From the IMG/VR virus record IMGVR_UViG_3300046009_004793, positions 1 through 64,000 of that record: a stretch of 64,000 bases of DNA. One strand, given 5' to 3'. Shown piece after piece: positions 1-64,000 of the stretch (positions are counted from its first letter, which is position 1; the number at the start of each line of letters is the position of its first letter). The stretch is from a virus. The position numbers and the translations under genes are program-made. The notes beneath the pieces were generated by a model, which worked only from the letters and a program-made list of their open reading frames with translations, was not told the origin of the DNA and ran no database searches.

Positions 1-1722
1 AATGCTGAATGTGGTCAGAGATGCTGTGCCTATGATTTGGAAAGTGGCATTAAATGTGGTTTCGGTGGCACATCCTGCAATGGTTGCATACTCGCCATGA
101 CGGAAATCGTGGTTTACTGCGGTTACCACATTTCCGACCTTTCCAACTGTCAGGGTTATGGTAAGACCAGAACCGCTGCCGCCTGTGGTGTTGGACGATC
201 CGTTAGAGTAGCCGCTGCCTGATGCTGCAAGTTGAAGCCCTGTTACTGCACCTGTTGAACTAACAGAAGTAACATATGCTTGACCCCCCGAACCTGTGGT
301 GGAACAGGTCACCAAATCACCAACCACATAGTTTGTGCCACCAGCATTTACTGCAACAGTCAAAATTCCGCTTGCAGAATAGGTAATGCTTGTGATTGCG
401 TACCCTTCATGGGGAGGACCATACGAACCCGTGTTTCCCGCAGCGGGAGTGGCGGATATCTGACGAGCAACGCCCGAATCAACTACAGGTGCGGTTGCCC
501 ACAAATCTTTTTCTACGGAATACTGAAGCAGGGCAGCAGAACCGTTGCCTGCCACCCACGTCTTGTCCGTATCTCCGTATATGGCGTAACCTGATGTGTT
601 GTCTGGGGTGATGTCCCACTTATGTTCAATATAGAATGTGTCTGCCGTGTGTGCAGCAATGCGTCTGCGTTGACCTGTGCCTGTGCCCGATACTATTCGT
701 ATCTGGTGGTTGGCGTATCGGTCGTATTCGTAGGTTGCTCCACTATGCACCAATGTTTTTGCAGTAGCCGAAGAAGCGGTAACACCGCTAACAAACACAC
801 CACCCGCTTCGCCTGTACGATCAATGGCAAAATCTGTGCCGAGTGCAGCGGTAATGTGAGCAGGACCAATCGGAGTCTTGGTGAACCATGTGTCCAACAG
901 AATATCGTAGAACTGCCAAGACGCAAAAGGCGTTGCGGATGCTGCTGAAAGCAGCCATATTCCACCTGTCATAATCTGGTAGACGGAACTTGCATCGGGT
1001 GTGACATCCCAAGAGGTGTTTACAGTAAGTTCGGTAGATTCAATCACAAAATGGGTCTGTGAACCAGAAGATGTAGAAGGAACCGCAAACGGAGCCACCG
1101 CAGAGAAGCCTGTGTTGTTGAAATGGTCAACCGCTTGATGGTTGGTGTCTGAAAGATATAGTGTAGTTGTGTCGTTGTATAGAATTCTGCGTATCTGTGA
1201 CTGACCATTGTTGTAGATAAGTCGCACATTGTATCCGTCCCACTGGTTTACTCTCCACTTTTTCGTTGAGTCACCAATACTTGTTGCACCTCCTGTGGTT
1301 GCCAAGCCGTTATCGTGGATGACTCCATCTGATACAGCCGTGATGGTTCGCTCTTGTCCTGCTCCTGTGCCTGCAATTATACGAATTTTGCTGCCAATAC
1401 AAATGTTACCAAGCCTACCAAGACCACCAACTGTAATGGTGGTGGAGGTTGCACTAATGGTGTGTCCTCTACTGCCCGAATACGCTGCGTATTTTGCTGC
1501 GACAGCCGTGACGGGCGCGATGTTTGGGGGAGCACACTCCTGCCACGAATCGCTGTAGGTATCGTAACGCCACATGGCTTGGGCGTTGATGTAGTACATG
1601 TATCGTGCTTTTTCGTCCGAAGACACCAAAGCAGAAGTGCTGACTGTTGCGACTGGCGCAAAACGCATCCACTCAAATACTGGAAGATCAACTTGTGGTT
1701 TTAATAAATTTTGAAGTGCCAT
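1..1722 (-). CDS. Large virion structural protein, 3' end outside window
   Basis: The frame from the ATG at 1722 stays open for 574 codons to the left edge, so the gene is partial. I do not recognise a named family. The product is rich in G, T, S and V with no signal peptide or membrane segment. Two similar modules are visible: R-I-[IV]-[AS]-G-T-G-x-G-Q at about residues 114-123 and 342-351, and a W-D-[VI]-T-P-D segment at about 239 and 369. Such G-T-G-x-G-Q modules occur in phage structural and fibre-like proteins, so a tail or fibre component is my inference. AGGAA lies 7 nt before the ATG and the start is 15 nt after the preceding stop. By eye the gene is near half G+C, far richer than its neighbours, which suggests recent acquisition. 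Confidence 0.75.
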   Translation of the reverse strand, partial: MALQNLLKPQVDLPVFEWMRFAPVATVSTSALVSSDEKARYMYYINAQAMWRYDTYSDSWQECAPPNIAPVTAVAAKYAAYSGSRGHTISATSTTITVGGLGRLGNICIGSKIRIIAGTGAGQERTITAVSDGVIHDNGLATTGGATSIGDSTKKWRVNQWDGYNVRLIYNNGQSQIRRILYNDTTTLYLSDTNHQAVDHFNNTGFSAVAPFAVPSTSSGSQTHFVIESTELTVNTSWDVTPDASSVYQIMTGGIWLLSAASATPFASWQFYDILLDTWFTKTPIGPAHITAALGTDFAIDRTGEAGGVFVSGVTASSATAKTLVHSGATYEYDRYANHQIRIVSGTGTGQRRRIAAHTADTFYIEHKWDITPDNTSGYAIYGDTDKTWVAGNGSAALLQYSVEKDLWATAPVVDSGVARQISATPAAGNTGSYGPPHEGYAITSITYSASGILTVAVNAGGTNYVVGDLVTCSTTGSGGQAYVTSVSSTGAVTGLQLAASGSGYSNGSSNTTGGSGSGLTITLTVGKVGNVVTAVNHDFRHGEYATIAGCATETTFNATFQIIGTASLTTFSI

Positions 1723-1736
1723 ATATTAATTTCCTA

Positions 1737-2384
1737 TTATGTAAATATCAAATTTCTACGAATTGCGGTTCCATATGAAGTTCGTGCTTCTTCAATAATG
1801 CGCCAACGCTCGTCTACAAGACCACTTACTACATGAAGAAGTGTGGTATTCGATTTTGTTGCGTATGGGCTTACTTGGTTCGACTGCACATACTGAAGGT
1901 CACTGGCTCCAATAGAAAGAGTCGTTGCGCCAGAGACAGAGGCAGTAACAGTTCCAGATACAGGAATGGTTGTGGTTACTTCGGTGGGGCTCTGACCAGC
2001 CGTGCTGTTGCCTATTGCGTCAATGGTGATTCTCTGGCGCAAACGATTGTCAACAACTGCATTGCTCTCAAGGAGTTTGTTCATTCTACGAAGAAGAGTT
2101 TGCAGACTTTCTTCATATGATTCGACATCCACATAAATTTGCAAAACATCAGAGGCATTCATGGATGTTGTATTATAATCCAAAGTCAGAACATTGTTAT
2201 TAAAACTTACAGCACCCGTCGTTGGATCTGCAAAATTGTAAATTATTGTATTTGCTGTAGTATTGGTTATTAACAAAATATTGGCTAAAGTCAAAGATTG
2301 AGCCAAATTTGAAAAGGTCACCGTTTTTGCAGTGGGGTCGAAGGTATAAGAACCTACTGTATCTGTACCTAAAAGTTTTTTCAT
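1737..2384 (-). CDS. Probable virion structural protein (215 aa)
   Basis: Unrecognised family. The first 90 residues read like an alternating beta domain (T, V, F, N rich). They are followed by a short amphipathic helical stretch with a leucine pattern at about 95-115 (S-L-Q-T-L-L-R-R-M-N-K-L-L) that could trimerise. A G/T/S-rich beta region and an Arg-containing tail ending R-R-N-L-I-F-T follow. The layout of small head, coiled coil and beta tail suits a virion or fibre-associated protein. It lies between the collagen-like fibre gene and the large partial gene, and shares the structural-gene context. A late-promoter-like GATAAATA lies 10 nt before the ATG, with GGA serving as a weak Shine-Dalgarno. 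Confidence 0.6.
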   Translation of the reverse strand: MKKLLGTDTVGSYTFDPTAKTVTFSNLAQSLTLANILLITNTTANTIIYNFADPTTGAVSFNNNVLTLDYNTTSMNASDVLQIYVDVESYEESLQTLLRRMNKLLESNAVVDNRLRQRITIDAIGNSTAGQSPTEVTTTIPVSGTVTASVSGATTLSIGASDLQYVQSNQVSPYATKSNTTLLHVVSGLVDERWRIIEEARTSYGTAIRRNLIFT

Positions 2385-2394
2385 ATATCTATCC

Positions 2395-2402
2395 TATTTA
2401 TC
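2395..2402 (-). promoter_or_regulatory. Late promoter box GATAAATA
   Basis: The minus strand reads GATAAATA, one base off the T4 late consensus TATAAATA, between the stop of the collagen-like fibre gene and the ATG at 2384. Box and context fit a gp55-type promoter. The predicted start would leave only a few leader bases before the AUG. Confidence 0.5.
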
Positions 2403-2403
2403 C

Positions 2404-4734
2404 TCATAATGCAACTGACATTGCTATAATAAAGGGTTTTAAATCTACGGCACCTGTCATGCCATTTACTGAATTTACGATATTTGGCGCACTTATATTT
2501 CCTGTAAATGATGCACCACTATTCCCAACAAGAGCCCCATTTATATGTACTGGTGTTCCTATCAGTCGCAGAGGACCGATATCCGGTGCTTGGAGGGTTG
2601 CTCCTGTATATGAATTATTATCTATTACAAGTTTTCCATAACCAATCACATCATCTATATCACCTAAACCTACAATACCACTTTCTGAATATATTGTAAA
2701 ATTACCACTACTGCTTGTTATTGTACCTGTATCTGTTATTTCTACATAATTTCCACCAACAGCCGTTGTTGAAACCCTGAAAACAGGTGCGGTAAGTTGT
2801 CCAGTGCTTGGAATTATTGAAACTCTTGGAGAAGTTGTGTCTGCTCGAACTACAGTACTTGAAGTTGATGAACAAAGCAATGGAAATAATTCAGTGGTAG
2901 CAGCAGAAGAATTTATAATTACTCCGCTGGCATTTCCGCTCAATCCCCCAATAAAAGTAGTTCCTGTCACGGTTCCAGTAAATACCGCACTTGTGCCATT
3001 TATTGGACCACTAAATGATGATCCGGATGCGCTTATTCCACTTGAAAAGTTTTGAAGAACTATAAATGTATTTGTTGTTCCGGTTGTAACACCAGTAACA
3101 GCACCAGTCAAACCATTGAAACTTATTACATAATCAGTTGGTGTCGCACCAGTGGCACCAGTATTTCCTTGTGGTCCCTGTGCTCCAGTAGCGCCGGTTG
3201 CACCAGTTATTCCCGGTATTAGAGAAGCAATTGTTGAAGTAAACGTACTATACTCTACTCTTTTTGTAGTATTATCATCTCCGTCTGCTACAAGAATGCT
3301 GGTACTTGATTTAAAATTTACCGTAGATGCTTGGTTGTTGAAATAGTTCAACATATTATCCATAGTAACCAAATACATTTCATTGGCTTTGGGGTTTGCA
3401 ATCAAACTTCTATCTTGCAAAAGTACCACATCACTTTTATCAATATCAGCTGAAGTTCTTATCGGAAATGTTGCGCCACCTCTTGAATAATCAATTCCAA
3501 AAGAATGCGTATTTCCCGCTATTGTGTAAGTTATTCCACGTTGTGCTCTTAAATTAACTATACCAGTAGAACCACTTATTGAAATAACATATGGCCCAGA
3601 AATTCCACCAACTACCCCGCCTCCAGTTCCTCCAGAAATATTAACTTCTACATTTTTTCCTTTACGAGTTACAGTAACACCAGAACCCGTAAAATTAATA
3701 TCATTTACAGATTTAATAATCTGTGCTTTGTTGAACTGTATTCCAACAGCACCACCACCAAGAGATGTTAAATCAAAAGTTCCTTTATTTGAAGAAAGTG
3801 AACTTATTAATTTTTCTATTTTAGTAGAATCAAATGATAAATGTTTTTTCTTTAAATCATATACTAAAGGATATGAGACACTTACTACTCCAGAATCACC
3901 AGAATCTCCTTTATCTCCTTTGTCACCCTTTACTCCTTTGAGTCCGGGTTTTCCATTTTTTCCTGCTGGTCCTTGTTCTCCTTTTTCGCCTCTATCTCCT
4001 TTATCGCCCTTCTCTCCTTGCTTTCCGGTCGCGCCAGTGGGGCCAGGTTTTCCTTCAGGTCCTGGTTCACCACGATCACCTTTGAGTCCTGTTGACCCAG
4101 GCTTTCCATCTTTACCATTTACACCGGGTAATCCCTGTTCACCACGATCACCCTTATCTCCCTTGTCTCCCCGTTCTCCTTTGTCTCCTTTATCTCCCTT
4201 AAGACCTTGAATGCCTTGTTCACCCTTTTCTCCTCCGGGTATTCCTGGCTCTCCTCTGTCTCCTTTATCTCCCTTGTCTCCTTTATCTCCCTTGTCTCCT
4301 TTATCTCCCTTGTCTCCCTTATCACCAACAGGACCCATTGGACCACGAGAACCAACTTCACCTCGTTGACCGGGGATTCCTTGTTCTACTATTTTTTGTT
4401 GTACTGTTTTATTTACAACAATTATTTTTGGTTCTTCTTTTTCTTTTATAGGCTCAACATATTGATTAAATAATTCCTGAATTAATTTTGTAGAACCTTT
4501 TAAAGTTATAATTCCATTTTCTGTTTTTAAATTAACAGAGGAAAGACCAAACCCAATTTTATATTCTGTTCCCGCTTCTTCTGAAATTTCAACAATAGAA
4601 CCAGCAGTTAAATTAAATTGATTATTTACTAAAACAAATTTATCACCGGGATTTGGTTTTCCAGTAATAATTTTAGAAGAACCTTTTGGTTCTTCTGGTA
4701 ATTCATTTTTAGAATAATCAAAAAAACTTTTCAT
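2404..4734 (-). CDS. Collagen-like tail fibre protein (776 aa)
   Basis: Likely a trimeric virion fibre. The N-terminal ~118 residues are a globular or attachment region. Residues ~119-282 are almost uninterrupted G-x-y triplets (mostly [12 protein letters not shown]), expected to form a collagen-type triple helix. A second short triplet block ([12 protein letters not shown]) lies at about 505-520. Each collagen block is followed by beta-rich segments containing NG[LM]TGAV, a motif I associate with phage fibre ends. No lectin or enzyme motif is visible at the short hydrophobic C-terminus. The start codon overlaps the stop of the upstream 40-aa gene (TAATG), implying translational coupling. Part of the collagen block is coded by an exact 18-nt tandem repeat. 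Confidence 0.85.
4259..4312. repeat. Three exact 18-bp tandem repeats in collagen-like gene
   Basis: The unit TCTCCTTTATCTCCCTTG (plus strand) occurs three times without change and begins a fourth time. It codes for GDKGDK on the minus strand. The copies are identical even at synonymous positions, which points to recent slippage or recombination changing the length of the triple helix. Confidence 0.9.
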
Positions 4735-4856
4735 TAAGAATGATAAATTTTCTTCTTAGATTTTTTCTGAACAGTCAATGACATTATTTTTTTGCCATTA
4801 ACATAAACTAATTTATTTGTTAAAGTCTTAAACTTCTCAGTTATTTCTAGTTTCAT
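4734..4856 (-). CDS. Small basic protein (40 aa), unknown
   Basis: A short reading frame from ATG at 4856 to TAA at 4734. The product starts [10 protein letters not shown] and ends with a lysine-rich tail ([10 protein letters not shown]). Both junctions support it as a real gene: its ATG overlaps the upstream TGA (ATGA), and its TAA overlaps the downstream ATG (TAATG). It fills the only space between two structural genes. The function is not known. A fibre-assembly or attachment role is possible only by position. Confidence 0.65.
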
Positions 4857-5257
4857 CTGGTAACTCTTGGAGAAGAATCAAATCTTCCTTCAATCAAACG
4901 AACTACACTTCCACCAGTTATGCTAGAAAGTTGAAGATCATAAACAAATTTACCAATAGGCATATTTGCCATTCCAGATCCTTTTACTTCCAACAAAACA
5001 CCACCAGTATAACCAGTAGCACCAGCCAATGAACAGTTCAAAGTTATTCCACCATAACTTCCTGTAAGTCCTACCGTTGCACCAAATGGTGAAGAGGTAA
5101 ACACTGCAAGAACACCATCCATTTCATATGAACGACGAACTTGCATTTTTGCGGTTTGGTTTGAAAGATCTACAGCGGTTCCGTTTTCTTCCAAATAACG
5201 AATATGGAGATTAAAGTCTGAACCCTGTTCGGCTGATATATCGTAATTGGCAGACAT
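4853..5257 (-). CDS. Small virion structural protein (134 aa)
   Basis: Not recognised with certainty. The N-terminus (D-I-S-A-E-Q-G-S-D-F-N-L, then Y-L-E-E-N-G-T-A-V-D-L) resembles the opening of BppU-like or other baseplate and fibre-adaptor beta-sandwich domains. The rest alternates strands and Gly/Thr loops and ends [10 protein letters not shown]. It leads the collagen-fibre cluster, so an adaptor or fibre base is plausible. A late box lies 20 nt upstream. The AGGAG Shine-Dalgarno sits in the loop of a 9-bp hairpin whose arm includes the AU of the start codon. Its stop overlaps the next start by ATGA. Confidence 0.7.
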   Translation of the reverse strand: MSANYDISAEQGSDFNLHIRYLEENGTAVDLSNQTAKMQVRRSYEMDGVLAVFTSSPFGATVGLTGSYGGITLNCSLAGATGYTGGVLLEVKGSGMANMPIGKFVYDLQLSSITGGSVVRLIEGRFDSSPRVTR

Positions 5258-5280
5258 AGATTAGCTCCTAACTAATCTAT
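5256..5280 (-). promoter_or_regulatory. Hairpin sequestering ribosome binding site
   Basis: On the minus strand ATAGATTAG (5280-5272) and CTAATCTAT (5264-5256) are perfect inverted repeats around the 7-nt loop TTAGGAG. The loop holds the Shine-Dalgarno and the 3' arm holds the A and U of the AUG at 5257. A message reading through from upstream would fold and hide the start. A message starting at the adjacent late promoter (predicted near 5272) would lack the 5' arm. Confidence 0.6.
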
Positions 5281-5285
5281 TTATC
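5278..5285 (-). promoter_or_regulatory. Late promoter box GATAAATA
   Basis: GATAAATA lies just after the stop region of the upstream glycosyltransferase in transcription order and 20 nt before the ATG at 5257. By T4 late-promoter geometry the transcript would start close to 5272, cutting off the 5' arm of the RBS hairpin. Confidence 0.6.
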
Positions 5286-6491
5286 TCATCTACTAACTCG
5301 TTCTTTTTTCTTTTTTGGGGTTACTTTTTTTTGTTCGTTTTTTTCTATTCGTTTTTCTACTTGTTTTTCAACAATCTGGGAACGCAATTGAATTATTATT
5401 TTTTCATATTCCGCCAAATTGGTTTTAACTCTTTCCAACTCTGCATCAGGAATAAGTTTTCTGTCGATAAGTGCTTTACACGCATTATAACCAACCTCAA
5501 CCTTACCCGCATAGTAGGCTGTGCTGCCAATTTCATCTAAAATACCATAACGATACACATCATTATCAATGAATAAAATGTCATCTTTTGGATATGGTAT
5601 CTCTGCTGCCATTTTTGCAAAAGTGTATCCAAGGGCAGGCTTTCCTTGAATTCTGTATACTCTTGCAATTTGATATAATGGTTCTGCTCTTGATGGTCTT
5701 GCGTTATATGCATCCAAGAATGCTTGTTGTATTTCAACCCAAGGTTTATTCTGCATAGCCCTGCATATTCCTATTCTATAAATTGAATAGTATATTTCTT
5801 CAGGCCAACCACCCATTTCAATTCTCTTGACATATGCTGCTTCTGCCTTTTCCCATTGTTGAGAATCGAAGTAACTTTGTGCCAAATAAAATTGATAACG
5901 AACGTTTTGTGGTTCATCAATCAATGCTTTTTCTAAAAGTTCAGCATCTTTTTTGTACTTTTCTACTGGTTCAATATCTTTATTTCTAGCACCTAAAGTT
6001 CGTGCAACAACTCTATAGTTTCCTTCAAGACGTTGAATATTTGGAATTCTCCCATCTTCAACAGTTGGATATTCGTGTAGAACTCCAACATATCTCCAGT
6101 TATCATTTGCTTTAAATATTTGAGTTCTCCACCAAGAGAAATCCATTCTACCCATTAAAACTGCATAACCATCAGCATCCTTAATTTGATCTCTTGGTAG
6201 TTTTCCCTCAACAAAGTCATCAGCGTCAATCATGAAAATATAATCTGTTTTTCCGTTGCAGAGTTCAAGTGCTTCGGTTCTGTTGTGTCCGAAAGAAACC
6301 CACGGGCGTTCATGTAGTTCGCCTGGTATTCCTTTTTCTGCAAAATAGGTTTTAATTAATTCTTGAGTTCCATCTGTTGAACCAGTGTCAACAATCACCC
6401 AATAATCAATTTGATCATAAATGGTATCAAAGCACTCTTTGATAATATGCGATTCATTCTTTACGATCATCGACAGACATAATTTATTCAT
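5286..6491 (-). CDS. Family 2 glycosyltransferase with TPR-like C-terminal half
   Basis: A GT-A glycosyltransferase that would move a sugar from a nucleotide-sugar donor in the cytoplasm. Residues 1-200 carry the GT2 signature: S-M-I-V-K-N-E near 7-13, V-D-T-G-S-T-D-G-T at 34-42 and the metal-binding I-D-A-D-D at 88-92. About 200-370 is a row of helical repeats with TPR spacing (Y-Q-F-Y-L-A-Q-S-Y-F, then Y-Q-I-A-R-V-Y), usual for scaffold-type GT2 proteins. The tail is strongly basic. This is the last gene of the glycan cassette in transcription order. Its start overlaps the end of the SDR gene by 8 nt. The acceptor cannot be told from sequence. Confidence 0.85.
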   Translation of the reverse strand: MNKLCLSMIVKNESHIIKECFDTIYDQIDYWVIVDTGSTDGTQELIKTYFAEKGIPGELHERPWVSFGHNRTEALELCNGKTDYIFMIDADDFVEGKLPRDQIKDADGYAVLMGRMDFSWWRTQIFKANDNWRYVGVLHEYPTVEDGRIPNIQRLEGNYRVVARTLGARNKDIEPVEKYKKDAELLEKALIDEPQNVRYQFYLAQSYFDSQQWEKAEAAYVKRIEMGGWPEEIYYSIYRIGICRAMQNKPWVEIQQAFLDAYNARPSRAEPLYQIARVYRIQGKPALGYTFAKMAAEIPYPKDDILFIDNDVYRYGILDEIGSTAYYAGKVEVGYNACKALIDRKLIPDAELERVKTNLAEYEKIIIQLRSQIVEKQVEKRIEKNEQKKVTPKKKKERVSR

Positions 6492-7266
6492 GATAAGCCT
6501 TTAATAATTTTAAATAAGTTTCCTTGATACCATCGAATATTCCAACTGGTTTAATTGGCAGTTCTGAATCTCCGCAGTAAAAACTCAAATTGTTTTTATT
6601 TTCAATTAATACTGGAACTTCATAATCACCAAGATTATTTATAATGTTTACAATATGTTTTAAAGAATATTTTTCTGTGTAGGAACAGTTTATTTCTTTT
6701 TCTAAATTATCTTTTTTAATATAGTATTCTACTAAAGAAATTAAATCAGGCATATAGAAGAAATCCATAATTTTATTAGAATGAATTATCATTGGTTCTC
6801 GTCTAATATATCGAATTATATTCGATTTTATGAATCGAGTTTCCAATTCATTGTAATCAAATACTCCAAATATTCTTAAATTATAAAAATTAGGCAAATC
6901 TAAAATTTGTTTTGCTATTTCTCTTTTGCTGCTTGCATATGGTGTATCACCATGAAATATTTCAGCACCAGAACCAAAAGAAATTAATTTAGAGAAACAG
7001 TTTTTGTTTGCTAATAAATTAGTAAACATTGACATGTTATTGTTAAATACAATTTCATTATCATGTCTGAGTCTGCTACCACCACTTATGGCTGTATGAA
7101 TAACAGAATCAAACCTTTTTCCTTCAAACCAAGAACAAGTTTTAGAATAATCCGTTAAATCAAAGTCATTTCTAGTAATAGAAGTAACCCGATATTGAGT
7201 AGATAAAGAAGAATGTAAACTTTTGGCAATATAACCATTACCACCAGTTATTAACACAGATTTCAT
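6484..7266 (-). CDS. NAD-dependent epimerase/dehydratase (extended SDR)
   Basis: A Rossmann-fold nucleotide-sugar enzyme. The dinucleotide motif G-G-N-G-Y-I-A is at 8-14 and the catalytic Y-x3-K pair is Y110/K114 (Y-A-S-S-K). Length (260 aa) is at the short end for extended SDRs, nearer 4-keto-reductases than 4,6-dehydratases, and it lacks the T-D-E triad of dehydratases. In this cassette it could do the final keto-reduction of a deoxysugar, an inference from context. It is coupled by ATGA to the upstream C-methyltransferase. Confidence 0.8.
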   Translation of the reverse strand: MKSVLITGGNGYIAKSLHSSLSTQYRVTSITRNDFDLTDYSKTCSWFEGKRFDSVIHTAISGGSRLRHDNEIVFNNNMSMFTNLLANKNCFSKLISFGSGAEIFHGDTPYASSKREIAKQILDLPNFYNLRIFGVFDYNELETRFIKSNIIRYIRREPMIIHSNKIMDFFYMPDLISLVEYYIKKDNLEKEINCSYTEKYSLKHIVNIINNLGDYEVPVLIENKNNLSFYCGDSELPIKPVGIFDGIKETYLKLLKAYHE

Positions 7267-8366
7267 GACAAAATTAACTCATTGAAAGTATAAATTTTAA
7301 ATATACCTTTGTTTTTTAATTCTTGCTTTAATCGATCCGTTGCACTTTTTGTTAGCAACACAACAATATCAATTTCATGAAATGGTACATCTTCTTGTTT
7401 GTATAGTTTTTTACCATATACTTCATCAACATAACCACAGAGATAATCATCAATTAAATATTTGATATTATCTGGATTAAACTTTGCATGTTTTACTAAT
7501 GCATCATATATTTTAGATGCACCTATTATAGCCACTCTGTTCTTAGAAGATAGTTGCTCAATTTGCTTAGATACTGAATCTATTTTTTTATGGTTTTGTT
7601 TTAATATATTTGAGTATTTTTCAATTGTTTTTTTGTTTGTTATCGATCTATTTTTCTTTTGGCACAATATGACTATATTATGCATGTCGTCTTTGCAATC
7701 AATAACAATCAATCCAAGAGACAATATTTTTTTACACAAAACAGATATAGAAAAATGATAGGTGTGTTTATCTATAAAAAATTCTTGAACATTAGTTTCA
7801 TCATCCAGCACAGAAGCACTAGGAACATCAATGTATAGATATCCATCATCTTTTAATAAAGATGATGCTTGAATAAGCATTTCATTGGCGGAATTTGCAT
7901 GTTCTAGTGTATGACAACAGTAGATAAAATCAAATTTATCACTATTGTTATAATTTTCAAATCTCGTGTTATGTATTTTTACTTTGTCGCTTTGAATGTA
8001 TTCGTCTAATATTTTACCATCTGGTTCCACTGCAACAATACTACAAGTGGGATTAATCTTTGCCAAATAATTTACAAAATGACCACGATTTGATCCTATA
8101 TCAAGAACCGAATGTACTTCTGATAAATTAATAAAAGTTTGAATAAAATCTAACGATGATTGAAGTCGTATTTTTTTACCGTGTCTTATGTTTCCCCAAT
8201 CAGCATCAGAACTAATTGATTTATTTGTGTGTTTGTTTTCTTTATTAGAATATACAGTTTGTAGTAATCCGCAATCATTACACGAATAAACAACTGCTCC
8301 AATTCTAGAAGTTGGAACAACATAGACTTTACTGAGACACTTACATTTACAAAAATCACACTGCAT
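7263..8366 (-). CDS. Sugar C-methyltransferase (TylC3/NovU-like)
   Basis: SAM-dependent enzyme with three parts. An N-terminal zinc-type cluster has C3, C6, C29 and C32. A class I methyltransferase fold follows, with V-L-D-I-G-S-N-R-G at 87-95 and Y-C-C-H-T-L-E-H further on. A C-terminal domain begins V-A-I-I-G-A-S-K-I and ends with a hydrophobic sheet, as in the Methyltransf_13/11/14 arrangement. Family members methylate C-3 of NDP-4-keto-deoxysugars. That substrate class fits the neighbouring 4,6-dehydratase and E1-like genes. The start overlaps the sulfotransferase gene by 11 nt. Domain architecture is clear; substrate is inferred. Confidence 0.8.
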   Translation of the reverse strand: MQCDFCKCKCLSKVYVVPTSRIGAVVYSCNDCGLLQTVYSNKENKHTNKSISSDADWGNIRHGKKIRLQSSLDFIQTFINLSEVHSVLDIGSNRGHFVNYLAKINPTCSIVAVEPDGKILDEYIQSDKVKIHNTRFENYNNSDKFDFIYCCHTLEHANSANEMLIQASSLLKDDGYLYIDVPSASVLDDETNVQEFFIDKHTYHFSISVLCKKILSLGLIVIDCKDDMHNIVILCQKKNRSITNKKTIEKYSNILKQNHKKIDSVSKQIEQLSSKNRVAIIGASKIYDALVKHAKFNPDNIKYLIDDYLCGYVDEVYGKKLYKQEDVPFHEIDIVVLLTKSATDRLKQELKNKGIFKIYTFNELILS

Positions 8367-9021
8367 AATTTTGATATTGTTTTTTGATTATAGTGTTGTC
8401 AACATTTGATTGCAAGAAATCGTTTAAAGAATGTACATCATTATTTATGATATCCTCGTAAGAAATAACAACATGTGGACATCGACGCATCTGCCAATCT
8501 ATGCAGTTATTAATGTGAGAATAATATTGATCAAATTCTATTCTTTTAACCATATGTGGTCCTTGCACAATATTATGTTCAAACAAATTACCATAATGAT
8601 TAATCATTGATAATTTTACTGAATTTTTATTCCGTATAACTTTTATAACATGCAAATTAGCAAAATTATACTGATTGAGTGTGAATGCCAATCTTGAGTC
8701 TTTAATAAACCAACCAGTATATGAATTCAATTCAGAATTAAGATTAATCATATCTAAATTGTTGCTATTGTGATTTTGTATCTCGTTTAATGTTGGTGGA
8801 TTTAAAAAACTATATTGATCATTTATTTCTTTTATTAGAGCATCATTAGTTTTAACTACATCAATTCTTTCAAAATAACCATCTGGATTAAACTTACTAT
8901 TTGGTTTCATCAGTTTTTTAGTACCATTCATGTCGGCGTCAAAGCCAGCACTCTTTACTAAATTGGCAACTAATGAAGTTCCACTTCGAGGGCAACCTAG
9001 AATTACTATATTTTTATTCAT
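8356..9021 (-). CDS. Sulfotransferase-like protein
   Basis: The P-loop-like 5'-phosphosulfate-binding motif G-C-P-R-S-G-T-S is at residues 9-16 directly after the first strand, as in PAPS-dependent sulfotransferases. A second conserved-looking region (V-I-K-V-I-R-N-K near 125) matches the 3'-phosphate-binding R-N-x segment. It would transfer sulfate from PAPS to a sugar. No PAPS synthesis genes are in the window, so the host would supply donor. It overlaps both neighbours by 8-11 nt, which places it in the same operon. Confidence 0.75.
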   Translation of the reverse strand: MNKNIVILGCPRSGTSLVANLVKSAGFDADMNGTKKLMKPNSKFNPDGYFERIDVVKTNDALIKEINDQYSFLNPPTLNEIQNHNSNNLDMINLNSELNSYTGWFIKDSRLAFTLNQYNFANLHVIKVIRNKNSVKLSMINHYGNLFEHNIVQGPHMVKRIEFDQYYSHINNCIDWQMRRCPHVVISYEDIINNDVHSLNDFLQSNVDNTIIKKQYQNYAV

Positions 9022-10786
9022 AAGATATTGGTTTTACTAAAAGATTACTATTAAATTCATCACGATCTAAAAACGGAAAAAGATCTTCCATTGGTCTTGT
9101 AGAAAAACTACCATCGGATTTTTTGTAAACTGAGGCCTTTGGTAAAGTCTTATGGTTTTGATCTACAATTAATTCACAGATGACAGGTCCAGAACGCAAA
9201 AGAACATCAGACAACTGGGTTTTCAAATTTACTTGATTTGTAATCTTTACATAGGGTATCTTGTATGCCAGTGCATTCAATTCAATTGAAGGCAGACTTA
9301 ATCCACTTGATGGATCACTTACAACCAAATTACCACCAAAATGAGTATTTTGAGTTGTTTTTATAGATCCATATCCATTATTGTTTAACACAAACAGTTT
9401 GATTGGTAACTGATAGCGATATATCAATTCTAATTCTTGTATATTCATAAACAATCCACCATCACCATCGATACAGATAGTTTCTTTATTGCTGGCCAAT
9501 GCAGCAGCAATTGCTGCTGGTATTCCAAATCCCATAGAACCCAATCCTTCACTATTATAAACTCTTGTGTTCTTTTTGATTTGAAACGCCTGCATTGTAA
9601 CTTCACTACACGCACCGGAACTGCCTGGAACTAATAAAGATCCTTCTGGTAATAAATCAGACAGATGTTTTATAAAAGCATAATTATTGATATTCGGTTT
9701 GTTTGGCTCTAAGTATTCTTCTAGAATTACCGGATATTTTTCATACATCATCTTACAGGTGTTCAACCAATCAGAAGGAATCGTATTAGAAATTTTGCTA
9801 TTTGTTTCTCGGAGAAATACTTTGGCGTCGGCAACAATTGGATAATGAACATGAATTCCTAATTTATTGATTTCGTTCTCATCTATGTCAACAATACAAC
9901 GAACGGCCTCTCTGGCAAAATATTGAGGTTGATATGCTAACTGCCCATGATCTAATCTAGCACCAATTACTAATATAAAATCCGAATTCTGTTGATTAAA
10001 ATTTGCACCTCGTTGACCAACACCACCAGGTCTTCCAACATACTGAGGATGAGTTTCTTCAAGAAAATCCATTGCTTTCCATGTAGTTAATACTGGTATC
10101 TTTGTCTTATCAATGAACTCATAGAATTCTTGCATGGCACCAGATAATCTAACACCATTTCCAACTAAAACAATTGGTCGTTTTGCTGAATGCAACTCAT
10201 CAATCAAACATTGAATATTTTGTAAATTGTATGTTACGTTTTCTGGTTGAAATCCAACAAGAGAATCTTCGTCAATATCCGCAGCCTGAATATCAAGAGG
10301 AATATCTAATAGAACAGGACCTGGTCTGCCATTTTTCGCTAACCAAATTGCCTTTTCAAAATGATAACGAACTGTTTTTGGATCTGTTATCGTGACTGCA
10401 TATTTAACAATAGGTTTATAAATGGATACAGTATCAATCTCTTGAAATCCACATTGTCGTACTCCAAGATTACCAACTCTGTCTTTGTTCTGGACTTGCC
10501 CGGTTATCAAAAGAACAGGAATAGAATCTAACCAAGCAGAAGCAATTCCCGTCAATGCATTTGTTGATCCAGGTCCAGTAGTAACTAAAGCAACTCCAAT
10601 ATTGTTTGTATATTGGGAATAAGATTCGGCACATATCGAAGATGCTTGTTCGTGTAGATTTGGTATTAATTTAATGTTACTCCTGCTCAATGAATCTACT
10701 AAATGAATACAACCTCCACCAGAAACAAGAAAAACATGTTTAGTATACTCTTCTAATTGCTTAATTATGTAATCTGATAATTTCAT
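9014..10786 (-). CDS. ThDP-dependent acetolactate synthase-like enzyme (YerE-like candidate)
   Basis: Full-length three-domain ThDP enzyme. The catalytic glutamate is E46 (H-E-Q-A-S), and the ThDP/Mg motif G-D-G-G-L begins near 439 and ends in N-N-G-Y-G about 27 residues later. The middle domain (I-V-L-V-G-N-G-V near 207) is of the FAD/ADP-binding type. It is related to acetohydroxyacid synthase, but no branched-chain amino-acid genes are near. In Yersinia the homologous flavoenzyme YerE adds a two-carbon acetyl branch to CDP-3,6-dideoxy-4-keto-glucose. The E1-like dehydratase in this cassette could make that kind of substrate. Coupled to the NeuB-like gene by ATGA. Family is certain, substrate is inferred. 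Confidence 0.8.
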   Translation of the reverse strand: MKLSDYIIKQLEEYTKHVFLVSGGGCIHLVDSLSRSNIKLIPNLHEQASSICAESYSQYTNNIGVALVTTGPGSTNALTGIASAWLDSIPVLLITGQVQNKDRVGNLGVRQCGFQEIDTVSIYKPIVKYAVTITDPKTVRYHFEKAIWLAKNGRPGPVLLDIPLDIQAADIDEDSLVGFQPENVTYNLQNIQCLIDELHSAKRPIVLVGNGVRLSGAMQEFYEFIDKTKIPVLTTWKAMDFLEETHPQYVGRPGGVGQRGANFNQQNSDFILVIGARLDHGQLAYQPQYFAREAVRCIVDIDENEINKLGIHVHYPIVADAKVFLRETNSKISNTIPSDWLNTCKMMYEKYPVILEEYLEPNKPNINNYAFIKHLSDLLPEGSLLVPGSSGACSEVTMQAFQIKKNTRVYNSEGLGSMGFGIPAAIAAALASNKETICIDGDGGLFMNIQELELIYRYQLPIKLFVLNNNGYGSIKTTQNTHFGGNLVVSDPSSGLSLPSIELNALAYKIPYVKITNQVNLKTQLSDVLLRSGPVICELIVDQNHKTLPKASVYKKSDGSFSTRPMEDLFPFLDRDEFNSNLLVKPISYE

Positions 10787-12279
10787 AGCCAGTATGTTAC
10801 AAAAGTCTTGCGGTCTTTATTTTTTGCTATTGATTCATCGGTATAATACGAATCATTTAAATAATGCGTTGAAGATACCTCTTCGATTATACATCCAGTT
10901 TTAGTTGTAAATTGATGTCTAACTTCTTTTTCAATTGTCACAACATCACCCTTCTTTAGAATTTGAGTTGTGCCATCAAGAGAAAGTTCAACTTCTCCAT
11001 GCAATACAACAAAAGTTTCTTCCTTTTGTTTATGATATTGTTCTGGGTGTGTTTGATTTGGCAACACAATAATAAGTTTTTTGCAATACTCACGATTTAC
11101 TACTGTGATCATGGTAATTCCAGTTCTATGGAACTGATCAATACCATAATGATGTGATATTTCTAAATCTGCTTTGCCTGGATAAACTACTCCAGAATTG
11201 TTTAAAAATGTTTTAACTTCTTGAACAATTTTCCATATTTGTTCTCTTGTATTTTTCACTTGAACATTTTGTTTCAACATTGGTTTGTTTGCGGAAATTG
11301 ATTCGATAGCAATGTATTGATTATATTTGGATATATCATTTGCCAATACTTGATTTTCAATATTAGGCCAAGCATAATAAATGTCATTTTTTGTAATCAA
11401 AGTACCGGGTTCAACATCAATCTTTAAATAAACGCCACGCTTAAATTGAAGAAGGTCTTTTTGTTCTTTATCTGAAATTGGAGAACGCTGATTATGAACT
11501 CCGCACATATCAACGGCAGAAGAAGCAGCAAATAACCAACTGTCGAATTGTTCTGGTGTGACAGAATATGCGTTTGGAATGTATTTGTCTGTGCATACTG
11601 CTACATGTTTTTCTGCTAATTTTATTCCTTTACCTATGGCAATTTTAATAGCATCACACTGACTTGGTTCTTCGTGCGTAGAATAACCAATAGGAATGTT
11701 TGGGTATCTCTGTTGCAATACATCTATTTGGTTTAATTGAAGGTGATTAGACTCTGTTGGATATTCTCCAACACAATGCATCAATGAAATGTCTTTGTTT
11801 CTGTGTTCCATGAAACTAACAACACTGTCTAATTGTTCCAAAGAAGCCCCAGCTGTAGATATAATAATAGGTTTATTTACTGTTTGTAATTTATTAAGAA
11901 GAGGCCAATCATTAAAAGAACAACTAGCGACTTTAACAATGTCAAAGTTCATATTTAGTATCAAATCAACAGAATTTTCATCAAATGCCGTACACATAGA
12001 AATAAATCCATGTTCTTTGGCGCACTTTTGTAATTCAGTAAAATCTTCAATTCCCAACATGGTTTCTGTAAATCTCTTTACATATTTGTGTTCCATATTA
12101 CTTTTATACTCTTGATGAATATAAGTAGAGAAATCTCGGAACTGAAACTTCCATGCAAATCTAAACTTGTCGGAATATTTTTTACATACAGATCCAAACG
12201 ATTGAATCATCAATTTACCGTGATTCACATCACCCATATGGTTATTTGCCATTTCACATATTATTAATGGTTTGTTCAT
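10783..12279 (-). CDS. NeuB-family synthase fused to cupin domain (498 aa)
   Basis: The N-terminal two thirds match sialic/legionaminic acid synthases (TIM barrel): I-C-E-M-A-N-N-H-M-G near the start, H-C-V-G-E-Y-P-T and G-Y-S-T-H-E-E-P in the barrel. An SAF/antifreeze-like segment follows (R-G-V-Y-L-K, P-G-T-L-I-T). The last ~120 residues are a cupin (H-K-Q-K-E-E-T-F, G-E-V-E-L-S, K-K-G-D-V-V, H-Q-F) uncommon on plain NeuB enzymes. It would condense PEP with an aldose. I place the start at ATG 12279, which overlaps the HAD gene stop as ATGA and has GGA 7 nt upstream. The in-frame codon at 12291 is TTG. Confidence 0.8.
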   Translation of the reverse strand: MNKPLIICEMANNHMGDVNHGKLMIQSFGSVCKKYSDKFRFAWKFQFRDFSTYIHQEYKSNMEHKYVKRFTETMLGIEDFTELQKCAKEHGFISMCTAFDENSVDLILNMNFDIVKVASCSFNDWPLLNKLQTVNKPIIISTAGASLEQLDSVVSFMEHRNKDISLMHCVGEYPTESNHLQLNQIDVLQQRYPNIPIGYSTHEEPSQCDAIKIAIGKGIKLAEKHVAVCTDKYIPNAYSVTPEQFDSWLFAASSAVDMCGVHNQRSPISDKEQKDLLQFKRGVYLKIDVEPGTLITKNDIYYAWPNIENQVLANDISKYNQYIAIESISANKPMLKQNVQVKNTREQIWKIVQEVKTFLNNSGVVYPGKADLEISHHYGIDQFHRTGITMITVVNREYCKKLIIVLPNQTHPEQYHKQKEETFVVLHGEVELSLDGTTQILKKGDVVTIEKEVRHQFTTKTGCIIEEVSSTHYLNDSYYTDESIAKNKDRKTFVTYWL

Positions 12280-12575
12280 ATTATGTTCCAATCCTTTGTG
12301 TTCATATTTTTATCATCGATGAAGAGATCATAATTTGGTTTTCCAAATTTTAAATCATGATATTTAACTCCCCATTCTTTTAATTGTAGTTTAGTTACTT
12401 GGCTCCAGTCAATTCCAGTTGCAGTTCCTCTTGCAGTCCAATATACAATTAAATGTCCATCATCATATAGTTTATTTGCTTTGTTAATATTTTCAACAAT
12501 AGGATAGCAAACTGTATAGTCCGGTTTGTTTGGACTGTCACATATTGTATCATCTATATCAATATAAATCACCAT
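12276..12575 (-). CDS. Small HAD-superfamily phosphatase (99 aa)
   Basis: Opens with the HAD nucleophile motif I-D-I-D-D-T at residues 4-9 (D6 and D8 as the acid pair). W-T-A-R-G carries the Thr of motif II near 46-50. K-P-x-Y-D-L-F-I-D-D near 79-88 supplies the motif III lysine and motif IV acids. The short form lacks a cap, as in capsule-type and heptose-phosphate phosphatases. In this cassette it could dephosphorylate a sugar or nonulosonate phosphate. It overlaps the upstream dehydratase by 7 nt and the NeuB-like gene by ATGA. Confidence 0.8.
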   Translation of the reverse strand: MVIYIDIDDTICDSPNKPDYTVCYPIVENINKANKLYDDGHLIVYWTARGTATGIDWSQVTKLQLKEWGVKYHDLKFGKPNYDLFIDDKNMNTKDWNII

Positions 12576-13516
12576 ATAAATTTATTTTTGTAATATTCTA
12601 CAATTGAACTAAGTTCTTCATCAAATACTTTTTGTGGTTCCCATCCCAGTGCCCGCAACTTAGAATCATCTAATGCATATCTTACATCTTGTCCGGGTCT
12701 GTTGCAAGAAAAATCAATGTAATCTTCGTGTGGTTTATTTAAACCATAAACAGTGAGTAACTTCGTAACAGTTTCAAGATTGCTTTGTTCGTAACCACCG
12801 CATATATTGTAAATTTGATTTGTAACACCAGTTTCTATTAGTTTAATTGTAGCACTAGCAGTATCTTCTGCATGTAGCCAATTTCTAATAGGTGTCCCAT
12901 TATTGTGAAGAGGAATTTTTCTTCCTAATTTTAAATACTTACAAGCCTTTGGTATGAGTTTTTCAATATACTGACCAACTCCATAATTATTAGTCGGACG
13001 AACAATCACATATGGAATTTTATATGTTCTAGCCCAAGCAAGAATTAACATGTCAGCAGCAGCCTTTGTTGCTGAATATGGATTTGACGGTTTTAACACA
13101 TCTGTTTCTGTGTGCGAACCAGTTTCAATATCACCGTACACTTCATCAGTACTAAAATGTAGTAAGATTGGCATCGAACCACCTTCCTGTCTGTAGTTCT
13201 TCATTAATTCTAAAATATGGTGAACACCATTGATGTTAGAATGAACAAAATCGTCACTATTGGCAATCGAATTACCAACATGAGTTTCGGCTGCCGTATT
13301 GATTATATAATCACAATCATATAGAAATTTTAAATCATTTATGTCACAATGAACAAAGGAAAAATTGCTGTACTGTTTAAATTCCTCTAGTAATTGTTTA
13401 TTGGCAGCATATGTCATCTTGTCAACACCCTTAACATGCCATCCGCGTTTTAAGCAGTGACGAGTAACATAAGAACCAATGAAACCCAAACAACCAGTGA
13501 TGTATACGACTTTCAT
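12569..13516 (-). CDS. NDP-glucose 4,6-dehydratase (RmlB/RfbG-like)
   Basis: Extended SDR that removes water from an NDP-hexose to give the 4-keto-6-deoxy sugar, the entry step to deoxysugars. The NAD motif G-C-L-G-F-I-G is at 8-14. The diagnostic dehydratase triad T-D-E is at 123-125 (F-S-T-D-E-V-Y-G) and the Y-S-A-T-K pair is Y147/K151. R-P-T-N-N-Y-G follows, as in RmlB. At 315 aa it is slightly short of cellular RmlB. Whether the carrier is dTDP or CDP cannot be decided by eye. Neither nucleotidyltransferase (RmlA/RfbF) is in the window. It is 3 nt from the upstream SDR gene. Confidence 0.85.
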   Translation of the reverse strand: MKVVYITGCLGFIGSYVTRHCLKRGWHVKGVDKMTYAANKQLLEEFKQYSNFSFVHCDINDLKFLYDCDYIINTAAETHVGNSIANSDDFVHSNINGVHHILELMKNYRQEGGSMPILLHFSTDEVYGDIETGSHTETDVLKPSNPYSATKAAADMLILAWARTYKIPYVIVRPTNNYGVGQYIEKLIPKACKYLKLGRKIPLHNNGTPIRNWLHAEDTASATIKLIETGVTNQIYNICGGYEQSNLETVTKLLTVYGLNKPHEDYIDFSCNRPGQDVRYALDDSKLRALGWEPQKVFDEELSSIVEYYKNKFIW

Positions 13517-13519
13517 TAT

Positions 13520-14368
13520 TTACTTTCCTTTTTTATAGAAGTTCACTAGCATTTCGATTGTGGTATCAATGCTGTATTTTTGTTTAAACCCATACGACAC
13601 TAGTTTTGCAGTGTCAAGATAGGAATGCCGTACTTGAACAATATCATGAAAAGTAGTCGGTTGTATGTGTATTATTTTTGATGTTGAGCCAGAGTACTCA
13701 ATGGCTTTGTTTATCATATCCAAAAACTTATAAGGTTTACCACTACCAATATTTATTATCTGATTTGGTGGTGATTTATCCATGCATAGTTTAAGAGCAG
13801 CACAAACATCTTCTACATGAATATAATCTCGTAGAACCTCGCCGCCATAATAAAGGGGAACATCTCTGTTATTAACGATTTCCCTAATCAAAAATTGTAA
13901 AGCATTTTTCTTCTTGGAGATCTTCTTATCTCCTTCACCGATTACATTGGCTAATCTGAATATTCTATATTTAATATTATAAGTTTGACAAAAAGAAATT
14001 AGTAGTTGTTCCGCACAATGTTTTGTAATTGAGTAGAATCCAGATGGATTACATCTAGAATGATCTTCTCTAAAAGGCATCTCATAATTTTTTCCATAGA
14101 CAAACCAAGAACTTATAAAATTAAAAGTAGTATCACTATTTTTTGAAACATTCTCTAAAACTTTCATAAGAACATTTAAATTAGTATCAATATCTATACG
14201 AAGATCAGTATGAACATTATAGTTATCAACTGTACTAATAAAATACAAAATATTATTTGTTTTTGGTTTATAATCATTTCTGTCTATCCGTATAACAGAA
14301 TCTGAATATAGTTCACAAAATTTAGATCCTATGAACCCCGTAGAACCAAAAACAGATATATCATTCAT
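13520..14368 (-). CDS. NAD-dependent sugar epimerase/reductase (extended SDR)
   Basis: Rossmann motif G-S-T-G-F-I-G at 8-14 and catalytic Y112/K116 (Y-S-I-T-K), followed by F-R-L-A-N-V-I-G-E-G, typical of UDP-glucose epimerase-type SDRs. R-D-Y-I-H-V-E-D-V near 185 is the conserved substrate-side motif. It lacks the T-D-E dehydratase triad, so 4-keto-reduction or epimerisation is more likely than dehydration. It sits next to the 4,6-dehydratase and overlaps the glycosyltransferase upstream by 8 nt. Specific substrate is unknown. Confidence 0.8.
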   Translation of the reverse strand: MNDISVFGSTGFIGSKFCELYSDSVIRIDRNDYKPKTNNILYFISTVDNYNVHTDLRIDIDTNLNVLMKVLENVSKNSDTTFNFISSWFVYGKNYEMPFREDHSRCNPSGFYSITKHCAEQLLISFCQTYNIKYRIFRLANVIGEGDKKISKKKNALQFLIREIVNNRDVPLYYGGEVLRDYIHVEDVCAALKLCMDKSPPNQIINIGSGKPYKFLDMINKAIEYSGSTSKIIHIQPTTFHDIVQVRHSYLDTAKLVSYGFKQKYSIDTTIEMLVNFYKKGK

Positions 14369-15137
14369 CGAATATAACCTTTTCGAATTTTGCTATATTG
14401 TGTTTATTGTTTTTAATAAACATTTCATATGGATACTGCTGAATATCTGAAACTATTTTCTTAATTGGAAATGGACACATAAGAGTAGGATATCCATCGA
14501 TCTCATTTTTTTCATACAATAGTTCTATTAATTTTCTATTAAAAAGAGGCTTATTATCTTCGTGTGTTTCTATTTTTTCGTTTTTTAAAGTATATGCACC
14601 AATGTTATAGATTCCACCAACCATTAATTTTGGTATAGAATAGCCAACCTTAGTCATATGTCTCCAGTGCATATCTGCATCTTCTTCACCAAATCCACAA
14701 AGTCTTTCATCAAAATAACCAATTTTATGTAAAATGGATTTAGTACACACAAAATGAGAGAATCCGTGATTGATTGTAAAAAATTCTTGCCTAGTTGTGT
14801 TAATATGATTTACAATTTCATTGTATATGTTGGGATTTGCCCATGCAACATCATCACATACTATAAAGTTATATTCTGTCTTGCTAAAAATGACCAAATT
14901 ATTCCAAAGTTTACTTAGTCCCTTAAACTCTGGACAAAATATAGGATAAATGTTTTTATACTGCTTTGCCAAATCTAACATTTCAATTCTATAACTATCT
15001 GGCATTTCTTCTTCATTATTGCCATTTATGGCTAATAAAATGTCAACAGTTTCTGGAACTGTTAAACGGATTCTTCGAATTAGTTCTGCTACTAATTCTT
15101 TTCTTTGTCTAAATGTAACTATTCCTATACTTAACAT
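14361..15137 (-). CDS. GT-A-fold glycosyltransferase (258 aa)
   Basis: N-terminus I-G-I-V-T-F-R-Q-R is a typical GT-A first strand. N-F-I-V-C-D-D-V-A-W near 90-100 is the donor/metal-binding acid pair. G-F-G-E-E-D-A-D-M-H-W-R later corresponds to the conserved E-D-x-D acceptor-side motif of GT2/GT27-like enzymes. No membrane segment is seen, so it would act in the cytoplasm. GGAG lies 9 nt before the ATG, one of the clearer ribosome sites of the cassette. The donor sugar is unknown. Confidence 0.75.
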   Translation of the reverse strand: MLSIGIVTFRQRKELVAELIRRIRLTVPETVDILLAINGNNEEEMPDSYRIEMLDLAKQYKNIYPIFCPEFKGLSKLWNNLVIFSKTEYNFIVCDDVAWANPNIYNEIVNHINTTRQEFFTINHGFSHFVCTKSILHKIGYFDERLCGFGEEDADMHWRHMTKVGYSIPKLMVGGIYNIGAYTLKNEKIETHEDNKPLFNRKLIELLYEKNEIDGYPTLMCPFPIKKIVSDIQQYPYEMFIKNNKHNIAKFEKVIFDE

Positions 15138-15150
15138 TTCATATCACTCC

Positions 15151-15843
15151 TCAAAGATATTCACTAAAATAATCATTTAAAATTTTAACTCTATTGTTAT
15201 TAGACACACCAGTAAGATGTGCTAGAAAACATTTTTTATCCCAAGGAGCATAAATTGGTCTGCGACCAGTCCAACAGGTTGTATCCATGATTGGTGCAGG
15301 AACAGCATTTAAAAAATTATGTTCTAGTACTTTTATTACACTATTTGGTAAAGATCCACGATGAATGGCATTTAATGCATCTTGTTCTGTTGGAAATTGT
15401 TTTGCACAATTGTAAAACACATTTAAAAATGTATCTGTGTGTTGGGTGCGTTGTATAATAAAATTTCCAGTACTAAATGACCATTTACCAATCCAATCAT
15501 AAGATGCATAAAATGTATTATGTTCATCTAATTCAAATTTTTCTATAGAATAATTATCATCAGTTATGATGGAATCTGCATCTACCCACATAACAATATC
15601 ATAATATTCTAGCATTTCAAATGTACGAACTGCACGCAAAAAACCAATATCAGTATCTTTAAATCCGTACTTTTTATCAGTTCCAAAAGTTCGTAAAGTC
15701 ATCAAATCATAACCATGTTTTTTTGCGTACCTCTGTTTAGATGGCAGAGTTAATTCAAAAACTTCATTCATTGTCTTGTCAGTTTCTAATGGATTACGAA
15801 TAATTTCCGATGATCCTGTTAATATTAGAACTCTTTTATTCAT
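15151..15843 (-). CDS. GT34-like galactosyl/xylosyl-type glycosyltransferase (230 aa)
   Basis: S-K-Q-R-Y-A-K-K-H-G-Y-D-L near 35-47 and M-W-V-D-A-D-S at 85-91 (DxD = D88/D90) match the GT34 style. In that family a 'train to school' helix precedes the W-x-D-x-D donor site. N-F-I-I-Q-R and D-Q/E-Q-D-A-L further on fit acceptor-side elements. I set the start at ATG 15843 because AGGA lies 7 nt upstream and the upstream gene stops at 15845. The longer frame to 15900 would run inside that gene. Confidence 0.75.
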   Translation of the reverse strand: MNKRVLILTGSSEIIRNPLETDKTMNEVFELTLPSKQRYAKKHGYDLMTLRTFGTDKKYGFKDTDIGFLRAVRTFEMLEYYDIVMWVDADSIITDDNYSIEKFELDEHNTFYASYDWIGKWSFSTGNFIIQRTQHTDTFLNVFYNCAKQFPTEQDALNAIHRGSLPNSVIKVLEHNFLNAVPAPIMDTTCWTGRRPIYAPWDKKCFLAHLTGVSNNNRVKILNDYFSEYL

Positions 15844-15844
15844 A

Positions 15845-17155
15845 TTATATTCCTGCAAAAAAATTTGTAGTGATTTGTTCGATATAGTCCAGTTGCTCAT
15901 TAGTAATTACTGGACTAGTTCCCAAAAAGAAAGTATCAGTAGTAACCTTTCTAGCATTTGGAAAATTGTTTATTACATCATCTTGATTCATTATACCAGT
16001 ATAAGCGGGCTGTAGCATCACATTTCCAGCAAAGTACGGTCTAGTTTGAATCTTATTATCTTCAAAATAGTTTACAATGTCCTTACGCTTGAATGGCGCA
16101 CCATCTTTGATTGTCAAGGCAAAAGCAAACCAACTTGGATTTGCATGTTCTGTTGCTTTTGGAAGAATAAAGAATTCTTCATACTTAGCAAAGATATCAC
16201 TTAGTCTTTTGTGATTATGATTTCTCTTTTGAGTGATTGTTGGTAATTTCTTTAGTTGAGCAAGTCCGATAGCAGCCTGTAATTCAATTGGCTTTAGATT
16301 GAAACCAATCTCATCATAAACATACTTGTGATCAAATACCTCATCAGGCAAAGAAGGAAGCCAATTAGAGAATCTTGTCTTACACATACCATTCTTTAAC
16401 ATATTGGCTTTCTTGCCAACACAATAGCAACCTCTTCCCCACTCTCGGAAACTTCGAACTACGATCTCTTGCTGTTGTGTATTACAAGCAACGAATCCAC
16501 CCTCACCCATAGTAATATGATGGGCTGGATAGAAAGAACAACTAGCGAAGTCACCGAAAGATCCTAGTGGTTTACCATTGTAAGTAGAATCTAATGCATC
16601 ACAGCAATCCTCAAGAAATATTAAACCATACTGATTGACAATATCCATGAGTCTGTTCATGTTTGGTGGATTACCCAACACATGTGCAAAAGTAATTACC
16701 TTGCAGCCTTCTTTTGCTTTTTGTTCTACTTGATCTAGGTTGAGATTGAGAGTGTCGATATCAATATCAACAAACTCAGGAACAAATCCAACTTGGAAAA
16801 TAGGATTGATTGTGGTGGGGAATCCAGCGATAGGAGTGATTACCTTTGTTCCCTTTTGAAAGTTTGTCAGTCTTTTGGATGTAAGAGCAGACATCATAAG
16901 CAGATTAGAACTGCTGCCACTATTAGTCAGGATACCAAAATCCTTCCCAACATACTTTGGAAACTGATGTTCAAAACGAATACCGTTCTCACCCAATACA
17001 AGCCATCCATTTAGTAAGGCTCGTATTGCTTCAACATATTCTTCTGTTCCAAAGTATGGACCTGCATATTGAACAACATCTTGTCCTGCAATCCACTTCT
17101 TTGATTCGTTCTTTTTGGTTATGAACTCTTCTACTGCTTTTAAAATTTCTTCCAT
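15845..17155 (-). CDS. NDP-4-keto-6-deoxyglucose 3-dehydrase, E1/RfbH type
   Basis: PLP/PMP-fold enzyme of the DegT/AHBA class, specifically the E1 (DdhC/RfbH/AscC) branch that removes the C-3 hydroxyl on the way to 3,6-dideoxyhexoses. The signature S-F-Y-P-A-H-H-I-T-M-G-E-G-G (207-220) has His213 where aminotransferases have the PLP lysine, the E1 hallmark. Candidate iron-sulfur ligands are C184 or C185 (E-D-C-C-D-A-L), C243, C245 and C258. The last spacing (C-x-C-x12-C) is longer than in Yersinia E1 as I remember it. The partner reductase E3 is not in the window. Start chosen 2 nt after the upstream stop; ATG 17179 is an alternative that overlaps that gene. Confidence 0.85.
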   Translation of the reverse strand: MEEILKAVEEFITKKNESKKWIAGQDVVQYAGPYFGTEEYVEAIRALLNGWLVLGENGIRFEHQFPKYVGKDFGILTNSGSSSNLLMMSALTSKRLTNFQKGTKVITPIAGFPTTINPIFQVGFVPEFVDIDIDTLNLNLDQVEQKAKEGCKVITFAHVLGNPPNMNRLMDIVNQYGLIFLEDCCDALDSTYNGKPLGSFGDFASCSFYPAHHITMGEGGFVACNTQQQEIVVRSFREWGRGCYCVGKKANMLKNGMCKTRFSNWLPSLPDEVFDHKYVYDEIGFNLKPIELQAAIGLAQLKKLPTITQKRNHNHKRLSDIFAKYEEFFILPKATEHANPSWFAFALTIKDGAPFKRKDIVNYFEDNKIQTRPYFAGNVMLQPAYTGIMNQDDVINNFPNARKVTTDTFFLGTSPVITNEQLDYIEQITTNFFAGI

Positions 17156-17157
17156 AA

Positions 17158-17994
17158 TTAATGAATACCCATTCCCCAATCATTCAAGTTTGGAATGTTA
17201 TATCTTTTAACATTTTCTTTTATAGATTTATACTTAAAACTTTCTTCAATGTTATGATTTTCATAAACATTATATGGAACTTTCAATAAAAAATCAAACA
17301 ATTTAATGTCCCAATTAAAATTATTTACAGAAGAATCGTATTCTTTTGCCTGTGTGGTTTTAACACCAAACTTAAGTTGAGCAACATAATCAGTGACTTT
17401 CCAATAATACTGTTTAACTGCAACTGTTTTTTTATCCAGCCATTGTATGTGTGCAACAAATAACATTGGATGATTTATCTTAATCGCTCTGCCAGGATGT
17501 GGAAGATGCTCAGAATGTCGTTGTGCATCTTTAAATGTGGCTCTAGAAGAGTAAGAACCAATTCTATCTGCTATATGATCTCTCCATTTTCCATCTACTC
17601 GTATTTTATTGTAATCTGTATATTGTATCCAATCCATATAAATTAAAGTATCTTTATATGTTTCTAAAATTTGTTCTAATTGCTCTTTAGTCAAATTACC
17701 ATCTAGATATTCATCTGTATCCAAACAAATAATTTTACCAGAATATTTAAATGCTTCATCATATAGCAATTGCCTATTATTAGATTCAATGGCACATTTA
17801 TTTTCTATATGTGTATCTGTTCGTAATATATTCAAAATATTGTATTTATCTTTGTTTTCTAACAAATATTCATATGTGCCATCAGTTGAACTGTCATCCA
17901 TGAAAATAAAAGCATCGGCATATTTTTTCCAATGAGGAAGCATTTCCTTTAAGATAAACAATTCATTTTTCGTAAGTGTAATTTGTATTATCAT
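17158..17994 (-). CDS. Family 2 glycosyltransferase
   Basis: Starts I-I-Q-I-T-L-T-K-N-E, then F-M-D-D-S-S-T-D-G-T at 31-40 and C-L-D-T-D-E-Y-L near 95-102 as DxD. A His/Arg-rich acceptor region (H-L-P-H-P-G-R-A) follows. This pattern is the K-N-E type of GT2 that resembles the first half of the TPR-fused enzyme at 5286-6491, but without the repeats. Start overlaps the stop of the upstream glycosyltransferase (ATGA). Cytoplasmic; acceptor and donor unknown. Confidence 0.8.
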   Translation of the reverse strand: MIIQITLTKNELFILKEMLPHWKKYADAFIFMDDSSTDGTYEYLLENKDKYNILNILRTDTHIENKCAIESNNRQLLYDEAFKYSGKIICLDTDEYLDGNLTKEQLEQILETYKDTLIYMDWIQYTDYNKIRVDGKWRDHIADRIGSYSSRATFKDAQRHSEHLPHPGRAIKINHPMLFVAHIQWLDKKTVAVKQYYWKVTDYVAQLKFGVKTTQAKEYDSSVNNFNWDIKLFDFLLKVPYNVYENHNIEESFKYKSIKENVKRYNIPNLNDWGMGIH

Positions 17995-18695
17995 TTTTGT
18001 GTTATTATTGGAAATCCAGAAGACTTTCGATTCATATACATCTGTTTATCATAATTAGAACCAATTTGCATATTTCTTGCCATTAGACTATCTTGATTTT
18101 CAAACCATTTATGAATAATTGGTCTTCGTTTTATGTGTTTCAGAACTCCTAATGATTCAAAAACTTCTGTCTGTTCATTGTCACACCATTCAGATTTGTA
18201 ATCAGGATGATACACATATCCAAATAAATTGTACAGTGTTCTTCCAATAATAGGAAGAGTAATTAAAGTTTTATATCCTTCTGGACCTTTATGATCAAGC
18301 CGAGGATCTGTATCATAGTTTAAACTACCCTTTAAATCGGGAAAGAAAGAAAACATATCATTAACTATGATATCGTCCCAATTATTTTCAACTGGTTCCA
18401 TATCATCTGCCGTAGAAATTAAAATATCCCAAGAACTATCGGGAATATCTCTATTTATTGCATGTATTTTTCCTCTACTTTCCCCATAAAAGAAACTAAT
18501 AGTTACATTATCTGTATTTTTAGATTCTAGGAATTGACGAATATGTTCATTGTTCAATAGAACATCATCTGTGTCCATGCTAATGATTACTGTTATTTTA
18601 TGTTTACCAGAAGCCTTATTTAAATAAGAATTCAAATTTGACATAAATTTTTCAGGTCGTTGTCTTGTCGGATATTTTAATAAAATGTGTTTCAT
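17991..18695 (-). CDS. GT-A-fold glycosyltransferase (234 aa)
   Basis: M-K-H-I-L-L-K-Y-P-T-R-Q-R-P opens a GT-A domain, with V-I-I-S-M-D-T-D-D as an acid motif at about 33-41 and I-S-T-A-D-D-M-E as a second acid cluster near 98. N-Y-D-T-D-P-R-L-D-H near 125 and E-W-C-D-N-E-Q-T-E near 170 are further acid sites common in GT2-like enzymes. Start set at ATG 18695, with GAG 9 nt upstream supplied by the end of the small ORF before it. The in-frame codon at 18716 is TTG. Confidence 0.7.
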   Translation of the reverse strand: MKHILLKYPTRQRPEKFMSNLNSYLNKASGKHKITVIISMDTDDVLLNNEHIRQFLESKNTDNVTISFFYGESRGKIHAINRDIPDSSWDILISTADDMEPVENNWDDIIVNDMFSFFPDLKGSLNYDTDPRLDHKGPEGYKTLITLPIIGRTLYNLFGYVYHPDYKSEWCDNEQTEVFESLGVLKHIKRRPIIHKWFENQDSLMARNMQIGSNYDKQMYMNRKSSGFPIITQK

Positions 18696-18705
18696 AGTAA
18701 AAATC

Positions 18706-18831
18706 TCATAGTACAAAAATCATATTTTCCCATCTATTTTCTATTAATCTATAACCTAATTTTGTAAATTTCTCAAATAATGCAGTATGCATATTATCAT
18801 TCTCTACGCAAATTATATATTTTTTTGTCAT
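18706..18831 (-). CDS. Small ORF (41 aa), unknown
   Basis: ATG 18831 to TGA 18706 fills the 140-nt space between two glycosyltransferase genes. GAG sits 7 nt before the ATG. Its stop codon overlaps the Shine-Dalgarno of the next gene, a layout typical of coupled phage genes. The product begins M-T-K-K-Y-I-I-C-V-E and contains an amphipathic stretch (F-E-K-F-T-K-L-G-Y-R-L-I-E). It might be a remnant of a longer glycosyltransferase N-terminus or a genuine small protein. No function can be assigned. Confidence 0.5.
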   Translation of the reverse strand: MTKKYIICVENDNMHTALFEKFTKLGYRLIENRWENMIFVL

Positions 18832-18834
18832 ATA

Positions 18835-19548
18835 TTATCTCATTTCGTGGGTATCGACCAGATTACGATCAGGTAAATAACCATCTAATTCATAAACATC
18901 TTTCTCATTGTTTACAATTATTTGTTGACCAACAAAATAAACACCGCCATTATTAACTCCACGGTGTGTTCCGGGTGGAAATGGTTTTTTAGAAAAAAAT
19001 GGATCGTGTTCAATATAACTGAATTTATTATTTTTTATTTTGTGAGTTAAATATGCAGACATAAAATTCTGATCTTGTGTTTTTTCTAAAGACGGATTAT
19101 AGCGTTTAATGGCATTAAACATTTCACCTTTAAATTTATCACACTTAAGTCCAAACATTCCTGCTTGTATAAACCAAGCATGATATGGATGATCTCGCAT
19201 TATATGAATATCTGCATCTGATTTAATCCATTCATCTACTGCTAGTTTTTCTCTAAAAGACACTCTAGAGTCGGCATCTCTAAAAATTGCGCGTTCAACA
19301 TCCACAAAATCAACAGCCAAAAATCTATTCATTGCCGATCTATTATCACCAATAGATTCTATCTGTATTACATTTGTATTTTTTCTAGTTTTAAGTTCTT
19401 TGATTATTTCTTCGGGAACACAGGAATTGCAGAAATAATAACAAACCCATCCCGGATAAACATCTAATGCTAAATCTGCATTATTTATTGCTCCTCTCGT
19501 ATAGAGAGGATTATTGCCCCATAAACTAAAAGAAATCACATTTTTCAT
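18835..19548 (-). CDS. Glycosyltransferase-like protein (237 aa)
   Basis: Begins V-I-S-F-S-L-W-G-N-N-P-L-Y, then A-I-F-R-D-A-D-S-R near 93 supplying a D-x-D-type site, M-R-D-H-P-Y-H-A-W and a C-terminal G-x-H/N-N-G-G pattern. I recognise the general nucleotide-diphospho-sugar transferase look but not a CAZy family. D-Q-N-F near 158 resembles the D-Q-D/D-Q-N element that binds acceptor in GT8/GT34 enzymes. Lies 3 nt after the upstream GT2 gene. Role in glycan assembly is inferred from motif plus context. Confidence 0.65.
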   Translation of the reverse strand: MKNVISFSLWGNNPLYTRGAINNADLALDVYPGWVCYYFCNSCVPEEIIKELKTRKNTNVIQIESIGDNRSAMNRFLAVDFVDVERAIFRDADSRVSFREKLAVDEWIKSDADIHIMRDHPYHAWFIQAGMFGLKCDKFKGEMFNAIKRYNPSLEKTQDQNFMSAYLTHKIKNNKFSYIEHDPFFSKKPFPPGTHRGVNNGGVYFVGQQIIVNNEKDVYELDGYLPDRNLVDTHEMR

Positions 19549-19551
19549 TTT

Positions 19552-20154
19552 TTATTTTTTCATAAATTGTATCGATTCAGATGTTCTATCATCATATCGA
19601 TACAAATGTAGTATCTTATTTATGTGTGTTTCTGATTTTACTTTGGGATACATCAAAAGACACCAAGCAAAATCTTCACCATATGAAGATGCTTCAAGTT
19701 TTGCTTGTTTTGCTATTTCTGATTTCCAGAAACACATATGAAATGGTGGGCGTTTTACATGAGTCATTCCCGGAATATATCTCTCATTCGGATTGTTCAT
19801 GTTAAAATTAACTATAAATTGATTTCCATTTACTATGCAGTGCTGATCAAAACTTATAACATCGGCTGGTTTTTCTTTTATAGTATTAATAATAGTTGAC
19901 ATATAATCATCAGTAATATCATCGTCATCATCCATGAAAGCAATCCATTTACCTCTAGCAGAGTCTAAGAGTGCTTGCCGTTTTTCGCCAATAGTCATAC
20001 TTTTATTATCAATCAGGCAAAGAATTTCAACCTCTGGATAGTTTTTTGTTTGCTCTAACATTTTATTGTATAGGGGTATTAGATATTTTTCAATTCTAGA
20101 TGGTATTGAAAGTATAAGTATACTGACTAAAACGCTGTCTTTATCAGTTGGCAT
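19552..20154 (-). CDS. Family 2 glycosyltransferase (200 aa)
   Basis: Classic short GT2: L-V-S-I-L-I-L-S-I-P-S-R near 8-19, a first acid after the second strand (L-C-L-I-D-N-K), G-E-K-R-Q-A-L-L near 57-64 and W-I-A-F-M-D-D-D-D-D near 70-79. Y-G-E-D-F-A-W-C near 158 is the conserved E-D acceptor motif. The length covers only the catalytic domain. Overlaps the end of the GT10-like gene upstream by 11 nt. Sugar and acceptor unknown. Confidence 0.8.
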   Translation of the reverse strand: MPTDKDSVLVSILILSIPSRIEKYLIPLYNKMLEQTKNYPEVEILCLIDNKSMTIGEKRQALLDSARGKWIAFMDDDDDITDDYMSTIINTIKEKPADVISFDQHCIVNGNQFIVNFNMNNPNERYIPGMTHVKRPPFHMCFWKSEIAKQAKLEASSYGEDFAWCLLMYPKVKSETHINKILHLYRYDDRTSESIQFMKK

Positions 20155-21001
20155 ATTTTATTTCTCCTGCTGCTTTAATAATTCTGTCTACAAAATTCAC
20201 ACAATATTGTTTTGCTTTTTCAAAGTTATAATTAATCTTATCAATATTTTCTTTGTAATATTTTTCTGTATATTCTGTTGTGAGAATTCGTTGAGGATTA
20301 ATCCAATAACTCGTATCAAAAAAATCTGAAATATTTGGACATCCCCAATAAATTGGGATTGTTTTAGTTATTAAACAATCAATTAATTTTTCAGAAAAGT
20401 AATTTAGTTCGTTTGAACTTTCAATTACAACAGAATACATTGAATTAAACAGATGAATTTTGTCATCATTTGGTAATAGTGATTCGCCTGGTATGGGAAA
20501 CCGTGTAGATGAATAAAAATTTAATTTGGCTGGTATGTGTTTTCGGTTATTCCAAATTGTGTGTCTTATTCCGTATCCCAATTTTCCAGATAAAGCCCCA
20601 CATATCATACTAATAGAATTTTCTTTTTGTATTTTTCCAAGATCTTCTGTAAATGTCCCATGTGAATCTGGATGGTGTTTGGATTTGTTAAGCCATGTTG
20701 TACCATATGGAACTAACACTGCATTTTTGCAATTATCTAATATCTTTGGATGTGTTGTTGCAATTTTTGTATAGTGATGTTGATTTGCAATTACATGATC
20801 TGCCTGTTCCACCCAAGCAGAAGTAGTTGGTTCATTACAATTTACAAAAATTTTATGTTTTGAGTCTGAAAAAAAATGAACATCCCCACCGGGTCTTTGA
20901 TTTTTACCAAATCTAGTAAAATGTATTTCGCATGACTCTTTTAGATCAGGTATCTGATCTTCAGAAAACATATAGTCTGCATTAAGAATAATTGGTTTCA
21001 T
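20144..21001 (-). CDS. GT10 (fucosyltransferase-like) glycosyltransferase
   Basis: The C-terminal half carries the GT10 donor-site pattern: V-V-I-E-S-S-N-E, then Y-F-S-E-K-L-I-D-C-L and T-I-P-I-Y-W-G at about 190-215. In GT10 this is the E-N-S / Y-V-T-E-K-L / P-V-Y-x-G series that binds GDP-sugar. The N-terminal half has an acceptor-type Rossmann domain (H-V-I-A-N-Q-H-H). GT-B fold, expected alpha-1,3/1,4 transfer. A second GT10-like gene precedes it, overlapping by 20 nt. Whether the donor is GDP-fucose is unknown; no fucose pathway is seen here. Confidence 0.8.
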   Translation of the reverse strand: MKPIILNADYMFSEDQIPDLKESCEIHFTRFGKNQRPGGDVHFFSDSKHKIFVNCNEPTTSAWVEQADHVIANQHHYTKIATTHPKILDNCKNAVLVPYGTTWLNKSKHHPDSHGTFTEDLGKIQKENSISMICGALSGKLGYGIRHTIWNNRKHIPAKLNFYSSTRFPIPGESLLPNDDKIHLFNSMYSVVIESSNELNYFSEKLIDCLITKTIPIYWGCPNISDFFDTSYWINPQRILTTEYTEKYYKENIDKINYNFEKAKQYCVNFVDRIIKAAGEIKYAN

Positions 21002-21842
21002 TTATTTTATTCCAAAGATAATCATCACTTGATTGTAATTTTTTTATTTTGTCAAAGTTTTCTTCAACGGCATCTAGTTTAGAATAATAAAGTTCTGGTG
21101 TCAATGATTTAATATCAAAAGTTTCATTTAATAAAATTATTCCATTAATGTTAAACAACTCACCAATAGCAGGATTCCCAAGATAAACTGGAATAGTTCC
21201 TGTGGCAAAACAGTCTGTCAGTTTTTCCGTATAATAACCATCATAGAAATCATTCTCCACTACTATATGAAACATATAATCCTTCAACCCAAACATTTTG
21301 CTTTTCCATGGCTGAGTTGGATCTGTTTCAGGAAGTTTAGGAGAACCACAGGCACCACCAAACAAATCTAAATTATCTTTAAATCTATTTGCATATCCAT
21401 GACGAATCATGTGTCCTTTTGTGTATTGTTTATGAGATGCAACCATACTAACTAACTTTATTTTGTCGTATATTGCATATTCCGACTCAGGAATCCACGG
21501 CAAATTACTTCCTGCCGGACAATATTTAAATACTTTAGAAAAAGATACTAAATTTTTATCTGATACAAAAATTGTTTTGAATCGTTTTTCTAGTTTATCA
21601 TAGTTCCAAGATAAAAACTGAGAAAGATTATTTACTACGGATCTGGACTCGCACACCCATCCATATATTTCAGTTATTCCGGGTGGAAGTTGCTCATACT
21701 GCATAATTGTATTATCAATTAATACAAGTTTATCTATATTAGAATACTTAGGTAAAGACCATTCAAAGTTTTTAGGTTTTCTATTTGAACACGATGAACT
21801 ATTCACATCAAAAGGAAATCCATAACCAAAAAGTTTATTCAT
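20982..21842 (-). CDS. GT10-like glycosyltransferase, second copy
   Basis: Same C-terminal series as its neighbour: F-H-I-V-V-E-N-D-F, then Y-Y-T-E-K-L-T-D-C-F and G-T-I-P-V-Y-L-G, here near 188-216. The N-terminal half is quite different (S-C-S-N-R-K-P-K-N-F-E-W), so the two probably differ in acceptor. The adjacent pair looks like an old tandem duplication or two separate acquisitions. Coupled to the upstream gene by ATGA. Confidence 0.75.
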   Translation of the reverse strand: MNKLFGYGFPFDVNSSSCSNRKPKNFEWSLPKYSNIDKLVLIDNTIMQYEQLPPGITEIYGWVCESRSVVNNLSQFLSWNYDKLEKRFKTIFVSDKNLVSFSKVFKYCPAGSNLPWIPESEYAIYDKIKLVSMVASHKQYTKGHMIRHGYANRFKDNLDLFGGACGSPKLPETDPTQPWKSKMFGLKDYMFHIVVENDFYDGYYTEKLTDCFATGTIPVYLGNPAIGELFNINGIILLNETFDIKSLTPELYYSKLDAVEENFDKIKKLQSSDDYLWNKINETNYS

Positions 21843-22504
21843 GTTTTAACTTCCATAAATGAATTGCCTGGTGATTGCCATTCAACCAATTCGTCGTTAT
21901 AACCCATTTTTTTAAGTGCTTCCTTCTTAGAAGGTGCGTCGGAAAGACCCATCATCAATACTGTAGAAGCAGTTGCTTTGCCAGGCCAAGCACAATATTC
22001 TTCTCCTAATATTGCAACTTTTTTCTTTTGTTCAATTAAATACTTATGAGCACAACCAATAAACGTTTCGTGGTCAAACAAATTTCCTTTTGTTCTTTTA
22101 ACAAATTCACACTGATTTATCCATGTTTTAACAAACTCCAAACTTTCATTATTAAAATTAAACCACAGTGGAGATGCTTTAATCTTTACTAAATTATTTG
22201 GTTCGGTCGAAGCAGCACCAAGACTTACTCCAAGATTGGCAAACCCATCAAATGCATTTGGTTGTTTTAATATAAATGTATCAATATCCAACCAAAGGAT
22301 TGGTCTTTTATGTTCCGTGAGTTTTGAGTATATAAATTTTGGTTTTACTAAACAATTATCTTGATAACTGCCTAAAGATTGTATTTGAGTAATTTCAGCA
22401 GGAATTTGTAATCGTTCGCACTCCTCACGAAAACGTGCGGCATGATCGCTATAATAGGTGCTACCATCTACATCACAAAAATAACTTATCACAAGTGTTT
22501 GCAT
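21839..22504 (-). CDS. Nucleotide-diphospho-sugar transferase-like protein (221 aa)
   Basis: First gene of the glycan cassette. I-L-W-L-D-I-D-T-F near 69-77 is a DxD donor site. N-L-F-D-H-E-T-F near 141 and G-E-E-Y-C-A-W-P-G near 167 are the later acid and acceptor segments seen in GT77/GT8-like proteins. No signal peptide. It starts 2 nt after the regA stop, so the whole cassette can be read on regA transcripts. Family placement is approximate. Confidence 0.65.
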   Translation of the reverse strand: MQTLVISYFCDVDGSTYYSDHAARFREECERLQIPAEITQIQSLGSYQDNCLVKPKFIYSKLTEHKRPILWLDIDTFILKQPNAFDGFANLGVSLGAASTEPNNLVKIKASPLWFNFNNESLEFVKTWINQCEFVKRTKGNLFDHETFIGCAHKYLIEQKKKVAILGEEYCAWPGKATASTVLMMGLSDAPSKKEALKKMGYNDELVEWQSPGNSFMEVKT

Positions 22505-22505
22505 A

Positions 22506-22907
22506 TTATTTACCTATATGATATTTAGGAATAAGGTCCCATTCTTTCTTTTCTTTGAAAGGAATAATTTTTAGTTGTGCGATACTCAATTGATTTTCTT
22601 TGTACTTATCGTCTAGTGGTGTTAGAAGTTCCCATTCAGTTAATAGTTTAACAATTGTATTTCTTCTTGCGATATCACTTTCGCTTGTGTCAGTTTCTAA
22701 ACCATCTAGTGCCAAAAGTTCTTTAAAGTGAAGAATTGCATATCTTCCTCGTTTATGAAGTATATGACAACTTTGATACAATTTTTTTTCTTTACGGGAT
22801 GAAACACCAATTCGGGTAAGGGTTTCTTTTACTTTGAGAAAATCGTCTTCATGCTTAAGTCGAATTTCCACTCCGTACCCTTCAAATATATCTTCCGTGT
22901 TTTTCAT
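22506..22907 (-). CDS. regA: RegA translational repressor
   Basis: RNA-binding protein that blocks translation of early phage messages by covering their start regions. The N-terminal part (K-H-E-D-D-F-L-K-V-K-E-T-L-T-R-I-G) and the later L-Y-Q-S-C-H-I-L, H-F-K-E-L and K-E-W-D-L-I-P-K-Y align closely with T4 RegA as I recall it. Length 133 aa versus 122 in T4. It follows gp62 as in T4. In T4 the next gene is DNA polymerase gp43; here the glycan cassette follows instead. A late box and a small hairpin lie in its leader. Confidence 0.93.
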   Translation of the reverse strand: MKNTEDIFEGYGVEIRLKHEDDFLKVKETLTRIGVSSRKEKKLYQSCHILHKRGRYAILHFKELLALDGLETDTSESDIARRNTIVKLLTEWELLTPLDDKYKENQLSIAQLKIIPFKEKKEWDLIPKYHIGK

Positions 22908-22956
22908 ACTAAACCATTTCTATTAATATTATATGCCATATCATTGATGGCACAGA

Positions 22957-22964
22957 TATTTATT
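22957..22964 (-). promoter_or_regulatory. Late promoter box AATAAATA upstream of regA
   Basis: AATAAATA overlaps the gp62 stop codon, 49 nt before the regA ATG. The predicted leader contains a perfect 6-bp hairpin (TGCCAT/ATGGCA with a 7-nt loop, about 22934-22952). The same transcript would read on into the glycan cassette. Confidence 0.45.
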
Positions 22965-23376
22965 ATTTGGCTAGTTTTGACGAGTCTTTGGAAGATCCCC
23001 CCTTGTATGTTTCTTCTTTTAGTTTCTTTATATCCTCTTCTGTTAACAAAGATAATACTTCTTTTGCCCGTTTATATGAATAACCATAAACTTCCTTTAA
23101 AATATCCATGAGTTCATATGTTTCATATTCATCTTTTAGCCATTTACTGTATCGCTTTCTTTGCCTTACGGATAAACGTAGATAGTCAAAATGCATTTTT
23201 TTATTTACAGATGGAAACATATTCATCTGGTTTGATTGCATTATTGTATCTGGAAAGTAGGATAAAGAATGGTTTACAATATATGGTGCATAATCTTTTT
23301 CATTTGGATTGTTTTCACCATCTAAAATAGACTCTTTTGAGTAGTTAATTGCTGTTAAAAAGTCTCCAAGTTTCAT
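22963..23376 (-). CDS. gp62: Clamp loader small subunit gp62
   Basis: Partner of gp44 in the sliding-clamp loader. H-S-L-S-Y-F-P-D-T followed by M-N-x-F/Y and F-D-Y-L-R-L-S-V-R-Q-R-K-R-Y-S-K-W are hallmarks of T4-like gp62. 137 aa versus 187 in T4, a short form that I associate with marine T4-like phages. Start overlaps the gp44 stop as ATGA, the classic 44-62 coupling. The S/K-rich tail is poorly conserved. Confidence 0.9.
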   Translation of the reverse strand: MKLGDFLTAINYSKESILDGENNPNEKDYAPYIVNHSLSYFPDTIMQSNQMNMFPSVNKKMHFDYLRLSVRQRKRYSKWLKDEYETYELMDILKEVYGYSYKRAKEVLSLLTEEDIKKLKEETYKGGSSKDSSKLAK

Positions 23377-24311
23377 TTAAATTCACACCCCATCATAAGT
23401 TCAACGAGACAAGCAACAAGATTAATTTCTTGATCTGCAACAAAAGCCGATTTATATTGATACTCTGCTAGAGTAAGAATAGCAGTAGGAATAGAACCGC
23501 TCTTTAGATGCTCATATAACCCATCGTAGAGTTTTCTAAAGACATACTGAGGATCATTGTCGATATTAGAAACTACCCATTGGCGAACCGATGCAAATTC
23601 TTTGTTTTGCATGTGCTTCATAAGTTCTTTAATTTTGAGTTCTCCGACTTCACTCAAAATGCCAATATCAATAGTTCCTGCTGAAGAATACCGTTGCAGT
23701 TCGTTTAGTGTCCTACGAAAATCAGGAAAATGTTTTATGATTAATTGAGATAGTACTTTCTTATCATAAGTAATCTTTTCTTGATCCAAAACATATTCAC
23801 ACCGCTTTAAAAATTGTTTTGCTAGTTCTGGTTTTTCTTTTACAGGAATACTAAAATCAATGCAAGTACAACGGGAGTGAATAGGCTCAATAATTCGATT
23901 TTTGTAATTACAAGTAAGAATAAATCGGCAATTCTTTGCAAATTCTTCAATAGCACCGCGCAAAGCCGGTTGAATTGATTGTGCATTTGAGTAATCAAAC
24001 TCATCAAGAATTACAATTTTTCGAGTATCGGACAGGGAAATAGTAGAAGCAAATTGACGAATCTTAGTTCTAAGCGTGTCAATATTACCGTCCTCTGAGC
24101 AATTGATTATAATCCAATCTGCACCAAGTTCATTACAGAGTGCTCTAGCAACGCTTGTTTTACCAGTTCCTGCTTTTCCAGATAGTAAAAGATTTGGACA
24201 CTCTCCTGCCTCAACGATATCAGTAAATGTTTTCTTCAGAGAGTCTGGAAGAATACACTCATTAATTGTTTTTGGTCGATATTTTTCAACAAATAGATTA
24301 ATTTCATTCAT
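23373..24311 (-). CDS. gp44: Clamp loader large subunit gp44
   Basis: RFC-like AAA+ ATPase that opens and loads the gp45 clamp with gp62. N-terminus V-E-K-Y-R-P-K-T-I-N-E-C-I-L-P as in T4. Walker A G-K-A-G-T-G-K-T at 45-52, Walker B I-L-D-E-F-D at 101-106 and arginine-finger S-R-C near 150. P-D-F-R-R-T-L-N-E-L is the lid-domain sensor 2 region. Start set at ATG 24311 with GGAG 7 nt upstream (312 aa, T4 319). The in-frame codon at 24347 is TTG and lies in a terminator hairpin. Confidence 0.95.
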   Translation of the reverse strand: MNEINLFVEKYRPKTINECILPDSLKKTFTDIVEAGECPNLLLSGKAGTGKTSVARALCNELGADWIIINCSEDGNIDTLRTKIRQFASTISLSDTRKIVILDEFDYSNAQSIQPALRGAIEEFAKNCRFILTCNYKNRIIEPIHSRCTCIDFSIPVKEKPELAKQFLKRCEYVLDQEKITYDKKVLSQLIIKHFPDFRRTLNELQRYSSAGTIDIGILSEVGELKIKELMKHMQNKEFASVRQWVVSNIDNDPQYVFRKLYDGLYEHLKSGSIPTAILTLAEYQYKSAFVADQEINLVACLVELMMGCEFK

Positions 24312-24324
24312 ATTATACTCCAAT

Positions 24325-24357
24325 AAAAAAGACGACTGGAAACCCAATCGTCTTTTT
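24325..24357 (-). terminator. Rho-independent terminator between gp45 and gp44
   Basis: A 10-bp stem, AAAAAGACGA with TCGTCTTTTT, encloses a 12-nt loop that can extend pairing (TGG/CCA). The minus-strand 3' arm ends in a T run. It lies 20 nt after the gp45 stop and just before the gp44 Shine-Dalgarno, so it could make clamp message more abundant than loader message. Confidence 0.8.
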
Positions 24358-24376
24358 AAAACTCAAGGTTTCTCAC

Positions 24377-25066
24377 TCACTTATTGTAGTGACTTGTCGA
24401 TTCAAGTGCAACCCAATACTTGAGAGAAAGATCCTTATGGCTAAATTGACTAATCACAGACTTTGCAATCTTGACTTCGTATTCGCCAGGCAAGAACTTC
24501 AAGTTTTCAATTCTAAAATCAAACGAGAAAGATGAATCATCAGTCTTGTCCGCCAATTCAACAACATATTTGTTGCAAGTTGGATCGTTCTTATCACAAA
24601 CAACACCCACAATTTTATCTCCTTCAGTTGTAACAGAAAGGTGTGGAAGTTGAAGAACTGAGGAAGAACGAACGATTTCATCAAACAATGTTTCTGTCAA
24701 ATCAAATGTTACAACTGCTTCTGGCATGTTGATTGACTTCGTTGGAACTGTTAGCAATTTTGGTTCTGAATAGTAGTAAGTAACACTAGAACCATTATTG
24801 CCAGAAATAATTACGGACTTTTCACCAAACTCAAAGTCTGGATCTTTGAAGAGAGACACGGTTCCTAGAAACTTGTTCATGTCCCAAATACCAAACTCAG
24901 TATCAAACTTTTCATCTACCTTTACTTCTGCCATAACATTCTTAGCAGGAGCAACTGTGGAAATCTTAGTTCCTGGCTTTACCAGCAGATTTGAGTTAAT
25001 TGAAGTAAAATTCTTTAAAATTGTTAGTGTTTGTTTAGAAATTTTCATAGATGTAGATGTAGTCAT
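24377..25066 (-). CDS. gp45: Sliding clamp gp45
   Basis: Trimeric DNA polymerase processivity clamp and, in T4, the mobile enhancer of late transcription. K-I-S-K-Q-T-L-T-I-L-K-N-F-T-S-I-N aligns with the T4 start. F-L-G-T-V-S-L-F, L-P-G-E-Y-E-V-K and the C-terminal V-A-L-E-S-T-S-H match conserved positions. 229 aa, as in T4 (228). GAGG lies 7 nt before ATG 25066, which makes it preferable to the internal ATG six codons on. Start overlaps the upstream small gene (ATGA). Confidence 0.94.
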   Translation of the reverse strand: MTTSTSMKISKQTLTILKNFTSINSNLLVKPGTKISTVAPAKNVMAEVKVDEKFDTEFGIWDMNKFLGTVSLFKDPDFEFGEKSVIISGNNGSSVTYYYSEPKLLTVPTKSINMPEAVVTFDLTETLFDEIVRSSSVLQLPHLSVTTEGDKIVGVVCDKNDPTCNKYVVELADKTDDSSFSFDFRIENLKFLPGEYEVKIAKSVISQFSHKDLSLKYWVALESTSHYNK

Positions 25067-25248
25067 TGGTAATCCTCGTCTTCCATTTTATCAGCAATGT
25101 CGTCAAAGTCAATATTTCCGTGCTTAATATCATCCATAATACGTCTAGTATCGTGGCGATTTCCTCGGTTCTTTTTAACGCGAGTCTTCTTTACGGTGCG
25201 TTTAAAATCACGATTATCAGGTTCTCTTCCTTTATAGTATTCTGACAT
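25063..25248 (-). CDS. Conserved-position small protein upstream of gp45 (61 aa)
   Basis: Highly charged: basic first half (K-R-T-V-K-K-T-R-V-K-K-N-R) and acidic end (D-F-D-D-I-A-D-K-M-E-D-E-D). T4 carries rpbA, an RNA polymerase-binding protein gene, at this place, but this product is half as long and I see no convincing match. It starts directly after the RNase H stop and overlaps gp45 by ATGA, so it belongs to the replication operon. Function unknown; nucleic-acid or polymerase binding is a guess from charge. Confidence 0.7.
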   Translation of the reverse strand: MSEYYKGREPDNRDFKRTVKKTRVKKNRGNRHDTRRIMDDIKHGNIDFDDIADKMEDEDYQ

Positions 25249-26088
25249 TTAAAAATCCTCGATATTTTCCATTAAATTTTTAAGTTTATTTTGAATCATG
25301 TATGACATAACTTTTGTTTTTGAACCATTAATTGGTTTCTCAAACTCTTTAAGGATATTGTTCTCCAAATCAACAGGGATAGAAGATAGATCAATAATAG
25401 ACTTGTTTCTGTCATAGAATGGTAACTCCTGAATACGGTTATTCACGATGTCATCCATAACTTTAGACATAACCTTTGTTGTAAGTCTCTTTTGAGATTT
25501 ATTTTCATTTACGAACGTATCATCATCCGAAAAAATATTTGGAACTCCATCAGAAGCATCGCCGCGAACGATGTGTTCCATCAAAAACATTTTTGGATTA
25601 TCACTCTTGATGTATGCTTTTTTTAGTGGACTGTATTGATATACATTTTCAAATACACCAAGTTGCATAAAATCTTTATCATTTGAAAGAATTAAAATTT
25701 TATCAGTCTTATGATAATGCTTGGTTAGAACAAAAATGATATCATCTGCTTCAGCAGTATCCATAGTTACGCTCTTATACGGAAAATTTTCCTTAATTTC
25801 AGAACGAATCTTATGGAGACTATTGTAAATAGCATCCCAATCCATGTCAGAATTTGCTTGATTCTTTTTACGATTTTGTTTGTATTGGGGAAAGATTTTC
25901 TTTCTCCAACAGTTACTAGAATCATTACAGATTACTAATTGACCATACTCAGACCTAAATTCTGAGTTATATTTGCGGTAGGTATTCAATACCATATGGC
26001 GAATATAATCTTCATTCAGTTCTGGATAATCCTTCATTGTTTGAAAAATACTTGCCAAAATTATTTGATTGTTATCAAGGAGTATAAT
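25249..26088 (-). CDS. rnh: RNase H / 5'-3' flap exonuclease, possible AUU start
   Basis: T4 RNase H family, removes RNA primers from lagging strands. T-A-E-A-D-D-I-I-F, S-N-D-K-D-F-M-Q-L and R-G-D-A-S-D-G-V carry the metal-binding acids in order. The frame has no ATG or GTG at the right place. The TTG at 26058 would cut off I-I-L-L-D-N-N-Q-I, which aligns with the conserved first strand I-C-L-I-D-F-S-Q of T4. An ATT at 26088 has GAGG exactly 6 nt upstream and includes that strand, so I propose AUU initiation (279 aa, T4 305). If wrong, the start is TTG 26058 or a base error exists. Confidence 0.85.
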   Translation of the reverse strand: MILLDNNQIILASIFQTMKDYPELNEDYIRHMVLNTYRKYNSEFRSEYGQLVICNDSSNCWRKKIFPQYKQNRKKNQANSDMDWDAIYNSLHKIRSEIKENFPYKSVTMDTAEADDIIFVLTKHYHKTDKILILSNDKDFMQLGVFENVYQYSPLKKAYIKSDNPKMFLMEHIVRGDASDGVPNIFSDDDTFVNENKSQKRLTTKVMSKVMDDIVNNRIQELPFYDRNKSIIDLSSIPVDLENNILKEFEKPINGSKTKVMSYMIQNKLKNLMENIEDF

Positions 26089-26106
26089 GTTGCACCTCTT
26101 TGTTTT

Positions 26107-26134
26107 ATTATAAACAAAGATAATTAAAAGTCAA
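26107..26134 (-). promoter_or_regulatory. Sigma70-like promoter upstream of RNase H operon
   Basis: TTGACT at 26134-26129 and TATAAT at 26112-26107 with a 16-nt spacer. It lies in the 73-nt space before RNase H and would drive rnh, the 61-aa gene and gp45 as an early or middle unit. The predicted leader is only about 12 nt but still includes the GAGG. Confidence 0.65.
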
Positions 26135-26457
26135 TAAATATTTACCCATTGCTCACTATTGCCATCGGTTATGTACTTATAAAGTTTTCCTGTTGTTGTA
26201 TCAAACCATTCATCTCCAATGTTTACTTGTAATGGAATTTTTTCGCCCCAATAAAACTGAATTGGGTTTGAACCACCACTTACAAGGCTCCAGCCACCAC
26301 GTTCGCCGTGAGCCGGTGATGTTTCTGTTATGGTTCTATTTGCAATATAAGTTTTGCCTTTATAAAGAACGACATCATTTTTCTGATATGTTATAACCAT
26401 ACCATTAGAATCAGTTGCCCTATATGTGCCTTTAAGATTTAAATTATCGAATGTCAT
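26131..26457 (-). CDS. Carbohydrate-binding-like small virion protein (108 aa)
   Basis: Residues ~28-58 (V-L-Y-K-G-K-T-Y-I-A-N, then G-G-W-S-L-V) follow the pattern of chitin-binding type 3 / CBM5/12 modules, Y-x-G-x-x-Y-x-A...W. The C-terminal end G-D-E-W-F-D-T-T-T-G-K-L-Y-K-Y, then Q-W-V is a motif common in phage fibre proteins. It would bind glycan on host or virion. Oddly placed among replication genes, coupled (ATGA) to the unknown gene upstream and ending right at the rnh promoter. Inference from short motifs only. Confidence 0.6.
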   Translation of the reverse strand: MTFDNLNLKGTYRATDSNGMVITYQKNDVVLYKGKTYIANRTITETSPAHGERGGWSLVSGGSNPIQFYWGEKIPLQVNIGDEWFDTTTGKLYKYITDGNSEQWVNIY

Positions 26458-27581
26458 TTAATTGACCTAAGAATAAGAGTATGTGAATTAATTCTTCCCT
26501 TTGGAGTCGTTTCTTTGGTCTTTATGCTGCTCCAAAGATTATTTATAGCACGAACCCCATCTTTCTTAATAGACTTAATAAATTCATTTGGCTTTCTTAT
26601 TGTTTTCTCTTTTGATTGAACAATATCAAAACCAATAATTGATGATCCTTTTACAGTAATTCCACCATTAGAAGGATCAGTAATAAACATTGAAGCCTTT
26701 TTGGTTTTAACATTATAGGTATAAACAGTAGAAGCACCAATAATTTGTTCTGGAGAAATAGACTCGGCGCCAGTACTTGTATCCTTAACAAGATACTTAA
26801 GTTTTTTGACAATTTGTTCTGGCTTTTTCTTCTTCTTCTTTCTTGGTTTCCTATTCGTCTTCAAAATAGATTGACGCAACTTTAAGTAATCACAAATCAT
26901 CTTATTGAAGTCATAGAACTTTCTTAGTTTTGCTTTGGTAAAATAACTATACCCCTCCATGAGATCTTTATTTTCTCCAAGAAGGCAAAGCCTAAGTTCT
27001 TCTGTTCGTGATTCGAATGTTTGTAGCATAAATTCACAGTGCATTCCACTCGGCTGAACAGATGTAAGCCAATCTTCAATACTGAACTGTTTATAGTTTG
27101 GAACATTTCCACGAAGATATTCCATATACTCATCAATTGCTTCTTCAAGTTCTGATGCTAGTTCACAAGATTGATTTCTAACACGATCACGAACTGAGAT
27201 GGTTTCTTCTGGTTTTTCATCTACTGAGAGAAGTTTGCCGCGCTCAATTAAAGACCTAATTGCATCATCAACTTTTTGCTGAAACATTGGAGGAAGAACA
27301 CAGCCTTTATTTGCTGCTTGGCATTTACCGCCAATCATTCGAAACTCAAATGCATCAGTTCCGGCCTTTTTAATAAACTCCCTATCCTTGATCTTCAGCC
27401 GATCAGCATATTCACAAACTGCTTGCCTATAATCTCTGTCACTATAGCGAACATTATACCAATTTGCTGCAAGAGCAATAGACCATGCTACCTTTTCGAT
27501 ATCATCAAAGTCTTCTTTGGTCCAATTCTTCCAGTTCGGTTCTTTTCCGTAAAAAATGTCTTCGACGTTTTGCTTTATCAT
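26454..27581 (-). CDS. Unknown protein in PLP-methyltransferase cassette (375 aa)
   Basis: No recognised family. W-K-N-W-T-K-E-D-F near 17 and a helical region to ~190 are followed by a Lys-rich linker (R-K-P-R-K-K-K-K-K-K near 245-254) and a C-terminal beta domain. The latter (S-T-V-Y-T-Y-N-V-K-T-K-K-A-S-M-F) resembles a small nucleic-acid-associated fold, but I cannot name it. Start set at ATG 27581, which overlaps the methyltransferase stop as ATGA. The tight coupling suggests it acts with the methyltransferase. Confidence 0.7.
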   Translation of the reverse strand: MIKQNVEDIFYGKEPNWKNWTKEDFDDIEKVAWSIALAANWYNVRYSDRDYRQAVCEYADRLKIKDREFIKKAGTDAFEFRMIGGKCQAANKGCVLPPMFQQKVDDAIRSLIERGKLLSVDEKPEETISVRDRVRNQSCELASELEEAIDEYMEYLRGNVPNYKQFSIEDWLTSVQPSGMHCEFMLQTFESRTEELRLCLLGENKDLMEGYSYFTKAKLRKFYDFNKMICDYLKLRQSILKTNRKPRKKKKKKPEQIVKKLKYLVKDTSTGAESISPEQIIGASTVYTYNVKTKKASMFITDPSNGGITVKGSSIIGFDIVQSKEKTIRKPNEFIKSIKKDGVRAINNLWSSIKTKETTPKGRINSHTLILRSIK

Positions 27582-29155
27582 GGTTTGTAGAATATAAAGA
27601 TCGGTTCGTATTTTACATAAGTACCGTCTACTTTGCAATAGTTTTTACACTTTGGAACACCATTTTCATCCAAACGATTCTGCCCAGGCATAGATTCTAG
27701 AGCCATTTTTAATACGCCCTTATATTCCATACCTAAACTCTCAAGAATAGTTTTTGAATCTTTTTCTAAAGGCAAATACTCATCTGCGATTAATAAATCT
27801 GCAATATTCCATAATAGATATCTGTCATTTTTTAAATACTCAACACAAGTTTCTAAAGTTGGCTTTAAGAAACCATCTCTCCACGATTCATATGTACTAA
27901 ACTTTTTGTAAGACTGCTCTGGATCTTCTGAATATGCCTCTCTATTAAAATAAGGAGGTGAGGTAAAAACCAAATCCAATTTACCCTTGTATTTTTGAAA
28001 ACTTGGATTGTGTTGTATTACTTCTGATCCTTCACAGAAAACTTCATATGTGTTTGTGTGGCTGAAGAATGGATTATTTCTGTACGTTTTCTTGTTAAAA
28101 AAGTCAGCCAATTTACTATATCTTGACCCCTCCGATAAATGATTATCGGTGTTAGGATCAGTACCAATATAGTGCAAAACACGATCATCCCTAACAGCCA
28201 TAGCACCCAAAATCCTACCTCCCCAACCACTCGAAGGATCATAAATGTGTAACGTTTCATTTGTTTTGACATGATTTGTAAATCTTTCATAAAGATACTT
28301 TGCGGTTAATGGAGGGAAGTTAACTGCGACTTGAATATAGCCAATACGAAATGAGGCAAATCCAGCAGGAAAAACTTTTTCTCCTTTTTTGTAAATACGA
28401 ATTGAATACACTCTGTCGTCTTTTAAATTTTCCGAATCAAATGTGGAATAGTGCCTATATGACATTTTTGGTTTCCATGTTTGAAACTGATCTTTTGTGA
28501 TCTGTAATATGTCACTCTGTTGTATTTGAAAATAACCACTATTCAATCCTTCACGGACTTTAACTTCCTCCAGCATAAAATCATATCCTTCAAAGATTGA
28601 AGGATTGCTAAAGAATGCATCCAACCACTCTTCACCAGTTTCAACATCTACAATTGCATATTTGGTGCTATGCTTTATGGCAGATAGTGCATGGCGATAA
28701 AAAGAGTCGCGGCGAAGATGCCGCATAGCACCACGGACAACACGATCTTGTAAAGTGTCATCCGCGAACAAGTCATAAATTGAATATCCATTATCTTTCT
28801 CCGTATAGTTAATTCTAGTTTTCATCATATTTGAAAACCATTGATCCGCCTCTCCACCAATTCTTGCTTTATTGATGATAACATCATCTATAGTTCCATC
28901 AGAATTCAATTGATCGGTGTGCGTAAACTGATTAACAGGATAATTAGTCATCTTGTTAAATTGATCAATTATATCTGATTCATTTTTACCAGTTCGTGGT
29001 GGGCAGCCATAAGTATCCCATGAATGTAATATTTCCTTACGCATGTCTTTAACCCAATCAGTAAACTCTGTTGGTGTCATGCTAAGTAATTCTTCAAAGA
29101 GCACATTTACTTTTGAATTAATTACATATTCATTTCGTTCATAAAACTCGTTCAT
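27578..29155 (-). CDS. Putative DNA (N4/N6) methyltransferase with long N-terminal region
   Basis: Motif I D-P-S-S-G-W-G-G-R near 305-313 and catalytic motif IV T-S-P-P-Y-F near 396-401 match amino-methyltransferases of the N6-adenine/N4-cytosine type. Motif order I then IV fits the gamma or zeta permutation class. The first ~270 residues have no motif I know and make the protein (525 aa) much longer than solitary phage Dam-type enzymes. They may be a target-recognition or second catalytic domain. It is flanked by ATGA overlaps on both sides, upstream with a PLP enzyme. Start chosen at ATG 29155. Confidence 0.75.
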   Translation of the reverse strand: MNEFYERNEYVINSKVNVLFEELLSMTPTEFTDWVKDMRKEILHSWDTYGCPPRTGKNESDIIDQFNKMTNYPVNQFTHTDQLNSDGTIDDVIINKARIGGEADQWFSNMMKTRINYTEKDNGYSIYDLFADDTLQDRVVRGAMRHLRRDSFYRHALSAIKHSTKYAIVDVETGEEWLDAFFSNPSIFEGYDFMLEEVKVREGLNSGYFQIQQSDILQITKDQFQTWKPKMSYRHYSTFDSENLKDDRVYSIRIYKKGEKVFPAGFASFRIGYIQVAVNFPPLTAKYLYERFTNHVKTNETLHIYDPSSGWGGRILGAMAVRDDRVLHYIGTDPNTDNHLSEGSRYSKLADFFNKKTYRNNPFFSHTNTYEVFCEGSEVIQHNPSFQKYKGKLDLVFTSPPYFNREAYSEDPEQSYKKFSTYESWRDGFLKPTLETCVEYLKNDRYLLWNIADLLIADEYLPLEKDSKTILESLGMEYKGVLKMALESMPGQNRLDENGVPKCKNYCKVDGTYVKYEPIFIFYKP

Positions 29156-29925
29156 GCGCCCACATTCCAAAACAGTGTAGTTTTATTTAAATTTGTGTTT
29201 TTATGTTTCATTATAAATTCCCATGCCTTTGCATCATATGTTGGTGCAGATGGAAATGGTGGTAAAATGTTTGTTGGTTTATTAAATGGTATATTGCAAT
29301 TATAAACCTTTGCTCTACCGTAGTTTCCTTTATGCCCAACACTTACCACATTAAAGTTTGCAGTTGGCCACGCAAGTTGTAGTCCTCTGGTTAGAGTCCC
29401 GCTAGATCCAACACTCCAAACTTCATCTGGAATCATGCCAATATTATAACGAGCAACTTTAACAATACAAGCCAAAACGTCAACATGATCTCCACCAATA
29501 GGAATTAAAACTCTATTAATAGGATCTTCTTTCACATAATCTTTTGCTCTTTTTTCTGTAACACTCAGCATTCCATTAGGAACCCACCGCATATCGGCAC
29601 CAGAAGCAATTGCTTCCTGTTGATAAGGATGTAATTTATTCATATCTCGTTGAGCCATAAAAATTACTGCCTTTTTTCCATATCTTGCGGCTGCTTTTGC
29701 AAAACTAATTTGTGCATAACCAGTTGCAGGGGAACTACCATAAACGAATTCTTTGTATGGCCAAGTTTTTATCATATAATCAATAAAACGCAGTTTGGAA
29801 CCACCCCCTAGAAGATCATCACGCACAACAAAAATATTATTGTGTTCAGTAATAATAGGAAGTGGGTTTGGATCTTCCCATTCTTCTACAATTTTTAAAA
29901 AATCTTCTGGTGTTGATAATATCAT
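29152..29925 (-). CDS. PLP-dependent fold-type II enzyme (ACC deaminase/desulfhydrase-like)
   Basis: R-D-D-L-L-G-G-G-S-K-L-R at 35-46 is the PLP-lysine region (K44), as in the R-D-D-L-x-G-G-N-K-x-R of ACC deaminases and D-cysteine desulfhydrases. V-G-S-S-G-T-L-T near 175 is the phosphate-binding loop. At 257 aa it is shorter than cellular members (~330). Such enzymes act on amino acids, and a metabolic role is possible. The neighbour is a DNA methyltransferase, and PLP enzymes take part in thymine hypermodification in other phages, so a DNA-modification role is worth testing. Coupled by ATGA to gp46 and to the methyltransferase. Confidence 0.8.
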   Translation of the reverse strand: MILSTPEDFLKIVEEWEDPNPLPIITEHNNIFVVRDDLLGGGSKLRFIDYMIKTWPYKEFVYGSSPATGYAQISFAKAAARYGKKAVIFMAQRDMNKLHPYQQEAIASGADMRWVPNGMLSVTEKRAKDYVKEDPINRVLIPIGGDHVDVLACIVKVARYNIGMIPDEVWSVGSSGTLTRGLQLAWPTANFNVVSVGHKGNYGRAKVYNCNIPFNKPTNILPPFPSAPTYDAKAWEFIMKHKNTNLNKTTLFWNVGA

Positions 29926-31643
29926 ACAAAGTTAAGTTTACTAAAATTTTTCTTCTTTTCAAGAGTAATAATAGTAGAGAACTTATCTGCCAAAGAATCT
30001 GCTCTATGTGAAATTACAAATATATTTGTTTTTGAATCAAGACCAGTCAATAGTTTCATAAATTCTTCTGCGCCAACAGAATCAAGAGAAGAATCAAATA
30101 CTTCATCTAGAATAAGCAAATTACAATTTGCACTATTCTTTACACGCGCTACTTCACGCCATGCCAATAGCAGAGACAAATCAATACGCATTTTTTCACC
30201 TTCGCTAAAACTCATGTAACTAAATGTGTCTCGGTTTCTGCTTTTAATAGTTTCGTTAAACTCTTCATCTAAATTAAATTGGGCAAAGAAATCCATAGCA
30301 GTTAAGAATTTATTCACCGTCTTGTTGATAATTGGTAAATAGTTTTTAATTATTTTTCCTTTAATACCAGAATCGCGTAATAAAATAGAACCAATTTCCA
30401 TACAACGAAGATTCTCTTGTAATTTAATTCGTTCTTCTTTAATTTTTTCTATTTTGTTTTCAAGTTGTTCTAAATCTTTTGTTTCCGCATCAATTTCAAT
30501 ATTATCACCGGAAGACTGCTCTAGTTCTTTAGTTAAAGACTTTAAATTACTCATTAAATTATCATGAGAGATATTTAATTGGGCAATAGAAAGTTTATAA
30601 TCTCCAATTTCATTTTGAATTTTTTCAAAAATTTCTAACTGGTTTTCGGATTCCGTTAATTTATTTTCAATTTCATTAACTGCTTTTGTGTATTCTTCAA
30701 TTTTTGTTGTCTTAGAACTAGTTTGTTCTTTCTTAAACTCATCAGTAATTTTTTGTTTACACACAGGACAATTATCATTGTCATGATAAAATTCAATTTC
30801 TTTATTGCAATTATCATGATTTTGTTGAATTTGAGTTTTAAGTTTTTCTAAAGTCTTTATTGAGTTTTCTATTTTAACTTTTGCCTTAATATCAAAAGAA
30901 ATAGAAGACAGTTTTAATTCTTGTTCTTTCTTTTTAACAACTATTGTTTCTATTGAAGAATTTAGTTCCTTTATTTTTTCTTTAATTTTGTCTTGTGATT
31001 CATTGCTTCTGTTCTTTAGACTTTGAATGAACTTTTTCTTTAGTTGTAATTTTTCGCTCTGAAGATTTAATTCTGAATCACAACCCTGCAAAATTGCCTT
31101 AGTTTCTGTTATTCTAGATTTCAACAAACTATTCATTGTTGTAAAAACATTAATATCAAGAATATCTTCAATTACTGCTCTCCTGTCAGCAGCAGGAAGT
31201 TGCATGAATGGAACAAAAGAAGAACTTCCAAGTATTACTACTTGTGTAAATGACTTGTAATTCATTCGAATGATCTGTTCTTCAAAGTATTGTTGATAAT
31301 CTTTATTTTTGGCGTCTTGATTCAACAAATCGCCATTTTTAAATATTTCAAAAATTTTTGGAGAAAGACCTCGACGGATCAGATATTTATCTGACCCTAT
31401 TTCAAAATCCAATTCAACCAAACAATCTTTTTTGTTAATGGTATTGACTAGTTGTGGTATGTTTATTTTTCTAAATGGTTTACCAAACAAAGCAAAGGTT
31501 ATAGAATCCAAAAAGGCAAATGATTTACCATTTCCGTTAGAACCAGATACTAATGTATTTTTTCTAGAATCTAAATGAAGTTCAGTAAATGTGTTCCCAA
31601 ATGATCCAAAATTTTTAAAACGAATCTTTTTGAATATGATCAT
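29922..31643 (-). CDS. gp46: Recombination nuclease subunit gp46 (Rad50-like)
   Basis: SMC/Rad50-type ATPase, partner of gp47 in end resection and recombination-dependent replication. Walker A G-S-N-G-N-G-K-S at 34-41, zinc hook C-P-V-C at about 291-294 between two long Lys/Glu/Leu coiled coils, ABC signature F-S-E-G-E-K near 478 and Walker B L-L-I-L-D-E-V-F near 505. 573 aa, T4 560. Start overlaps the gp47 stop (ATGA). The coiled coils explain its extreme AT bias. Confidence 0.95.
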   Translation of the reverse strand: MIIFKKIRFKNFGSFGNTFTELHLDSRKNTLVSGSNGNGKSFAFLDSITFALFGKPFRKINIPQLVNTINKKDCLVELDFEIGSDKYLIRRGLSPKIFEIFKNGDLLNQDAKNKDYQQYFEEQIIRMNYKSFTQVVILGSSSFVPFMQLPAADRRAVIEDILDINVFTTMNSLLKSRITETKAILQGCDSELNLQSEKLQLKKKFIQSLKNRSNESQDKIKEKIKELNSSIETIVVKKKEQELKLSSISFDIKAKVKIENSIKTLEKLKTQIQQNHDNCNKEIEFYHDNDNCPVCKQKITDEFKKEQTSSKTTKIEEYTKAVNEIENKLTESENQLEIFEKIQNEIGDYKLSIAQLNISHDNLMSNLKSLTKELEQSSGDNIEIDAETKDLEQLENKIEKIKEERIKLQENLRCMEIGSILLRDSGIKGKIIKNYLPIINKTVNKFLTAMDFFAQFNLDEEFNETIKSRNRDTFSYMSFSEGEKMRIDLSLLLAWREVARVKNSANCNLLILDEVFDSSLDSVGAEEFMKLLTGLDSKTNIFVISHRADSLADKFSTIITLEKKKNFSKLNFV

Positions 31644-32686
31644 ACAGAAAGACTTTCAATATAAAGTTCATGAATTAGAGATTTAATTTTACCTTTATCT
31701 TCTGTTATTTCAAGTTTATCAATCTCTTCATTAATGATACTCATAGTGTCCTGAGCAACATCAACCGTGTCTGAGGATGTCTCTATCGCCTCTTCAACGA
31801 TGTTTAAATTTATAACACCACCATGCACCATTCTATCTACCCATTGATCAAACTTAACGGCATTTGTTTTCTTTGAAACAAGAACCTTCACATAAGAATT
31901 CTTATAGTAAGAAAAATCATCACCTAGTGGATCATTAGATAAGTTAGAATCATCATAAACAATGATATGATACATTCGCTCTGGGTTTTCAATGAATTCT
32001 AGTTCTCTAGTATCAGTATCAAACACATGAAACCCTTTAGTTAGTCTGGCATCAGAAAAAGTAATTTGATATTGAGTTCCTAGATAATGAACATTTTTCT
32101 TGGAATTCTTCCCGTGAAAATGCCCAGATAAAACCATATCGTAGCAGGACAAAATAGAATCATCCATTCCGCCTTCAAAATTTATACCTTGTATTACTTC
32201 ATATCCATTTAATTCAAAATGCCCGCAAATTATAGATGCAGGACAAGATTTAATAAATTTATGAAATATTTGTTCATTTTCTTTATTGATCCACGGGACT
32301 AATGCTATTTTTAATCCACCAAATTCCATAATAGTTGGTTCTTCATATAGATGAAGATATTTGTATTTGTTATGAAACAGTTCGCGGATAGAGTTTACAT
32401 GATTTGTATTTTTGTAAAAAGTATCGTGATTGCCTAAAATACAATGAAGTTCTACATTATTATTTTCAAACCACTCAATGAATCGTTTTCTAACTTCGGC
32501 TAATGTTTGAAAATTTACAAACTTCCGACGATCCATAAGGTCACCCAAATGGAGTACTTTTGTAATATTATTTTGTTTGCAATAAGGAAAGAATTGTTTC
32601 TCAAAAAATGACATAAAGTACTCTAGAAACAATGGTGAATCATTTCGAGCACCAAAATGAGTGTCATTTATAATCGCTATTTTCAT
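31640..32686 (-). CDS. gp47: Recombination nuclease subunit gp47 (Mre11-like)
   Basis: Metallophosphoesterase nuclease. All five phosphodiesterase motifs are present: D8-T-H10, G-D-L-M-D at 48-52, G-N-H-D at 85-88, G-H-F near 155 and S-G-H-F-H-G-K near 188. 348 aa, T4 339. It forms the gp46-gp47 complex with the next gene. The start overlaps the gp55 stop (ATGA), so late sigma and resection nuclease are translated together. Confidence 0.95.
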   Translation of the reverse strand: MKIAIINDTHFGARNDSPLFLEYFMSFFEKQFFPYCKQNNITKVLHLGDLMDRRKFVNFQTLAEVRKRFIEWFENNNVELHCILGNHDTFYKNTNHVNSIRELFHNKYKYLHLYEEPTIMEFGGLKIALVPWINKENEQIFHKFIKSCPASIICGHFELNGYEVIQGINFEGGMDDSILSCYDMVLSGHFHGKNSKKNVHYLGTQYQITFSDARLTKGFHVFDTDTRELEFIENPERMYHIIVYDDSNLSNDPLGDDFSYYKNSYVKVLVSKKTNAVKFDQWVDRMVHGGVINLNIVEEAIETSSDTVDVAQDTMSIINEEIDKLEITEDKGKIKSLIHELYIESLSV

Positions 32687-33243
32687 TTTCGCTTTTTCTT
32701 TTTCTTTTTAGGTTCAAACTTCTTTATATCATTTTCTGATATTTGAAAATGTTCTGTTAATGCCTCTTGTACAGTATCTTTTTCAAAATAATTTTCTTTG
32801 AACCATTTATGAAATGAACCATCATCCATTAATTCTGTCATCTTTAATTTAATATAAGCCTGTTTTTTTTCTTTTTCTATTCGTCTTAAAAAAGCATAAT
32901 ATATGATTTGTGTAAAATACGAAAATGGATTTTTTGATTTTTCTGGATTGAAATTATGTGCATACATTAGGCAATTTTCAATACCATCAGATATCATTTC
33001 TTCTTTATAAGGGTAATTTACAAAGTTGCCTTTTCTTGCAAGATGTTCGGCAATGTTCATAAAACACATTCCTATGTACTCAGTTACCGGAGGACGTTTT
33101 TCGTCGGAGTTTTCTGCCTCCTCGCATAGTTGCTTCCATACAACCATTTCATTGTAGAACAACTTATTGTCTATGTAATGATCTTTTGTTTCTTCTATTA
33201 CTATAGACTCTTCTTTTTTCTTCTTCTTTTTCTTTTTAGCCAT
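32683..33243 (-). CDS. gp55: Late-transcription sigma factor gp55
   Basis: Small sigma70-region-2 protein that directs host RNA polymerase to TATAAATA late promoters. E-Y-I-G-M-C-F-M-N-I-A-E-H-L-A-R-K, K-E-E-M-I-S-D-G-I-E-N-C and N-P-F-S-Y-F-T-Q match the T4 gp55 core. Unusual: the N-terminus has eight lysines in a row (residues 3-10) and the C-terminus another run of six (K-K-K-K-K-K-R-K). The T4 clamp-binding tail of the type S-L-D-F-L is not visible. Shine-Dalgarno GGAG lies before ATG 33243. Coupled to gp47. Confidence 0.92.
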   Translation of the reverse strand: MAKKKKKKKKEESIVIEETKDHYIDNKLFYNEMVVWKQLCEEAENSDEKRPPVTEYIGMCFMNIAEHLARKGNFVNYPYKEEMISDGIENCLMYAHNFNPEKSKNPFSYFTQIIYYAFLRRIEKEKKQAYIKLKMTELMDDGSFHKWFKENYFEKDTVQEALTEHFQISENDIKKFEPKKKKKKRK

Positions 33244-33264
33244 TATGAAAACTCCTACGGAGAT

Positions 33265-33290
33265 ATTATATACAATTCAAAATAAAATCA
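33265..33290 (-). promoter_or_regulatory. Possible sigma70-like promoter before gp55
   Basis: TATAAT at 33270-33265 lies about 22 nt before the gp55 ATG, with a TTGATT-like -35 near 33291-33286 at 15-nt spacing, shorter than ideal. The -35 falls in the 3' arm of the upstream terminator hairpin. Plausible but weak. Confidence 0.35.
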
Positions 33291-33315
33291 AGAAAAATCA
33301 CTTGATTTCTCTTGA
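33284..33315 (-). terminator. Rho-independent terminator after Sm-like gene
   Basis: A 13-bp stem (minus strand TCAAGAGAAATCA with TGATTTTTCTTGA, one G-U pair) with a two-base turn that would open to a small loop, followed by TTTTATTTT. It lies in the 139-nt gap between the Sm-like gene and gp55. Nothing else is seen in the rest of that gap apart from the promoter candidate. Confidence 0.7.
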
Positions 33316-33382
33316 CAGAATCATTACACTTTCTGTGTCAGGTATGGGAAAAGGACTATAGTAATAATATAGTATATAAGTA

Positions 33383-34123
33383 TTACTTATACTCATCTGA
33401 ATCCGGATCAGGATTCCAATCAGTCCATTTATTTCCAAAATCTTTTCTTTCGGTTTCGTCCCCAGTGAATTTTTGATCATTAATAGATTCACGCTTATTT
33501 TTTCTTTTTCTTTTGTTCTTATTAGGACCTAAACCAAAGTAATCAATCATATCCATAATTTCTCTTGGATCGATCATTCCTTCATTAATCATATGTGCCA
33601 ATACTTGAGGTGGAAATACCATACTCATATGAACTATTTGTTCTTGAGATGGTTTATTTTTTGATCTTCGTTTTTTTGGTTTTTCTTGTTCTTCTTCTAA
33701 TTCTTTGAAGATGGAATCAAACATGTCTGAAATCATTTCTTCATAATCTGCAACAGATTTTTCATGTTTGTTATTCATTTTGGGTGGAGTAGGAGATTCA
33801 TTAGTAAATTCTTGTAATGATTTACTCTCGTAACCAATTTCTTGTCTTGCTTTTTCAATTAAATAATATTGAACTACGTCTTGTGTTGGTTCTAGTGTAG
33901 TAGCAACAAAGTCCACTGGTATTGTTGTCTTGTGTTCATTTCCAAAGGCTAACCAGTTCTTTAAAATTATGCCTTCTTTTGGCATACCATACTGATCCGG
34001 TAACATGACAGACTTAAAAACCATAGGACGGTTTAATGTCATTTTTCCATTTTCATTTTCAGCCACCTCAGCAATCAGTTCTTCTCCACTTCTGAGTTTG
34101 ATTACTTTATAGATTTCTGACAT
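33383..34123 (-). CDS. Sm/LSm-like small-domain protein (246 aa)
   Basis: N-terminal ~85 residues (K-V-I-K-L-R-S-G-E-E-L-I-A-E-V, then L-K-N-W-L-A-F) have the look of an LSm-type beta barrel, as I recall for a conserved cyanophage protein found near uvsW. The rest is low-complexity and charged, with K-K-R-R-S-K-N-K, then V-H-M-S-M-V-F-P-P and a basic stretch near 205-215. Possible RNA-binding regulator. AGGAG is placed 6 nt before the ATG. No catalytic motif. Confidence 0.65.
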   Translation of the reverse strand: MSEIYKVIKLRSGEELIAEVAENENGKMTLNRPMVFKSVMLPDQYGMPKEGIILKNWLAFGNEHKTTIPVDFVATTLEPTQDVVQYYLIEKARQEIGYESKSLQEFTNESPTPPKMNNKHEKSVADYEEMISDMFDSIFKELEEEQEKPKKRRSKNKPSQEQIVHMSMVFPPQVLAHMINEGMIDPREIMDMIDYFGLGPNKNKRKRKNKRESINDQKFTGDETERKDFGNKWTDWNPDPDSDEYK

Positions 34124-35620
34124 TTAATTCTCCTTTAGTTTCAGAGACACCAACTTATAGTTAAACTTCTCTTTAGTATATATTCGTATTCGTTCATCCA
34201 TATGATTGAGAGAGTGATTCCTATATTTTTTGTATTTTAAGTCATCTCCAATATCGTAAACTGCAACAGAATTTTTAGTTTCGCTTTTACGAAGTCCTCT
34301 ACCGATAGATTGTAAAACACGAATTACAGATTTAGAAGGAGAGGCAAAAACAATATTGTGTATATTTCTAATATTAATTCCAGTAGAACAAGTTCCATAT
34401 GAGGCAAGAAGTATTGAATTATCTTGTTTATCTACTACTTTTCTTATATGTTCTCTTTGTTCTACATCAGTTCCACCGTGTATAAAAAATATATCTTTAT
34501 CAGTTATATGATGTTTAAAATTCTCATACAAAGGTTTACCGTGTAATTCTACAAAATTAAACAACACAAGAGTATTTCCTTTTAAATTAGAACATAAATT
34601 TCTAATAAATGCATTTCTTTTGTTATTTGTGATAATCCATTTAATTTCTTCTTTATAAAGCATTCTTTTAGTTTCTTCTATCTCTTTATCAGAATACTGA
34701 AGAAGAATGCATTGTATTGAAAGATTTGATAACAGATTTTTTTCTATTAAATCGGATGTAGTTGTGACATGAAGAACTCTTCCAAATAATCCTTCTACTA
34801 CTAATTTATGAGTATGTGTTCCATCTAATGTTCCTGTAGTGCCTATGCGAATAGGACATTCGGTTAATTTTGACATCAAAGTAGATAAAGATTTTGCTTT
34901 AAATAAATGACATTCATCACCTACTACCATATCAAACTGTTCAAAGAATTCTTTTGGCATTTTATAAATGCTTTGCCACGTTGATATGACTACTCTTTTA
35001 TGAGTATCTTTTTCTTTACCTGAAGATATAACGTGACACCATCTCTCAGCAGACCATTTATTTTCTTTTGAATAGTCTTTAAAATCGCTGTACATCTGAG
35101 AAACAAGACCAACAGTGGGAACAACTACCAATACTTTTTTATCTGGTTTAATTCGGTCTAAAAACAATCGAATAAGACAATATATTATTAAAGATTTTCC
35201 ACTCCCGGTCGGGCACAACAACAAACATCTTTCTTTGTTTAGTGCGTGTGTTATTGCTTTTATTTGGTAGTCATGTGCTGTTATTCTTTTTCCCGATGCT
35301 GTTGGTTTTATAAATTCTTCAACAAATTTTGCAATTTGTTCTTCTGTGTATGTTTTGTCAATATGATCTAATGTTTGAATTGAATAATTTCTATCATTTG
35401 CAAATTTAATTAGATAGTCTTGAAGACCAGCATAAATTGTGTGGGTAAACAAATTAAAAAGGCGTATTTGTCCATCCCATACTTTATTTTTATAAGCAGG
35501 AGTAAATTGATAATTTGGTACGGCAAACGTAAAGTACTGATTTAATTCCTTTGCAATACTTCGTTCACAGTTTACTTTTATAAAAACAGAATTTACAGGT
35601 TCAATCACTAAATCGGGCAT
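34124..35620 (-). CDS. uvsW: UvsW DNA/RNA helicase
   Basis: SF2 helicase that unwinds R-loops, branched DNA and stalled forks, switching T4 to recombination-dependent replication. Walker A C-P-T-G-S-G-K-S at 136-143, D-E-C-H at 235-238, G-T-T-G-T-L-D as motif III region, and Q-S-I-G-R-G-L-R as motif VI near 440. The first ~110 residues form the small N-terminal DNA-binding domain. 498 aa, T4 502. There is no Shine-Dalgarno: a late box ends 5 nt before the ATG, so the message is probably leaderless. Confidence 0.95.
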   Translation of the reverse strand: MPDLVIEPVNSVFIKVNCERSIAKELNQYFTFAVPNYQFTPAYKNKVWDGQIRLFNLFTHTIYAGLQDYLIKFANDRNYSIQTLDHIDKTYTEEQIAKFVEEFIKPTASGKRITAHDYQIKAITHALNKERCLLLCPTGSGKSLIIYCLIRLFLDRIKPDKKVLVVVPTVGLVSQMYSDFKDYSKENKWSAERWCHVISSGKEKDTHKRVVISTWQSIYKMPKEFFEQFDMVVGDECHLFKAKSLSTLMSKLTECPIRIGTTGTLDGTHTHKLVVEGLFGRVLHVTTTSDLIEKNLLSNLSIQCILLQYSDKEIEETKRMLYKEEIKWIITNNKRNAFIRNLCSNLKGNTLVLFNFVELHGKPLYENFKHHITDKDIFFIHGGTDVEQREHIRKVVDKQDNSILLASYGTCSTGINIRNIHNIVFASPSKSVIRVLQSIGRGLRKSETKNSVAVYDIGDDLKYKKYRNHSLNHMDERIRIYTKEKFNYKLVSLKLKEN

Positions 35621-35625
35621 AACAG

Positions 35626-35633
35626 TATTTATT
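35626..35633 (-). promoter_or_regulatory. Late promoter AATAAATA, 5 nt before uvsW ATG
   Basis: The minus strand reads AATAAATACTGTTATG. The downstream CTGTT resembles the T4 extended consensus (TATAAATACTATT). The box covers the uvsY stop codon and forms the centre of a small dyad (CAGTA/TACTG, 35623-35637). Predicted +1 is at or next to the A of ATG. Confidence 0.65.
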
Positions 35634-36066
35634 ACTGCCCGTTAGCAAACTTTGTCCAATCAATTATTGATCGAATATTCCATTGTCGGTTGTTGATTAT
35701 CTTTATAATATTTTCAAGATAATTTACTTTTTCTCTCTGGTATTCTACTTTTAATTTTTGACGAATAACTTGATCATCGGCTTCGATTAGACGATCCATG
35801 TCAGTTCGAATGATGTGAAGATCAAACTGCTCCCATCCGTTTTCCTTGAGTTCTTCTTCAGTCATTTTGCCACTAAAGTATAACCATTTCTTTTTACGAA
35901 GAACTTCAAGTTCACTTTCTATGCGAGCCAAGGATAGTTTTTCTTCCATGAAAAAAAGAAGATACTTATTGTGTATTTGTGGTGTACGAACAGATTCTTT
36001 GTCGAGTTGTGTCTCATCCAAAGAAATATCTTTTTTGACCATTTCTTTTAGTTCATCAAATGTCAT
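35632..36066 (-). CDS. uvsY: Recombination mediator UvsY
   Basis: Loads the UvsX recombinase on single strands coated with gp32. M-T-F-D-E-L-K-E-M-V-K-K-D-I align with the T4 start (L-E-D-L-Q-E-E-L-K-K-D-V), then helical E-S-E-L-E-V-L-R, Y-F-S-G-K-M and I-R-S-I-I-D-W-x-K-F near the end. 144 aa, T4 137. It sits between gp3 and uvsW as in other T4-like genomes. I see no Shine-Dalgarno; a sigma70-like -10 lies 7 nt before the ATG. Confidence 0.92.
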   Translation of the reverse strand: MTFDELKEMVKKDISLDETQLDKESVRTPQIHNKYLLFFMEEKLSLARIESELEVLRKKKWLYFSGKMTEEELKENGWEQFDLHIIRTDMDRLIEADDQVIRQKLKVEYQREKVNYLENIIKIINNRQWNIRSIIDWTKFANGQ

Positions 36067-36073
36067 GACAAAA

Positions 36074-36101
36074 ATTATACATCAATTTAAGATGAAGTCA
36101 A
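36074..36101 (-). promoter_or_regulatory. Sigma70-like promoter upstream of uvsY
   Basis: TTGACT at 36101-36096 and TATAAT at 36079-36074, spacer 16 nt, the same elements and spacing as the promoter before RNase H. The -35 lies in the 3' end of gp3. Transcription would begin at or 1 nt from the uvsY AUG, so the mRNA would have almost no leader. Confidence 0.6.
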
Positions 36102-36620
36102 GGCTTCAAACTCAAAGTAGGTGTATCTAAAAGATGCCACGCACGATAATGGAACATTATCTGTATCTTGAACACTTAATGCTATTTCTGATAGGTCTAC
36201 TGGATATGCTTTTCTAAATGTGATTAAAAACTTTTCTTTGTAAGAACTGTTCATCAAATATAGGCTAATGTCAGAAAATCTATCTTTAAAGTTTATAGTA
36301 TTTTCTGTTGAAGTTAAATTGGCTATTGAAGTAATCCAATCATAAACTTCTTTCCATCCTCTTAAATTTTCATCTACTAAAAATTTAACAGAAAGTGGTT
36401 TAAAATCATATTTATTGCCTGGTATGCTTATCGCTGTACTGAGAGTGGTTGGCTGAATTAACTCTTGTAAAGAAATAGAAGGTATTGCTACTTGTTGTGC
36501 AAAATAAGATAGCGTTGGAGCCCGAGATATCATTAACCTAAAGTAATTTGAACTAAGGTAATTATTATTGTCGGGTCTAGAAATATCCGAAACAAAATCT
36601 ATATCAGTTTTCTTTGCCAT
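36087..36620 (-). CDS. gp3: Tail completion protein gp3-like
   Basis: Position between gp23 and uvsY and length 177 aa (T4 gp3 176) point to the tail tube terminator. R-L-M-I-S-R-A-P-T-L-S-Y-F-A-Q-Q-V-A-I-P-S-I near 28-49 is the tube-type N-terminal pattern, and F-K-P-L-S-V-K-F-L-V-D-E-N-L near 73 the next strand pair. It ends F-R-Y-T-Y-F-E-F. It would cap the tail tube before head joining. The ATG has no Shine-Dalgarno but a late box 5 nt away. Confidence 0.8.
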   Translation of the reverse strand: MAKKTDIDFVSDISRPDNNNYLSSNYFRLMISRAPTLSYFAQQVAIPSISLQELIQPTTLSTAISIPGNKYDFKPLSVKFLVDENLRGWKEVYDWITSIANLTSTENTINFKDRFSDISLYLMNSSYKEKFLITFRKAYPVDLSEIALSVQDTDNVPLSCVASFRYTYFEFEALTSS

Positions 36621-36625
36621 AATAT

Positions 36626-36633
36626 TATTTATT
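36626..36633 (-). promoter_or_regulatory. Late promoter AATAAATA, 5 nt before gp3 ATG
   Basis: Same box and identical distance (5 nt) to the start codon as at uvsW. It directly follows the gp23 terminator, so gp3 would need this promoter. Predicted leaderless message. Confidence 0.65.
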
Positions 36634-36634
36634 C

Positions 36635-36667
36635 AAAAAGAAAGGGGAGAGTCTTTCGACTCTCCCC
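36635..36667 (-). terminator. Strong terminator after major capsid gene
   Basis: Perfect 10-bp GC-rich stem (GGGGAGAGTC/GACTCTCCCC) with a GAAA tetraloop, followed by TTTCTTTTT on the minus strand. It lies 27 nt after the gp23 stop. Confidence 0.92.
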
Positions 36668-36693
36668 CATCCTCTCCCCAATTAGTTATTTAA

Positions 36694-38142
36694 TTAGAGT
36701 CCGAATCCAGTGTTACCGTGTAGGTTAGTGACTTGGAAAATTCGGTAGTATTGGTTTCCACCAAGAGCATTGATATCAGTGTTCTCGGAGAATGGATTTG
36801 CAACCATTCCGTAACGAGTCTTGAATCCAATCTTTGGTTGGAAAGTGTTTTGATCAACCGCTCTGACCATTTGTAGTGGAACGTATGGGCAGTAGAAGAT
36901 ACCGGCATCATATGGTGATGTACCACGATATCCAACTACACAGAAGTTAACACCCAACTTGGCATATGGATCGATATAAACCTTCATCTTGTTGTTTAGA
37001 ACACCAACAAAGGTATTGCCAGTGTCATCAACGTCGAGGTTAGCAGTCATTGCTGGTGCGAGGTTGAGGAAGCCACCCATTGTGAGTGCGCTTGCAACGT
37101 CGCTTGAGCAAACAAGGAAGTTACCCTTACCACGACGAGTCTCCTTAGCGATTACGTTTGCTTCACGCTCGATTTGGAACATGAGGCCACGGAATCTTTC
37201 AGCAGACCAACGACCGTCTGAGTCGGTGTTGAGATCGTAGATACCACCAGTTGAGAAATTGGTGAGATCGCTTTGAGTTGCACCGGTCTTAGCAACACGA
37301 TAAATTGTAGTGATCAACTCACGGTTGATTTCGTGCAAAATTTCGGTGCTGAGAATATTTGCGAGTTCGCTCTCGGCGTCAAGACCATGAACAGCCTTGA
37401 GGTCTTGTGCGAGTTCTGTGGTGTACTCAGCCTTTAGAGCGCGAGTCTTTGCTTCTACAGCAATACGCTCAATGCTGAATGCCATCTCACGGAACTGGGT
37501 TCCACCAGACTCACCGAGTTGTTCGGCTGTTGAGGTGAGGAAACCACGGAAAGCATTCATGTCGAATCCGCTATCGCGAATACCCCATTGATTGCTTGTG
37601 CTTGCATCACCAGAACCGGCGCTAGCACCGATTGGGTTGATACCACCGGTTGCAGAGAATGCTGCGCCGTTTGATGTGTTTCCGCTACCACCGAACTTAG
37701 CGTATGCTTCGTTCCATAGTGCTTCACCATACCGTTTGTCATTGTTATTGACGACACCACCGCGTGATGGTTCTTGTCGGTCATAACGACTACGCATTGC
37801 GAAGATGAGACCGGTTGGTGCAGTCATTGGCTGAACACCAGCGATATCATAAGCAATGAGGTTTGGCATTGAACGACGAACGAGGCTGATTAGGATTGGG
37901 TCATAACCAGCGAGGTTGCCAGCGGTTCCTGCTGCTTGGGTAACGCTAAAACCACCACCCATGCTGTTGGCTGGTGTTTCAACGAGATATTGCTCTCTGA
38001 GAGCCTTTTCTTGGTTCTCTAAGAGGACAGCGGTTACCTTCTTGCGGTAGCTGTCTCCGATTGATGGAAGTGCCTCGTGAGAGAGAAGGGGTTCCCACTT
38101 CTCAGTTAGCACATCGTAAGATGAGTTGCTTGAAAAATCCAT
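36694..38142 (-). CDS. gp23: Major capsid protein gp23
   Basis: HK97-fold capsomer subunit. L-L-S-H-E-A-L-P-S-I, A-N-L/A-G-Y-D-P-I-L-I-S-L-V-R-R-x-M-P-N-L-I-A-Y-D and P-M-T-A-P-T-G-L-I-F-A-M-R are T4-like gp23 landmarks. A likely gp21 cleavage site is L-V-E55 before T-P-A-N, removing the N-terminal 55 residues. 482 aa, T4 521. AAGGAG Shine-Dalgarno. Its DNA is visibly richer in G+C than most of the window, as expected for a highly expressed gene. A strong terminator follows. Confidence 0.96.
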   Translation of the reverse strand: MDFSSNSSYDVLTEKWEPLLSHEALPSIGDSYRKKVTAVLLENQEKALREQYLVETPANSMGGGFSVTQAAGTAGNLAGYDPILISLVRRSMPNLIAYDIAGVQPMTAPTGLIFAMRSRYDRQEPSRGGVVNNNDKRYGEALWNEAYAKFGGSGNTSNGAAFSATGGINPIGASAGSGDASTSNQWGIRDSGFDMNAFRGFLTSTAEQLGESGGTQFREMAFSIERIAVEAKTRALKAEYTTELAQDLKAVHGLDAESELANILSTEILHEINRELITTIYRVAKTGATQSDLTNFSTGGIYDLNTDSDGRWSAERFRGLMFQIEREANVIAKETRRGKGNFLVCSSDVASALTMGGFLNLAPAMTANLDVDDTGNTFVGVLNNKMKVYIDPYAKLGVNFCVVGYRGTSPYDAGIFYCPYVPLQMVRAVDQNTFQPKIGFKTRYGMVANPFSENTDINALGGNQYYRIFQVTNLHGNTGFGL

Positions 38143-38171
38143 TTCTTATTCTCCTTAAATGTGTTTAGAAA

Positions 38172-39119
38172 TTAGAGTTTGTTTGATTTGGCAAGACGAT
38201 CAAGTGTGCTCAAGTATGCATTCATGCTTGAACCAACTTCTGGTGTGATCTTCTTGTCGGTTGTTTCTTCTACCAGATTGTTTACGGTTGGTGCAGAGTT
38301 AAAGTAACTCTCTTTGAGTACATTTAATTTCTCTGCATATTGTTCTAGACTTTCGAATTCGACTCCTTCAGCCAAAGATGCAAATTTCTCAACTTCAACA
38401 TCGCTTAAACCATTAGCAACGTTTGAGAAAACTTGTGATGCTTGGTAAGCAAGAAGTTCTTTTTCGAGTTCCATGTTCTTTTGTAGTTGTTCGTTGAGTG
38501 AAGATTCGAGTTCTTCGTTCTCTGAAAAGAGTCCGTCAATGACATCGTACTTTTCTTCTGGAACTTCGATGTAGTGTGACTCAAAGAGTTCCTTGAGCCC
38601 GGACATAAAGTTTTCTGCAATTTCGGTACGAATACCATTTTCGACTGCAAGTTTATTCTCTTCCATCCACTCCTCAACAACGTAACCAAGATAATCATCG
38701 AGTCTTTCAGCAAGTGTATTAACTGCTTCTTCGACTTCCTCTTGAATTACTGTTGCGGCTTCAGAAAGAACTTGCTCACGAAGGGAATTTACTCTCTCGT
38801 TTACTGCGGCTTCGAAAATGGTCTTAGCCTTGTTCATGAATTCTTCAGAAAGAGTTTCACCGTTGAACAAAGCGTCTAGGTGTTCGTGCATTTCTTTTGC
38901 ACCATATTCACCCATCTCTTCGTTCTCTTCGTCTTCTTCCCCCTCCTCAGCAACTGCTTTAGTATTGGCTTTTGCTCCACCTGTTGGGCGAAGAGTAGCC
39001 ATATTTGCTGCTGCATTTGGATTGAAGTTTGCAAAGGGGTCCCATTGTACTGTTTTACCGTCTGCGGTTTGGGGGGCTGCACCGTTGGCGGCGTGTGTTG
39101 GTGTAGATTGTTTTTCCAT
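38172..39119 (-). CDS. gp22: Prohead scaffold core protein gp22
   Basis: Acidic, strongly helical protein directly before gp23, as in T4. Low-complexity acidic run near 75-90 (E-E-G-E-E-D-E-E-N-E-E-M), then long heptad-like helices (L-N-E-Q-L-Q-K-N-M-E-L-E-K-E-L-L). Predicted internal scaffold degraded by gp21 during maturation; E-rich I/L-x-E sites are plentiful. 315 aa, T4 269. GAGG lies before the ATG and a possible ACTAAATA late box 30 nt upstream. Confidence 0.85.
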   Translation of the reverse strand: MEKQSTPTHAANGAAPQTADGKTVQWDPFANFNPNAAANMATLRPTGGAKANTKAVAEEGEEDEENEEMGEYGAKEMHEHLDALFNGETLSEEFMNKAKTIFEAAVNERVNSLREQVLSEAATVIQEEVEEAVNTLAERLDDYLGYVVEEWMEENKLAVENGIRTEIAENFMSGLKELFESHYIEVPEEKYDVIDGLFSENEELESSLNEQLQKNMELEKELLAYQASQVFSNVANGLSDVEVEKFASLAEGVEFESLEQYAEKLNVLKESYFNSAPTVNNLVEETTDKKITPEVGSSMNAYLSTLDRLAKSNKL

Positions 39120-39149
39120 AAATTTCTTGTCCTCTATAAGAACTATTGT

Positions 39150-39157
39150 TATTTAGT
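39150..39157 (-). promoter_or_regulatory. Possible late promoter ACTAAATA before gp22
   Basis: Two mismatches to TATAAATA, 30 nt before the gp22 ATG and followed by a normal leader with GAGG. Position before scaffold and capsid genes is right for a late promoter, sequence is weak. Confidence 0.35.
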
Positions 39158-39180
39158 AAATTTTGTTTTTTAAGCCTTAA

Positions 39181-40197
39181 TTAGTGGTCACGCTTCTTTT
39201 TGCTTTCCATCAGCGGATTGGGTGCTAGTGTTGCCATTCTTGCATTTGGATTAGGCATATTGCTAAGTGTGGTTTGTTGTCTTCGTTGTCGTAGAGCGTC
39301 GTAAGCAGATTTAGTTTTGGCAAACTGAGGTGTGTTTATTCTATTTCCAAGTAACTCTGCTCTTTTTTGTAATTCTGCATCAAAATTTGTGTTTGATGAT
39401 ATTGGTTTTGTTTTTTCAGCATCTGTTGCTGGTCCTAGTTCTGGTCTTCTAATAACAGAACCAGGTCTTGTAATTTGTACTGGTAGAGTTGCATTAGTTT
39501 GTGCAATTTCTGTTTCTAGTCTTGCTCTATCTCTCTCTGCTTCTTGTTCTGGTGTTAACTTGGTGCTAACATTTGGTGGAGATACTGCACCTCTTAGTTT
39601 TTGTAATAAACTTCCGGTTCTTGCTACTGCTCCACCAATTCCTCGTTGAACAGAATCAGAACTACCAAGTGCATCAACGGCACCAAGAATTCTATTACCA
39701 CTTGTATCTCTACGTCCCAATCGTGCATTTCTCTTTTCAAATGCAGTTGCTAATGCTCCAACTGCTCCTGCGACTACATTAGATCCAATTGCTCCGTAAA
39801 TCCCACCGAGTCTTTGCTTTGCTGCTTGTCTTGTTACTACTTGACTACCCATTTGCATCGTATTAGGAGGAACAGCCGGTGTAAATTCTGGTCTAAATGT
39901 TGATGGTGTTCTATTCTGTCTTCCAAGAGAAGGCATTGCTGATGGTTTAGGTAATTGATTAGGATCTAATACTCCAGCGCCTACTTTTCTGCTCAAATCA
40001 CCAGGTCTTAATAAACTTCTTTTAGTATAAGATGTTGGTGGTCTTTCTTGTACTGGTTGTCTTGTTTCTGGATTGATTAATGGTTGTCCTGTTCGCGGAT
40101 CAATACCACCAGCAACAGCCCGACTAGCAGTGGCTGCTGCAAGTGTTCTAGTTGCAGCATTTTGCTGTTCTTTAAGATATTGCTTAAAACTTAGCAT
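39181..40197 (-). CDS. Probable prohead-associated protein (338 aa)
   Basis: Unknown family inserted between gp21 and gp22. It starts M-L-S-F-K-Q-Y-L-K-E, the short N-terminal tag seen on several T4-like internal head proteins. The rest is Pro/Arg/Ala/Thr rich and largely disordered, with one hydrophobic alanine/glycine stretch (G-A-I-G-S-N-V-V-A-G-A-V-G-A-L-A near 136-151). Strongly basic overall, so it could be packed with DNA or the core. Start overlaps the gp21 stop (TAATG). Confidence 0.65.
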   Translation of the reverse strand: MLSFKQYLKEQQNAATRTLAAATASRAVAGGIDPRTGQPLINPETRQPVQERPPTSYTKRSLLRPGDLSRKVGAGVLDPNQLPKPSAMPSLGRQNRTPSTFRPEFTPAVPPNTMQMGSQVVTRQAAKQRLGGIYGAIGSNVVAGAVGALATAFEKRNARLGRRDTSGNRILGAVDALGSSDSVQRGIGGAVARTGSLLQKLRGAVSPPNVSTKLTPEQEAERDRARLETEIAQTNATLPVQITRPGSVIRRPELGPATDAEKTKPISSNTNFDAELQKRAELLGNRINTPQFAKTKSAYDALRQRRQQTTLSNMPNPNARMATLAPNPLMESKKKRDH

Positions 40198-40841
40198 TAA
40201 AGTTTCTTAAAAAAGTCTTCAAATAATCTTAATGCTTTTTTTTCTATATTTTTGGTTGAAGTCTTTTTCATGGTTCGTTTTGCTTCCATCAAATCTCTCT
40301 CCAACCAAGAACCATTATTCCATACCCATTCTTTTCCTTCCATGATGCCATTTACAAATGCACCCGGAGCAGATGGATCAGCAACAATATCAACGGCAGA
40401 AAGCATCAAATCTGGTTGAACAATCTTTTTTCCATTTTGCTCAACGAGTGATCCCATTGCTCTTGAACTAACACCAAGTTTTGCACCTTCTCGAATTAGT
40501 TCTCCTGCTATCTTTCCCATTGGAGTACTTTCAAGAATTTTGGCTTTTCCATAAACCTTATTCTTTTTGAATTCCAACATAACGATTCTGTGACTAACTC
40601 TATCAAGGTTTACAGTTGGACCTGTTGGATGTCCTAGTTCACCAAAGGCACGATTGCAATTCACAAATTCGGTAATATAACGACCAACCTCTTTGTTTAG
40701 AGTATCATAAGGATATACTCTACCGTTTCGGTTACATTCATCAGAAACCATGAAGACACCCTCTATAAAGAGAGACTTTTTATCTTCTGGACCTTCTGTA
40801 ATGTATTGAATGTCCTCTATAGTTTCTGTGATGAGTTTCAT
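40197..40841 (-). CDS. gp21: Prohead maturation protease gp21
   Basis: Serine protease (S77 type) that trims the capsid and core. Catalytic triad candidates in order: His in G-H-P-T-G-P-T-V-N near 79 or H-R-I-V nearby, Ser in G-V-S-S-R-A-M-G near 128-131, Asp in V-D-I-V-A-D-P near 155. N-R-N-G-R-V-Y near 34 is also typical. Start set at ATG 40841 (TAATG with the upstream gene), giving 214 aa, T4 212. The helical C-terminus may be removed on activation. Confidence 0.92.
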   Translation of the reverse strand: MKLITETIEDIQYITEGPEDKKSLFIEGVFMVSDECNRNGRVYPYDTLNKEVGRYITEFVNCNRAFGELGHPTGPTVNLDRVSHRIVMLEFKKNKVYGKAKILESTPMGKIAGELIREGAKLGVSSRAMGSLVEQNGKKIVQPDLMLSAVDIVADPSAPGAFVNGIMEGKEWVWNNGSWLERDLMEAKRTMKKTSTKNIEKKALRLFEDFFKKL

Positions 40842-41410
40842 TATTCGTCTTTCTTTGCTTTCTTCCATGCAGTTGCATATTGAACAGACTTACCGCGTTT
40901 GCCATATTGTGCTTTAAAGGATTCTCTTGCCTTTTTAGAATGAGTCATGTGTTTCATACCGGAAGGAGAAACTTCATCTAGTTGTTCAGTTTCTTCTGAA
41001 ATTCCAGTGGACTTTTTGAATGCTTTTTGATTCATTTCCGCTGCTTTATTATCTTGATTGCAATTATCGCAACCTTCATCTTCATAAACTAAACCATCTT
41101 CTCCCATTTTTTCTTCCTCGTCTTCTTCCTCTTCCTCCTCCTCTTCCTCCTCTTCCTCTTCCTCTTTTTTCTCAAGAAGATCATTTAGTTCTGAACGAAG
41201 TTCATTGGCTTCATCAAGTTCAGTTTCTAGTTCTAATTCACCTTCAACCTCTTCCTCTGTAGTTTCATCCAAGAAAGTCTGTGGTGCATATTCTTCAAAC
41301 TTGGCTTGAAGTCTCTCGTTGAGTTTTTGCATCAAAAGATCGTGTACGATTCTTTTTGTTTCTACTACGTTCTCTTGAATTACGTTTTTAATTAGATCGT
41401 TGGTGTCCAT
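40841..41410 (-). CDS. Acidic prohead core protein, gp67-like
   Basis: Lies immediately before gp21, where T4 has the core genes 67 and 68. The middle is a run of fifteen glutamates broken by aspartate (about 83-99), flanked by more acidic sequence. The C-terminus is basic (M-T-H-S-K-K-A-R, then A-W-K-K-A-K-K). An acidic centre is the T4 gp67 hallmark, though T4 gp67 is only 80 aa. CGGAG Shine-Dalgarno. Internal core or scaffold role is inferred from place and composition. Confidence 0.65.
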   Translation of the reverse strand: MDTNDLIKNVIQENVVETKRIVHDLLMQKLNERLQAKFEEYAPQTFLDETTEEEVEGELELETELDEANELRSELNDLLEKKEEEEEEEEEEEEEEDEEEKMGEDGLVYEDEGCDNCNQDNKAAEMNQKAFKKSTGISEETEQLDEVSPSGMKHMTHSKKARESFKAQYGKRGKSVQYATAWKKAKKDE

Positions 41411-41412
41411 TT

Positions 41413-41850
41413 TTATCTCCGGTATAATTTTTCCGCAGTTTTTACTGCTTTCTTGAATCCATGTTCTGATTCAAGCATGAGGTTTACTAACTTATCCTTA
41501 TGTGAAGTATTTAGAGTTTTATATAATTCTGCCAAATATTTAGCCATATTTGGAGTTATTTCAAGTAGAGAACCATCTTTTGCGGTTGCCCAAGTAGTTC
41601 TGTTTGTATTAATTGCAACATTTACTTCATTAATAGGCATATACTCAACAGAAACCTTTTCCTCAAAAATTTTTATTTCTTTTTTTGGTTTAGGTTTTGT
41701 TTGTATGTTTTTTAATATTTTGTTTGCTTCTTTTAGATAAAGATGCGCTAAAGAATCACAGATTTTTTCCTTAATAAGAGAATATACTTCCTTTTTAAAA
41801 AGGTCTTTATTTTCTTCTTTTAAGGCTGAAAACTCTGGACGGTTATTCAT
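41413..41850 (-). CDS. Probable prohead core protein, gp68-like position (145 aa)
   Basis: Between portal gp20 and the acidic core gene. No motif recognised. N-terminal helical segment (L-F-K-K-E-V-Y-S-L-I-K-E-K-I), Lys-Pro linker (T-K-P-K-P-K-K-E), then T-W-A-T-A-K-D-G-S-L-L-E-I-T and a helical end. T4 gp68 has 141 aa and the same neighbourhood. Function by position only. Overlaps the portal stop by ATGA. Confidence 0.55.
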   Translation of the reverse strand: MNNRPEFSALKEENKDLFKKEVYSLIKEKICDSLAHLYLKEANKILKNIQTKPKPKKEIKIFEEKVSVEYMPINEVNVAINTNRTTWATAKDGSLLEITPNMAKYLAELYKTLNTSHKDKLVNLMLESEHGFKKAVKTAEKLYRR

Positions 41851-43427
41851 TGTGGAGCCTGTTCGCCTTCTTGCTGCTCTGGTTGTATTCCTAATGCAAG
41901 CATTTGTTGTTGTTGTTCTACCGATTTAATCAATGCTTCTTGTTGTTCTTTTGCAATCTGTGCATTAATTTCTATAATTTCTTCATCGGTCTGTTTGAGT
42001 ATGTTCTTTCGAATATACTCCTCAGAGTAATAACGTCCAACCACTCCTGCCAAATTATTTAGCATATCTAATCTGTCACGAAGAATATCATTTTCTTTTA
42101 ATTCATTGAAATATGAATCTTTGTTGAATTTAAATGCAACATCTTGTTGAATTTTGTTCCACTCATCCTCTGTCATTATTCCCTTGAGAATAACTTGAGT
42201 CTTAATTAGATCTAACAAAAGAGAGGTGAACCTGAGCCTTAGTCTTTCTACAAATTTATAGAATTTAACTTCATCTCTTGTAATTTCAGCAGAACGACCC
42301 ATGTTGAATCCAGTTTCTGCTTCAAGTCGAGAAATAGGAACATTCAGTGCTCTATACAACTTCTTTTGTAAATAAAGAACGTCTTCCATTTCTCCTAAAT
42401 TTTGCCCACCATCTAATGTCTGTATTTCTGTTCCTCTTCCACCTTCTCTTCGTGGCATCCAGAAATCTTCCAACATATGCATGTGGTTTCTATCGTCACG
42501 AATCTGACCAGTGGCTGAATCATATGTAATTTTATTACGGTAACGATTCATGATCTCTCGTAGATATTGTTCTGCCTTTTGTTTTGGAAGATTTCCTACG
42601 TCGATGTAGAATATTCTTCTCTCTGGTGCGCGAGAAATTCGGTATATTACAACAGCATCTTCAATTTGACGCAACATGTTAAGTGGTCGTATTGCTTTTT
42701 GAAGATAACCAATTACTCTTTTTGTTACTGCATCCACTACACCAGAATGCGAATAAGCAACTGTGTCTATGGTAAATCTATATCCAGATGGAGTCGTTGG
42801 ATATAGTGCTTCCTTATCAGTGTCCGTATAGACGTAATACTCATCCACTTTCTTTACAAAAGGAATAATCTGACCACCAGATACTTTTGCTCTTTCTTTT
42901 TCTACTTTTCTTACCTTTTTGATTTTTACCGGATCAATTGGTATCAAAGAAACTAATCCTTTTTGTGGATTTGTTTTATCTATTTCTTTGTAGTAAAAAA
43001 CTTTGCTGTCAATATACCATCTTCTAAAAATTTCATGTCCTTTATTACTAAAGTCTAATAGTTTTAGGATGTGGTTATATTCAAAGTATATTTTGGTTTT
43101 TATTGAGTCTGGAAGATTTACATAATCTAAATTTAGTTTAATGGGTTTTCTGTCTTCTCCCATTACTATACTTTCATTGACAATATCTTCAATTGCGCTG
43201 TCAACTTCTGGGTGAAGAGCCATTCCTCTATATTGCCCAATGAGTTGGTTCTCGTCCCTAATAGAACCGGAGAAGTCAATGGATGTACCAAAGACTCCTC
43301 CAGTTTCAAATGTATAGGTTCCGTCGTAGGGTTCAGGTGTTACCGGAATCTGATTTGTTTCTAGACTCTTTTCTTCCTGATCTTTTCTTTTTCCAAAACT
43401 AAAACCAAATATGTCAGTTATTGCCAT
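41847..43427 (-). CDS. gp20: Portal protein gp20
   Basis: Forms the dodecameric vertex through which DNA is packed. G-Q-Y-R-G-M-A-L-H-P-E-V-D-S-A-I-E-D-I-V-N-E, then E-D-A-V-V-I-Y-R-I-S-R-A-P-E-R-R-I-F-Y-I-D-V and G-R-G-T-E-I-Q-T-L-D-G-G are T4 portal landmarks. 526 aa, T4 524. A Gln/Glu-rich tail (E-Q-Q-Q, E-Q-Q-E-G-E) follows the last helix. The Shine-Dalgarno is weak. Confidence 0.96.
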   Translation of the reverse strand: MAITDIFGFSFGKRKDQEEKSLETNQIPVTPEPYDGTYTFETGGVFGTSIDFSGSIRDENQLIGQYRGMALHPEVDSAIEDIVNESIVMGEDRKPIKLNLDYVNLPDSIKTKIYFEYNHILKLLDFSNKGHEIFRRWYIDSKVFYYKEIDKTNPQKGLVSLIPIDPVKIKKVRKVEKERAKVSGGQIIPFVKKVDEYYVYTDTDKEALYPTTPSGYRFTIDTVAYSHSGVVDAVTKRVIGYLQKAIRPLNMLRQIEDAVVIYRISRAPERRIFYIDVGNLPKQKAEQYLREIMNRYRNKITYDSATGQIRDDRNHMHMLEDFWMPRREGGRGTEIQTLDGGQNLGEMEDVLYLQKKLYRALNVPISRLEAETGFNMGRSAEITRDEVKFYKFVERLRLRFTSLLLDLIKTQVILKGIMTEDEWNKIQQDVAFKFNKDSYFNELKENDILRDRLDMLNNLAGVVGRYYSEEYIRKNILKQTDEEIIEINAQIAKEQQEALIKSVEQQQQMLALGIQPEQQEGEQAPQ

Positions 43428-43448
43428 AATATAATATCTTTTTTAAAA

Positions 43449-44003
43449 TTAAGAGGTTGGGCTTTGTGCTTCGTAAGTATAATGACTATAAGAAATAGCG
43501 ACTTGAAATTGTGCTGTTTGATTTGCTGCTGCCATATCTAGCGAAACTGGTCCAACCTGTGTTGGCCATGCATTTCTTAAAATTATTTTCTTTAAGAATG
43601 CATCAGACTGATGATCTAAATGTTCAACAGTAAGATCAACGCAGAAATTGCTAACGTGTCTTCTGTCTTGTGCTACGTTATCTTCATGGCTGTTAAACAA
43701 CTCTGACCATGCATGGAATGCATCCCAAGTGCTACTTGCACCAGTATCATCCAGTACTGTTACATTCCAGTCGTTATATACCCTGTCGCCTGGAAATTTG
43801 TAAATTCTTCCTCTAAACGGAATTGGTATATTTCCTACTATGCTTTCTGGTAGAGTTGCTGCAACGCAATGTGTGTCGATGAATAATCCGTTTCCACCAG
43901 TTGCTAAATTACTTGGTGGGGTTGCAGTAATTCTAAATCTATTTGGACGAGTACCACCTTGAAACTTGTCCTGAAACGTGGAAATTGAGTGAATTGTTGC
44001 CAT
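43449..44003 (-). CDS. gp19: Tail tube protein gp19
   Basis: Stacks into the inner tail tube. F-Q-D-K-F-Q-G-G-T-R-P-N-R-F-R-I-T near 11-27 is the conserved gp19 opening, followed by F-P-G-D-R-V-Y-N-D-W-N-V-T-V-L and F-L-K-K-I-I-L-R-N-A-W-P. 184 aa, T4 163. Directly after gp18 with its own late promoter and an AGGAG site, consistent with high demand for tube subunits. Confidence 0.93.
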   Translation of the reverse strand: MATIHSISTFQDKFQGGTRPNRFRITATPPSNLATGGNGLFIDTHCVAATLPESIVGNIPIPFRGRIYKFPGDRVYNDWNVTVLDDTGASSTWDAFHAWSELFNSHEDNVAQDRRHVSNFCVDLTVEHLDHQSDAFLKKIILRNAWPTQVGPVSLDMAAANQTAQFQVAISYSHYTYEAQSPTS

Positions 44004-44023
44004 TTTGTCTCCTGTGTTTTACT

Positions 44024-44031
44024 TATTTATT
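44024..44031 (-). promoter_or_regulatory. Late promoter AATAAATA before gp19
   Basis: The box overlaps the gp18 stop region, 20 nt before the gp19 ATG. The predicted leader carries AGGAG. Confidence 0.6.
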
Positions 44032-45187
44032 ATAAAACGGCATCAGTATTTAGGTTAGTAATTCTAAGTTTGACGAAGTTTACAGACTTTGTTGGTTTGA
44101 TGAATACATCAGCAACAAATTGATTTGAGTCTATAATTGAGGCTGGATTATTTGATTCATCACATACAACTCTATAATCAAATATTCCTCTTCCTTCTTT
44201 AATTTGCTGTAAGAATCCATTTGCAGAATTAGCAAACAGAGATCGTGTTCCTGCGTCGTTTACTTCGAACAAAACAGAACGAGCAGATCGTCCCAAAGTT
44301 TGTTTAATGTAATTAATTAGACGAACTACATTTACTCTTGTGAGACTTGATGTGCTTGTTGCTTCTCTTGTCTTATCTCCGAATAGATAAGTTCCCTCGC
44401 CAGGAATACCGATTACAGAATTAATTTCAGCATCATCGTAAAGTGCATCTTGTTCAGATGCTTTTGGATTCTTTACAAGACGAACTACATTTAGTATTCT
44501 TCCGCGACGAGTTCCGGCCGGAGATGACCAAAGAGTTGCATCTCTATCGGTTCTAGCAAAACATCCAGCAACATCTGATGCGAGTGGAATTGTAACGAAG
44601 TTTTCACCAACAGTTTGATTTGACAAACCAAGCATTACTTTTTCACCACCTACTAAGAATGCTTTGTTATCAGTGGTTGCATCTGCAACTGATGGGAATG
44701 CTGTTACACCAGATACTGCGGTTCCGCTTGCATAACCAGCATAAGTTACACCCACAACACCGATTGTTGTATCTCTTTCTGCAATTGTGTTTAGTACTGC
44801 CGAGACATGTGTTGTGTTGATTTGAGATGTGAAAACAGTATCTAATTGAATGTTTGTATCAAAAAACGCAGTTGAAGTTTCTGCAATTCTAAGAACACCA
44901 CCGTATGAGAGGTAATTATAAGCAGAATACCAATCCTGCTTCCAATCTCCGGTTGGTCCTGGTCCGGTGGCTCCACCATATGTTGTTCCATTTAGCAAAC
45001 CAATCCAGTCTGCTAAACTTTCAACTGTCATATAATCATTATCTTTATCTGCTGTTACCCCGAATAGAGTAACTAAACTTGGGGTGCTGAGGCTGAACAT
45101 GCCTGAAATGTGAGCACTTCCTCCCTCTGAACCAGCGACTACGAATGAATTGTCAATTACGGTTACGCTTACGTTTGGTCTTGCCAT
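44030..45187 (-). CDS. gp18: Tail sheath protein gp18, compact form
   Basis: Contractile sheath subunit. M-A-R-P-N-V-S-V-T-V-I-D, then G-M-F-S-L-S-T-P-S-L-V, W-Y-S-A-Y-N-Y-L-S-Y-G-G-V-L-R-I, and the conserved C-terminal R-S-V-L-F-E-V-N-D, then I-D-S-N-Q-F-V-A-D-V-F-I-K-P-T-K-S-V-N match sheath proteins. Only 385 aa versus 659 in T4: the outer protruding domains seem absent or very small, leaving the core needed for contraction. AGGAG lies inside a short hairpin. Confidence 0.88.
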   Translation of the reverse strand: MARPNVSVTVIDNSFVVAGSEGGSAHISGMFSLSTPSLVTLFGVTADKDNDYMTVESLADWIGLLNGTTYGGATGPGPTGDWKQDWYSAYNYLSYGGVLRIAETSTAFFDTNIQLDTVFTSQINTTHVSAVLNTIAERDTTIGVVGVTYAGYASGTAVSGVTAFPSVADATTDNKAFLVGGEKVMLGLSNQTVGENFVTIPLASDVAGCFARTDRDATLWSSPAGTRRGRILNVVRLVKNPKASEQDALYDDAEINSVIGIPGEGTYLFGDKTREATSTSSLTRVNVVRLINYIKQTLGRSARSVLFEVNDAGTRSLFANSANGFLQQIKEGRGIFDYRVVCDESNNPASIIDSNQFVADVFIKPTKSVNFVKLRITNLNTDAVL

Positions 45188-45217
45188 TTTTATCTCCTAG
45201 AGATGCCTTACTAGGGG

Positions 45218-45225
45218 TATTTATT
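45218..45225 (-). promoter_or_regulatory. Late promoter AATAAATA before gp18
   Basis: Lies 30 nt before the gp18 ATG. The leader can pair CCCCTAG (45216-45210) with CTAGGAG (45200-45194), one mismatch, covering the Shine-Dalgarno. The predicted start near 45212 would remove part of the 5' arm. Confidence 0.6.
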
Positions 45226-45232
45226 TAATTCG

Positions 45233-46897
45233 TTATTTCCACTCGTCTGCTTTCCATAAATCCTTTCCGTCTGAAAATGTCTTCATATCTTCGTCTTCGT
45301 AGGAGGAAATAAACCCAAAAGGCGCCAAATCGTCCTCAAGTTGTTTAATTTCATTTTTATATAAAGCAAGTCTGGTGTCCAGATTAGTTAATTCTTTAAA
45401 ATAGGGTTGTCTTGATAACCAGGCAAAAAGAACTAGAGACATTACTAAATCGTCCGTATGACCATCTTCCGCACCATAAGTCTGTGCTTTACTGACAAAT
45501 GACATCAATTCTGTCAGAATATCGTAATCTTCCAACATTAATTTGTCTTGTTCAATCATATTCTTTAGTACTGAACATCCAACTCGTTTTACCTGACTTG
45601 TCGTTCTTACTCCAAATACACTCTCTCCTTTTCCGAAACCGCCACTAACAACCTGTCCTTTTCTACCCTTCATGCTAGTCATAAGAACATGTTCATATTC
45701 AAGTTCACTGTGTAAAATATCAGCAACCTGTCCACCAATGTCATTGATCTCTATAAAGACATATGCTTTATTGTACTTGTAAGCGGCTTTTTCGATAACA
45801 GTAGGAAATAACATGGGTGATATAATATTATTTCTAAATTTACATACCAGTTTATACGGAGAAGTTGTGGCATCTATTACCGTAAATGCACTATAGTCTT
45901 TTCCCTGTCCTCTGGCAGTATCTACAGTTATAAAGTACAAATGATCTTCTATTGGTTGTTCATAAACAGTAAGACCATCTTTAGTAACATATTCTGGTTC
46001 TTTCCATGACATTGTATTTAATTTTGATGTAGAAATTAATGTGTTTGAAGATCCCAAAAAGTTACATTCAAATTCGGATTCGAACTGCTTTTCCGAAGTT
46101 TGTTTGATCATTTCCTCTTTCCACTTTTGATCTCTTAATTTTCCTCCAGATGTTACTGGAACTTGAGACCAGTGTACTTCAATTGGAACATATTCATTTT
46201 TTGTTGGATCTCCCTCTTTTCGAGTCGCACCCTTCCAAAGTTTATAAAACATATTAAGACCATTAGGTGTAGAGATAATTAAAACTTTGGTGCTAACACC
46301 AGAAGTAATTGTTGGAAACACAGAACTAAAGAATTCTTCTGCAATATTTTGGGGAACGAACGCAAACTCATCAAGAAATAACATGTTAAATGATCCACCA
46401 CGCACAGCGGATGCTGACGTAGAAGATGCTAAAATTTTAGAACCATTTTCTAATTGAATAGATCCTTTATTCCATTCTAAAATTCCTTGTTGAATCCATT
46501 TAGGTAAATACTCATATGCTAATTTTAGACGAGACAACATTTCTCTTGCCGTGGATTGTTTGTTTGCAAGAATTGCAACACTCATGTTTTGATTAAACAA
46601 AATATAATGTAGAATATAACCAATAACAGTTGTAGATTTTCCAGACTGACGAGGTAGTTTTGCTATGATATATCGGTTATCATGAAATTTTCGAACCATG
46701 TCCTGTTGGTAATCATAAAGATCAAAAGGAACAAGACCCTTATCAAGAGTTACGATTTTTATGTAATTTTTAATAAAGTAAACAGGATCGTTCGCACATT
46801 TAAGATATTCATCAATCTGTTCTTTAGTAAATTCAATTTTTACCCCAGGTCCTTTTAGGTTGGGATTTCCAAGATAACTTTTATCTTTGCTCGTCAT
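45233..46897 (-). CDS. gp17: Terminase large subunit gp17
   Basis: DNA-packaging ATPase and headful nuclease. Walker A L-P-R-Q-S-G-K-S-T at 81-89, Walker B M-L-F-L-D-E-F-A at 171-178 and coupling motif I-I-S-T-P-N-G near 210. In the RNase H-like nuclease, first Asp is in T-V-D-T-A-R-G-Q-G-K-D-Y near 322 and the last acids in D-G-H-T-D-D-L near 475. 554 aa, T4 610. Start overlaps gp16 by 17 nt. Confidence 0.96.
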   Translation of the reverse strand: MTSKDKSYLGNPNLKGPGVKIEFTKEQIDEYLKCANDPVYFIKNYIKIVTLDKGLVPFDLYDYQQDMVRKFHDNRYIIAKLPRQSGKSTTVIGYILHYILFNQNMSVAILANKQSTAREMLSRLKLAYEYLPKWIQQGILEWNKGSIQLENGSKILASSTSASAVRGGSFNMLFLDEFAFVPQNIAEEFFSSVFPTITSGVSTKVLIISTPNGLNMFYKLWKGATRKEGDPTKNEYVPIEVHWSQVPVTSGGKLRDQKWKEEMIKQTSEKQFESEFECNFLGSSNTLISTSKLNTMSWKEPEYVTKDGLTVYEQPIEDHLYFITVDTARGQGKDYSAFTVIDATTSPYKLVCKFRNNIISPMLFPTVIEKAAYKYNKAYVFIEINDIGGQVADILHSELEYEHVLMTSMKGRKGQVVSGGFGKGESVFGVRTTSQVKRVGCSVLKNMIEQDKLMLEDYDILTELMSFVSKAQTYGAEDGHTDDLVMSLVLFAWLSRQPYFKELTNLDTRLALYKNEIKQLEDDLAPFGFISSYEDEDMKTFSDGKDLWKADEWK

Positions 46898-47333
46898 TAT
46901 CTAAAGCCTTTTTTCTACTTCTGGACTGATTCACTATGTCCTGAAGATCACTTGTTGAACCAACATAAATTGCATTGGTTGTTTTATTATTTACCGTAAT
47001 TTCTTCTTTTTGAATATTTTTCTTTTGCTGATGCAGATCAATTAAATCTTTATTCATTTCAGCAAGTTGTTTTGCAAAATTAGAAACTACTTCGAATCCT
47101 CTGGGAGAGTCTAAACTTTCTGCCAAAGATATGGCATTTTCAAGACTATCTTTTCCCTTTTCTATGAGTTCTTTTAAATTCTGTCTAGCATATTCAAAAT
47201 CTGAATCAATTTTTTTAGTATCTTGTGGTTCTTTTGGTTGAACTGGAACAAGAACTTCTTTTGGGTTTGATTTAAAATCTACACCTAGACTTTGAGATAT
47301 AGAATTAAAAACATTTGGAACATCATCTGTCAT
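46881..47333 (-). CDS. gp16: Terminase small subunit gp16
   Basis: Oligomeric regulator of gp17. F-D/E-Y-A-R-Q-N-L-K-E-L-I-E-K-G near 45-58 is the conserved motif of T4-like gp16, followed by helical A-L/I-S-L-A-E-S-L-D-S-P-R-x-F-E-V-V and L-H-Q-Q-K-K-N-I-Q. 150 aa, T4 164. Start overlaps gp15 (ATGA) and its end overlaps gp17, as in relatives. Confidence 0.9.
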   Translation of the reverse strand: MTDDVPNVFNSISQSLGVDFKSNPKEVLVPVQPKEPQDTKKIDSDFEYARQNLKELIEKGKDSLENAISLAESLDSPRGFEVVSNFAKQLAEMNKDLIDLHQQKKNIQKEEITVNNKTTNAIYVGSTSDLQDIVNQSRSRKKALDNDEQR

Positions 47334-47998
47334 AGTGTGTCATCCTCCAAGATATCGATATTCATTTCTTTAATAATTCCAGAATCACTTTCTTTAATCT
47401 TGGAATATATGTAAGCCTTTGCGGTAAATTGTAAACTAGTATATAATTCTCTTCTTGTAGAAAAATCACCAGTGGTAAACTGATCATTAAATGATACGTT
47501 GTTCAATACAATAGGAACGTCTATTTTTGTATCCAATTCATTCATCTTTAAAGTAACAACAAACTCTGGAGAAAAATAAGGTATAACTTGCTCAACTATT
47601 TGAAGACTGTCATCAACGTTTCTTGCAAAAACATGTAAGTAATATTGAACGTTATATGGAACTTCAACAAAAGATTGATATGTGGTGGCTTCTGCTCCAG
47701 TTCCAACCGTTTTGACTTTTTTGTTTATTTTGTTAACTTTTCGCTGAGGATCATATTGAATAGTAGTTAATTCAAATGCTAATCTTGGAAGCATTGTTTC
47801 AATTTTTACATTATTTGAAATAGAACTTGCTTCAGTTAATCTTCTAACAAATTTTTCTTTTCCAGAGTAAGTTAAAGGGACACGCTTTCTCTCTTCCATC
47901 CCGGTGGATGTTTCTTTTGATACATAAATTTCATCAAATAAACCACCAAACGCTAATGTTAGTTTTTTAAGTGTATGATTGTAAAAATATTGAAACAT
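47330..47998 (-). CDS. gp15: Tail sheath stabiliser gp15
   Basis: Tail terminator at the head-tail junction. M-F-Q-Y-F-Y-N, then R-K-R-V-P-L-T-Y-S-G-K-E-K-F and I-E-T-M-L-P-R near 76 match T4 gp15 (G-Y-F-Y-N, R-V-P-I-T-Y, E-T-I-L-P-R). V-E-Q-V-I-P-Y-F-S-P-E-F near 155 matches I-V-E-Q-I-L-P-Y-F. 222 aa, T4 272; the missing part is the proline-rich T4 tail. Start overlaps gp14 stop (TAATG). Confidence 0.93.
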   Translation of the reverse strand: MFQYFYNHTLKKLTLAFGGLFDEIYVSKETSTGMEERKRVPLTYSGKEKFVRRLTEASSISNNVKIETMLPRLAFELTTIQYDPQRKVNKINKKVKTVGTGAEATTYQSFVEVPYNVQYYLHVFARNVDDSLQIVEQVIPYFSPEFVVTLKMNELDTKIDVPIVLNNVSFNDQFTTGDFSTRRELYTSLQFTAKAYIYSKIKESDSGIIKEMNIDILEDDTL

Positions 47999-48912
47999 TA
48001 ATAAGTTCCTTCAGAGAATGGATCTATTTCGGTAAAATCATAAATCTTCATAGAATCACCTTCACTCTTAATATCTTCATTATCTCCTACTTCAAACGTT
48101 GTGACCGGTGTAATTGGAATAATCAAATTACTTCCAGTAATTCCTGAAACATAGTATTCTGCTCCGGAATCTTTTCCTCGTATAGACTGAGATCCATATA
48201 AGAATGAGCCACTAATTCCATATATTTCCATTGTATCGGTGCTGCTGTAGAATTTAACTACCTTTGCTTCTGCGGTTGCATTAGCATAATTACCTCCAGT
48301 AACACCAGCCACCTGAAACACGGTTTCTCCATCGTAAAATATTTTACCGGATGATATTTCACTAGAGAATGTAAATATGGAAATAGATGCTTTATTTTCT
48401 GTTTCTACAACATCAATATCAGTATCACCAGTTTCAAATTCATCATTATCAATTGTTGTAAGTTCACATGTTAATGCATAAGTGTATAACTTTCCTGCTT
48501 GATAAAATGGATTTTCATGTTCAACGAAGTTAATTTCAAATAAACCTTTTGTCAGAGGAAAATAAATTAAATCACCTTCTCTTGGTCTGGTTATCGTGTC
48601 ATAATGATCGGATACTTCTTGTTTAAATCTTTTTCTGGAAAGAATAATAATTGCTTTATCTCTAACTTCTAAACCAAATTTAGAAACTATATCTCCCTCG
48701 CCTTCAAAGCCATTAACAGTAGCAATATACATTTCTATAGGAAATGATTTACTAAACTTATAACGAGCCTCACCGAACTCTTCTTCGATGTTGTACTGTT
48801 CTCTTGGAATATAAAGCATATCTCTGCCCATCGTTTTGATGATCTCTATTGAGAGATCTTCGATGACATTTTGCTCTCCAGAATAATCTTTGAAGTATGG
48901 ATTTCTTGCCAT
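47998..48912 (-). CDS. gp14: Neck protein gp14
   Basis: Head completion/neck protein. M-A-R-N-P-Y-F, then I-E-D-L-S-I-E-I-I-K-T-M-G-R-D near 18-32 and Y-I-A-T-V-N-G-F-E-G-E-G-D near 62-74 match marine T4-like gp14. F-S-K-F-G-L-E-V-R-D follows. 304 aa, longer than T4 (256); the extra C-terminal ~110 residues are beta-rich with Gly/Ser/Asp loops. Starts directly after gp13. Confidence 0.88.
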   Translation of the reverse strand: MARNPYFKDYSGEQNVIEDLSIEIIKTMGRDMLYIPREQYNIEEEFGEARYKFSKSFPIEMYIATVNGFEGEGDIVSKFGLEVRDKAIIILSRKRFKQEVSDHYDTITRPREGDLIYFPLTKGLFEINFVEHENPFYQAGKLYTYALTCELTTIDNDEFETGDTDIDVVETENKASISIFTFSSEISSGKIFYDGETVFQVAGVTGGNYANATAEAKVVKFYSSTDTMEIYGISGSFLYGSQSIRGKDSGAEYYVSGITGSNLIIPITPVTTFEVGDNEDIKSEGDSMKIYDFTEIDPFSEGTY

Positions 48913-48913
48913 A

Positions 48914-49720
48914 TTATCCCATCATGAAGTTTATTGGTAGTTCGTATTCAAGTTGAACTTGTTGTTCTATTAGTTCGATTTCCTGCATTGCTTCTTGAAC
49001 AATTTCAGGACCACGAAGAGTTACACCACCCGGAAGTTGAACACCACCAAACTTAGACATATTCATGCCCCATTGTCTTTTTATGAGAGCAGTTAAATAT
49101 TTCTTTAGAAGTCGATCATTGTATATCTCAGTAAATTTGTCTGGGCTTAAATTAACATATGCTTCGATCATCAAATTAGAACCAGCAATTAATTCTTGTT
49201 GCCAATTCATTTCTATATGAAGTTTATTTGTGACTTTACTAAACCGAATTGTCTTCTCTGGTTGAAATAGATCTTGAATTAAATTAATATAACGTTTGGT
49301 GCTGTCATACTGACCAAGACCCATATTTCGACTCGACATCAGATTAGTATTAATACCGAAGTAATCTGTTAAAGCCATTTGATAACGAATATCAAACATT
49401 GAAATATTACTGAAGGGTCCAAATTGAAACACTTTTACTATGGATAAAATGTCTGCTCCGGTTGGACCATCTCCACCAAATCCATTTACAGGACCTAAAG
49501 CATCAGTATCAATATACTGATTGGTTATATCTTGTGCTGTAACTGGATATAGAAAGAATGCTTTTTCAACACCATCAAAGTGTCTCTCTGAGAAATACTG
49601 CAAAGCATCATCTAATCTATCCTCACACTGTTGCCAATCAACGTTGATATCCACAACTGGTGCGCCCAGTTGACGTAAACTATACTCAATTAAAGTTTGT
49701 CTTGAGTTTGGTGCAGCCAT
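48914..49720 (-). CDS. gp13: Neck protein gp13
   Basis: Binds the portal after packaging to accept the tail. L-I-E-Y-S-L-R-Q-L-G-A-P-V-V-D-I-N-V-D near 10-28, D-R-L-D-D-A-L-Q-Y-F near 34-43 and the end motif S-K-F-G-G-V-Q-L-P-G-G-V-T-L near 219-232 match T4-like gp13. 268 aa, T4 309. The first core structural gene after the adhesin block, with a clear CATAAATA late promoter and AAGGAG site. Confidence 0.92.
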   Translation of the reverse strand: MAAPNSRQTLIEYSLRQLGAPVVDINVDWQQCEDRLDDALQYFSERHFDGVEKAFFLYPVTAQDITNQYIDTDALGPVNGFGGDGPTGADILSIVKVFQFGPFSNISMFDIRYQMALTDYFGINTNLMSSRNMGLGQYDSTKRYINLIQDLFQPEKTIRFSKVTNKLHIEMNWQQELIAGSNLMIEAYVNLSPDKFTEIYNDRLLKKYLTALIKRQWGMNMSKFGGVQLPGGVTLRGPEIVQEAMQEIELIEQQVQLEYELPINFMMG

Positions 49721-49736
49721 AAATTCTCCTTAAAGG

Positions 49737-49744
49737 TATTTATG
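49737..49744 (-). promoter_or_regulatory. Late promoter CATAAATA before gp13
   Basis: CATAAATA lies 16 nt before the gp13 ATG with AAGGAG in the short leader. It heads the neck-terminase block. Confidence 0.65.
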
Positions 49745-49756
49745 GCTTTTACTTTA

Positions 49757-50347
49757 TTACTGCAAGGGTTCTGTGTTGAGTTGTTGCTGTTTTTGTTCAG
49801 CCATTTTTGCTTCGCGTTCTTCCATAGCCTTTTTCATTGCTTCGGGCATTTCTGGAAGAGTGACGGGCAATTTGTTTAAATCCTCAAACGAGATATTTTC
49901 AATGTAATATTTTCTCGTAATTGGAGAAATGGCTTCATCTGGTTTACTTGCTGAATAGTTTGTAAACCCAGGCATGGTAATTGGGCAGTTCAACTTTGGA
50001 TAATCCAATTTACTGTAATCATTACCATTTGCAACCAACCAAGTTCCTTGTCTATCACCGCATCCACAACCACCGCAGTAATATTGTCCTTGTGTCTTAC
50101 TTTCTTTGAGATGTTCGCATGGGGGCAAAACTCCACCCAAATGCTTGTCACCAAAGCAACTCAAAACACGAAGTTGTTTTGTCGCTTTGTTTATCTTTTT
50201 CTCATTTAGACCACGAGAAGTCAAAGACATGGCAAAACTTTGAATCATGCCTATTTTCTTTGAAATTACTGATTTCCCATCTGGGACTGCTACGCTACGA
50301 AACTCAATAGGATTTGGTTTATTAGAACAGGTATTTTCTTCACTCAT
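49757..50347 (-). CDS. Cys-cluster protein of unknown function (196 aa)
   Basis: Central metal-type cluster: C75 or nearby, then C-G-G-C-G-C-G near 91-97 and N-C-P-I-T-M-P-G-F near 120-128. This resembles small phage proteins with a C-x2-C-G-C...C-P-L pattern, probably binding zinc or an iron-sulfur cluster. The C-terminus is helical and Gln-rich. It lies between the Cys-rich adhesins and gp13, and ends 13 nt before the gp13 late promoter. GGAG lies 8 nt before the ATG. Role unknown; might help assemble or oxidise the neighbours. Confidence 0.65.
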   Translation of the reverse strand: MSEENTCSNKPNPIEFRSVAVPDGKSVISKKIGMIQSFAMSLTSRGLNEKKINKATKQLRVLSCFGDKHLGGVLPPCEHLKESKTQGQYYCGGCGCGDRQGTWLVANGNDYSKLDYPKLNCPITMPGFTNYSASKPDEAISPITRKYYIENISFEDLNKLPVTLPEMPEAMKKAMEEREAKMAEQKQQQLNTEPLQ

Positions 50348-50352
50348 AATAA

Positions 50353-52923
50353 TTACTCCAATTCAATTCTTCTTATTAGTCGAACATTTACTTTATCTGT
50401 TCGTGGTACTAAGTATATAGACCCGTAATCTACCTTCTTAAAACTTTGTCCGTACATAAAGGCTTTATCATTAAATATTTGATCATCTATGTTATAGGTT
50501 GTATCTGTATTTACTCTGAAGAATGGGGTAGAAGTTAAGTATACCGCACTATTCATGGATTTAAACACTTCTGGAATAAAGAAACCGTGATTGATTTTTA
50601 AATTAATAAATTCTAATTCATTTTTAGATGGAAGATACCAGCCAGAAAGACGAGAACGGTCTCTTAGGTTCTCCATTGCCTTTCCTTGTATACCGTAATA
50701 AACTTCATTATCACCATAAGTATTCCATAAACCATCATACAGAGATGCAGGAATTGTTTCTAATTGTTCTCTTTTTCCTTTTATGGCTTCTAATTCAAAA
50801 TCAAATGGTGCTACTATAATTGCCCATTTTTTGGCAGTTGTTCCATATCCAACAATACTTGGTTTGTAGTTTACTGCCGGTCCTGTGAATGGTCTTCCAT
50901 TTACAGTTGATCCTTCATAGTTTAGTGGAGAACCAGGCTCAAATATTCCAACATATAACCCATCTTGATAATATGTTAATTCTGAATCTGGTAGAGTATC
51001 CTGTACTTGAACCGATCTTAAAGGAGCATTTCTTTCGCAATTTGCGTCTGTACAATCATCACATGTTTCTAGACCCGGATTTTCAGAACAACATATACCT
51101 CCACTTCTGAATCTTCCATCTAGATTTTGACAATTACCTTGTGTAGTTTGTATGCAAGATCCTTGATCGACACATGTACAACAACTTCCGGGTATTTGAT
51201 TGTTGCATACATCAATATCTGGAACAACAGTTGCTTGACATGAGCCATTGACACAGGACAATGAAGTTACATCTGTTATTGAATATGCTGGTTGATTATT
51301 AAAATCATCAATAGATCCTAGTTTTTCAAATTTATTTTCAAAATCAACAGCAAAACAATAATCGTTTGATGGGTCTAAAGGACCAGCACCTTTTATATTA
51401 CTACAAGAAACTAATTTATATTTCTTAGAGCGCACATATGAATTTGGTATTTCATCGTTTAATGAAACACAAGTCATGATTCCATCTTGTTCTATCCCAC
51501 AGAATGTGTGAACACCGAAAGATGCATTTACATATTCTTTAGGTGGCAAACTTCTAATCATGTCTCGAATTTGTTGTAATTCACTAGATTCATCCATGAA
51601 TGGTGAATAATAATCAAATGTATTATCTAACTTTTGACCAGCAAAACCAATTGTTGAATAGTCTTTATCATAAAAATCAAATCCAATTGGAGCAGAATTA
51701 TGTTGATATAATTTTTTTAATTTTAGAGCAGGAGAATAAGTTTTGTATTGTTCTGTATCTGGGTTGTAAAATCTTCCTTGAATTTTTACATTTGGATTTG
51801 TGGTATTTGTTGATGCCCATGCACTAAATGTTCTTGTAGCAATTAAATCTAAAACTGCACCAAGCACATCCCCAACAGGAGATTCTGAAGAATTTTCGAA
51901 TCTAGAAAAAAATCCAGTAGATGCGTAAAATACACCAGTGTTATTTTCAGTTATACCACCAAAATAACCATCATAATATCTTCGTGGTTCTTCTATTTCA
52001 TTTGTATATGATAAACTTCCCGGGCACACTTTTTTAAGTTTAATGTCTCCGGATTTAGCCAAATTTAGTAAATTTGGTACTTCGTTTTCTGGCCAAAAAA
52101 AGCCAGGAAGTAAATAATTTTGCTCACCAGAGATGTTTTGTGTGTTTTGTATAGTTGCAACATAATGAGTAATTTTGTTTAAAAATTTTCCAGAAAAATA
52201 TTTATCATAAAAATCTTCTTTAGCAGAACATCTTTGTGTTGTGCCTGCTCCATACACCCAACAAAATAAATTTGTACCATTATCACATGAATTTAAAACA
52301 TTTAAATTAGTTTCATTCAATTGACATTCAAGAGAAACCGGAATTGTTCCGCCAACAGACTCATCGCACTTTCTTCCATTATTATAGAAAGTAGAAATAT
52401 ATGGAAATATTGTTTTTTCAGCACATTCTTTTTCGTTGCAAACGTCAGTACACTCCGAAGAAATTGTTCCATCATCTTGAACTTCTGGATGACAACATGC
52501 TTTTTTAGGTCTAAAATCAATAACATTGGATTGTTCTGGTGTTCCAGTTTTACACAGAGCATCTATTTGTGTTGGTGTTTGTGTAGAACTGCAATCATAA
52601 TTAAGAGTCCATAATCCACCAATAGATTCACATTCGCACAATGTTGTATTTTTGACATATGTAGAGGTATCTGGGGGAGTAAACAAAGAACATGCACAAC
52701 AACACCCAGTAGATGCCGGAGTAATTGTATTATTTGGATCACATGCTCCGGACATAAAATAACCATTTAACTGATTGCATTGAGATAATGTTGTATCTAC
52801 AAATTGACCTACAGTATTTGTATCAGCATCAAAAACATAACAACAACCAGTGACATTAGTAGTTTGAATATAACTGCTATAATCTACTATTGTTTGAGAT
52901 CTTGTTCTAAAGTTTATAGACAT
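50353..52923 (-). CDS. Cysteine-rich adhesin-like virion protein (856 aa)
   Basis: Unlike its three larger neighbours it lacks a collagen-like start. Cys-rich modules begin at residue ~27 (G-C-C-Y, then G-C-C-C-A-C, K-A-C-C-H, G-S-C-C-T-C). A long middle domain of ~350 residues is not recognised. The end (G-W-Y-L-P-S-K-N-E-L-E-F near 785 and V-R-L-I-R-R-I-E at the terminus) has the G-W-x-L-P-x-x-x-E-L...R-x-I/R layout of DUF1566/Lcl-type lectin-like domains. Likely receptor-binding. Starts 1 nt after its neighbour's stop. Confidence 0.7.
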   Translation of the reverse strand: MSINFRTRSQTIVDYSSYIQTTNVTGCCYVFDADTNTVGQFVDTTLSQCNQLNGYFMSGACDPNNTITPASTGCCCACSLFTPPDTSTYVKNTTLCECESIGGLWTLNYDCSSTQTPTQIDALCKTGTPEQSNVIDFRPKKACCHPEVQDDGTISSECTDVCNEKECAEKTIFPYISTFYNNGRKCDESVGGTIPVSLECQLNETNLNVLNSCDNGTNLFCWVYGAGTTQRCSAKEDFYDKYFSGKFLNKITHYVATIQNTQNISGEQNYLLPGFFWPENEVPNLLNLAKSGDIKLKKVCPGSLSYTNEIEEPRRYYDGYFGGITENNTGVFYASTGFFSRFENSSESPVGDVLGAVLDLIATRTFSAWASTNTTNPNVKIQGRFYNPDTEQYKTYSPALKLKKLYQHNSAPIGFDFYDKDYSTIGFAGQKLDNTFDYYSPFMDESSELQQIRDMIRSLPPKEYVNASFGVHTFCGIEQDGIMTCVSLNDEIPNSYVRSKKYKLVSCSNIKGAGPLDPSNDYCFAVDFENKFEKLGSIDDFNNQPAYSITDVTSLSCVNGSCQATVVPDIDVCNNQIPGSCCTCVDQGSCIQTTQGNCQNLDGRFRSGGICCSENPGLETCDDCTDANCERNAPLRSVQVQDTLPDSELTYYQDGLYVGIFEPGSPLNYEGSTVNGRPFTGPAVNYKPSIVGYGTTAKKWAIIVAPFDFELEAIKGKREQLETIPASLYDGLWNTYGDNEVYYGIQGKAMENLRDRSRLSGWYLPSKNELEFINLKINHGFFIPEVFKSMNSAVYLTSTPFFRVNTDTTYNIDDQIFNDKAFMYGQSFKKVDYGSIYLVPRTDKVNVRLIRRIELE

Positions 52924-52924
52924 A

Positions 52925-55900
52925 TTAACAACTCTCGTATAAATTGCATTCTGGACATATTATATGTACACATAGTCCTTCATCAAGTTTTACATATTTT
53001 GTTTTTTCACCAGTTTTTATTCTTGTTAATGGTTCAGTTTGACCAACTGTTGATGGTGAAACTATGTAAGCATTTATCCATTGTGCCTCAGTTGGTCCAT
53101 CCTCACATGATTCACTATTGCTACCACCGGAGCCACCACCGGAGCCGCTGCCGCCTCCGCGTCCTCCACTGATAACTGTACCACCACACTCATCCTCCGT
53201 CCATGTTCCATAGAATGAACAAGAGTCGAGGCATGCATCTACACAACAACATACATTCTTACAGTCACATAAAGCTTCAACACCAGCGCCACATGATTTT
53301 TGCCAATATGCACCTTGTATAAAAATAATAGGAACTGCGGTTCTTTCTGCTTGAGAAAGTGATTTTGCATTTGAACCATTTAAATGGGTTGTTTGTGATC
53401 TATTATAAAAAACAGAATATGTTCTATATGCTTCTAAATTATATCGAAGGTTTCTTCCTAAAATTCCCCTTGGTATGCCTCCATATAATTGATCGGTTGT
53501 GCCGTTCCCCGGTGATTGAAGCAATGACTCACAGAAATCATTCAGAGGATCTCCTGTCGTAGATGAGATGCCAGCAGCCCAGGCTGGGGGAAATGCATCT
53601 TGAGAAAAACCAATGTTGTCCCTAATTGGATCTTGATACTCTCCGTTTTCATCGGTATCAGTAGTACATTTTAATTTTCCTCCAGTACCAGGCACCTCAA
53701 ACCACAATTCTCCAGTTGAATAAAGAAAATCCCCATGAAGTAACGTTTGTTTTCTAGGATAAAATAAAGTAACACTGGTGCTCGATATGCCTTCACCATC
53801 AAATGTAGAGCATAGTGAGGTATACCCGTCTTCACACAATCTATTAATAGGATCACCATAAAATCCGTGTCTGTAGTAATTCACAAAAGTATTAACCCTA
53901 AATGTCCATAAAGGATCGCTTGTTCCTGCTTCTGGAATATCATTCGATCCTGGATTATTAAAATCAAAAATATCATTACAGTTGTTCAAAAAACCACAAT
54001 TGTCTGCTATTGAAGACCAATATGACCATTGTATTCCAGCGCCCTTATAACTTTTGCTATTACACAACATATATGGATCATATTGTAAATAACCTTCTTG
54101 AACACATCCCGCTCCAAATAGTTTTTTACCACGGAATGGGCTATCTATCCATTCTGTCCAAAAAAATTCTGGCGTTTGATCCTCGAATACATAATCACCA
54201 AGAAGTCTATTATAATAAGTATTTCTACTATTAAAATTCTGTATTTGTAATAACTCTAAAGGCGACGGATCTGGATTAGGAGAATTGACAGTGGCATTTA
54301 TGCTTTCTGGTACTCCCATAGACTCTTTAATTCCACGAACCATATTTTTAACAACTTTCAATTTACCAGACGCCGCTCCGTTTTCAATATCAATATAATC
54401 TGTATGCAACAAATCCATAAAATATTTTAATTCACCATTAAACGTTGCTAAACACATGTCAGTTATTGTTTTGTAATTTAACAAACGAAGATTGTGTGTA
54501 ACCCTAGCATGTCTGTTACTACCACAAACCCGTCTGTCAAATTTATAAGTTATTCTTCCCCACAGTGGAGGAAATGGTGCTAATATTCCATTTTCAATTT
54601 CTTCTTGATATGGTTCAAGCTTTTCAAATGTTGTTTGAAAATTTGATGGTGGTTGACTTAGATTAGTAAAACCGTACTCAATCGGAGGAATTGGATCACA
54701 TAGTTTGCAGTCTGTTTGTTGATCTGGTGTATAACCAAATCGCGTTAAACATCTTGCTCGTGTTATAGAAGGATTACTAGTTTTATTATATGATCCAACA
54801 TAATAACATTTAAATTTACCGCGAACTCCTAGTACATCAGCAGATGTTCTAGTATCAATCTTTAACTTATCTACTGGATAAGATGGACTATTAGTATTAT
54901 CTGGCCATTCTTCTATAAAGTATGGAATTTGAACTGGTGTAAATAGATCTGTTTCTGAATCTAATTGAATTTGTTTTACTCCAGTTTTAGTATTAATAGT
55001 AACATCATCGATTTGTTTACTGTTTAATTTATTTGCAATATTTTCATCTATTAATGCTACTGCTCTGTATGGTGCTTGAGATTGTTTAATAAATTTTTCT
55101 TTCCATACACTCTGATCAGCAACTAATTCTGCAACTCTTTTACTACCAATTGATTCTAAGTATTCTCCTAGAGTAGAAATACCAGCATCTATATCATCTG
55201 GTGTTGGATTGGTTATGGATAAATTATCCACACCAGGAACCAGGTCTGGTTGAATTCGCAACCATTGTCCAGGATCGTTTGGTGCAATATTTGGGTTACG
55301 GAATCTTCCGTCATATAGTCCTTGATATTTAATATAACCACCCATCATTCCACCATTTGGTTCTAGAACAATTGGACTCAATAATGAATCAGTGATACCA
55401 TTATTTTCAATATGAGCAAAGCACCAGAAACATGCAACAGTTTGTTCTTCCCCAGAACCACCACAATCATTAGAACAATCACATGAGTCGTTAGGATGTG
55501 TTTGTGGGCACGTTTGTGTTATTGGAACTTGAGTAGAAAGACATTGACATATTTCGTTAGTACATGGTTTAAAGCATGTTCTTAAATTACAGTCGTAATT
55601 GGTGCAATTTCCGTCATTAAATATTCCTTGGCCGGGAACTTGACCACACCCACCGCATAATTGTTTATCTATACACTGACCGTCTTGTTGGCATTTAGAG
55701 CATTCTACGGGACTGCAAAAACCAACACATTGTTCCTGAGTTGTAAAATAGTTACTACTACCAATCGTAGAATATTCCTCACAAGTTTCACCTGGTCTTA
55801 AATTAACAGAAACTTGCTGACAATTGCATTGATTATTTTCTGGAAGAGTATTGCATCTGTAACAAGTGGATGGGACGGTATTGCAGTCACATTTAGTTGT

Positions 55901-57481
55901 ATCACAGTTTGTATTTTTACCCATGTAAATACCATTTAGTGTGGTATTGCATTCATATGGTGTTTGTACCTCTTGACAAGAATATCCATCTTCTACTGGA
56001 ATACAGCAAGCACCCGGAGCAGATACTGAATCGCAGCATTTTGCTTCAGAGCAACTGTTAACATTTTTTACTGTTTTTCCACCAAGATATTTACAATATT
56101 CTTCTGTTAATTGCCCAAGGCACTCTCCATCTTTACAGCAATAAACTGATGTATCTTTGCAGTTATTATAGCATAGACCAGATTCAACAAGTACACTTCC
56201 ATCTGAATTATATGTTGTATAATTTTGTGCATCGTTGTCTGGAAAAATACCAACATCACCACATGTTATTCCTGAAATAAATTGACCATTAATTGCTTGA
56301 CAAAAACTTGGATCAATATCAGATATACATCTTCCTTCTGAACAGCAAACACCATCATAAGTTTTTTGTGCAGTATCAGTTATGCATTTATTTTTTGTAC
56401 AAGGAACCATAGGTTCAAATGTACCATCTCTCTCATCACAATACGTTTGAGTTACATAATCTTCACAGTGTTTTTCATCATCCACATCAAAATAGCAGCA
56501 TGATCCTCTTAAGCCTGGATTTATGGCTTCATTAACTCCAAACCCTCTTGCTGTAAAATGTGCTCTCCATTTATCATCTTGGTTAGTTCTCCACATGTGA
56601 AGAATATTCATGCCTGGATAGAATATGGGTTTGCTTGCCTCATCAAAAACCACATCTGATGGAAAATTCCAAACATCTTCACCATCAATAAACAATGTAA
56701 CAGACATTACTTGACCGTCTGGGATTGCATCGTATTTGAATCCCTTAATACCAATTGGAGTTATTAACTGATAAACTGTTGCCCTTGAAACATCTAAAGT
56801 AATTCCTTCTGGGCTGCCCTGGTCAAAGAAAGTATCTGTAGTGACAATTCTTTCTCCACGCTCTATTGGACCCAAGGTAAATAAAGTGTCTCGAATATCA
56901 GTTACTACATTTCTTCCGCTAGATTCTGTACCAAAATTAATATATCCATAATCATTATCACCAACTCTGATTGATGAATTTGCTCTTTGTGGAGCAAGAT
57001 CAGTAGACATTACATAGTTTCTTTGTTTAAAATAAACTATTCTATTGTTTTCTGTAGAAGCAGATATACCTCCACCAATATTTTGATCTAAGATAGTAAA
57101 CTTTAGATTGTCAAAAGACGAATAAGTGACACCCAAAATACCGCCAGATCTAAAGTTATAAAATTCTAAAGTTATTCCACCACATACGCCTTTTAGAACT
57201 GGGATTCCTGTTCCAATTGTTGTTGCAGTAATTCCCGCATAAATTCCAGTAGCACCTTTAAAAATGCCAGGAGAAACAACTGTTCCATCAGATAAAGTAA
57301 ACTCCACTTGTCCGGTTGGAGTTACATTTACTAAAGTAATGTAATTTGAATTTATTCCAGTTGATCCAGTGGGACCGGGAACTGTTTGGTTTGCTCCTGT
57401 GGGTCCGGTTGGACCAATAGATCCTGCTGCACCTAAACCAGTACTTGGAAATATAGAACTATGACCAATATTATTTGACAT
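52925..57481 (-). CDS. Giant cysteine-rich virion protein (1518 aa)
   Basis: Longest gene in the window. Residues ~20-45 are collagen-like (G-P-T-G-P-T-G, P-G-P-T-G-S-T-G), then a beta region to ~325. From ~328 follow at least four repeats of the form G-x-C-C-x-x-G-x-C...C-x-x-x-x-G-x-[FY]...C...C, then a denser Cys region to ~690. A large unrecognised region with aromatic and charged residues runs to ~1400. The end has C-C-C-V-D-A-C-L-D-S-C, a Gly/Ser-rich linker near 1445-1460 and a final C-P-E-C...C. Many disulfides imply an extracellular virion surface role. No DUF1566-like end is visible here. Confidence 0.75.
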   Translation of the reverse strand: MSNNIGHSSIFPSTGLGAAGSIGPTGPTGANQTVPGPTGSTGINSNYITLVNVTPTGQVEFTLSDGTVVSPGIFKGATGIYAGITATTIGTGIPVLKGVCGGITLEFYNFRSGGILGVTYSSFDNLKFTILDQNIGGGISASTENNRIVYFKQRNYVMSTDLAPQRANSSIRVGDNDYGYINFGTESSGRNVVTDIRDTLFTLGPIERGERIVTTDTFFDQGSPEGITLDVSRATVYQLITPIGIKGFKYDAIPDGQVMSVTLFIDGEDVWNFPSDVVFDEASKPIFYPGMNILHMWRTNQDDKWRAHFTARGFGVNEAINPGLRGSCCYFDVDDEKHCEDYVTQTYCDERDGTFEPMVPCTKNKCITDTAQKTYDGVCCSEGRCISDIDPSFCQAINGQFISGITCGDVGIFPDNDAQNYTTYNSDGSVLVESGLCYNNCKDTSVYCCKDGECLGQLTEEYCKYLGGKTVKNVNSCSEAKCCDSVSAPGACCIPVEDGYSCQEVQTPYECNTTLNGIYMGKNTNCDTTKCDCNTVPSTCYRCNTLPENNQCNCQQVSVNLRPGETCEEYSTIGSSNYFTTQEQCVGFCSPVECSKCQQDGQCIDKQLCGGCGQVPGQGIFNDGNCTNYDCNLRTCFKPCTNEICQCLSTQVPITQTCPQTHPNDSCDCSNDCGGSGEEQTVACFWCFAHIENNGITDSLLSPIVLEPNGGMMGGYIKYQGLYDGRFRNPNIAPNDPGQWLRIQPDLVPGVDNLSITNPTPDDIDAGISTLGEYLESIGSKRVAELVADQSVWKEKFIKQSQAPYRAVALIDENIANKLNSKQIDDVTINTKTGVKQIQLDSETDLFTPVQIPYFIEEWPDNTNSPSYPVDKLKIDTRTSADVLGVRGKFKCYYVGSYNKTSNPSITRARCLTRFGYTPDQQTDCKLCDPIPPIEYGFTNLSQPPSNFQTTFEKLEPYQEEIENGILAPFPPLWGRITYKFDRRVCGSNRHARVTHNLRLLNYKTITDMCLATFNGELKYFMDLLHTDYIDIENGAASGKLKVVKNMVRGIKESMGVPESINATVNSPNPDPSPLELLQIQNFNSRNTYYNRLLGDYVFEDQTPEFFWTEWIDSPFRGKKLFGAGCVQEGYLQYDPYMLCNSKSYKGAGIQWSYWSSIADNCGFLNNCNDIFDFNNPGSNDIPEAGTSDPLWTFRVNTFVNYYRHGFYGDPINRLCEDGYTSLCSTFDGEGISSTSVTLFYPRKQTLLHGDFLYSTGELWFEVPGTGGKLKCTTDTDENGEYQDPIRDNIGFSQDAFPPAWAAGISSTTGDPLNDFCESLLQSPGNGTTDQLYGGIPRGILGRNLRYNLEAYRTYSVFYNRSQTTHLNGSNAKSLSQAERTAVPIIFIQGAYWQKSCGAGVEALCDCKNVCCCVDACLDSCSFYGTWTEDECGGTVISGGRGGGSGSGGGSGGSNSESCEDGPTEAQWINAYIVSPSTVGQTEPLTRIKTGEKTKYVKLDEGLCVHIICPECNLYESC

Positions 57482-57492
57482 TATTTACTTTC

Positions 57493-60441
57493 TTATCTAC
57501 AGGAGGAACATGTATTCATCGTTTTAAAACTATATTCAAATTGATTTTCATAATTTTTAGTTTTAAAGTATATAGGAATCATTCTACATGCCCTTAATTT
57601 AGCCTGTTGAGAAGATTTTAACAATGAAACCATTTTTCCAGTTGAGAAATCCTGAGTATAGGCTCGGTGTGCCTGTGTTGTTTTATATTTTTTCCAAGTA
57701 TCTAACAGTCCGTCTGGTGAAGACAGAGGATCTTCTAATGAAAAATTATAGTTTTCATAATTTTTTACACCGAAAGAACCAGATTCTGCCGATTTAATTT
57801 CAATGACTTTTCCGCCAGTAGTAGAAGACCAATATTTATTTTGATTTGATATTGTTTTCCAAGAAGAACTATTTGAATTATAAATTATTCCTTGATTGAT
57901 TGCATCTAAGTTGTGATACATCATGTTTAGTTCTAAAGCACTTGGTATGTACCAATCAGAATAACCGTTATACATCTGTTTATTTTTAGAACTAATTTGA
58001 TATAAAGCCGTTGTTTGATTGTTTACGGCATACCACATTTCTTTATACTTTTCTTTGAAGTATGTTTCGTTTGTTGTGATTAAATTTTCATCAATTGCTG
58101 ATTGCCAATAATTTGCTTTGCTATGTTTAAATCTTAACATAGCAAGAGGATCTATGGTTTTAGGGGTTCCATCGATAATATAATTGTTTCGTATGAACCA
58201 AGTATTTCTTTCGATTGTGGTTTCATCAAATAGTCTGGTATTTAATAACCCATCAAATACTGTTGTTCCATAGGGTGTCAATACATTATTTTGCCATAAA
58301 CTGTCTGTGTAATTTTTCATGTAACTTGGTACACTGAAACCGGAAACAGACATACTCATACCAAACGACAATGTATCACCAAAATCTTCTGGAGCAACAA
58401 CAAGAACCCATGCATTTGGTATATTTTCGCCGTGAATGTGTTTTGCAAATTGTTTGTATGCTAATATAGAATTAAAACCATATTTTTTGTTTGTTCCACC
58501 ACCATCGTTGCAAGATTTACTATCTTCAGTGAAGCAAACATCACTTAGTCTATTGTAGAATGTTAGTTTATACTTATCTGGATATCCAGAAAGGGATTTA
58601 ATATCCTTTATTAATATTTTTCCGCTGCTGTCGCCTAAGTTTTTAGAAGTTACATACCTAGAAGGAGAAAAATTAGAGCAGTTACAATTTAATCTTGAAT
58701 TAAACACACCATTTACTGCAATATAATTTTTTATTCCAGTGCCTTTAGCATTTTCTATTTCTGATATAACTTCGCCTCTTGCAAAATAACCAGAAGTATC
58801 AAAACCGGATGGTGGAGGATAGCCAACAAATCCTGCGACGATTCCTCCTTCAAAATAATCTCCAATTTGTAAACTATTTGTTATTTCAATATTTGCATCC
58901 GTTAAAACTCTAGTTGAAGCAATTCTATTTTCTAGCGTATCTGTACAGCAAGATGAATTGGCGCAAACACTTGTTGGTCCTTGATAAATGCCACCTTGTT
59001 CCATACATTCTTTTGGTGTTAAGTTATCAATGCATTCTGTTTTTCCAAAACAGCAAGCACCATAAATGCCATCAATGCAACAATTTCTTTCTTCACATGG
59101 AACTTCTGCGTAAATCCCGTTTAATCCCCTACAAATATCTTGAGATGCGTCGCTTAAAGGCAAACTATAACACGTTCCACTTACGCAGCACGATGCATCA
59201 TTATCTGAAACAGTACAAGTATCCGGGCATCCACCTTTTATGTTTAGTTCTGAGCATCTTATATTTTGGAAAAATGTTCCAAAGACCTTATTACAAACTT
59301 CTTTATTGGTTTCTATACAAATTCCATTTACACAACAAACACCACCAGAATAACAATCTCCTGTTAAATATCTTTCGTTACATGATTTAAAACTAAAGTT
59401 TCCTTTTATATTTTCACAAAATGCTTTATTAACGTAATCAATACAAGTTCTGCTAACAATTGAGCCTGTTCCTTCTGGATCATTTGTGCAGTAACAGCAA
59501 GAACCAATTATTGAAGAAGAATATGTTTGATTGGAATATGTTATTCCTTTTCCAATCATGTCTATTTGAATAGGACCAGTTAGTGCAACACCAATAAATT
59601 CGGGGGTATCAATAAAAGTAATTCCTTCTACTCTAAATGACATTTTAGGATAAAGATTACCATCTTCATCTTTTACTGTTATAAAAATTCCCTGATCTGT
59701 TCTATTAAATATTCCAGATGAATTTGAAGTTAATGCGTATGATACGTCAACTTGGTTTAATACTTCATTGACTTTATCGTTTTCAACATTTATCCAGTTT
59801 AAATTGCCTGTATAACCAACTTTAAACTGAGTTGTGTAGTCTTGATTTATTTTAAAAGTAAAATTATCTAAAGTTAGTCCAAGTAAACTTCCAGAAACCG
59901 GAGATGTAATATCTCTATTATATCTTGTTGTTGAATCTCTTGTAGGAACTGCGGAAAGATCACCGGGACCAGTTCCTGAATCTAAGTATAACAACCCACC
60001 AGTTCTTCCAAATATAGAACTGGGTGCTGAGGGACTTTCGATATAAAAAGAATCAAAACTAATTCCGGCAGTTGCTTCTCCTTCTACCTTTAATGATTTA
60101 AACAATAAATGGTATGGATTATTCCCGGAAAAACCAGCAAATAAACTAAAGTGTGTTGAGTTTCCAGTTTCTTGTATTTTTAAATTTGGATTTGCTACAC
60201 GAAGTATTGATCCACTGGGTGCAGTAACTCCAAAAGAAACAAATGTGTTATTTGTATATGTTATACCAAAGACATAATTTTCTATAGACGAAATAACATA
60301 TGAGGCACCACTTGCGCCTGTTGGTCCAGTTATTGAAAAACCAGTAATACCAATAGGACCAGTTGGTCCTGTAGCACCACGAATATAAGTTACACCAGAG
60401 ACTACTAAGTTACTTGGTATTGTCGAAGAATAAAAGGGCAT
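57493..60441 (-). CDS. Cysteine-rich collagen-like adhesin (982 aa)
   Basis: Collagen-like start at ~20-45 (G-A-T-G-P-T-G-P-I-G), then a beta domain to ~315. Four Cys repeats lie at ~315-500 (G-S-C-C-Y-C, G-V-C-C-V-N-G-x-C, A-S-C-C-V-S-G-x-C, G-A-C-C-F-G). The C-terminal half ends with D-W-Y-I-P-S-A-L-E-L-N-M-M near 840, Y-W-S-S-T-T-G-G near 885 and L-R-A-C-R-M-I-P-I near 950. That combination is the DUF1566/Lcl-type fold, used by surface adhesins. Start overlaps the upstream gene by TAATG. Probably a host-binding fibre. Confidence 0.75.
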   Translation of the reverse strand: MPFYSSTIPSNLVVSGVTYIRGATGPTGPIGITGFSITGPTGASGASYVISSIENYVFGITYTNNTFVSFGVTAPSGSILRVANPNLKIQETGNSTHFSLFAGFSGNNPYHLLFKSLKVEGEATAGISFDSFYIESPSAPSSIFGRTGGLLYLDSGTGPGDLSAVPTRDSTTRYNRDITSPVSGSLLGLTLDNFTFKINQDYTTQFKVGYTGNLNWINVENDKVNEVLNQVDVSYALTSNSSGIFNRTDQGIFITVKDEDGNLYPKMSFRVEGITFIDTPEFIGVALTGPIQIDMIGKGITYSNQTYSSSIIGSCCYCTNDPEGTGSIVSRTCIDYVNKAFCENIKGNFSFKSCNERYLTGDCYSGGVCCVNGICIETNKEVCNKVFGTFFQNIRCSELNIKGGCPDTCTVSDNDASCCVSGTCYSLPLSDASQDICRGLNGIYAEVPCEERNCCIDGIYGACCFGKTECIDNLTPKECMEQGGIYQGPTSVCANSSCCTDTLENRIASTRVLTDANIEITNSLQIGDYFEGGIVAGFVGYPPPSGFDTSGYFARGEVISEIENAKGTGIKNYIAVNGVFNSRLNCNCSNFSPSRYVTSKNLGDSSGKILIKDIKSLSGYPDKYKLTFYNRLSDVCFTEDSKSCNDGGGTNKKYGFNSILAYKQFAKHIHGENIPNAWVLVVAPEDFGDTLSFGMSMSVSGFSVPSYMKNYTDSLWQNNVLTPYGTTVFDGLLNTRLFDETTIERNTWFIRNNYIIDGTPKTIDPLAMLRFKHSKANYWQSAIDENLITTNETYFKEKYKEMWYAVNNQTTALYQISSKNKQMYNGYSDWYIPSALELNMMYHNLDAINQGIIYNSNSSSWKTISNQNKYWSSTTGGKVIEIKSAESGSFGVKNYENYNFSLEDPLSSPDGLLDTWKKYKTTQAHRAYTQDFSTGKMVSLLKSSQQAKLRACRMIPIYFKTKNYENQFEYSFKTMNTCSSCR

Positions 60442-63248
60442 TATAGAATATTCCTTAGTAAGTCAGGTACTTTCCATAATTTATATGAATCACTTGTTGA
60501 ATCTGGATATAATCCATCACATCGCATTGCTCGAATTGGTCTAATTTTTAATTCTTCTGTTCTATTTTCTTTTTTAACCTTATAGTTTTCTATTTGTCCA
60601 GAAGAATCAAAATACATTCCCCAAGCAACAGAACCATGTTCTGGTTTTCCTGATGTATAAATTCCTTCTCCGGTGATACCAGTGTCGAATGAACCAGTCG
60701 AAGACCAGTGCCATCCATATAAAGGAATACCATTGTTTGCAAGAAGATATTGATTCACGTTAAAACCATAATATTTATTTGTTGAATCATTTACCGTATT
60801 AGCCGCAATAAATGCTAGTTCATCGTGACTAGGAATGTACCAATCGCTTAGTTGCTCTGGATTTGCGGTTAAACCATGAGAGTTTTGATAATCATTATTA
60901 TCAAATAGTTTTAGCGCCCACAAAGAGTTCATTGTTATACCGGCGGCAAATTCATCATATGTGAAAATAGAACTACTATTAATCTTTAAGTAATTTGCAT
61001 TATCTGCACATAACATTCGAATAGTATTGTAGAGTCCCCAATTTCTGTGCCATAATCCATTTGAAGTTTTTATATTTCTTGCAAAAAGTCTAGCAATTGG
61101 ATCTGTACCATTTTTTCTAGTAGAATAGCAAGTTTGGAAAGTGTTTGTTTTTATGTTATCTAAACTCTCTCCAGTTATTCCATAAAATCCTTCACCATAT
61201 TGTAAATATTCTTTTTCATAAGTTTTATCTAAGAATGTAAAATCACTATAAGAATTATAAATTGGAGACAACATTGGACCCCATGCAATACCACTGCCAT
61301 ACCATGCAAATTCTTCTTTGAATACTTCCTCTTGAGTTGGATTTACTCCATTTAGATCTCTGTCTACCGATGCAGGGTAAAGAGAAACTATTATGTAATA
61401 TGAGTCTGTATCTTTTCTTCTTAACGCGGCACATGTTTCTCCGGTAAATCCATATCCGATGTAATCACACTCGCTTTGATAATAATGACTCGTTGTTTCT
61501 CCACCAAACATAAAATCTGCGGTGCTTCCGTGCCGCGAGAATGCATGTCTTGCTCCTAATATTTTTGATTTGTTTGGACTATACACACCAACCACCATTC
61601 CACCACCAAACAAATCTCCAGGTTTTAGTGGTGTCTCTAAAAATCCTCCACAACGTAAAGATGAATTACATGTAATACCGGAGCAAGATGAATTTGTTCC
61701 AAAATAGTAACCACCATTTTCGAAACAAGTTTCTGCTGTAGAATTTGTGCATGTTCCTGTTGAAGTGCAACATGCACCGGTTCCAGTTGAACACACAGGA
61801 TCTTTAGAATTTGCAACACATGAAATTGCTTTTCCTAAGAAATTTCCGCCGCTTAAAATACAATCAATTTGTGTCTTAGAGGTGCAATTTCCTTTTCCAT
61901 CACAACATGCCCCTCTATCTTCAAAACATTCAGAACAATCCACGGTTGAACATATAGTTTCAATTCCATTAAAAACTGCTTGTGTTGAATTATTATTCAA
62001 AGCCAAACAATCATCTACTGATATATTTTCTAAGCAGTATGTGTTTACTTTTCCATCTATAGTATTTTTTACGCAGCAAGAACCATTTTGTTGAGAACAC
62101 AAATACGATCCAGTTATTCCACAAGTAGTTCCTGCTCCCGCAAAGAAGCCATCACAGAATTCGTATGTTGTATATGTGCAACCACTAACGCCAGTGCAGC
62201 AAGCACCTGTCATTCCATTATAACTTTGTAATATTCTTTGTGCTTGTAATGGTAATTGCTGATTTAAATCTGCACAGAAAAAATCATCCACATTACTATT
62301 TTTTCCAAAAATATAACCATAATATTGTGAATTTATATTAACAAAGTGTATTACTATATTTTGATTTTGTAATGGGCATGGAATTTTATTAAAAGGAAAC
62401 ACGACAGGTATACCAGAACCGTATTCAAATTCTGGAGGTATAAAAGTAGTTAACCAGTTTCCGTTTTGAAGATGCAACGAAAAAGAATTAATTATACTGC
62501 TGTCTTGTATACTAATAGTATTAACACCTTCGAAAGACTGATTACGGAAATTTTCTAAATCAGCAGAAAGTATTTTAGATCTACTAGATCTTTCTGATGT
62601 GGTTGGGTATATAAACCAAAGAGGTGTTTGAGTAATATTAAATGGTTTATCATTAGTACCATAAATTGGAGATTCTGTTTTTTCAAATACATTTGCTTTA
62701 TTGATTTTAATAGACTGTGCTAGTTTTCCGTATTTTGCAGAACCTAATGTTGCACCCACTAAATTTCCACCACCATCAGTTGCCAAAATATCTGTAAGTT
62801 CACCATAAAGATGGGTATATGTTCCATCATAGCGATCAACATTAACCAAAATTTCTCTGTTTGAATTTTGATTCGTAAGTTCTATTGAAGAACGAATTCC
62901 AGTAGTTCCCTCTAATTTTCTTATTACTACTGTTTGTTGTGATGGAATGCTACTTTTAAAAATGTAACCAGTTCCTGTTGAACCAGTTTTTCCATCCATT
63001 AATATGGAAGTATTTCCAGTTATGCCTTTAAATAAACCAGTTGCAGCAAAAGTAATTCCATTTTGAAATGTGCTTATGAGCGTATAACCAGATAAAGTTA
63101 TGCTAGCAAATCTTAAAAATGCAGTTGCACCAGTTGGCCCTGCTAGATCATTTCCTCTTGGGCCCTGAGGACCAGTGCTTCCGGTTGCACCATAAACCGT
63201 GATGCCTTTTATGGATTTAAACTGGCTACTACCACGAATTGATGGCAT
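60441..63248 (-). CDS. Cysteine-rich collagen-like adhesin (935 aa)
   Basis: Same plan as its neighbour: triplets at ~19-42 (G-S-T-G-P-Q-G-P-R-G), beta domain with T-G-L-F-K-G-I-T-G near 72-80, four Cys repeats at ~348-535 (the last two are G-A-C-C-D-G-K-G-N-C and G-A-C-C-T-S-T-G-T-C), then a lectin-like half. D-W-Y-I-P-S-H-D-E-L near 805, H-W-S-S-T-G-S near 850 and I-R-P-I-R-A-M-R-C near 905 match the DUF1566-like pattern. AGGAA precedes the ATG. I infer receptor or surface-glycan binding. Confidence 0.75.
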   Translation of the reverse strand: MPSIRGSSQFKSIKGITVYGATGSTGPQGPRGNDLAGPTGATAFLRFASITLSGYTLISTFQNGITFAATGLFKGITGNTSILMDGKTGSTGTGYIFKSSIPSQQTVVIRKLEGTTGIRSSIELTNQNSNREILVNVDRYDGTYTHLYGELTDILATDGGGNLVGATLGSAKYGKLAQSIKINKANVFEKTESPIYGTNDKPFNITQTPLWFIYPTTSERSSRSKILSADLENFRNQSFEGVNTISIQDSSIINSFSLHLQNGNWLTTFIPPEFEYGSGIPVVFPFNKIPCPLQNQNIVIHFVNINSQYYGYIFGKNSNVDDFFCADLNQQLPLQAQRILQSYNGMTGACCTGVSGCTYTTYEFCDGFFAGAGTTCGITGSYLCSQQNGSCCVKNTIDGKVNTYCLENISVDDCLALNNNSTQAVFNGIETICSTVDCSECFEDRGACCDGKGNCTSKTQIDCILSGGNFLGKAISCVANSKDPVCSTGTGACCTSTGTCTNSTAETCFENGGYYFGTNSSCSGITCNSSLRCGGFLETPLKPGDLFGGGMVVGVYSPNKSKILGARHAFSRHGSTADFMFGGETTSHYYQSECDYIGYGFTGETCAALRRKDTDSYYIIVSLYPASVDRDLNGVNPTQEEVFKEEFAWYGSGIAWGPMLSPIYNSYSDFTFLDKTYEKEYLQYGEGFYGITGESLDNIKTNTFQTCYSTRKNGTDPIARLFARNIKTSNGLWHRNWGLYNTIRMLCADNANYLKINSSSIFTYDEFAAGITMNSLWALKLFDNNDYQNSHGLTANPEQLSDWYIPSHDELAFIAANTVNDSTNKYYGFNVNQYLLANNGIPLYGWHWSSTGSFDTGITGEGIYTSGKPEHGSVAWGMYFDSSGQIENYKVKKENRTEELKIRPIRAMRCDGLYPDSTSDSYKLWKVPDLLRNIL

Positions 63249-63249
63249 T

Positions 63250-64000
63250 TTAGATTCCTAATTTTTGTTCTAGAACTTGTATTCTTGCTTCAAGATCCAC
63301 CAATTTAGAATCTACGTTTGCGATATTTTCCGTTGACATCGTACCACCAATCACTAGATTATTAAAATTTACATTTTCTGGTAGATATGAGACTACTGTA
63401 TCTGGTTTGACACGAAGTAAAGTTTTAGTGGAAAAATCTAAAACTTGAGTAGATGTTCCGACTTTTGCATCAACATTTAGTGAAATTTTTGGTGTTTTAA
63501 AATGTGTAATTTCACCAGAAGTTACAGTTACTTTTGTGAGATTTGCAACTGGTTCTGATATCTCATATGTTGAATAAAAAGAACTCCATAAAATTTCATT
63601 TGTAGAATTGTGTTCTACAATTATGTAATTTTCAACAGTGTTTGCACTTATAACCAATGCGTATGCTCCAACTCCTCTTTTTGTTGTAGGATTAAGTGGT
63701 CTTATTGATTTTCCAACCAATCCTGATACAAAAGAAACAGATCCATTTACAGATAATTTTTCGTAAGAGCCATAACTAGTTCCATAAAGTGCATACGCAG
63801 AAGAGTATTCGGAGACTGATAAAAACTGAGGAATACTTGTATCAACCCATCCCTCTGGAACAGAAGAACCAGAATCTACAACTTTTATGTCTCCAATTGT
63901 CGATTCAGAACTTCTTACTGTAAAATCTGATGCTTCCGATGACTCGTATCCAAGATAATTAATTACAACCGAGTTATAGTTTGTTCCGGCAACTGGACAC
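63250..64000 (-). CDS. Structural protein with C-terminal coiled coil, 5' end outside window
   Basis: The frame is open from the right edge to TAG/TAA at 63250, giving the last 249 residues. No ATG is needed inside the window; an internal TTG at 63720 is not convincing as a start. The visible part is beta-rich (Y-N-S-V-V-I-N-Y-L-G-Y, W-V-D-T-S-I-P-Q-F, Y-A-L-Y-G-T-S-Y-G-S-Y). It ends with a heptad coiled coil (V-D-S-K-L-V-D-L-E-A-R-I-Q-V-L-E-Q-K-L) of the kind that trimerises phage fibres. It heads the adhesin block. Family not recognised. Confidence 0.65.
   Translation of the reverse strand, partial: CPVAGTNYNSVVINYLGYESSEASDFTVRSSESTIGDIKVVDSGSSVPEGWVDTSIPQFLSVSEYSSAYALYGTSYGSYEKLSVNGSVSFVSGLVGKSIRPLNPTTKRGVGAYALVISANTVENYIIVEHNSTNEILWSSFYSTYEISEPVANLTKVTVTSGEITHFKTPKISLNVDAKVGTSTQVLDFSTKTLLRVKPDTVVSYLPENVNFNNLVIGGTMSTENIANVDSKLVDLEARIQVLEQKLGI

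Follow-up and report, generated by a model that had tools for sequence, protein, structure and literature searches.

The window analysed here is a 64,000-nucleotide stretch of a 64,081-bp virus record, which is that of a T4-like virus known from environmental DNA only. Four adjacent open reading frames, in transcription order P0004, P0003, P0002 and P0001, lie on the minus strand at 50353-63248, where each meets the next with a 1-base overlap or a gap of no more than 11 bases. P0001 to P0004 encode 856, 1518, 982 and 935 residues respectively, or 4,291 in total. The T4 late promoter consensus was matched twice in the window against eight matches expected, with none near the four genes; sigma-70-like sites were fewer than in shuffled sequences, and terminator-like sites were not clearly above shuffles.

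P0004 (60441..63248, 935 aa) starts with a short N-terminal tag, followed by a collagen-like stretch of Gly-X-Y triplets (aa 20-42, 63123..63191), a globular domain, four cysteine units within a Cys zone (aa 345-535, 61644..62216) and a DUF1566/Lcl-like C-terminal domain (aa 536-912, 60513..61643). P0003 (57493..60441, 982 aa) has the same layout, with its collagen-like stretch at aa 22-48 (60298..60378), its Cys zone at aa 313-500 (58942..59505) and an extended DUF1566-like domain at aa 527-960 (57562..58863). P0002 (52925..57481, 1518 aa) also has the tag, collagen and globular domain, followed by a long Cys zone (aa 326-690, 55412..56506) and a variable C-terminal part (aa 691-1518, 52928..55411). 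P0001 (50353..52923, 856 aa) begins with MSINFRTRS, has two Cys zones, the N-terminal one at aa 26-235 (52219..52848), and ends in a DUF1566-like domain (aa 631-856, 50356..51033). All of these features are on the minus strand, as are the two genes that follow, which encode a 196-residue protein (c196, 49757..50347) and a gp13-like head-tail adaptor (48914..49720; PHROG 211, 1.6e-36). The adaptor serves to anchor the slot and is not counted among the fibre genes.

The collagen-like starts of P0004, P0003 and P0002 consist of four to five uninterrupted Gly-X-Y triplets within the first 50 residues, and P0001 has no such triplets. Across relatives the runs are mostly 4-12 triplets long. Within the first 16 residues, 64 of the 72 distinct collagen-bearing ORFs have a GSS-x-I-type SS motif, which may be a peptide that docks the protein on the virion. 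The globular domain is the least conserved part of both P0004 (42%) and P0003 (50%).

Cysteine makes up 3.5-5.3% of each of the four proteins (33, 35, 80 and 40 residues in P0004, P0003, P0002 and P0001), and is concentrated in zones with approximately 9-16 Cys per 100 residues and 21 CC pairs. The genes neighbouring the block in relatives have roughly 0-1.9% Cys, with one exception. The cysteines are strongly conserved. In P0003, 30 of 35 are invariant across 14 homologues, compared to 9% of the other residues, and within the Cys zone all 28 are invariant; nine of these homologues are about 30% identical. In P0004, six orthologues preserve 30 of the 33 Cys of the whole protein. Paired loss of cysteines was considered as a guide to disulfide connectivity, but the losses were too few.

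An earlier note on this DNA had described four adjacent genes with three collagen-like starts, three DUF1566-like ends and a shared cysteine repeat. Its coordinates agree exactly with the ORFs, the collagen triplets are present in P0002, P0003 and P0004, and matches to Lcl_C (DUF1566) occur in P0001, P0003 and P0004, although they are weak in the window. The repeat needs some qualification: six-Cys units are indeed present, but they are degenerate, and of the approximately 15 recognised by eye only some fit the full consensus that had been proposed.

The same note described the repeat as one that is common in very large proteins of Planctomycetes and other aquatic bacteria. A genome collection was scanned with a fixed-spacing DNA pattern for G[AS]CC-x3-G-x-C-x7-C-x3-GG, which gave at least 118 stretches; among the matches listed, 64 of 80 rows were named Planctomycetota, Planctomycetia or Phycisphaer- (counted by hand). 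Positions beyond the pattern, which were therefore unselected, agree closely between genomes and viruses (aromatic residue 94 and 92%, Gly 92 and 89%, Cys 93 and 88%, respectively). A profile search beyond this virus had been suggested, and a profile built from the window's own units matches 123 of 1,192 ORFs from the genome loci at E<1e-3, these loci being preselected by the pattern. The same ORFs gave no match when reversed, or when shuffled with Cys positions kept. The bacterial units are 35-44% identical to a two-unit stretch of P0004, and most of the matching bacterial ORFs are several hundred to approximately 3,000 residues long. Taken together, the pattern, the agreement at unselected positions and the profile indicate that the note was right in substance. 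The bacterial proteins are often very large and mostly from Planctomycetota, although the distribution within that phylum is patchy and not universal. In whole genomes the profile was found in 12 of 61 from one class and in 4 of 79 from the phylum to which it belongs, with the query genome counted in both. No unit was found in 81 genomes of an actinobacterial phylum sample. All of these groups were identified from the title of the centre locus. A pattern match in Streptomyces is probably due to chance, since its genome gave no profile match. No Pfam family for the six-Cys repeat was found in our Pfam searches.

The phage units have the same Cys spacing as the bacterial repeat, with its aromatic-x-Gly and fifth Cys. 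The proteins that carry them are nevertheless different. A signal-like hydrophobic start, as scored by a hydropathy measure rather than a signal-peptide predictor, is present in 78% of 94 bacterial unit-bearing ORFs (background 23%) and in none of 18 phage ORFs. As the phage ORFs do not share this mark of an exported protein, it is the module that is common to both, and not the type of protein. The phage DUF1566 domains were not found in the bacterial ORFs of the fetched loci. The units, at 37 residues, are too short to give the direction or time of transfer.

The three C-terminal Pfam matches to Lcl_C have E values of 0.01, 5.5e-4 and 0.083, all below the Pfam cut-off, while an orthologue of P0003 matches at 5.8e-6. 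When the P0003 profile was searched against PDB sequences, the best match was 8q4e (E 0.049); the P0001 profile gave no match in the PDB. AlphaFold2 produced an unusable model of full-length P0003 (pLDDT 39). A model of P0004 residues 446-935 had pLDDT 66 and pTM 0.69, and in a PDB fold search its first match among 350,542 chains was again 8q4e, the C-terminal domain of Lcl, with a probability of 0.89, a TM (target) of 0.44 and an E value of 0.09, which is not significant alone. C-type lectins rank after Lcl in this search, and the top viral fold match is a DUF1566 phage protein. Each of these lines is weak, and all of them agree. The DUF1566 domains are among the better-conserved parts of the proteins (63-67%). 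P0002 gave no DUF1566 match in Pfam. No part of the block changes faster than its C-terminal region, at 30-36% identity among orthologues compared to 50-63% before it. This part (52928-55411) also shrinks in relatives.

Downstream of the block are genes for the gp13 head-tail adaptor, gp14 head closure protein, gp15 sheath stabiliser and terminase. Among phage records the terminase is best matched by those of cyanomyophages, at 59% identity. Baseplate wedge families lie upstream, as seen in an overlapping 88.6-kb contig. The equivalent slot in T4 holds gp9-gp10-gp11-gp12-wac, and in cyanophage S-ShM2 a VrlC protein and a 6.7-kb structural gene with a YadA domain. In a pelagimyophage study (PMC7029224), the region from VrlC to the neck gene is named the host recognition cluster, and collagen repeats are described among the putative receptor-binding proteins of the structural operon that holds it. 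By comparison with T4 and S-ShM2, our four genes are in the position of this cluster, between baseplate genes and neck genes.

No match to any of P0001-P0004 was found in 50,697 phage records, and the block, which has no counterpart in cultured phage records, is conserved among uncultivated relatives. Near relatives, with terminases 87-89% identical, keep all four genes in the same order at 43-62% identity to the window proteins. Farther relatives (approximately 67% terminase identity) have two still larger Cys-rich proteins, of which one has 2,124 residues, 8.9% Cys and 16 GxCC motifs, and the other has nine collagen triplets. In records at about 60% terminase identity the giant genes are Cys-poor instead. 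Alignment searches found 14 viral loci for P0004 and 42 for P0003, nearly all with tandem paralogues and a common modular layout. Close to the C-terminus of the 2,124-residue homologue (L091:4778-11152) there is a weak match to a leucine-rich repeat, from which the fibre tip seems to be exchangeable.

The small protein c196, encoded between P0001 and gp13, had no match in Pfam, the PDB or phage records. Its six cysteines (64, 77, 91, 94, 96 and 121) do not vary among the aligned members, and it is linked to the Cys-rich fibres. Among loci anchored on the terminase in which 1.5 kb or more precedes gp13, Cys-rich genes occur in 20 of 20 with c196 and in 0 of 10 without it, a hand count that is confounded by relatedness. 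A search of viral contigs anchored on c196 itself (the best 80 of 200 relatives) showed a Cys-rich upstream neighbour in 67 of 72 testable loci; of the five exceptions, three seem to be truncated ORFs. The protein may have an accessory function, be it in folding, in the loading of metal or in anchoring.

As to the mechanism and ALTERNATIVES, the evidence is best accounted for if the four proteins are host-recognition fibres that are attached to the virion and probably trimeric. Their genes occupy the host-recognition slot, flanked by baseplate genes and by the neck gene gp13. Every protein with collagen triplets is probably docked on the virion by its short GSS-x-I-type tag, and the short collagen helix would act as a trimerisation stretch. 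After the globular domain, the chain of compact six-Cys modules may form a stable spacer. At the tips of P0004, P0003 and P0001, the DUF1566 domain (Lcl-type, C-type-lectin-like) would grip a glycan on the host surface; P0002 has its fast-changing end in place of DUF1566, and this may carry specificity. We regard this whole reading, of structural fibres of a T4-like phage with a docking tag, trimeric stalk, Cys-module spacer and glycan-gripping tips, as likely. Points against it are that the DUF1566 matches in the window are below the Pfam cut-off and the fold match is not significant alone, that the DUF1566 domains are conserved, unlike typical receptor-binding tips, and that the collagen stretches are short.

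The state of the cysteines is less certain. Disulfides are the usual state in exported proteins, and the bacterial homologues look exported, so the bacterial context favours disulfide knots; in addition, no pattern of His or Asp ligands was noticed in the unit. On the other hand, the phage proteins are made without a signal-like N-terminus, and c196 with its six invariant Cys is linked to the fibres, which gives room for the modules to be zinc- or iron-sulphur-binding spacers, with c196 as a metal chaperone or structural partner. Metal binding is a serious possibility, though on balance a doubtful one. It concerns the Cys modules only, and is compatible with the proteins being fibres. Since there is no signal peptide, the modules are probably reduced or metal-bound inside the cell, with disulfides locking them after release, possibly with the help of c196; the note's "disulfide-rich" is an inference. 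No member of the glutaredoxin family was found in seven records, and thus no such thiol carrier was seen. A further and rather speculative suggestion is that c196 and the Cys-rich fibres form a dedicated system for building cysteine-locked fibres in a reducing cytoplasm, in which c196 would hold the Cys modules, load them with metal or oxidise them while the fibres are assembled. If this is true, these virions would have a disulfide- or metal-stabilised fibre built from modules that otherwise occur in exported proteins.

Other functions for the proteins are less likely than host recognition. The block ends near gp13, which is the site of wac in T4, and with the conservation of the DUF1566 domains this could indicate virion fibres of the whisker or neck type, which would not bind the host but help to build or support other fibres. 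We consider this unlikely: four giant paralogues with differing tips, and the variable end of P0002, are better suited to recognition, and Lcl-type domains bind glycans (PMC11162425). The resemblance in architecture to the surface adhesin Lcl, together with phage-encoded surface changes known for this group (PMC7029224), might instead suggest adhesins that the infected cell exports and displays on its surface, acting in aggregation or superinfection exclusion outside the virion; but the proteins have no signal-like N-terminus, their genes are inside a structural run and they have an N-terminal tag in common, which makes this very improbable. Finally, DUF1566 is the commonest domain among the variable proteins of diversity-generating retroelements in human microbiomes (PMC4159848), but the idea that the tips are targets of such an element is set aside as hardly credible, because no reverse transcriptase (PF00078, RVT_1) was found in seven records that may be incomplete, namely six relatives and the longer record that overlaps the window, and because the DUF1566 parts are conserved.

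Apart from the bacterial repeat proteins, the four proteins resemble three known systems in part. Like the host recognition cluster fibres of pelagimyophages and cyanomyophages, they are encoded by large structural genes in the same slot before the neck genes of a T4-like phage, and collagen repeats are among the domains reported for that cluster; the passages of PMC7029224 consulted report no Cys-rich repeats or DUF1566, and the word "cysteine" is absent from the paper. Lcl of Legionella (PMC11162425; PDB 8q4e), a trimeric protein, has a collagen stalk whose DUF1566 tip binds sulphated glycosaminoglycans, and is the best PDB match by both sequence profile and fold. P0003 and P0004 have the same order of collagen and C-terminal DUF1566, the latter significant in the P0003 orthologue and weak in the window. 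The phage proteins differ in having an added globular domain and Cys zones, short collagen and no export signal, and the domain similarity is weak; in view of the missing export signal we do not claim them as bacterial surface adhesins. In the EPcl side tail fibres of E. coli O157:H7 prophages (PMC3368898), too, a collagen helix joins an attachment part at the N-terminus to a trimer domain at the C-terminus, but these are PfN and PfC domains in EPcl, in contrast to the tag, Cys zones and DUF1566 of the window proteins, in which PfN (PF08400, Phage_tail_N) and PfC (PF06820, Phage_fiber_C) gave no Pfam match at E<=1.

Collagen-stalked phage fibres (PMC3368898) and the host recognition cluster are already known. 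As far as our searches reach, what is new is that a collagen fibre combines Cys repeats of the Planctomycetota type and tips of DUF1566, together with the N-terminal tag and c196. A Planctomycetota Cys-repeat family, unrecognised by Pfam here, is thereby tied to the probable adsorption fibres of widespread uncultivated T4-like phages, and a small conserved partner protein, c196, is named. The folding of Cys-rich phage fibres without export, and the use of DUF1566 as a glycan-binding virion tip, are made testable.

Elsewhere in the window, approximately 17 kb of glycan-biosynthesis genes (5286-22504) lie on the same strand. They include NeuB, GDP-mannose dehydratase and epimerases, a DegT aminotransferase, glycosyltransferases including family 10, a weak sulfotransferase match and a TPP enzyme. 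Beside them, at 2404-4734, is another collagen protein of 776 residues (PF01391, 6.4e-31). The products of the glycan-biosynthesis genes could alter the surface of the host, or they could attach glycans to Thr-rich collagen stalks.
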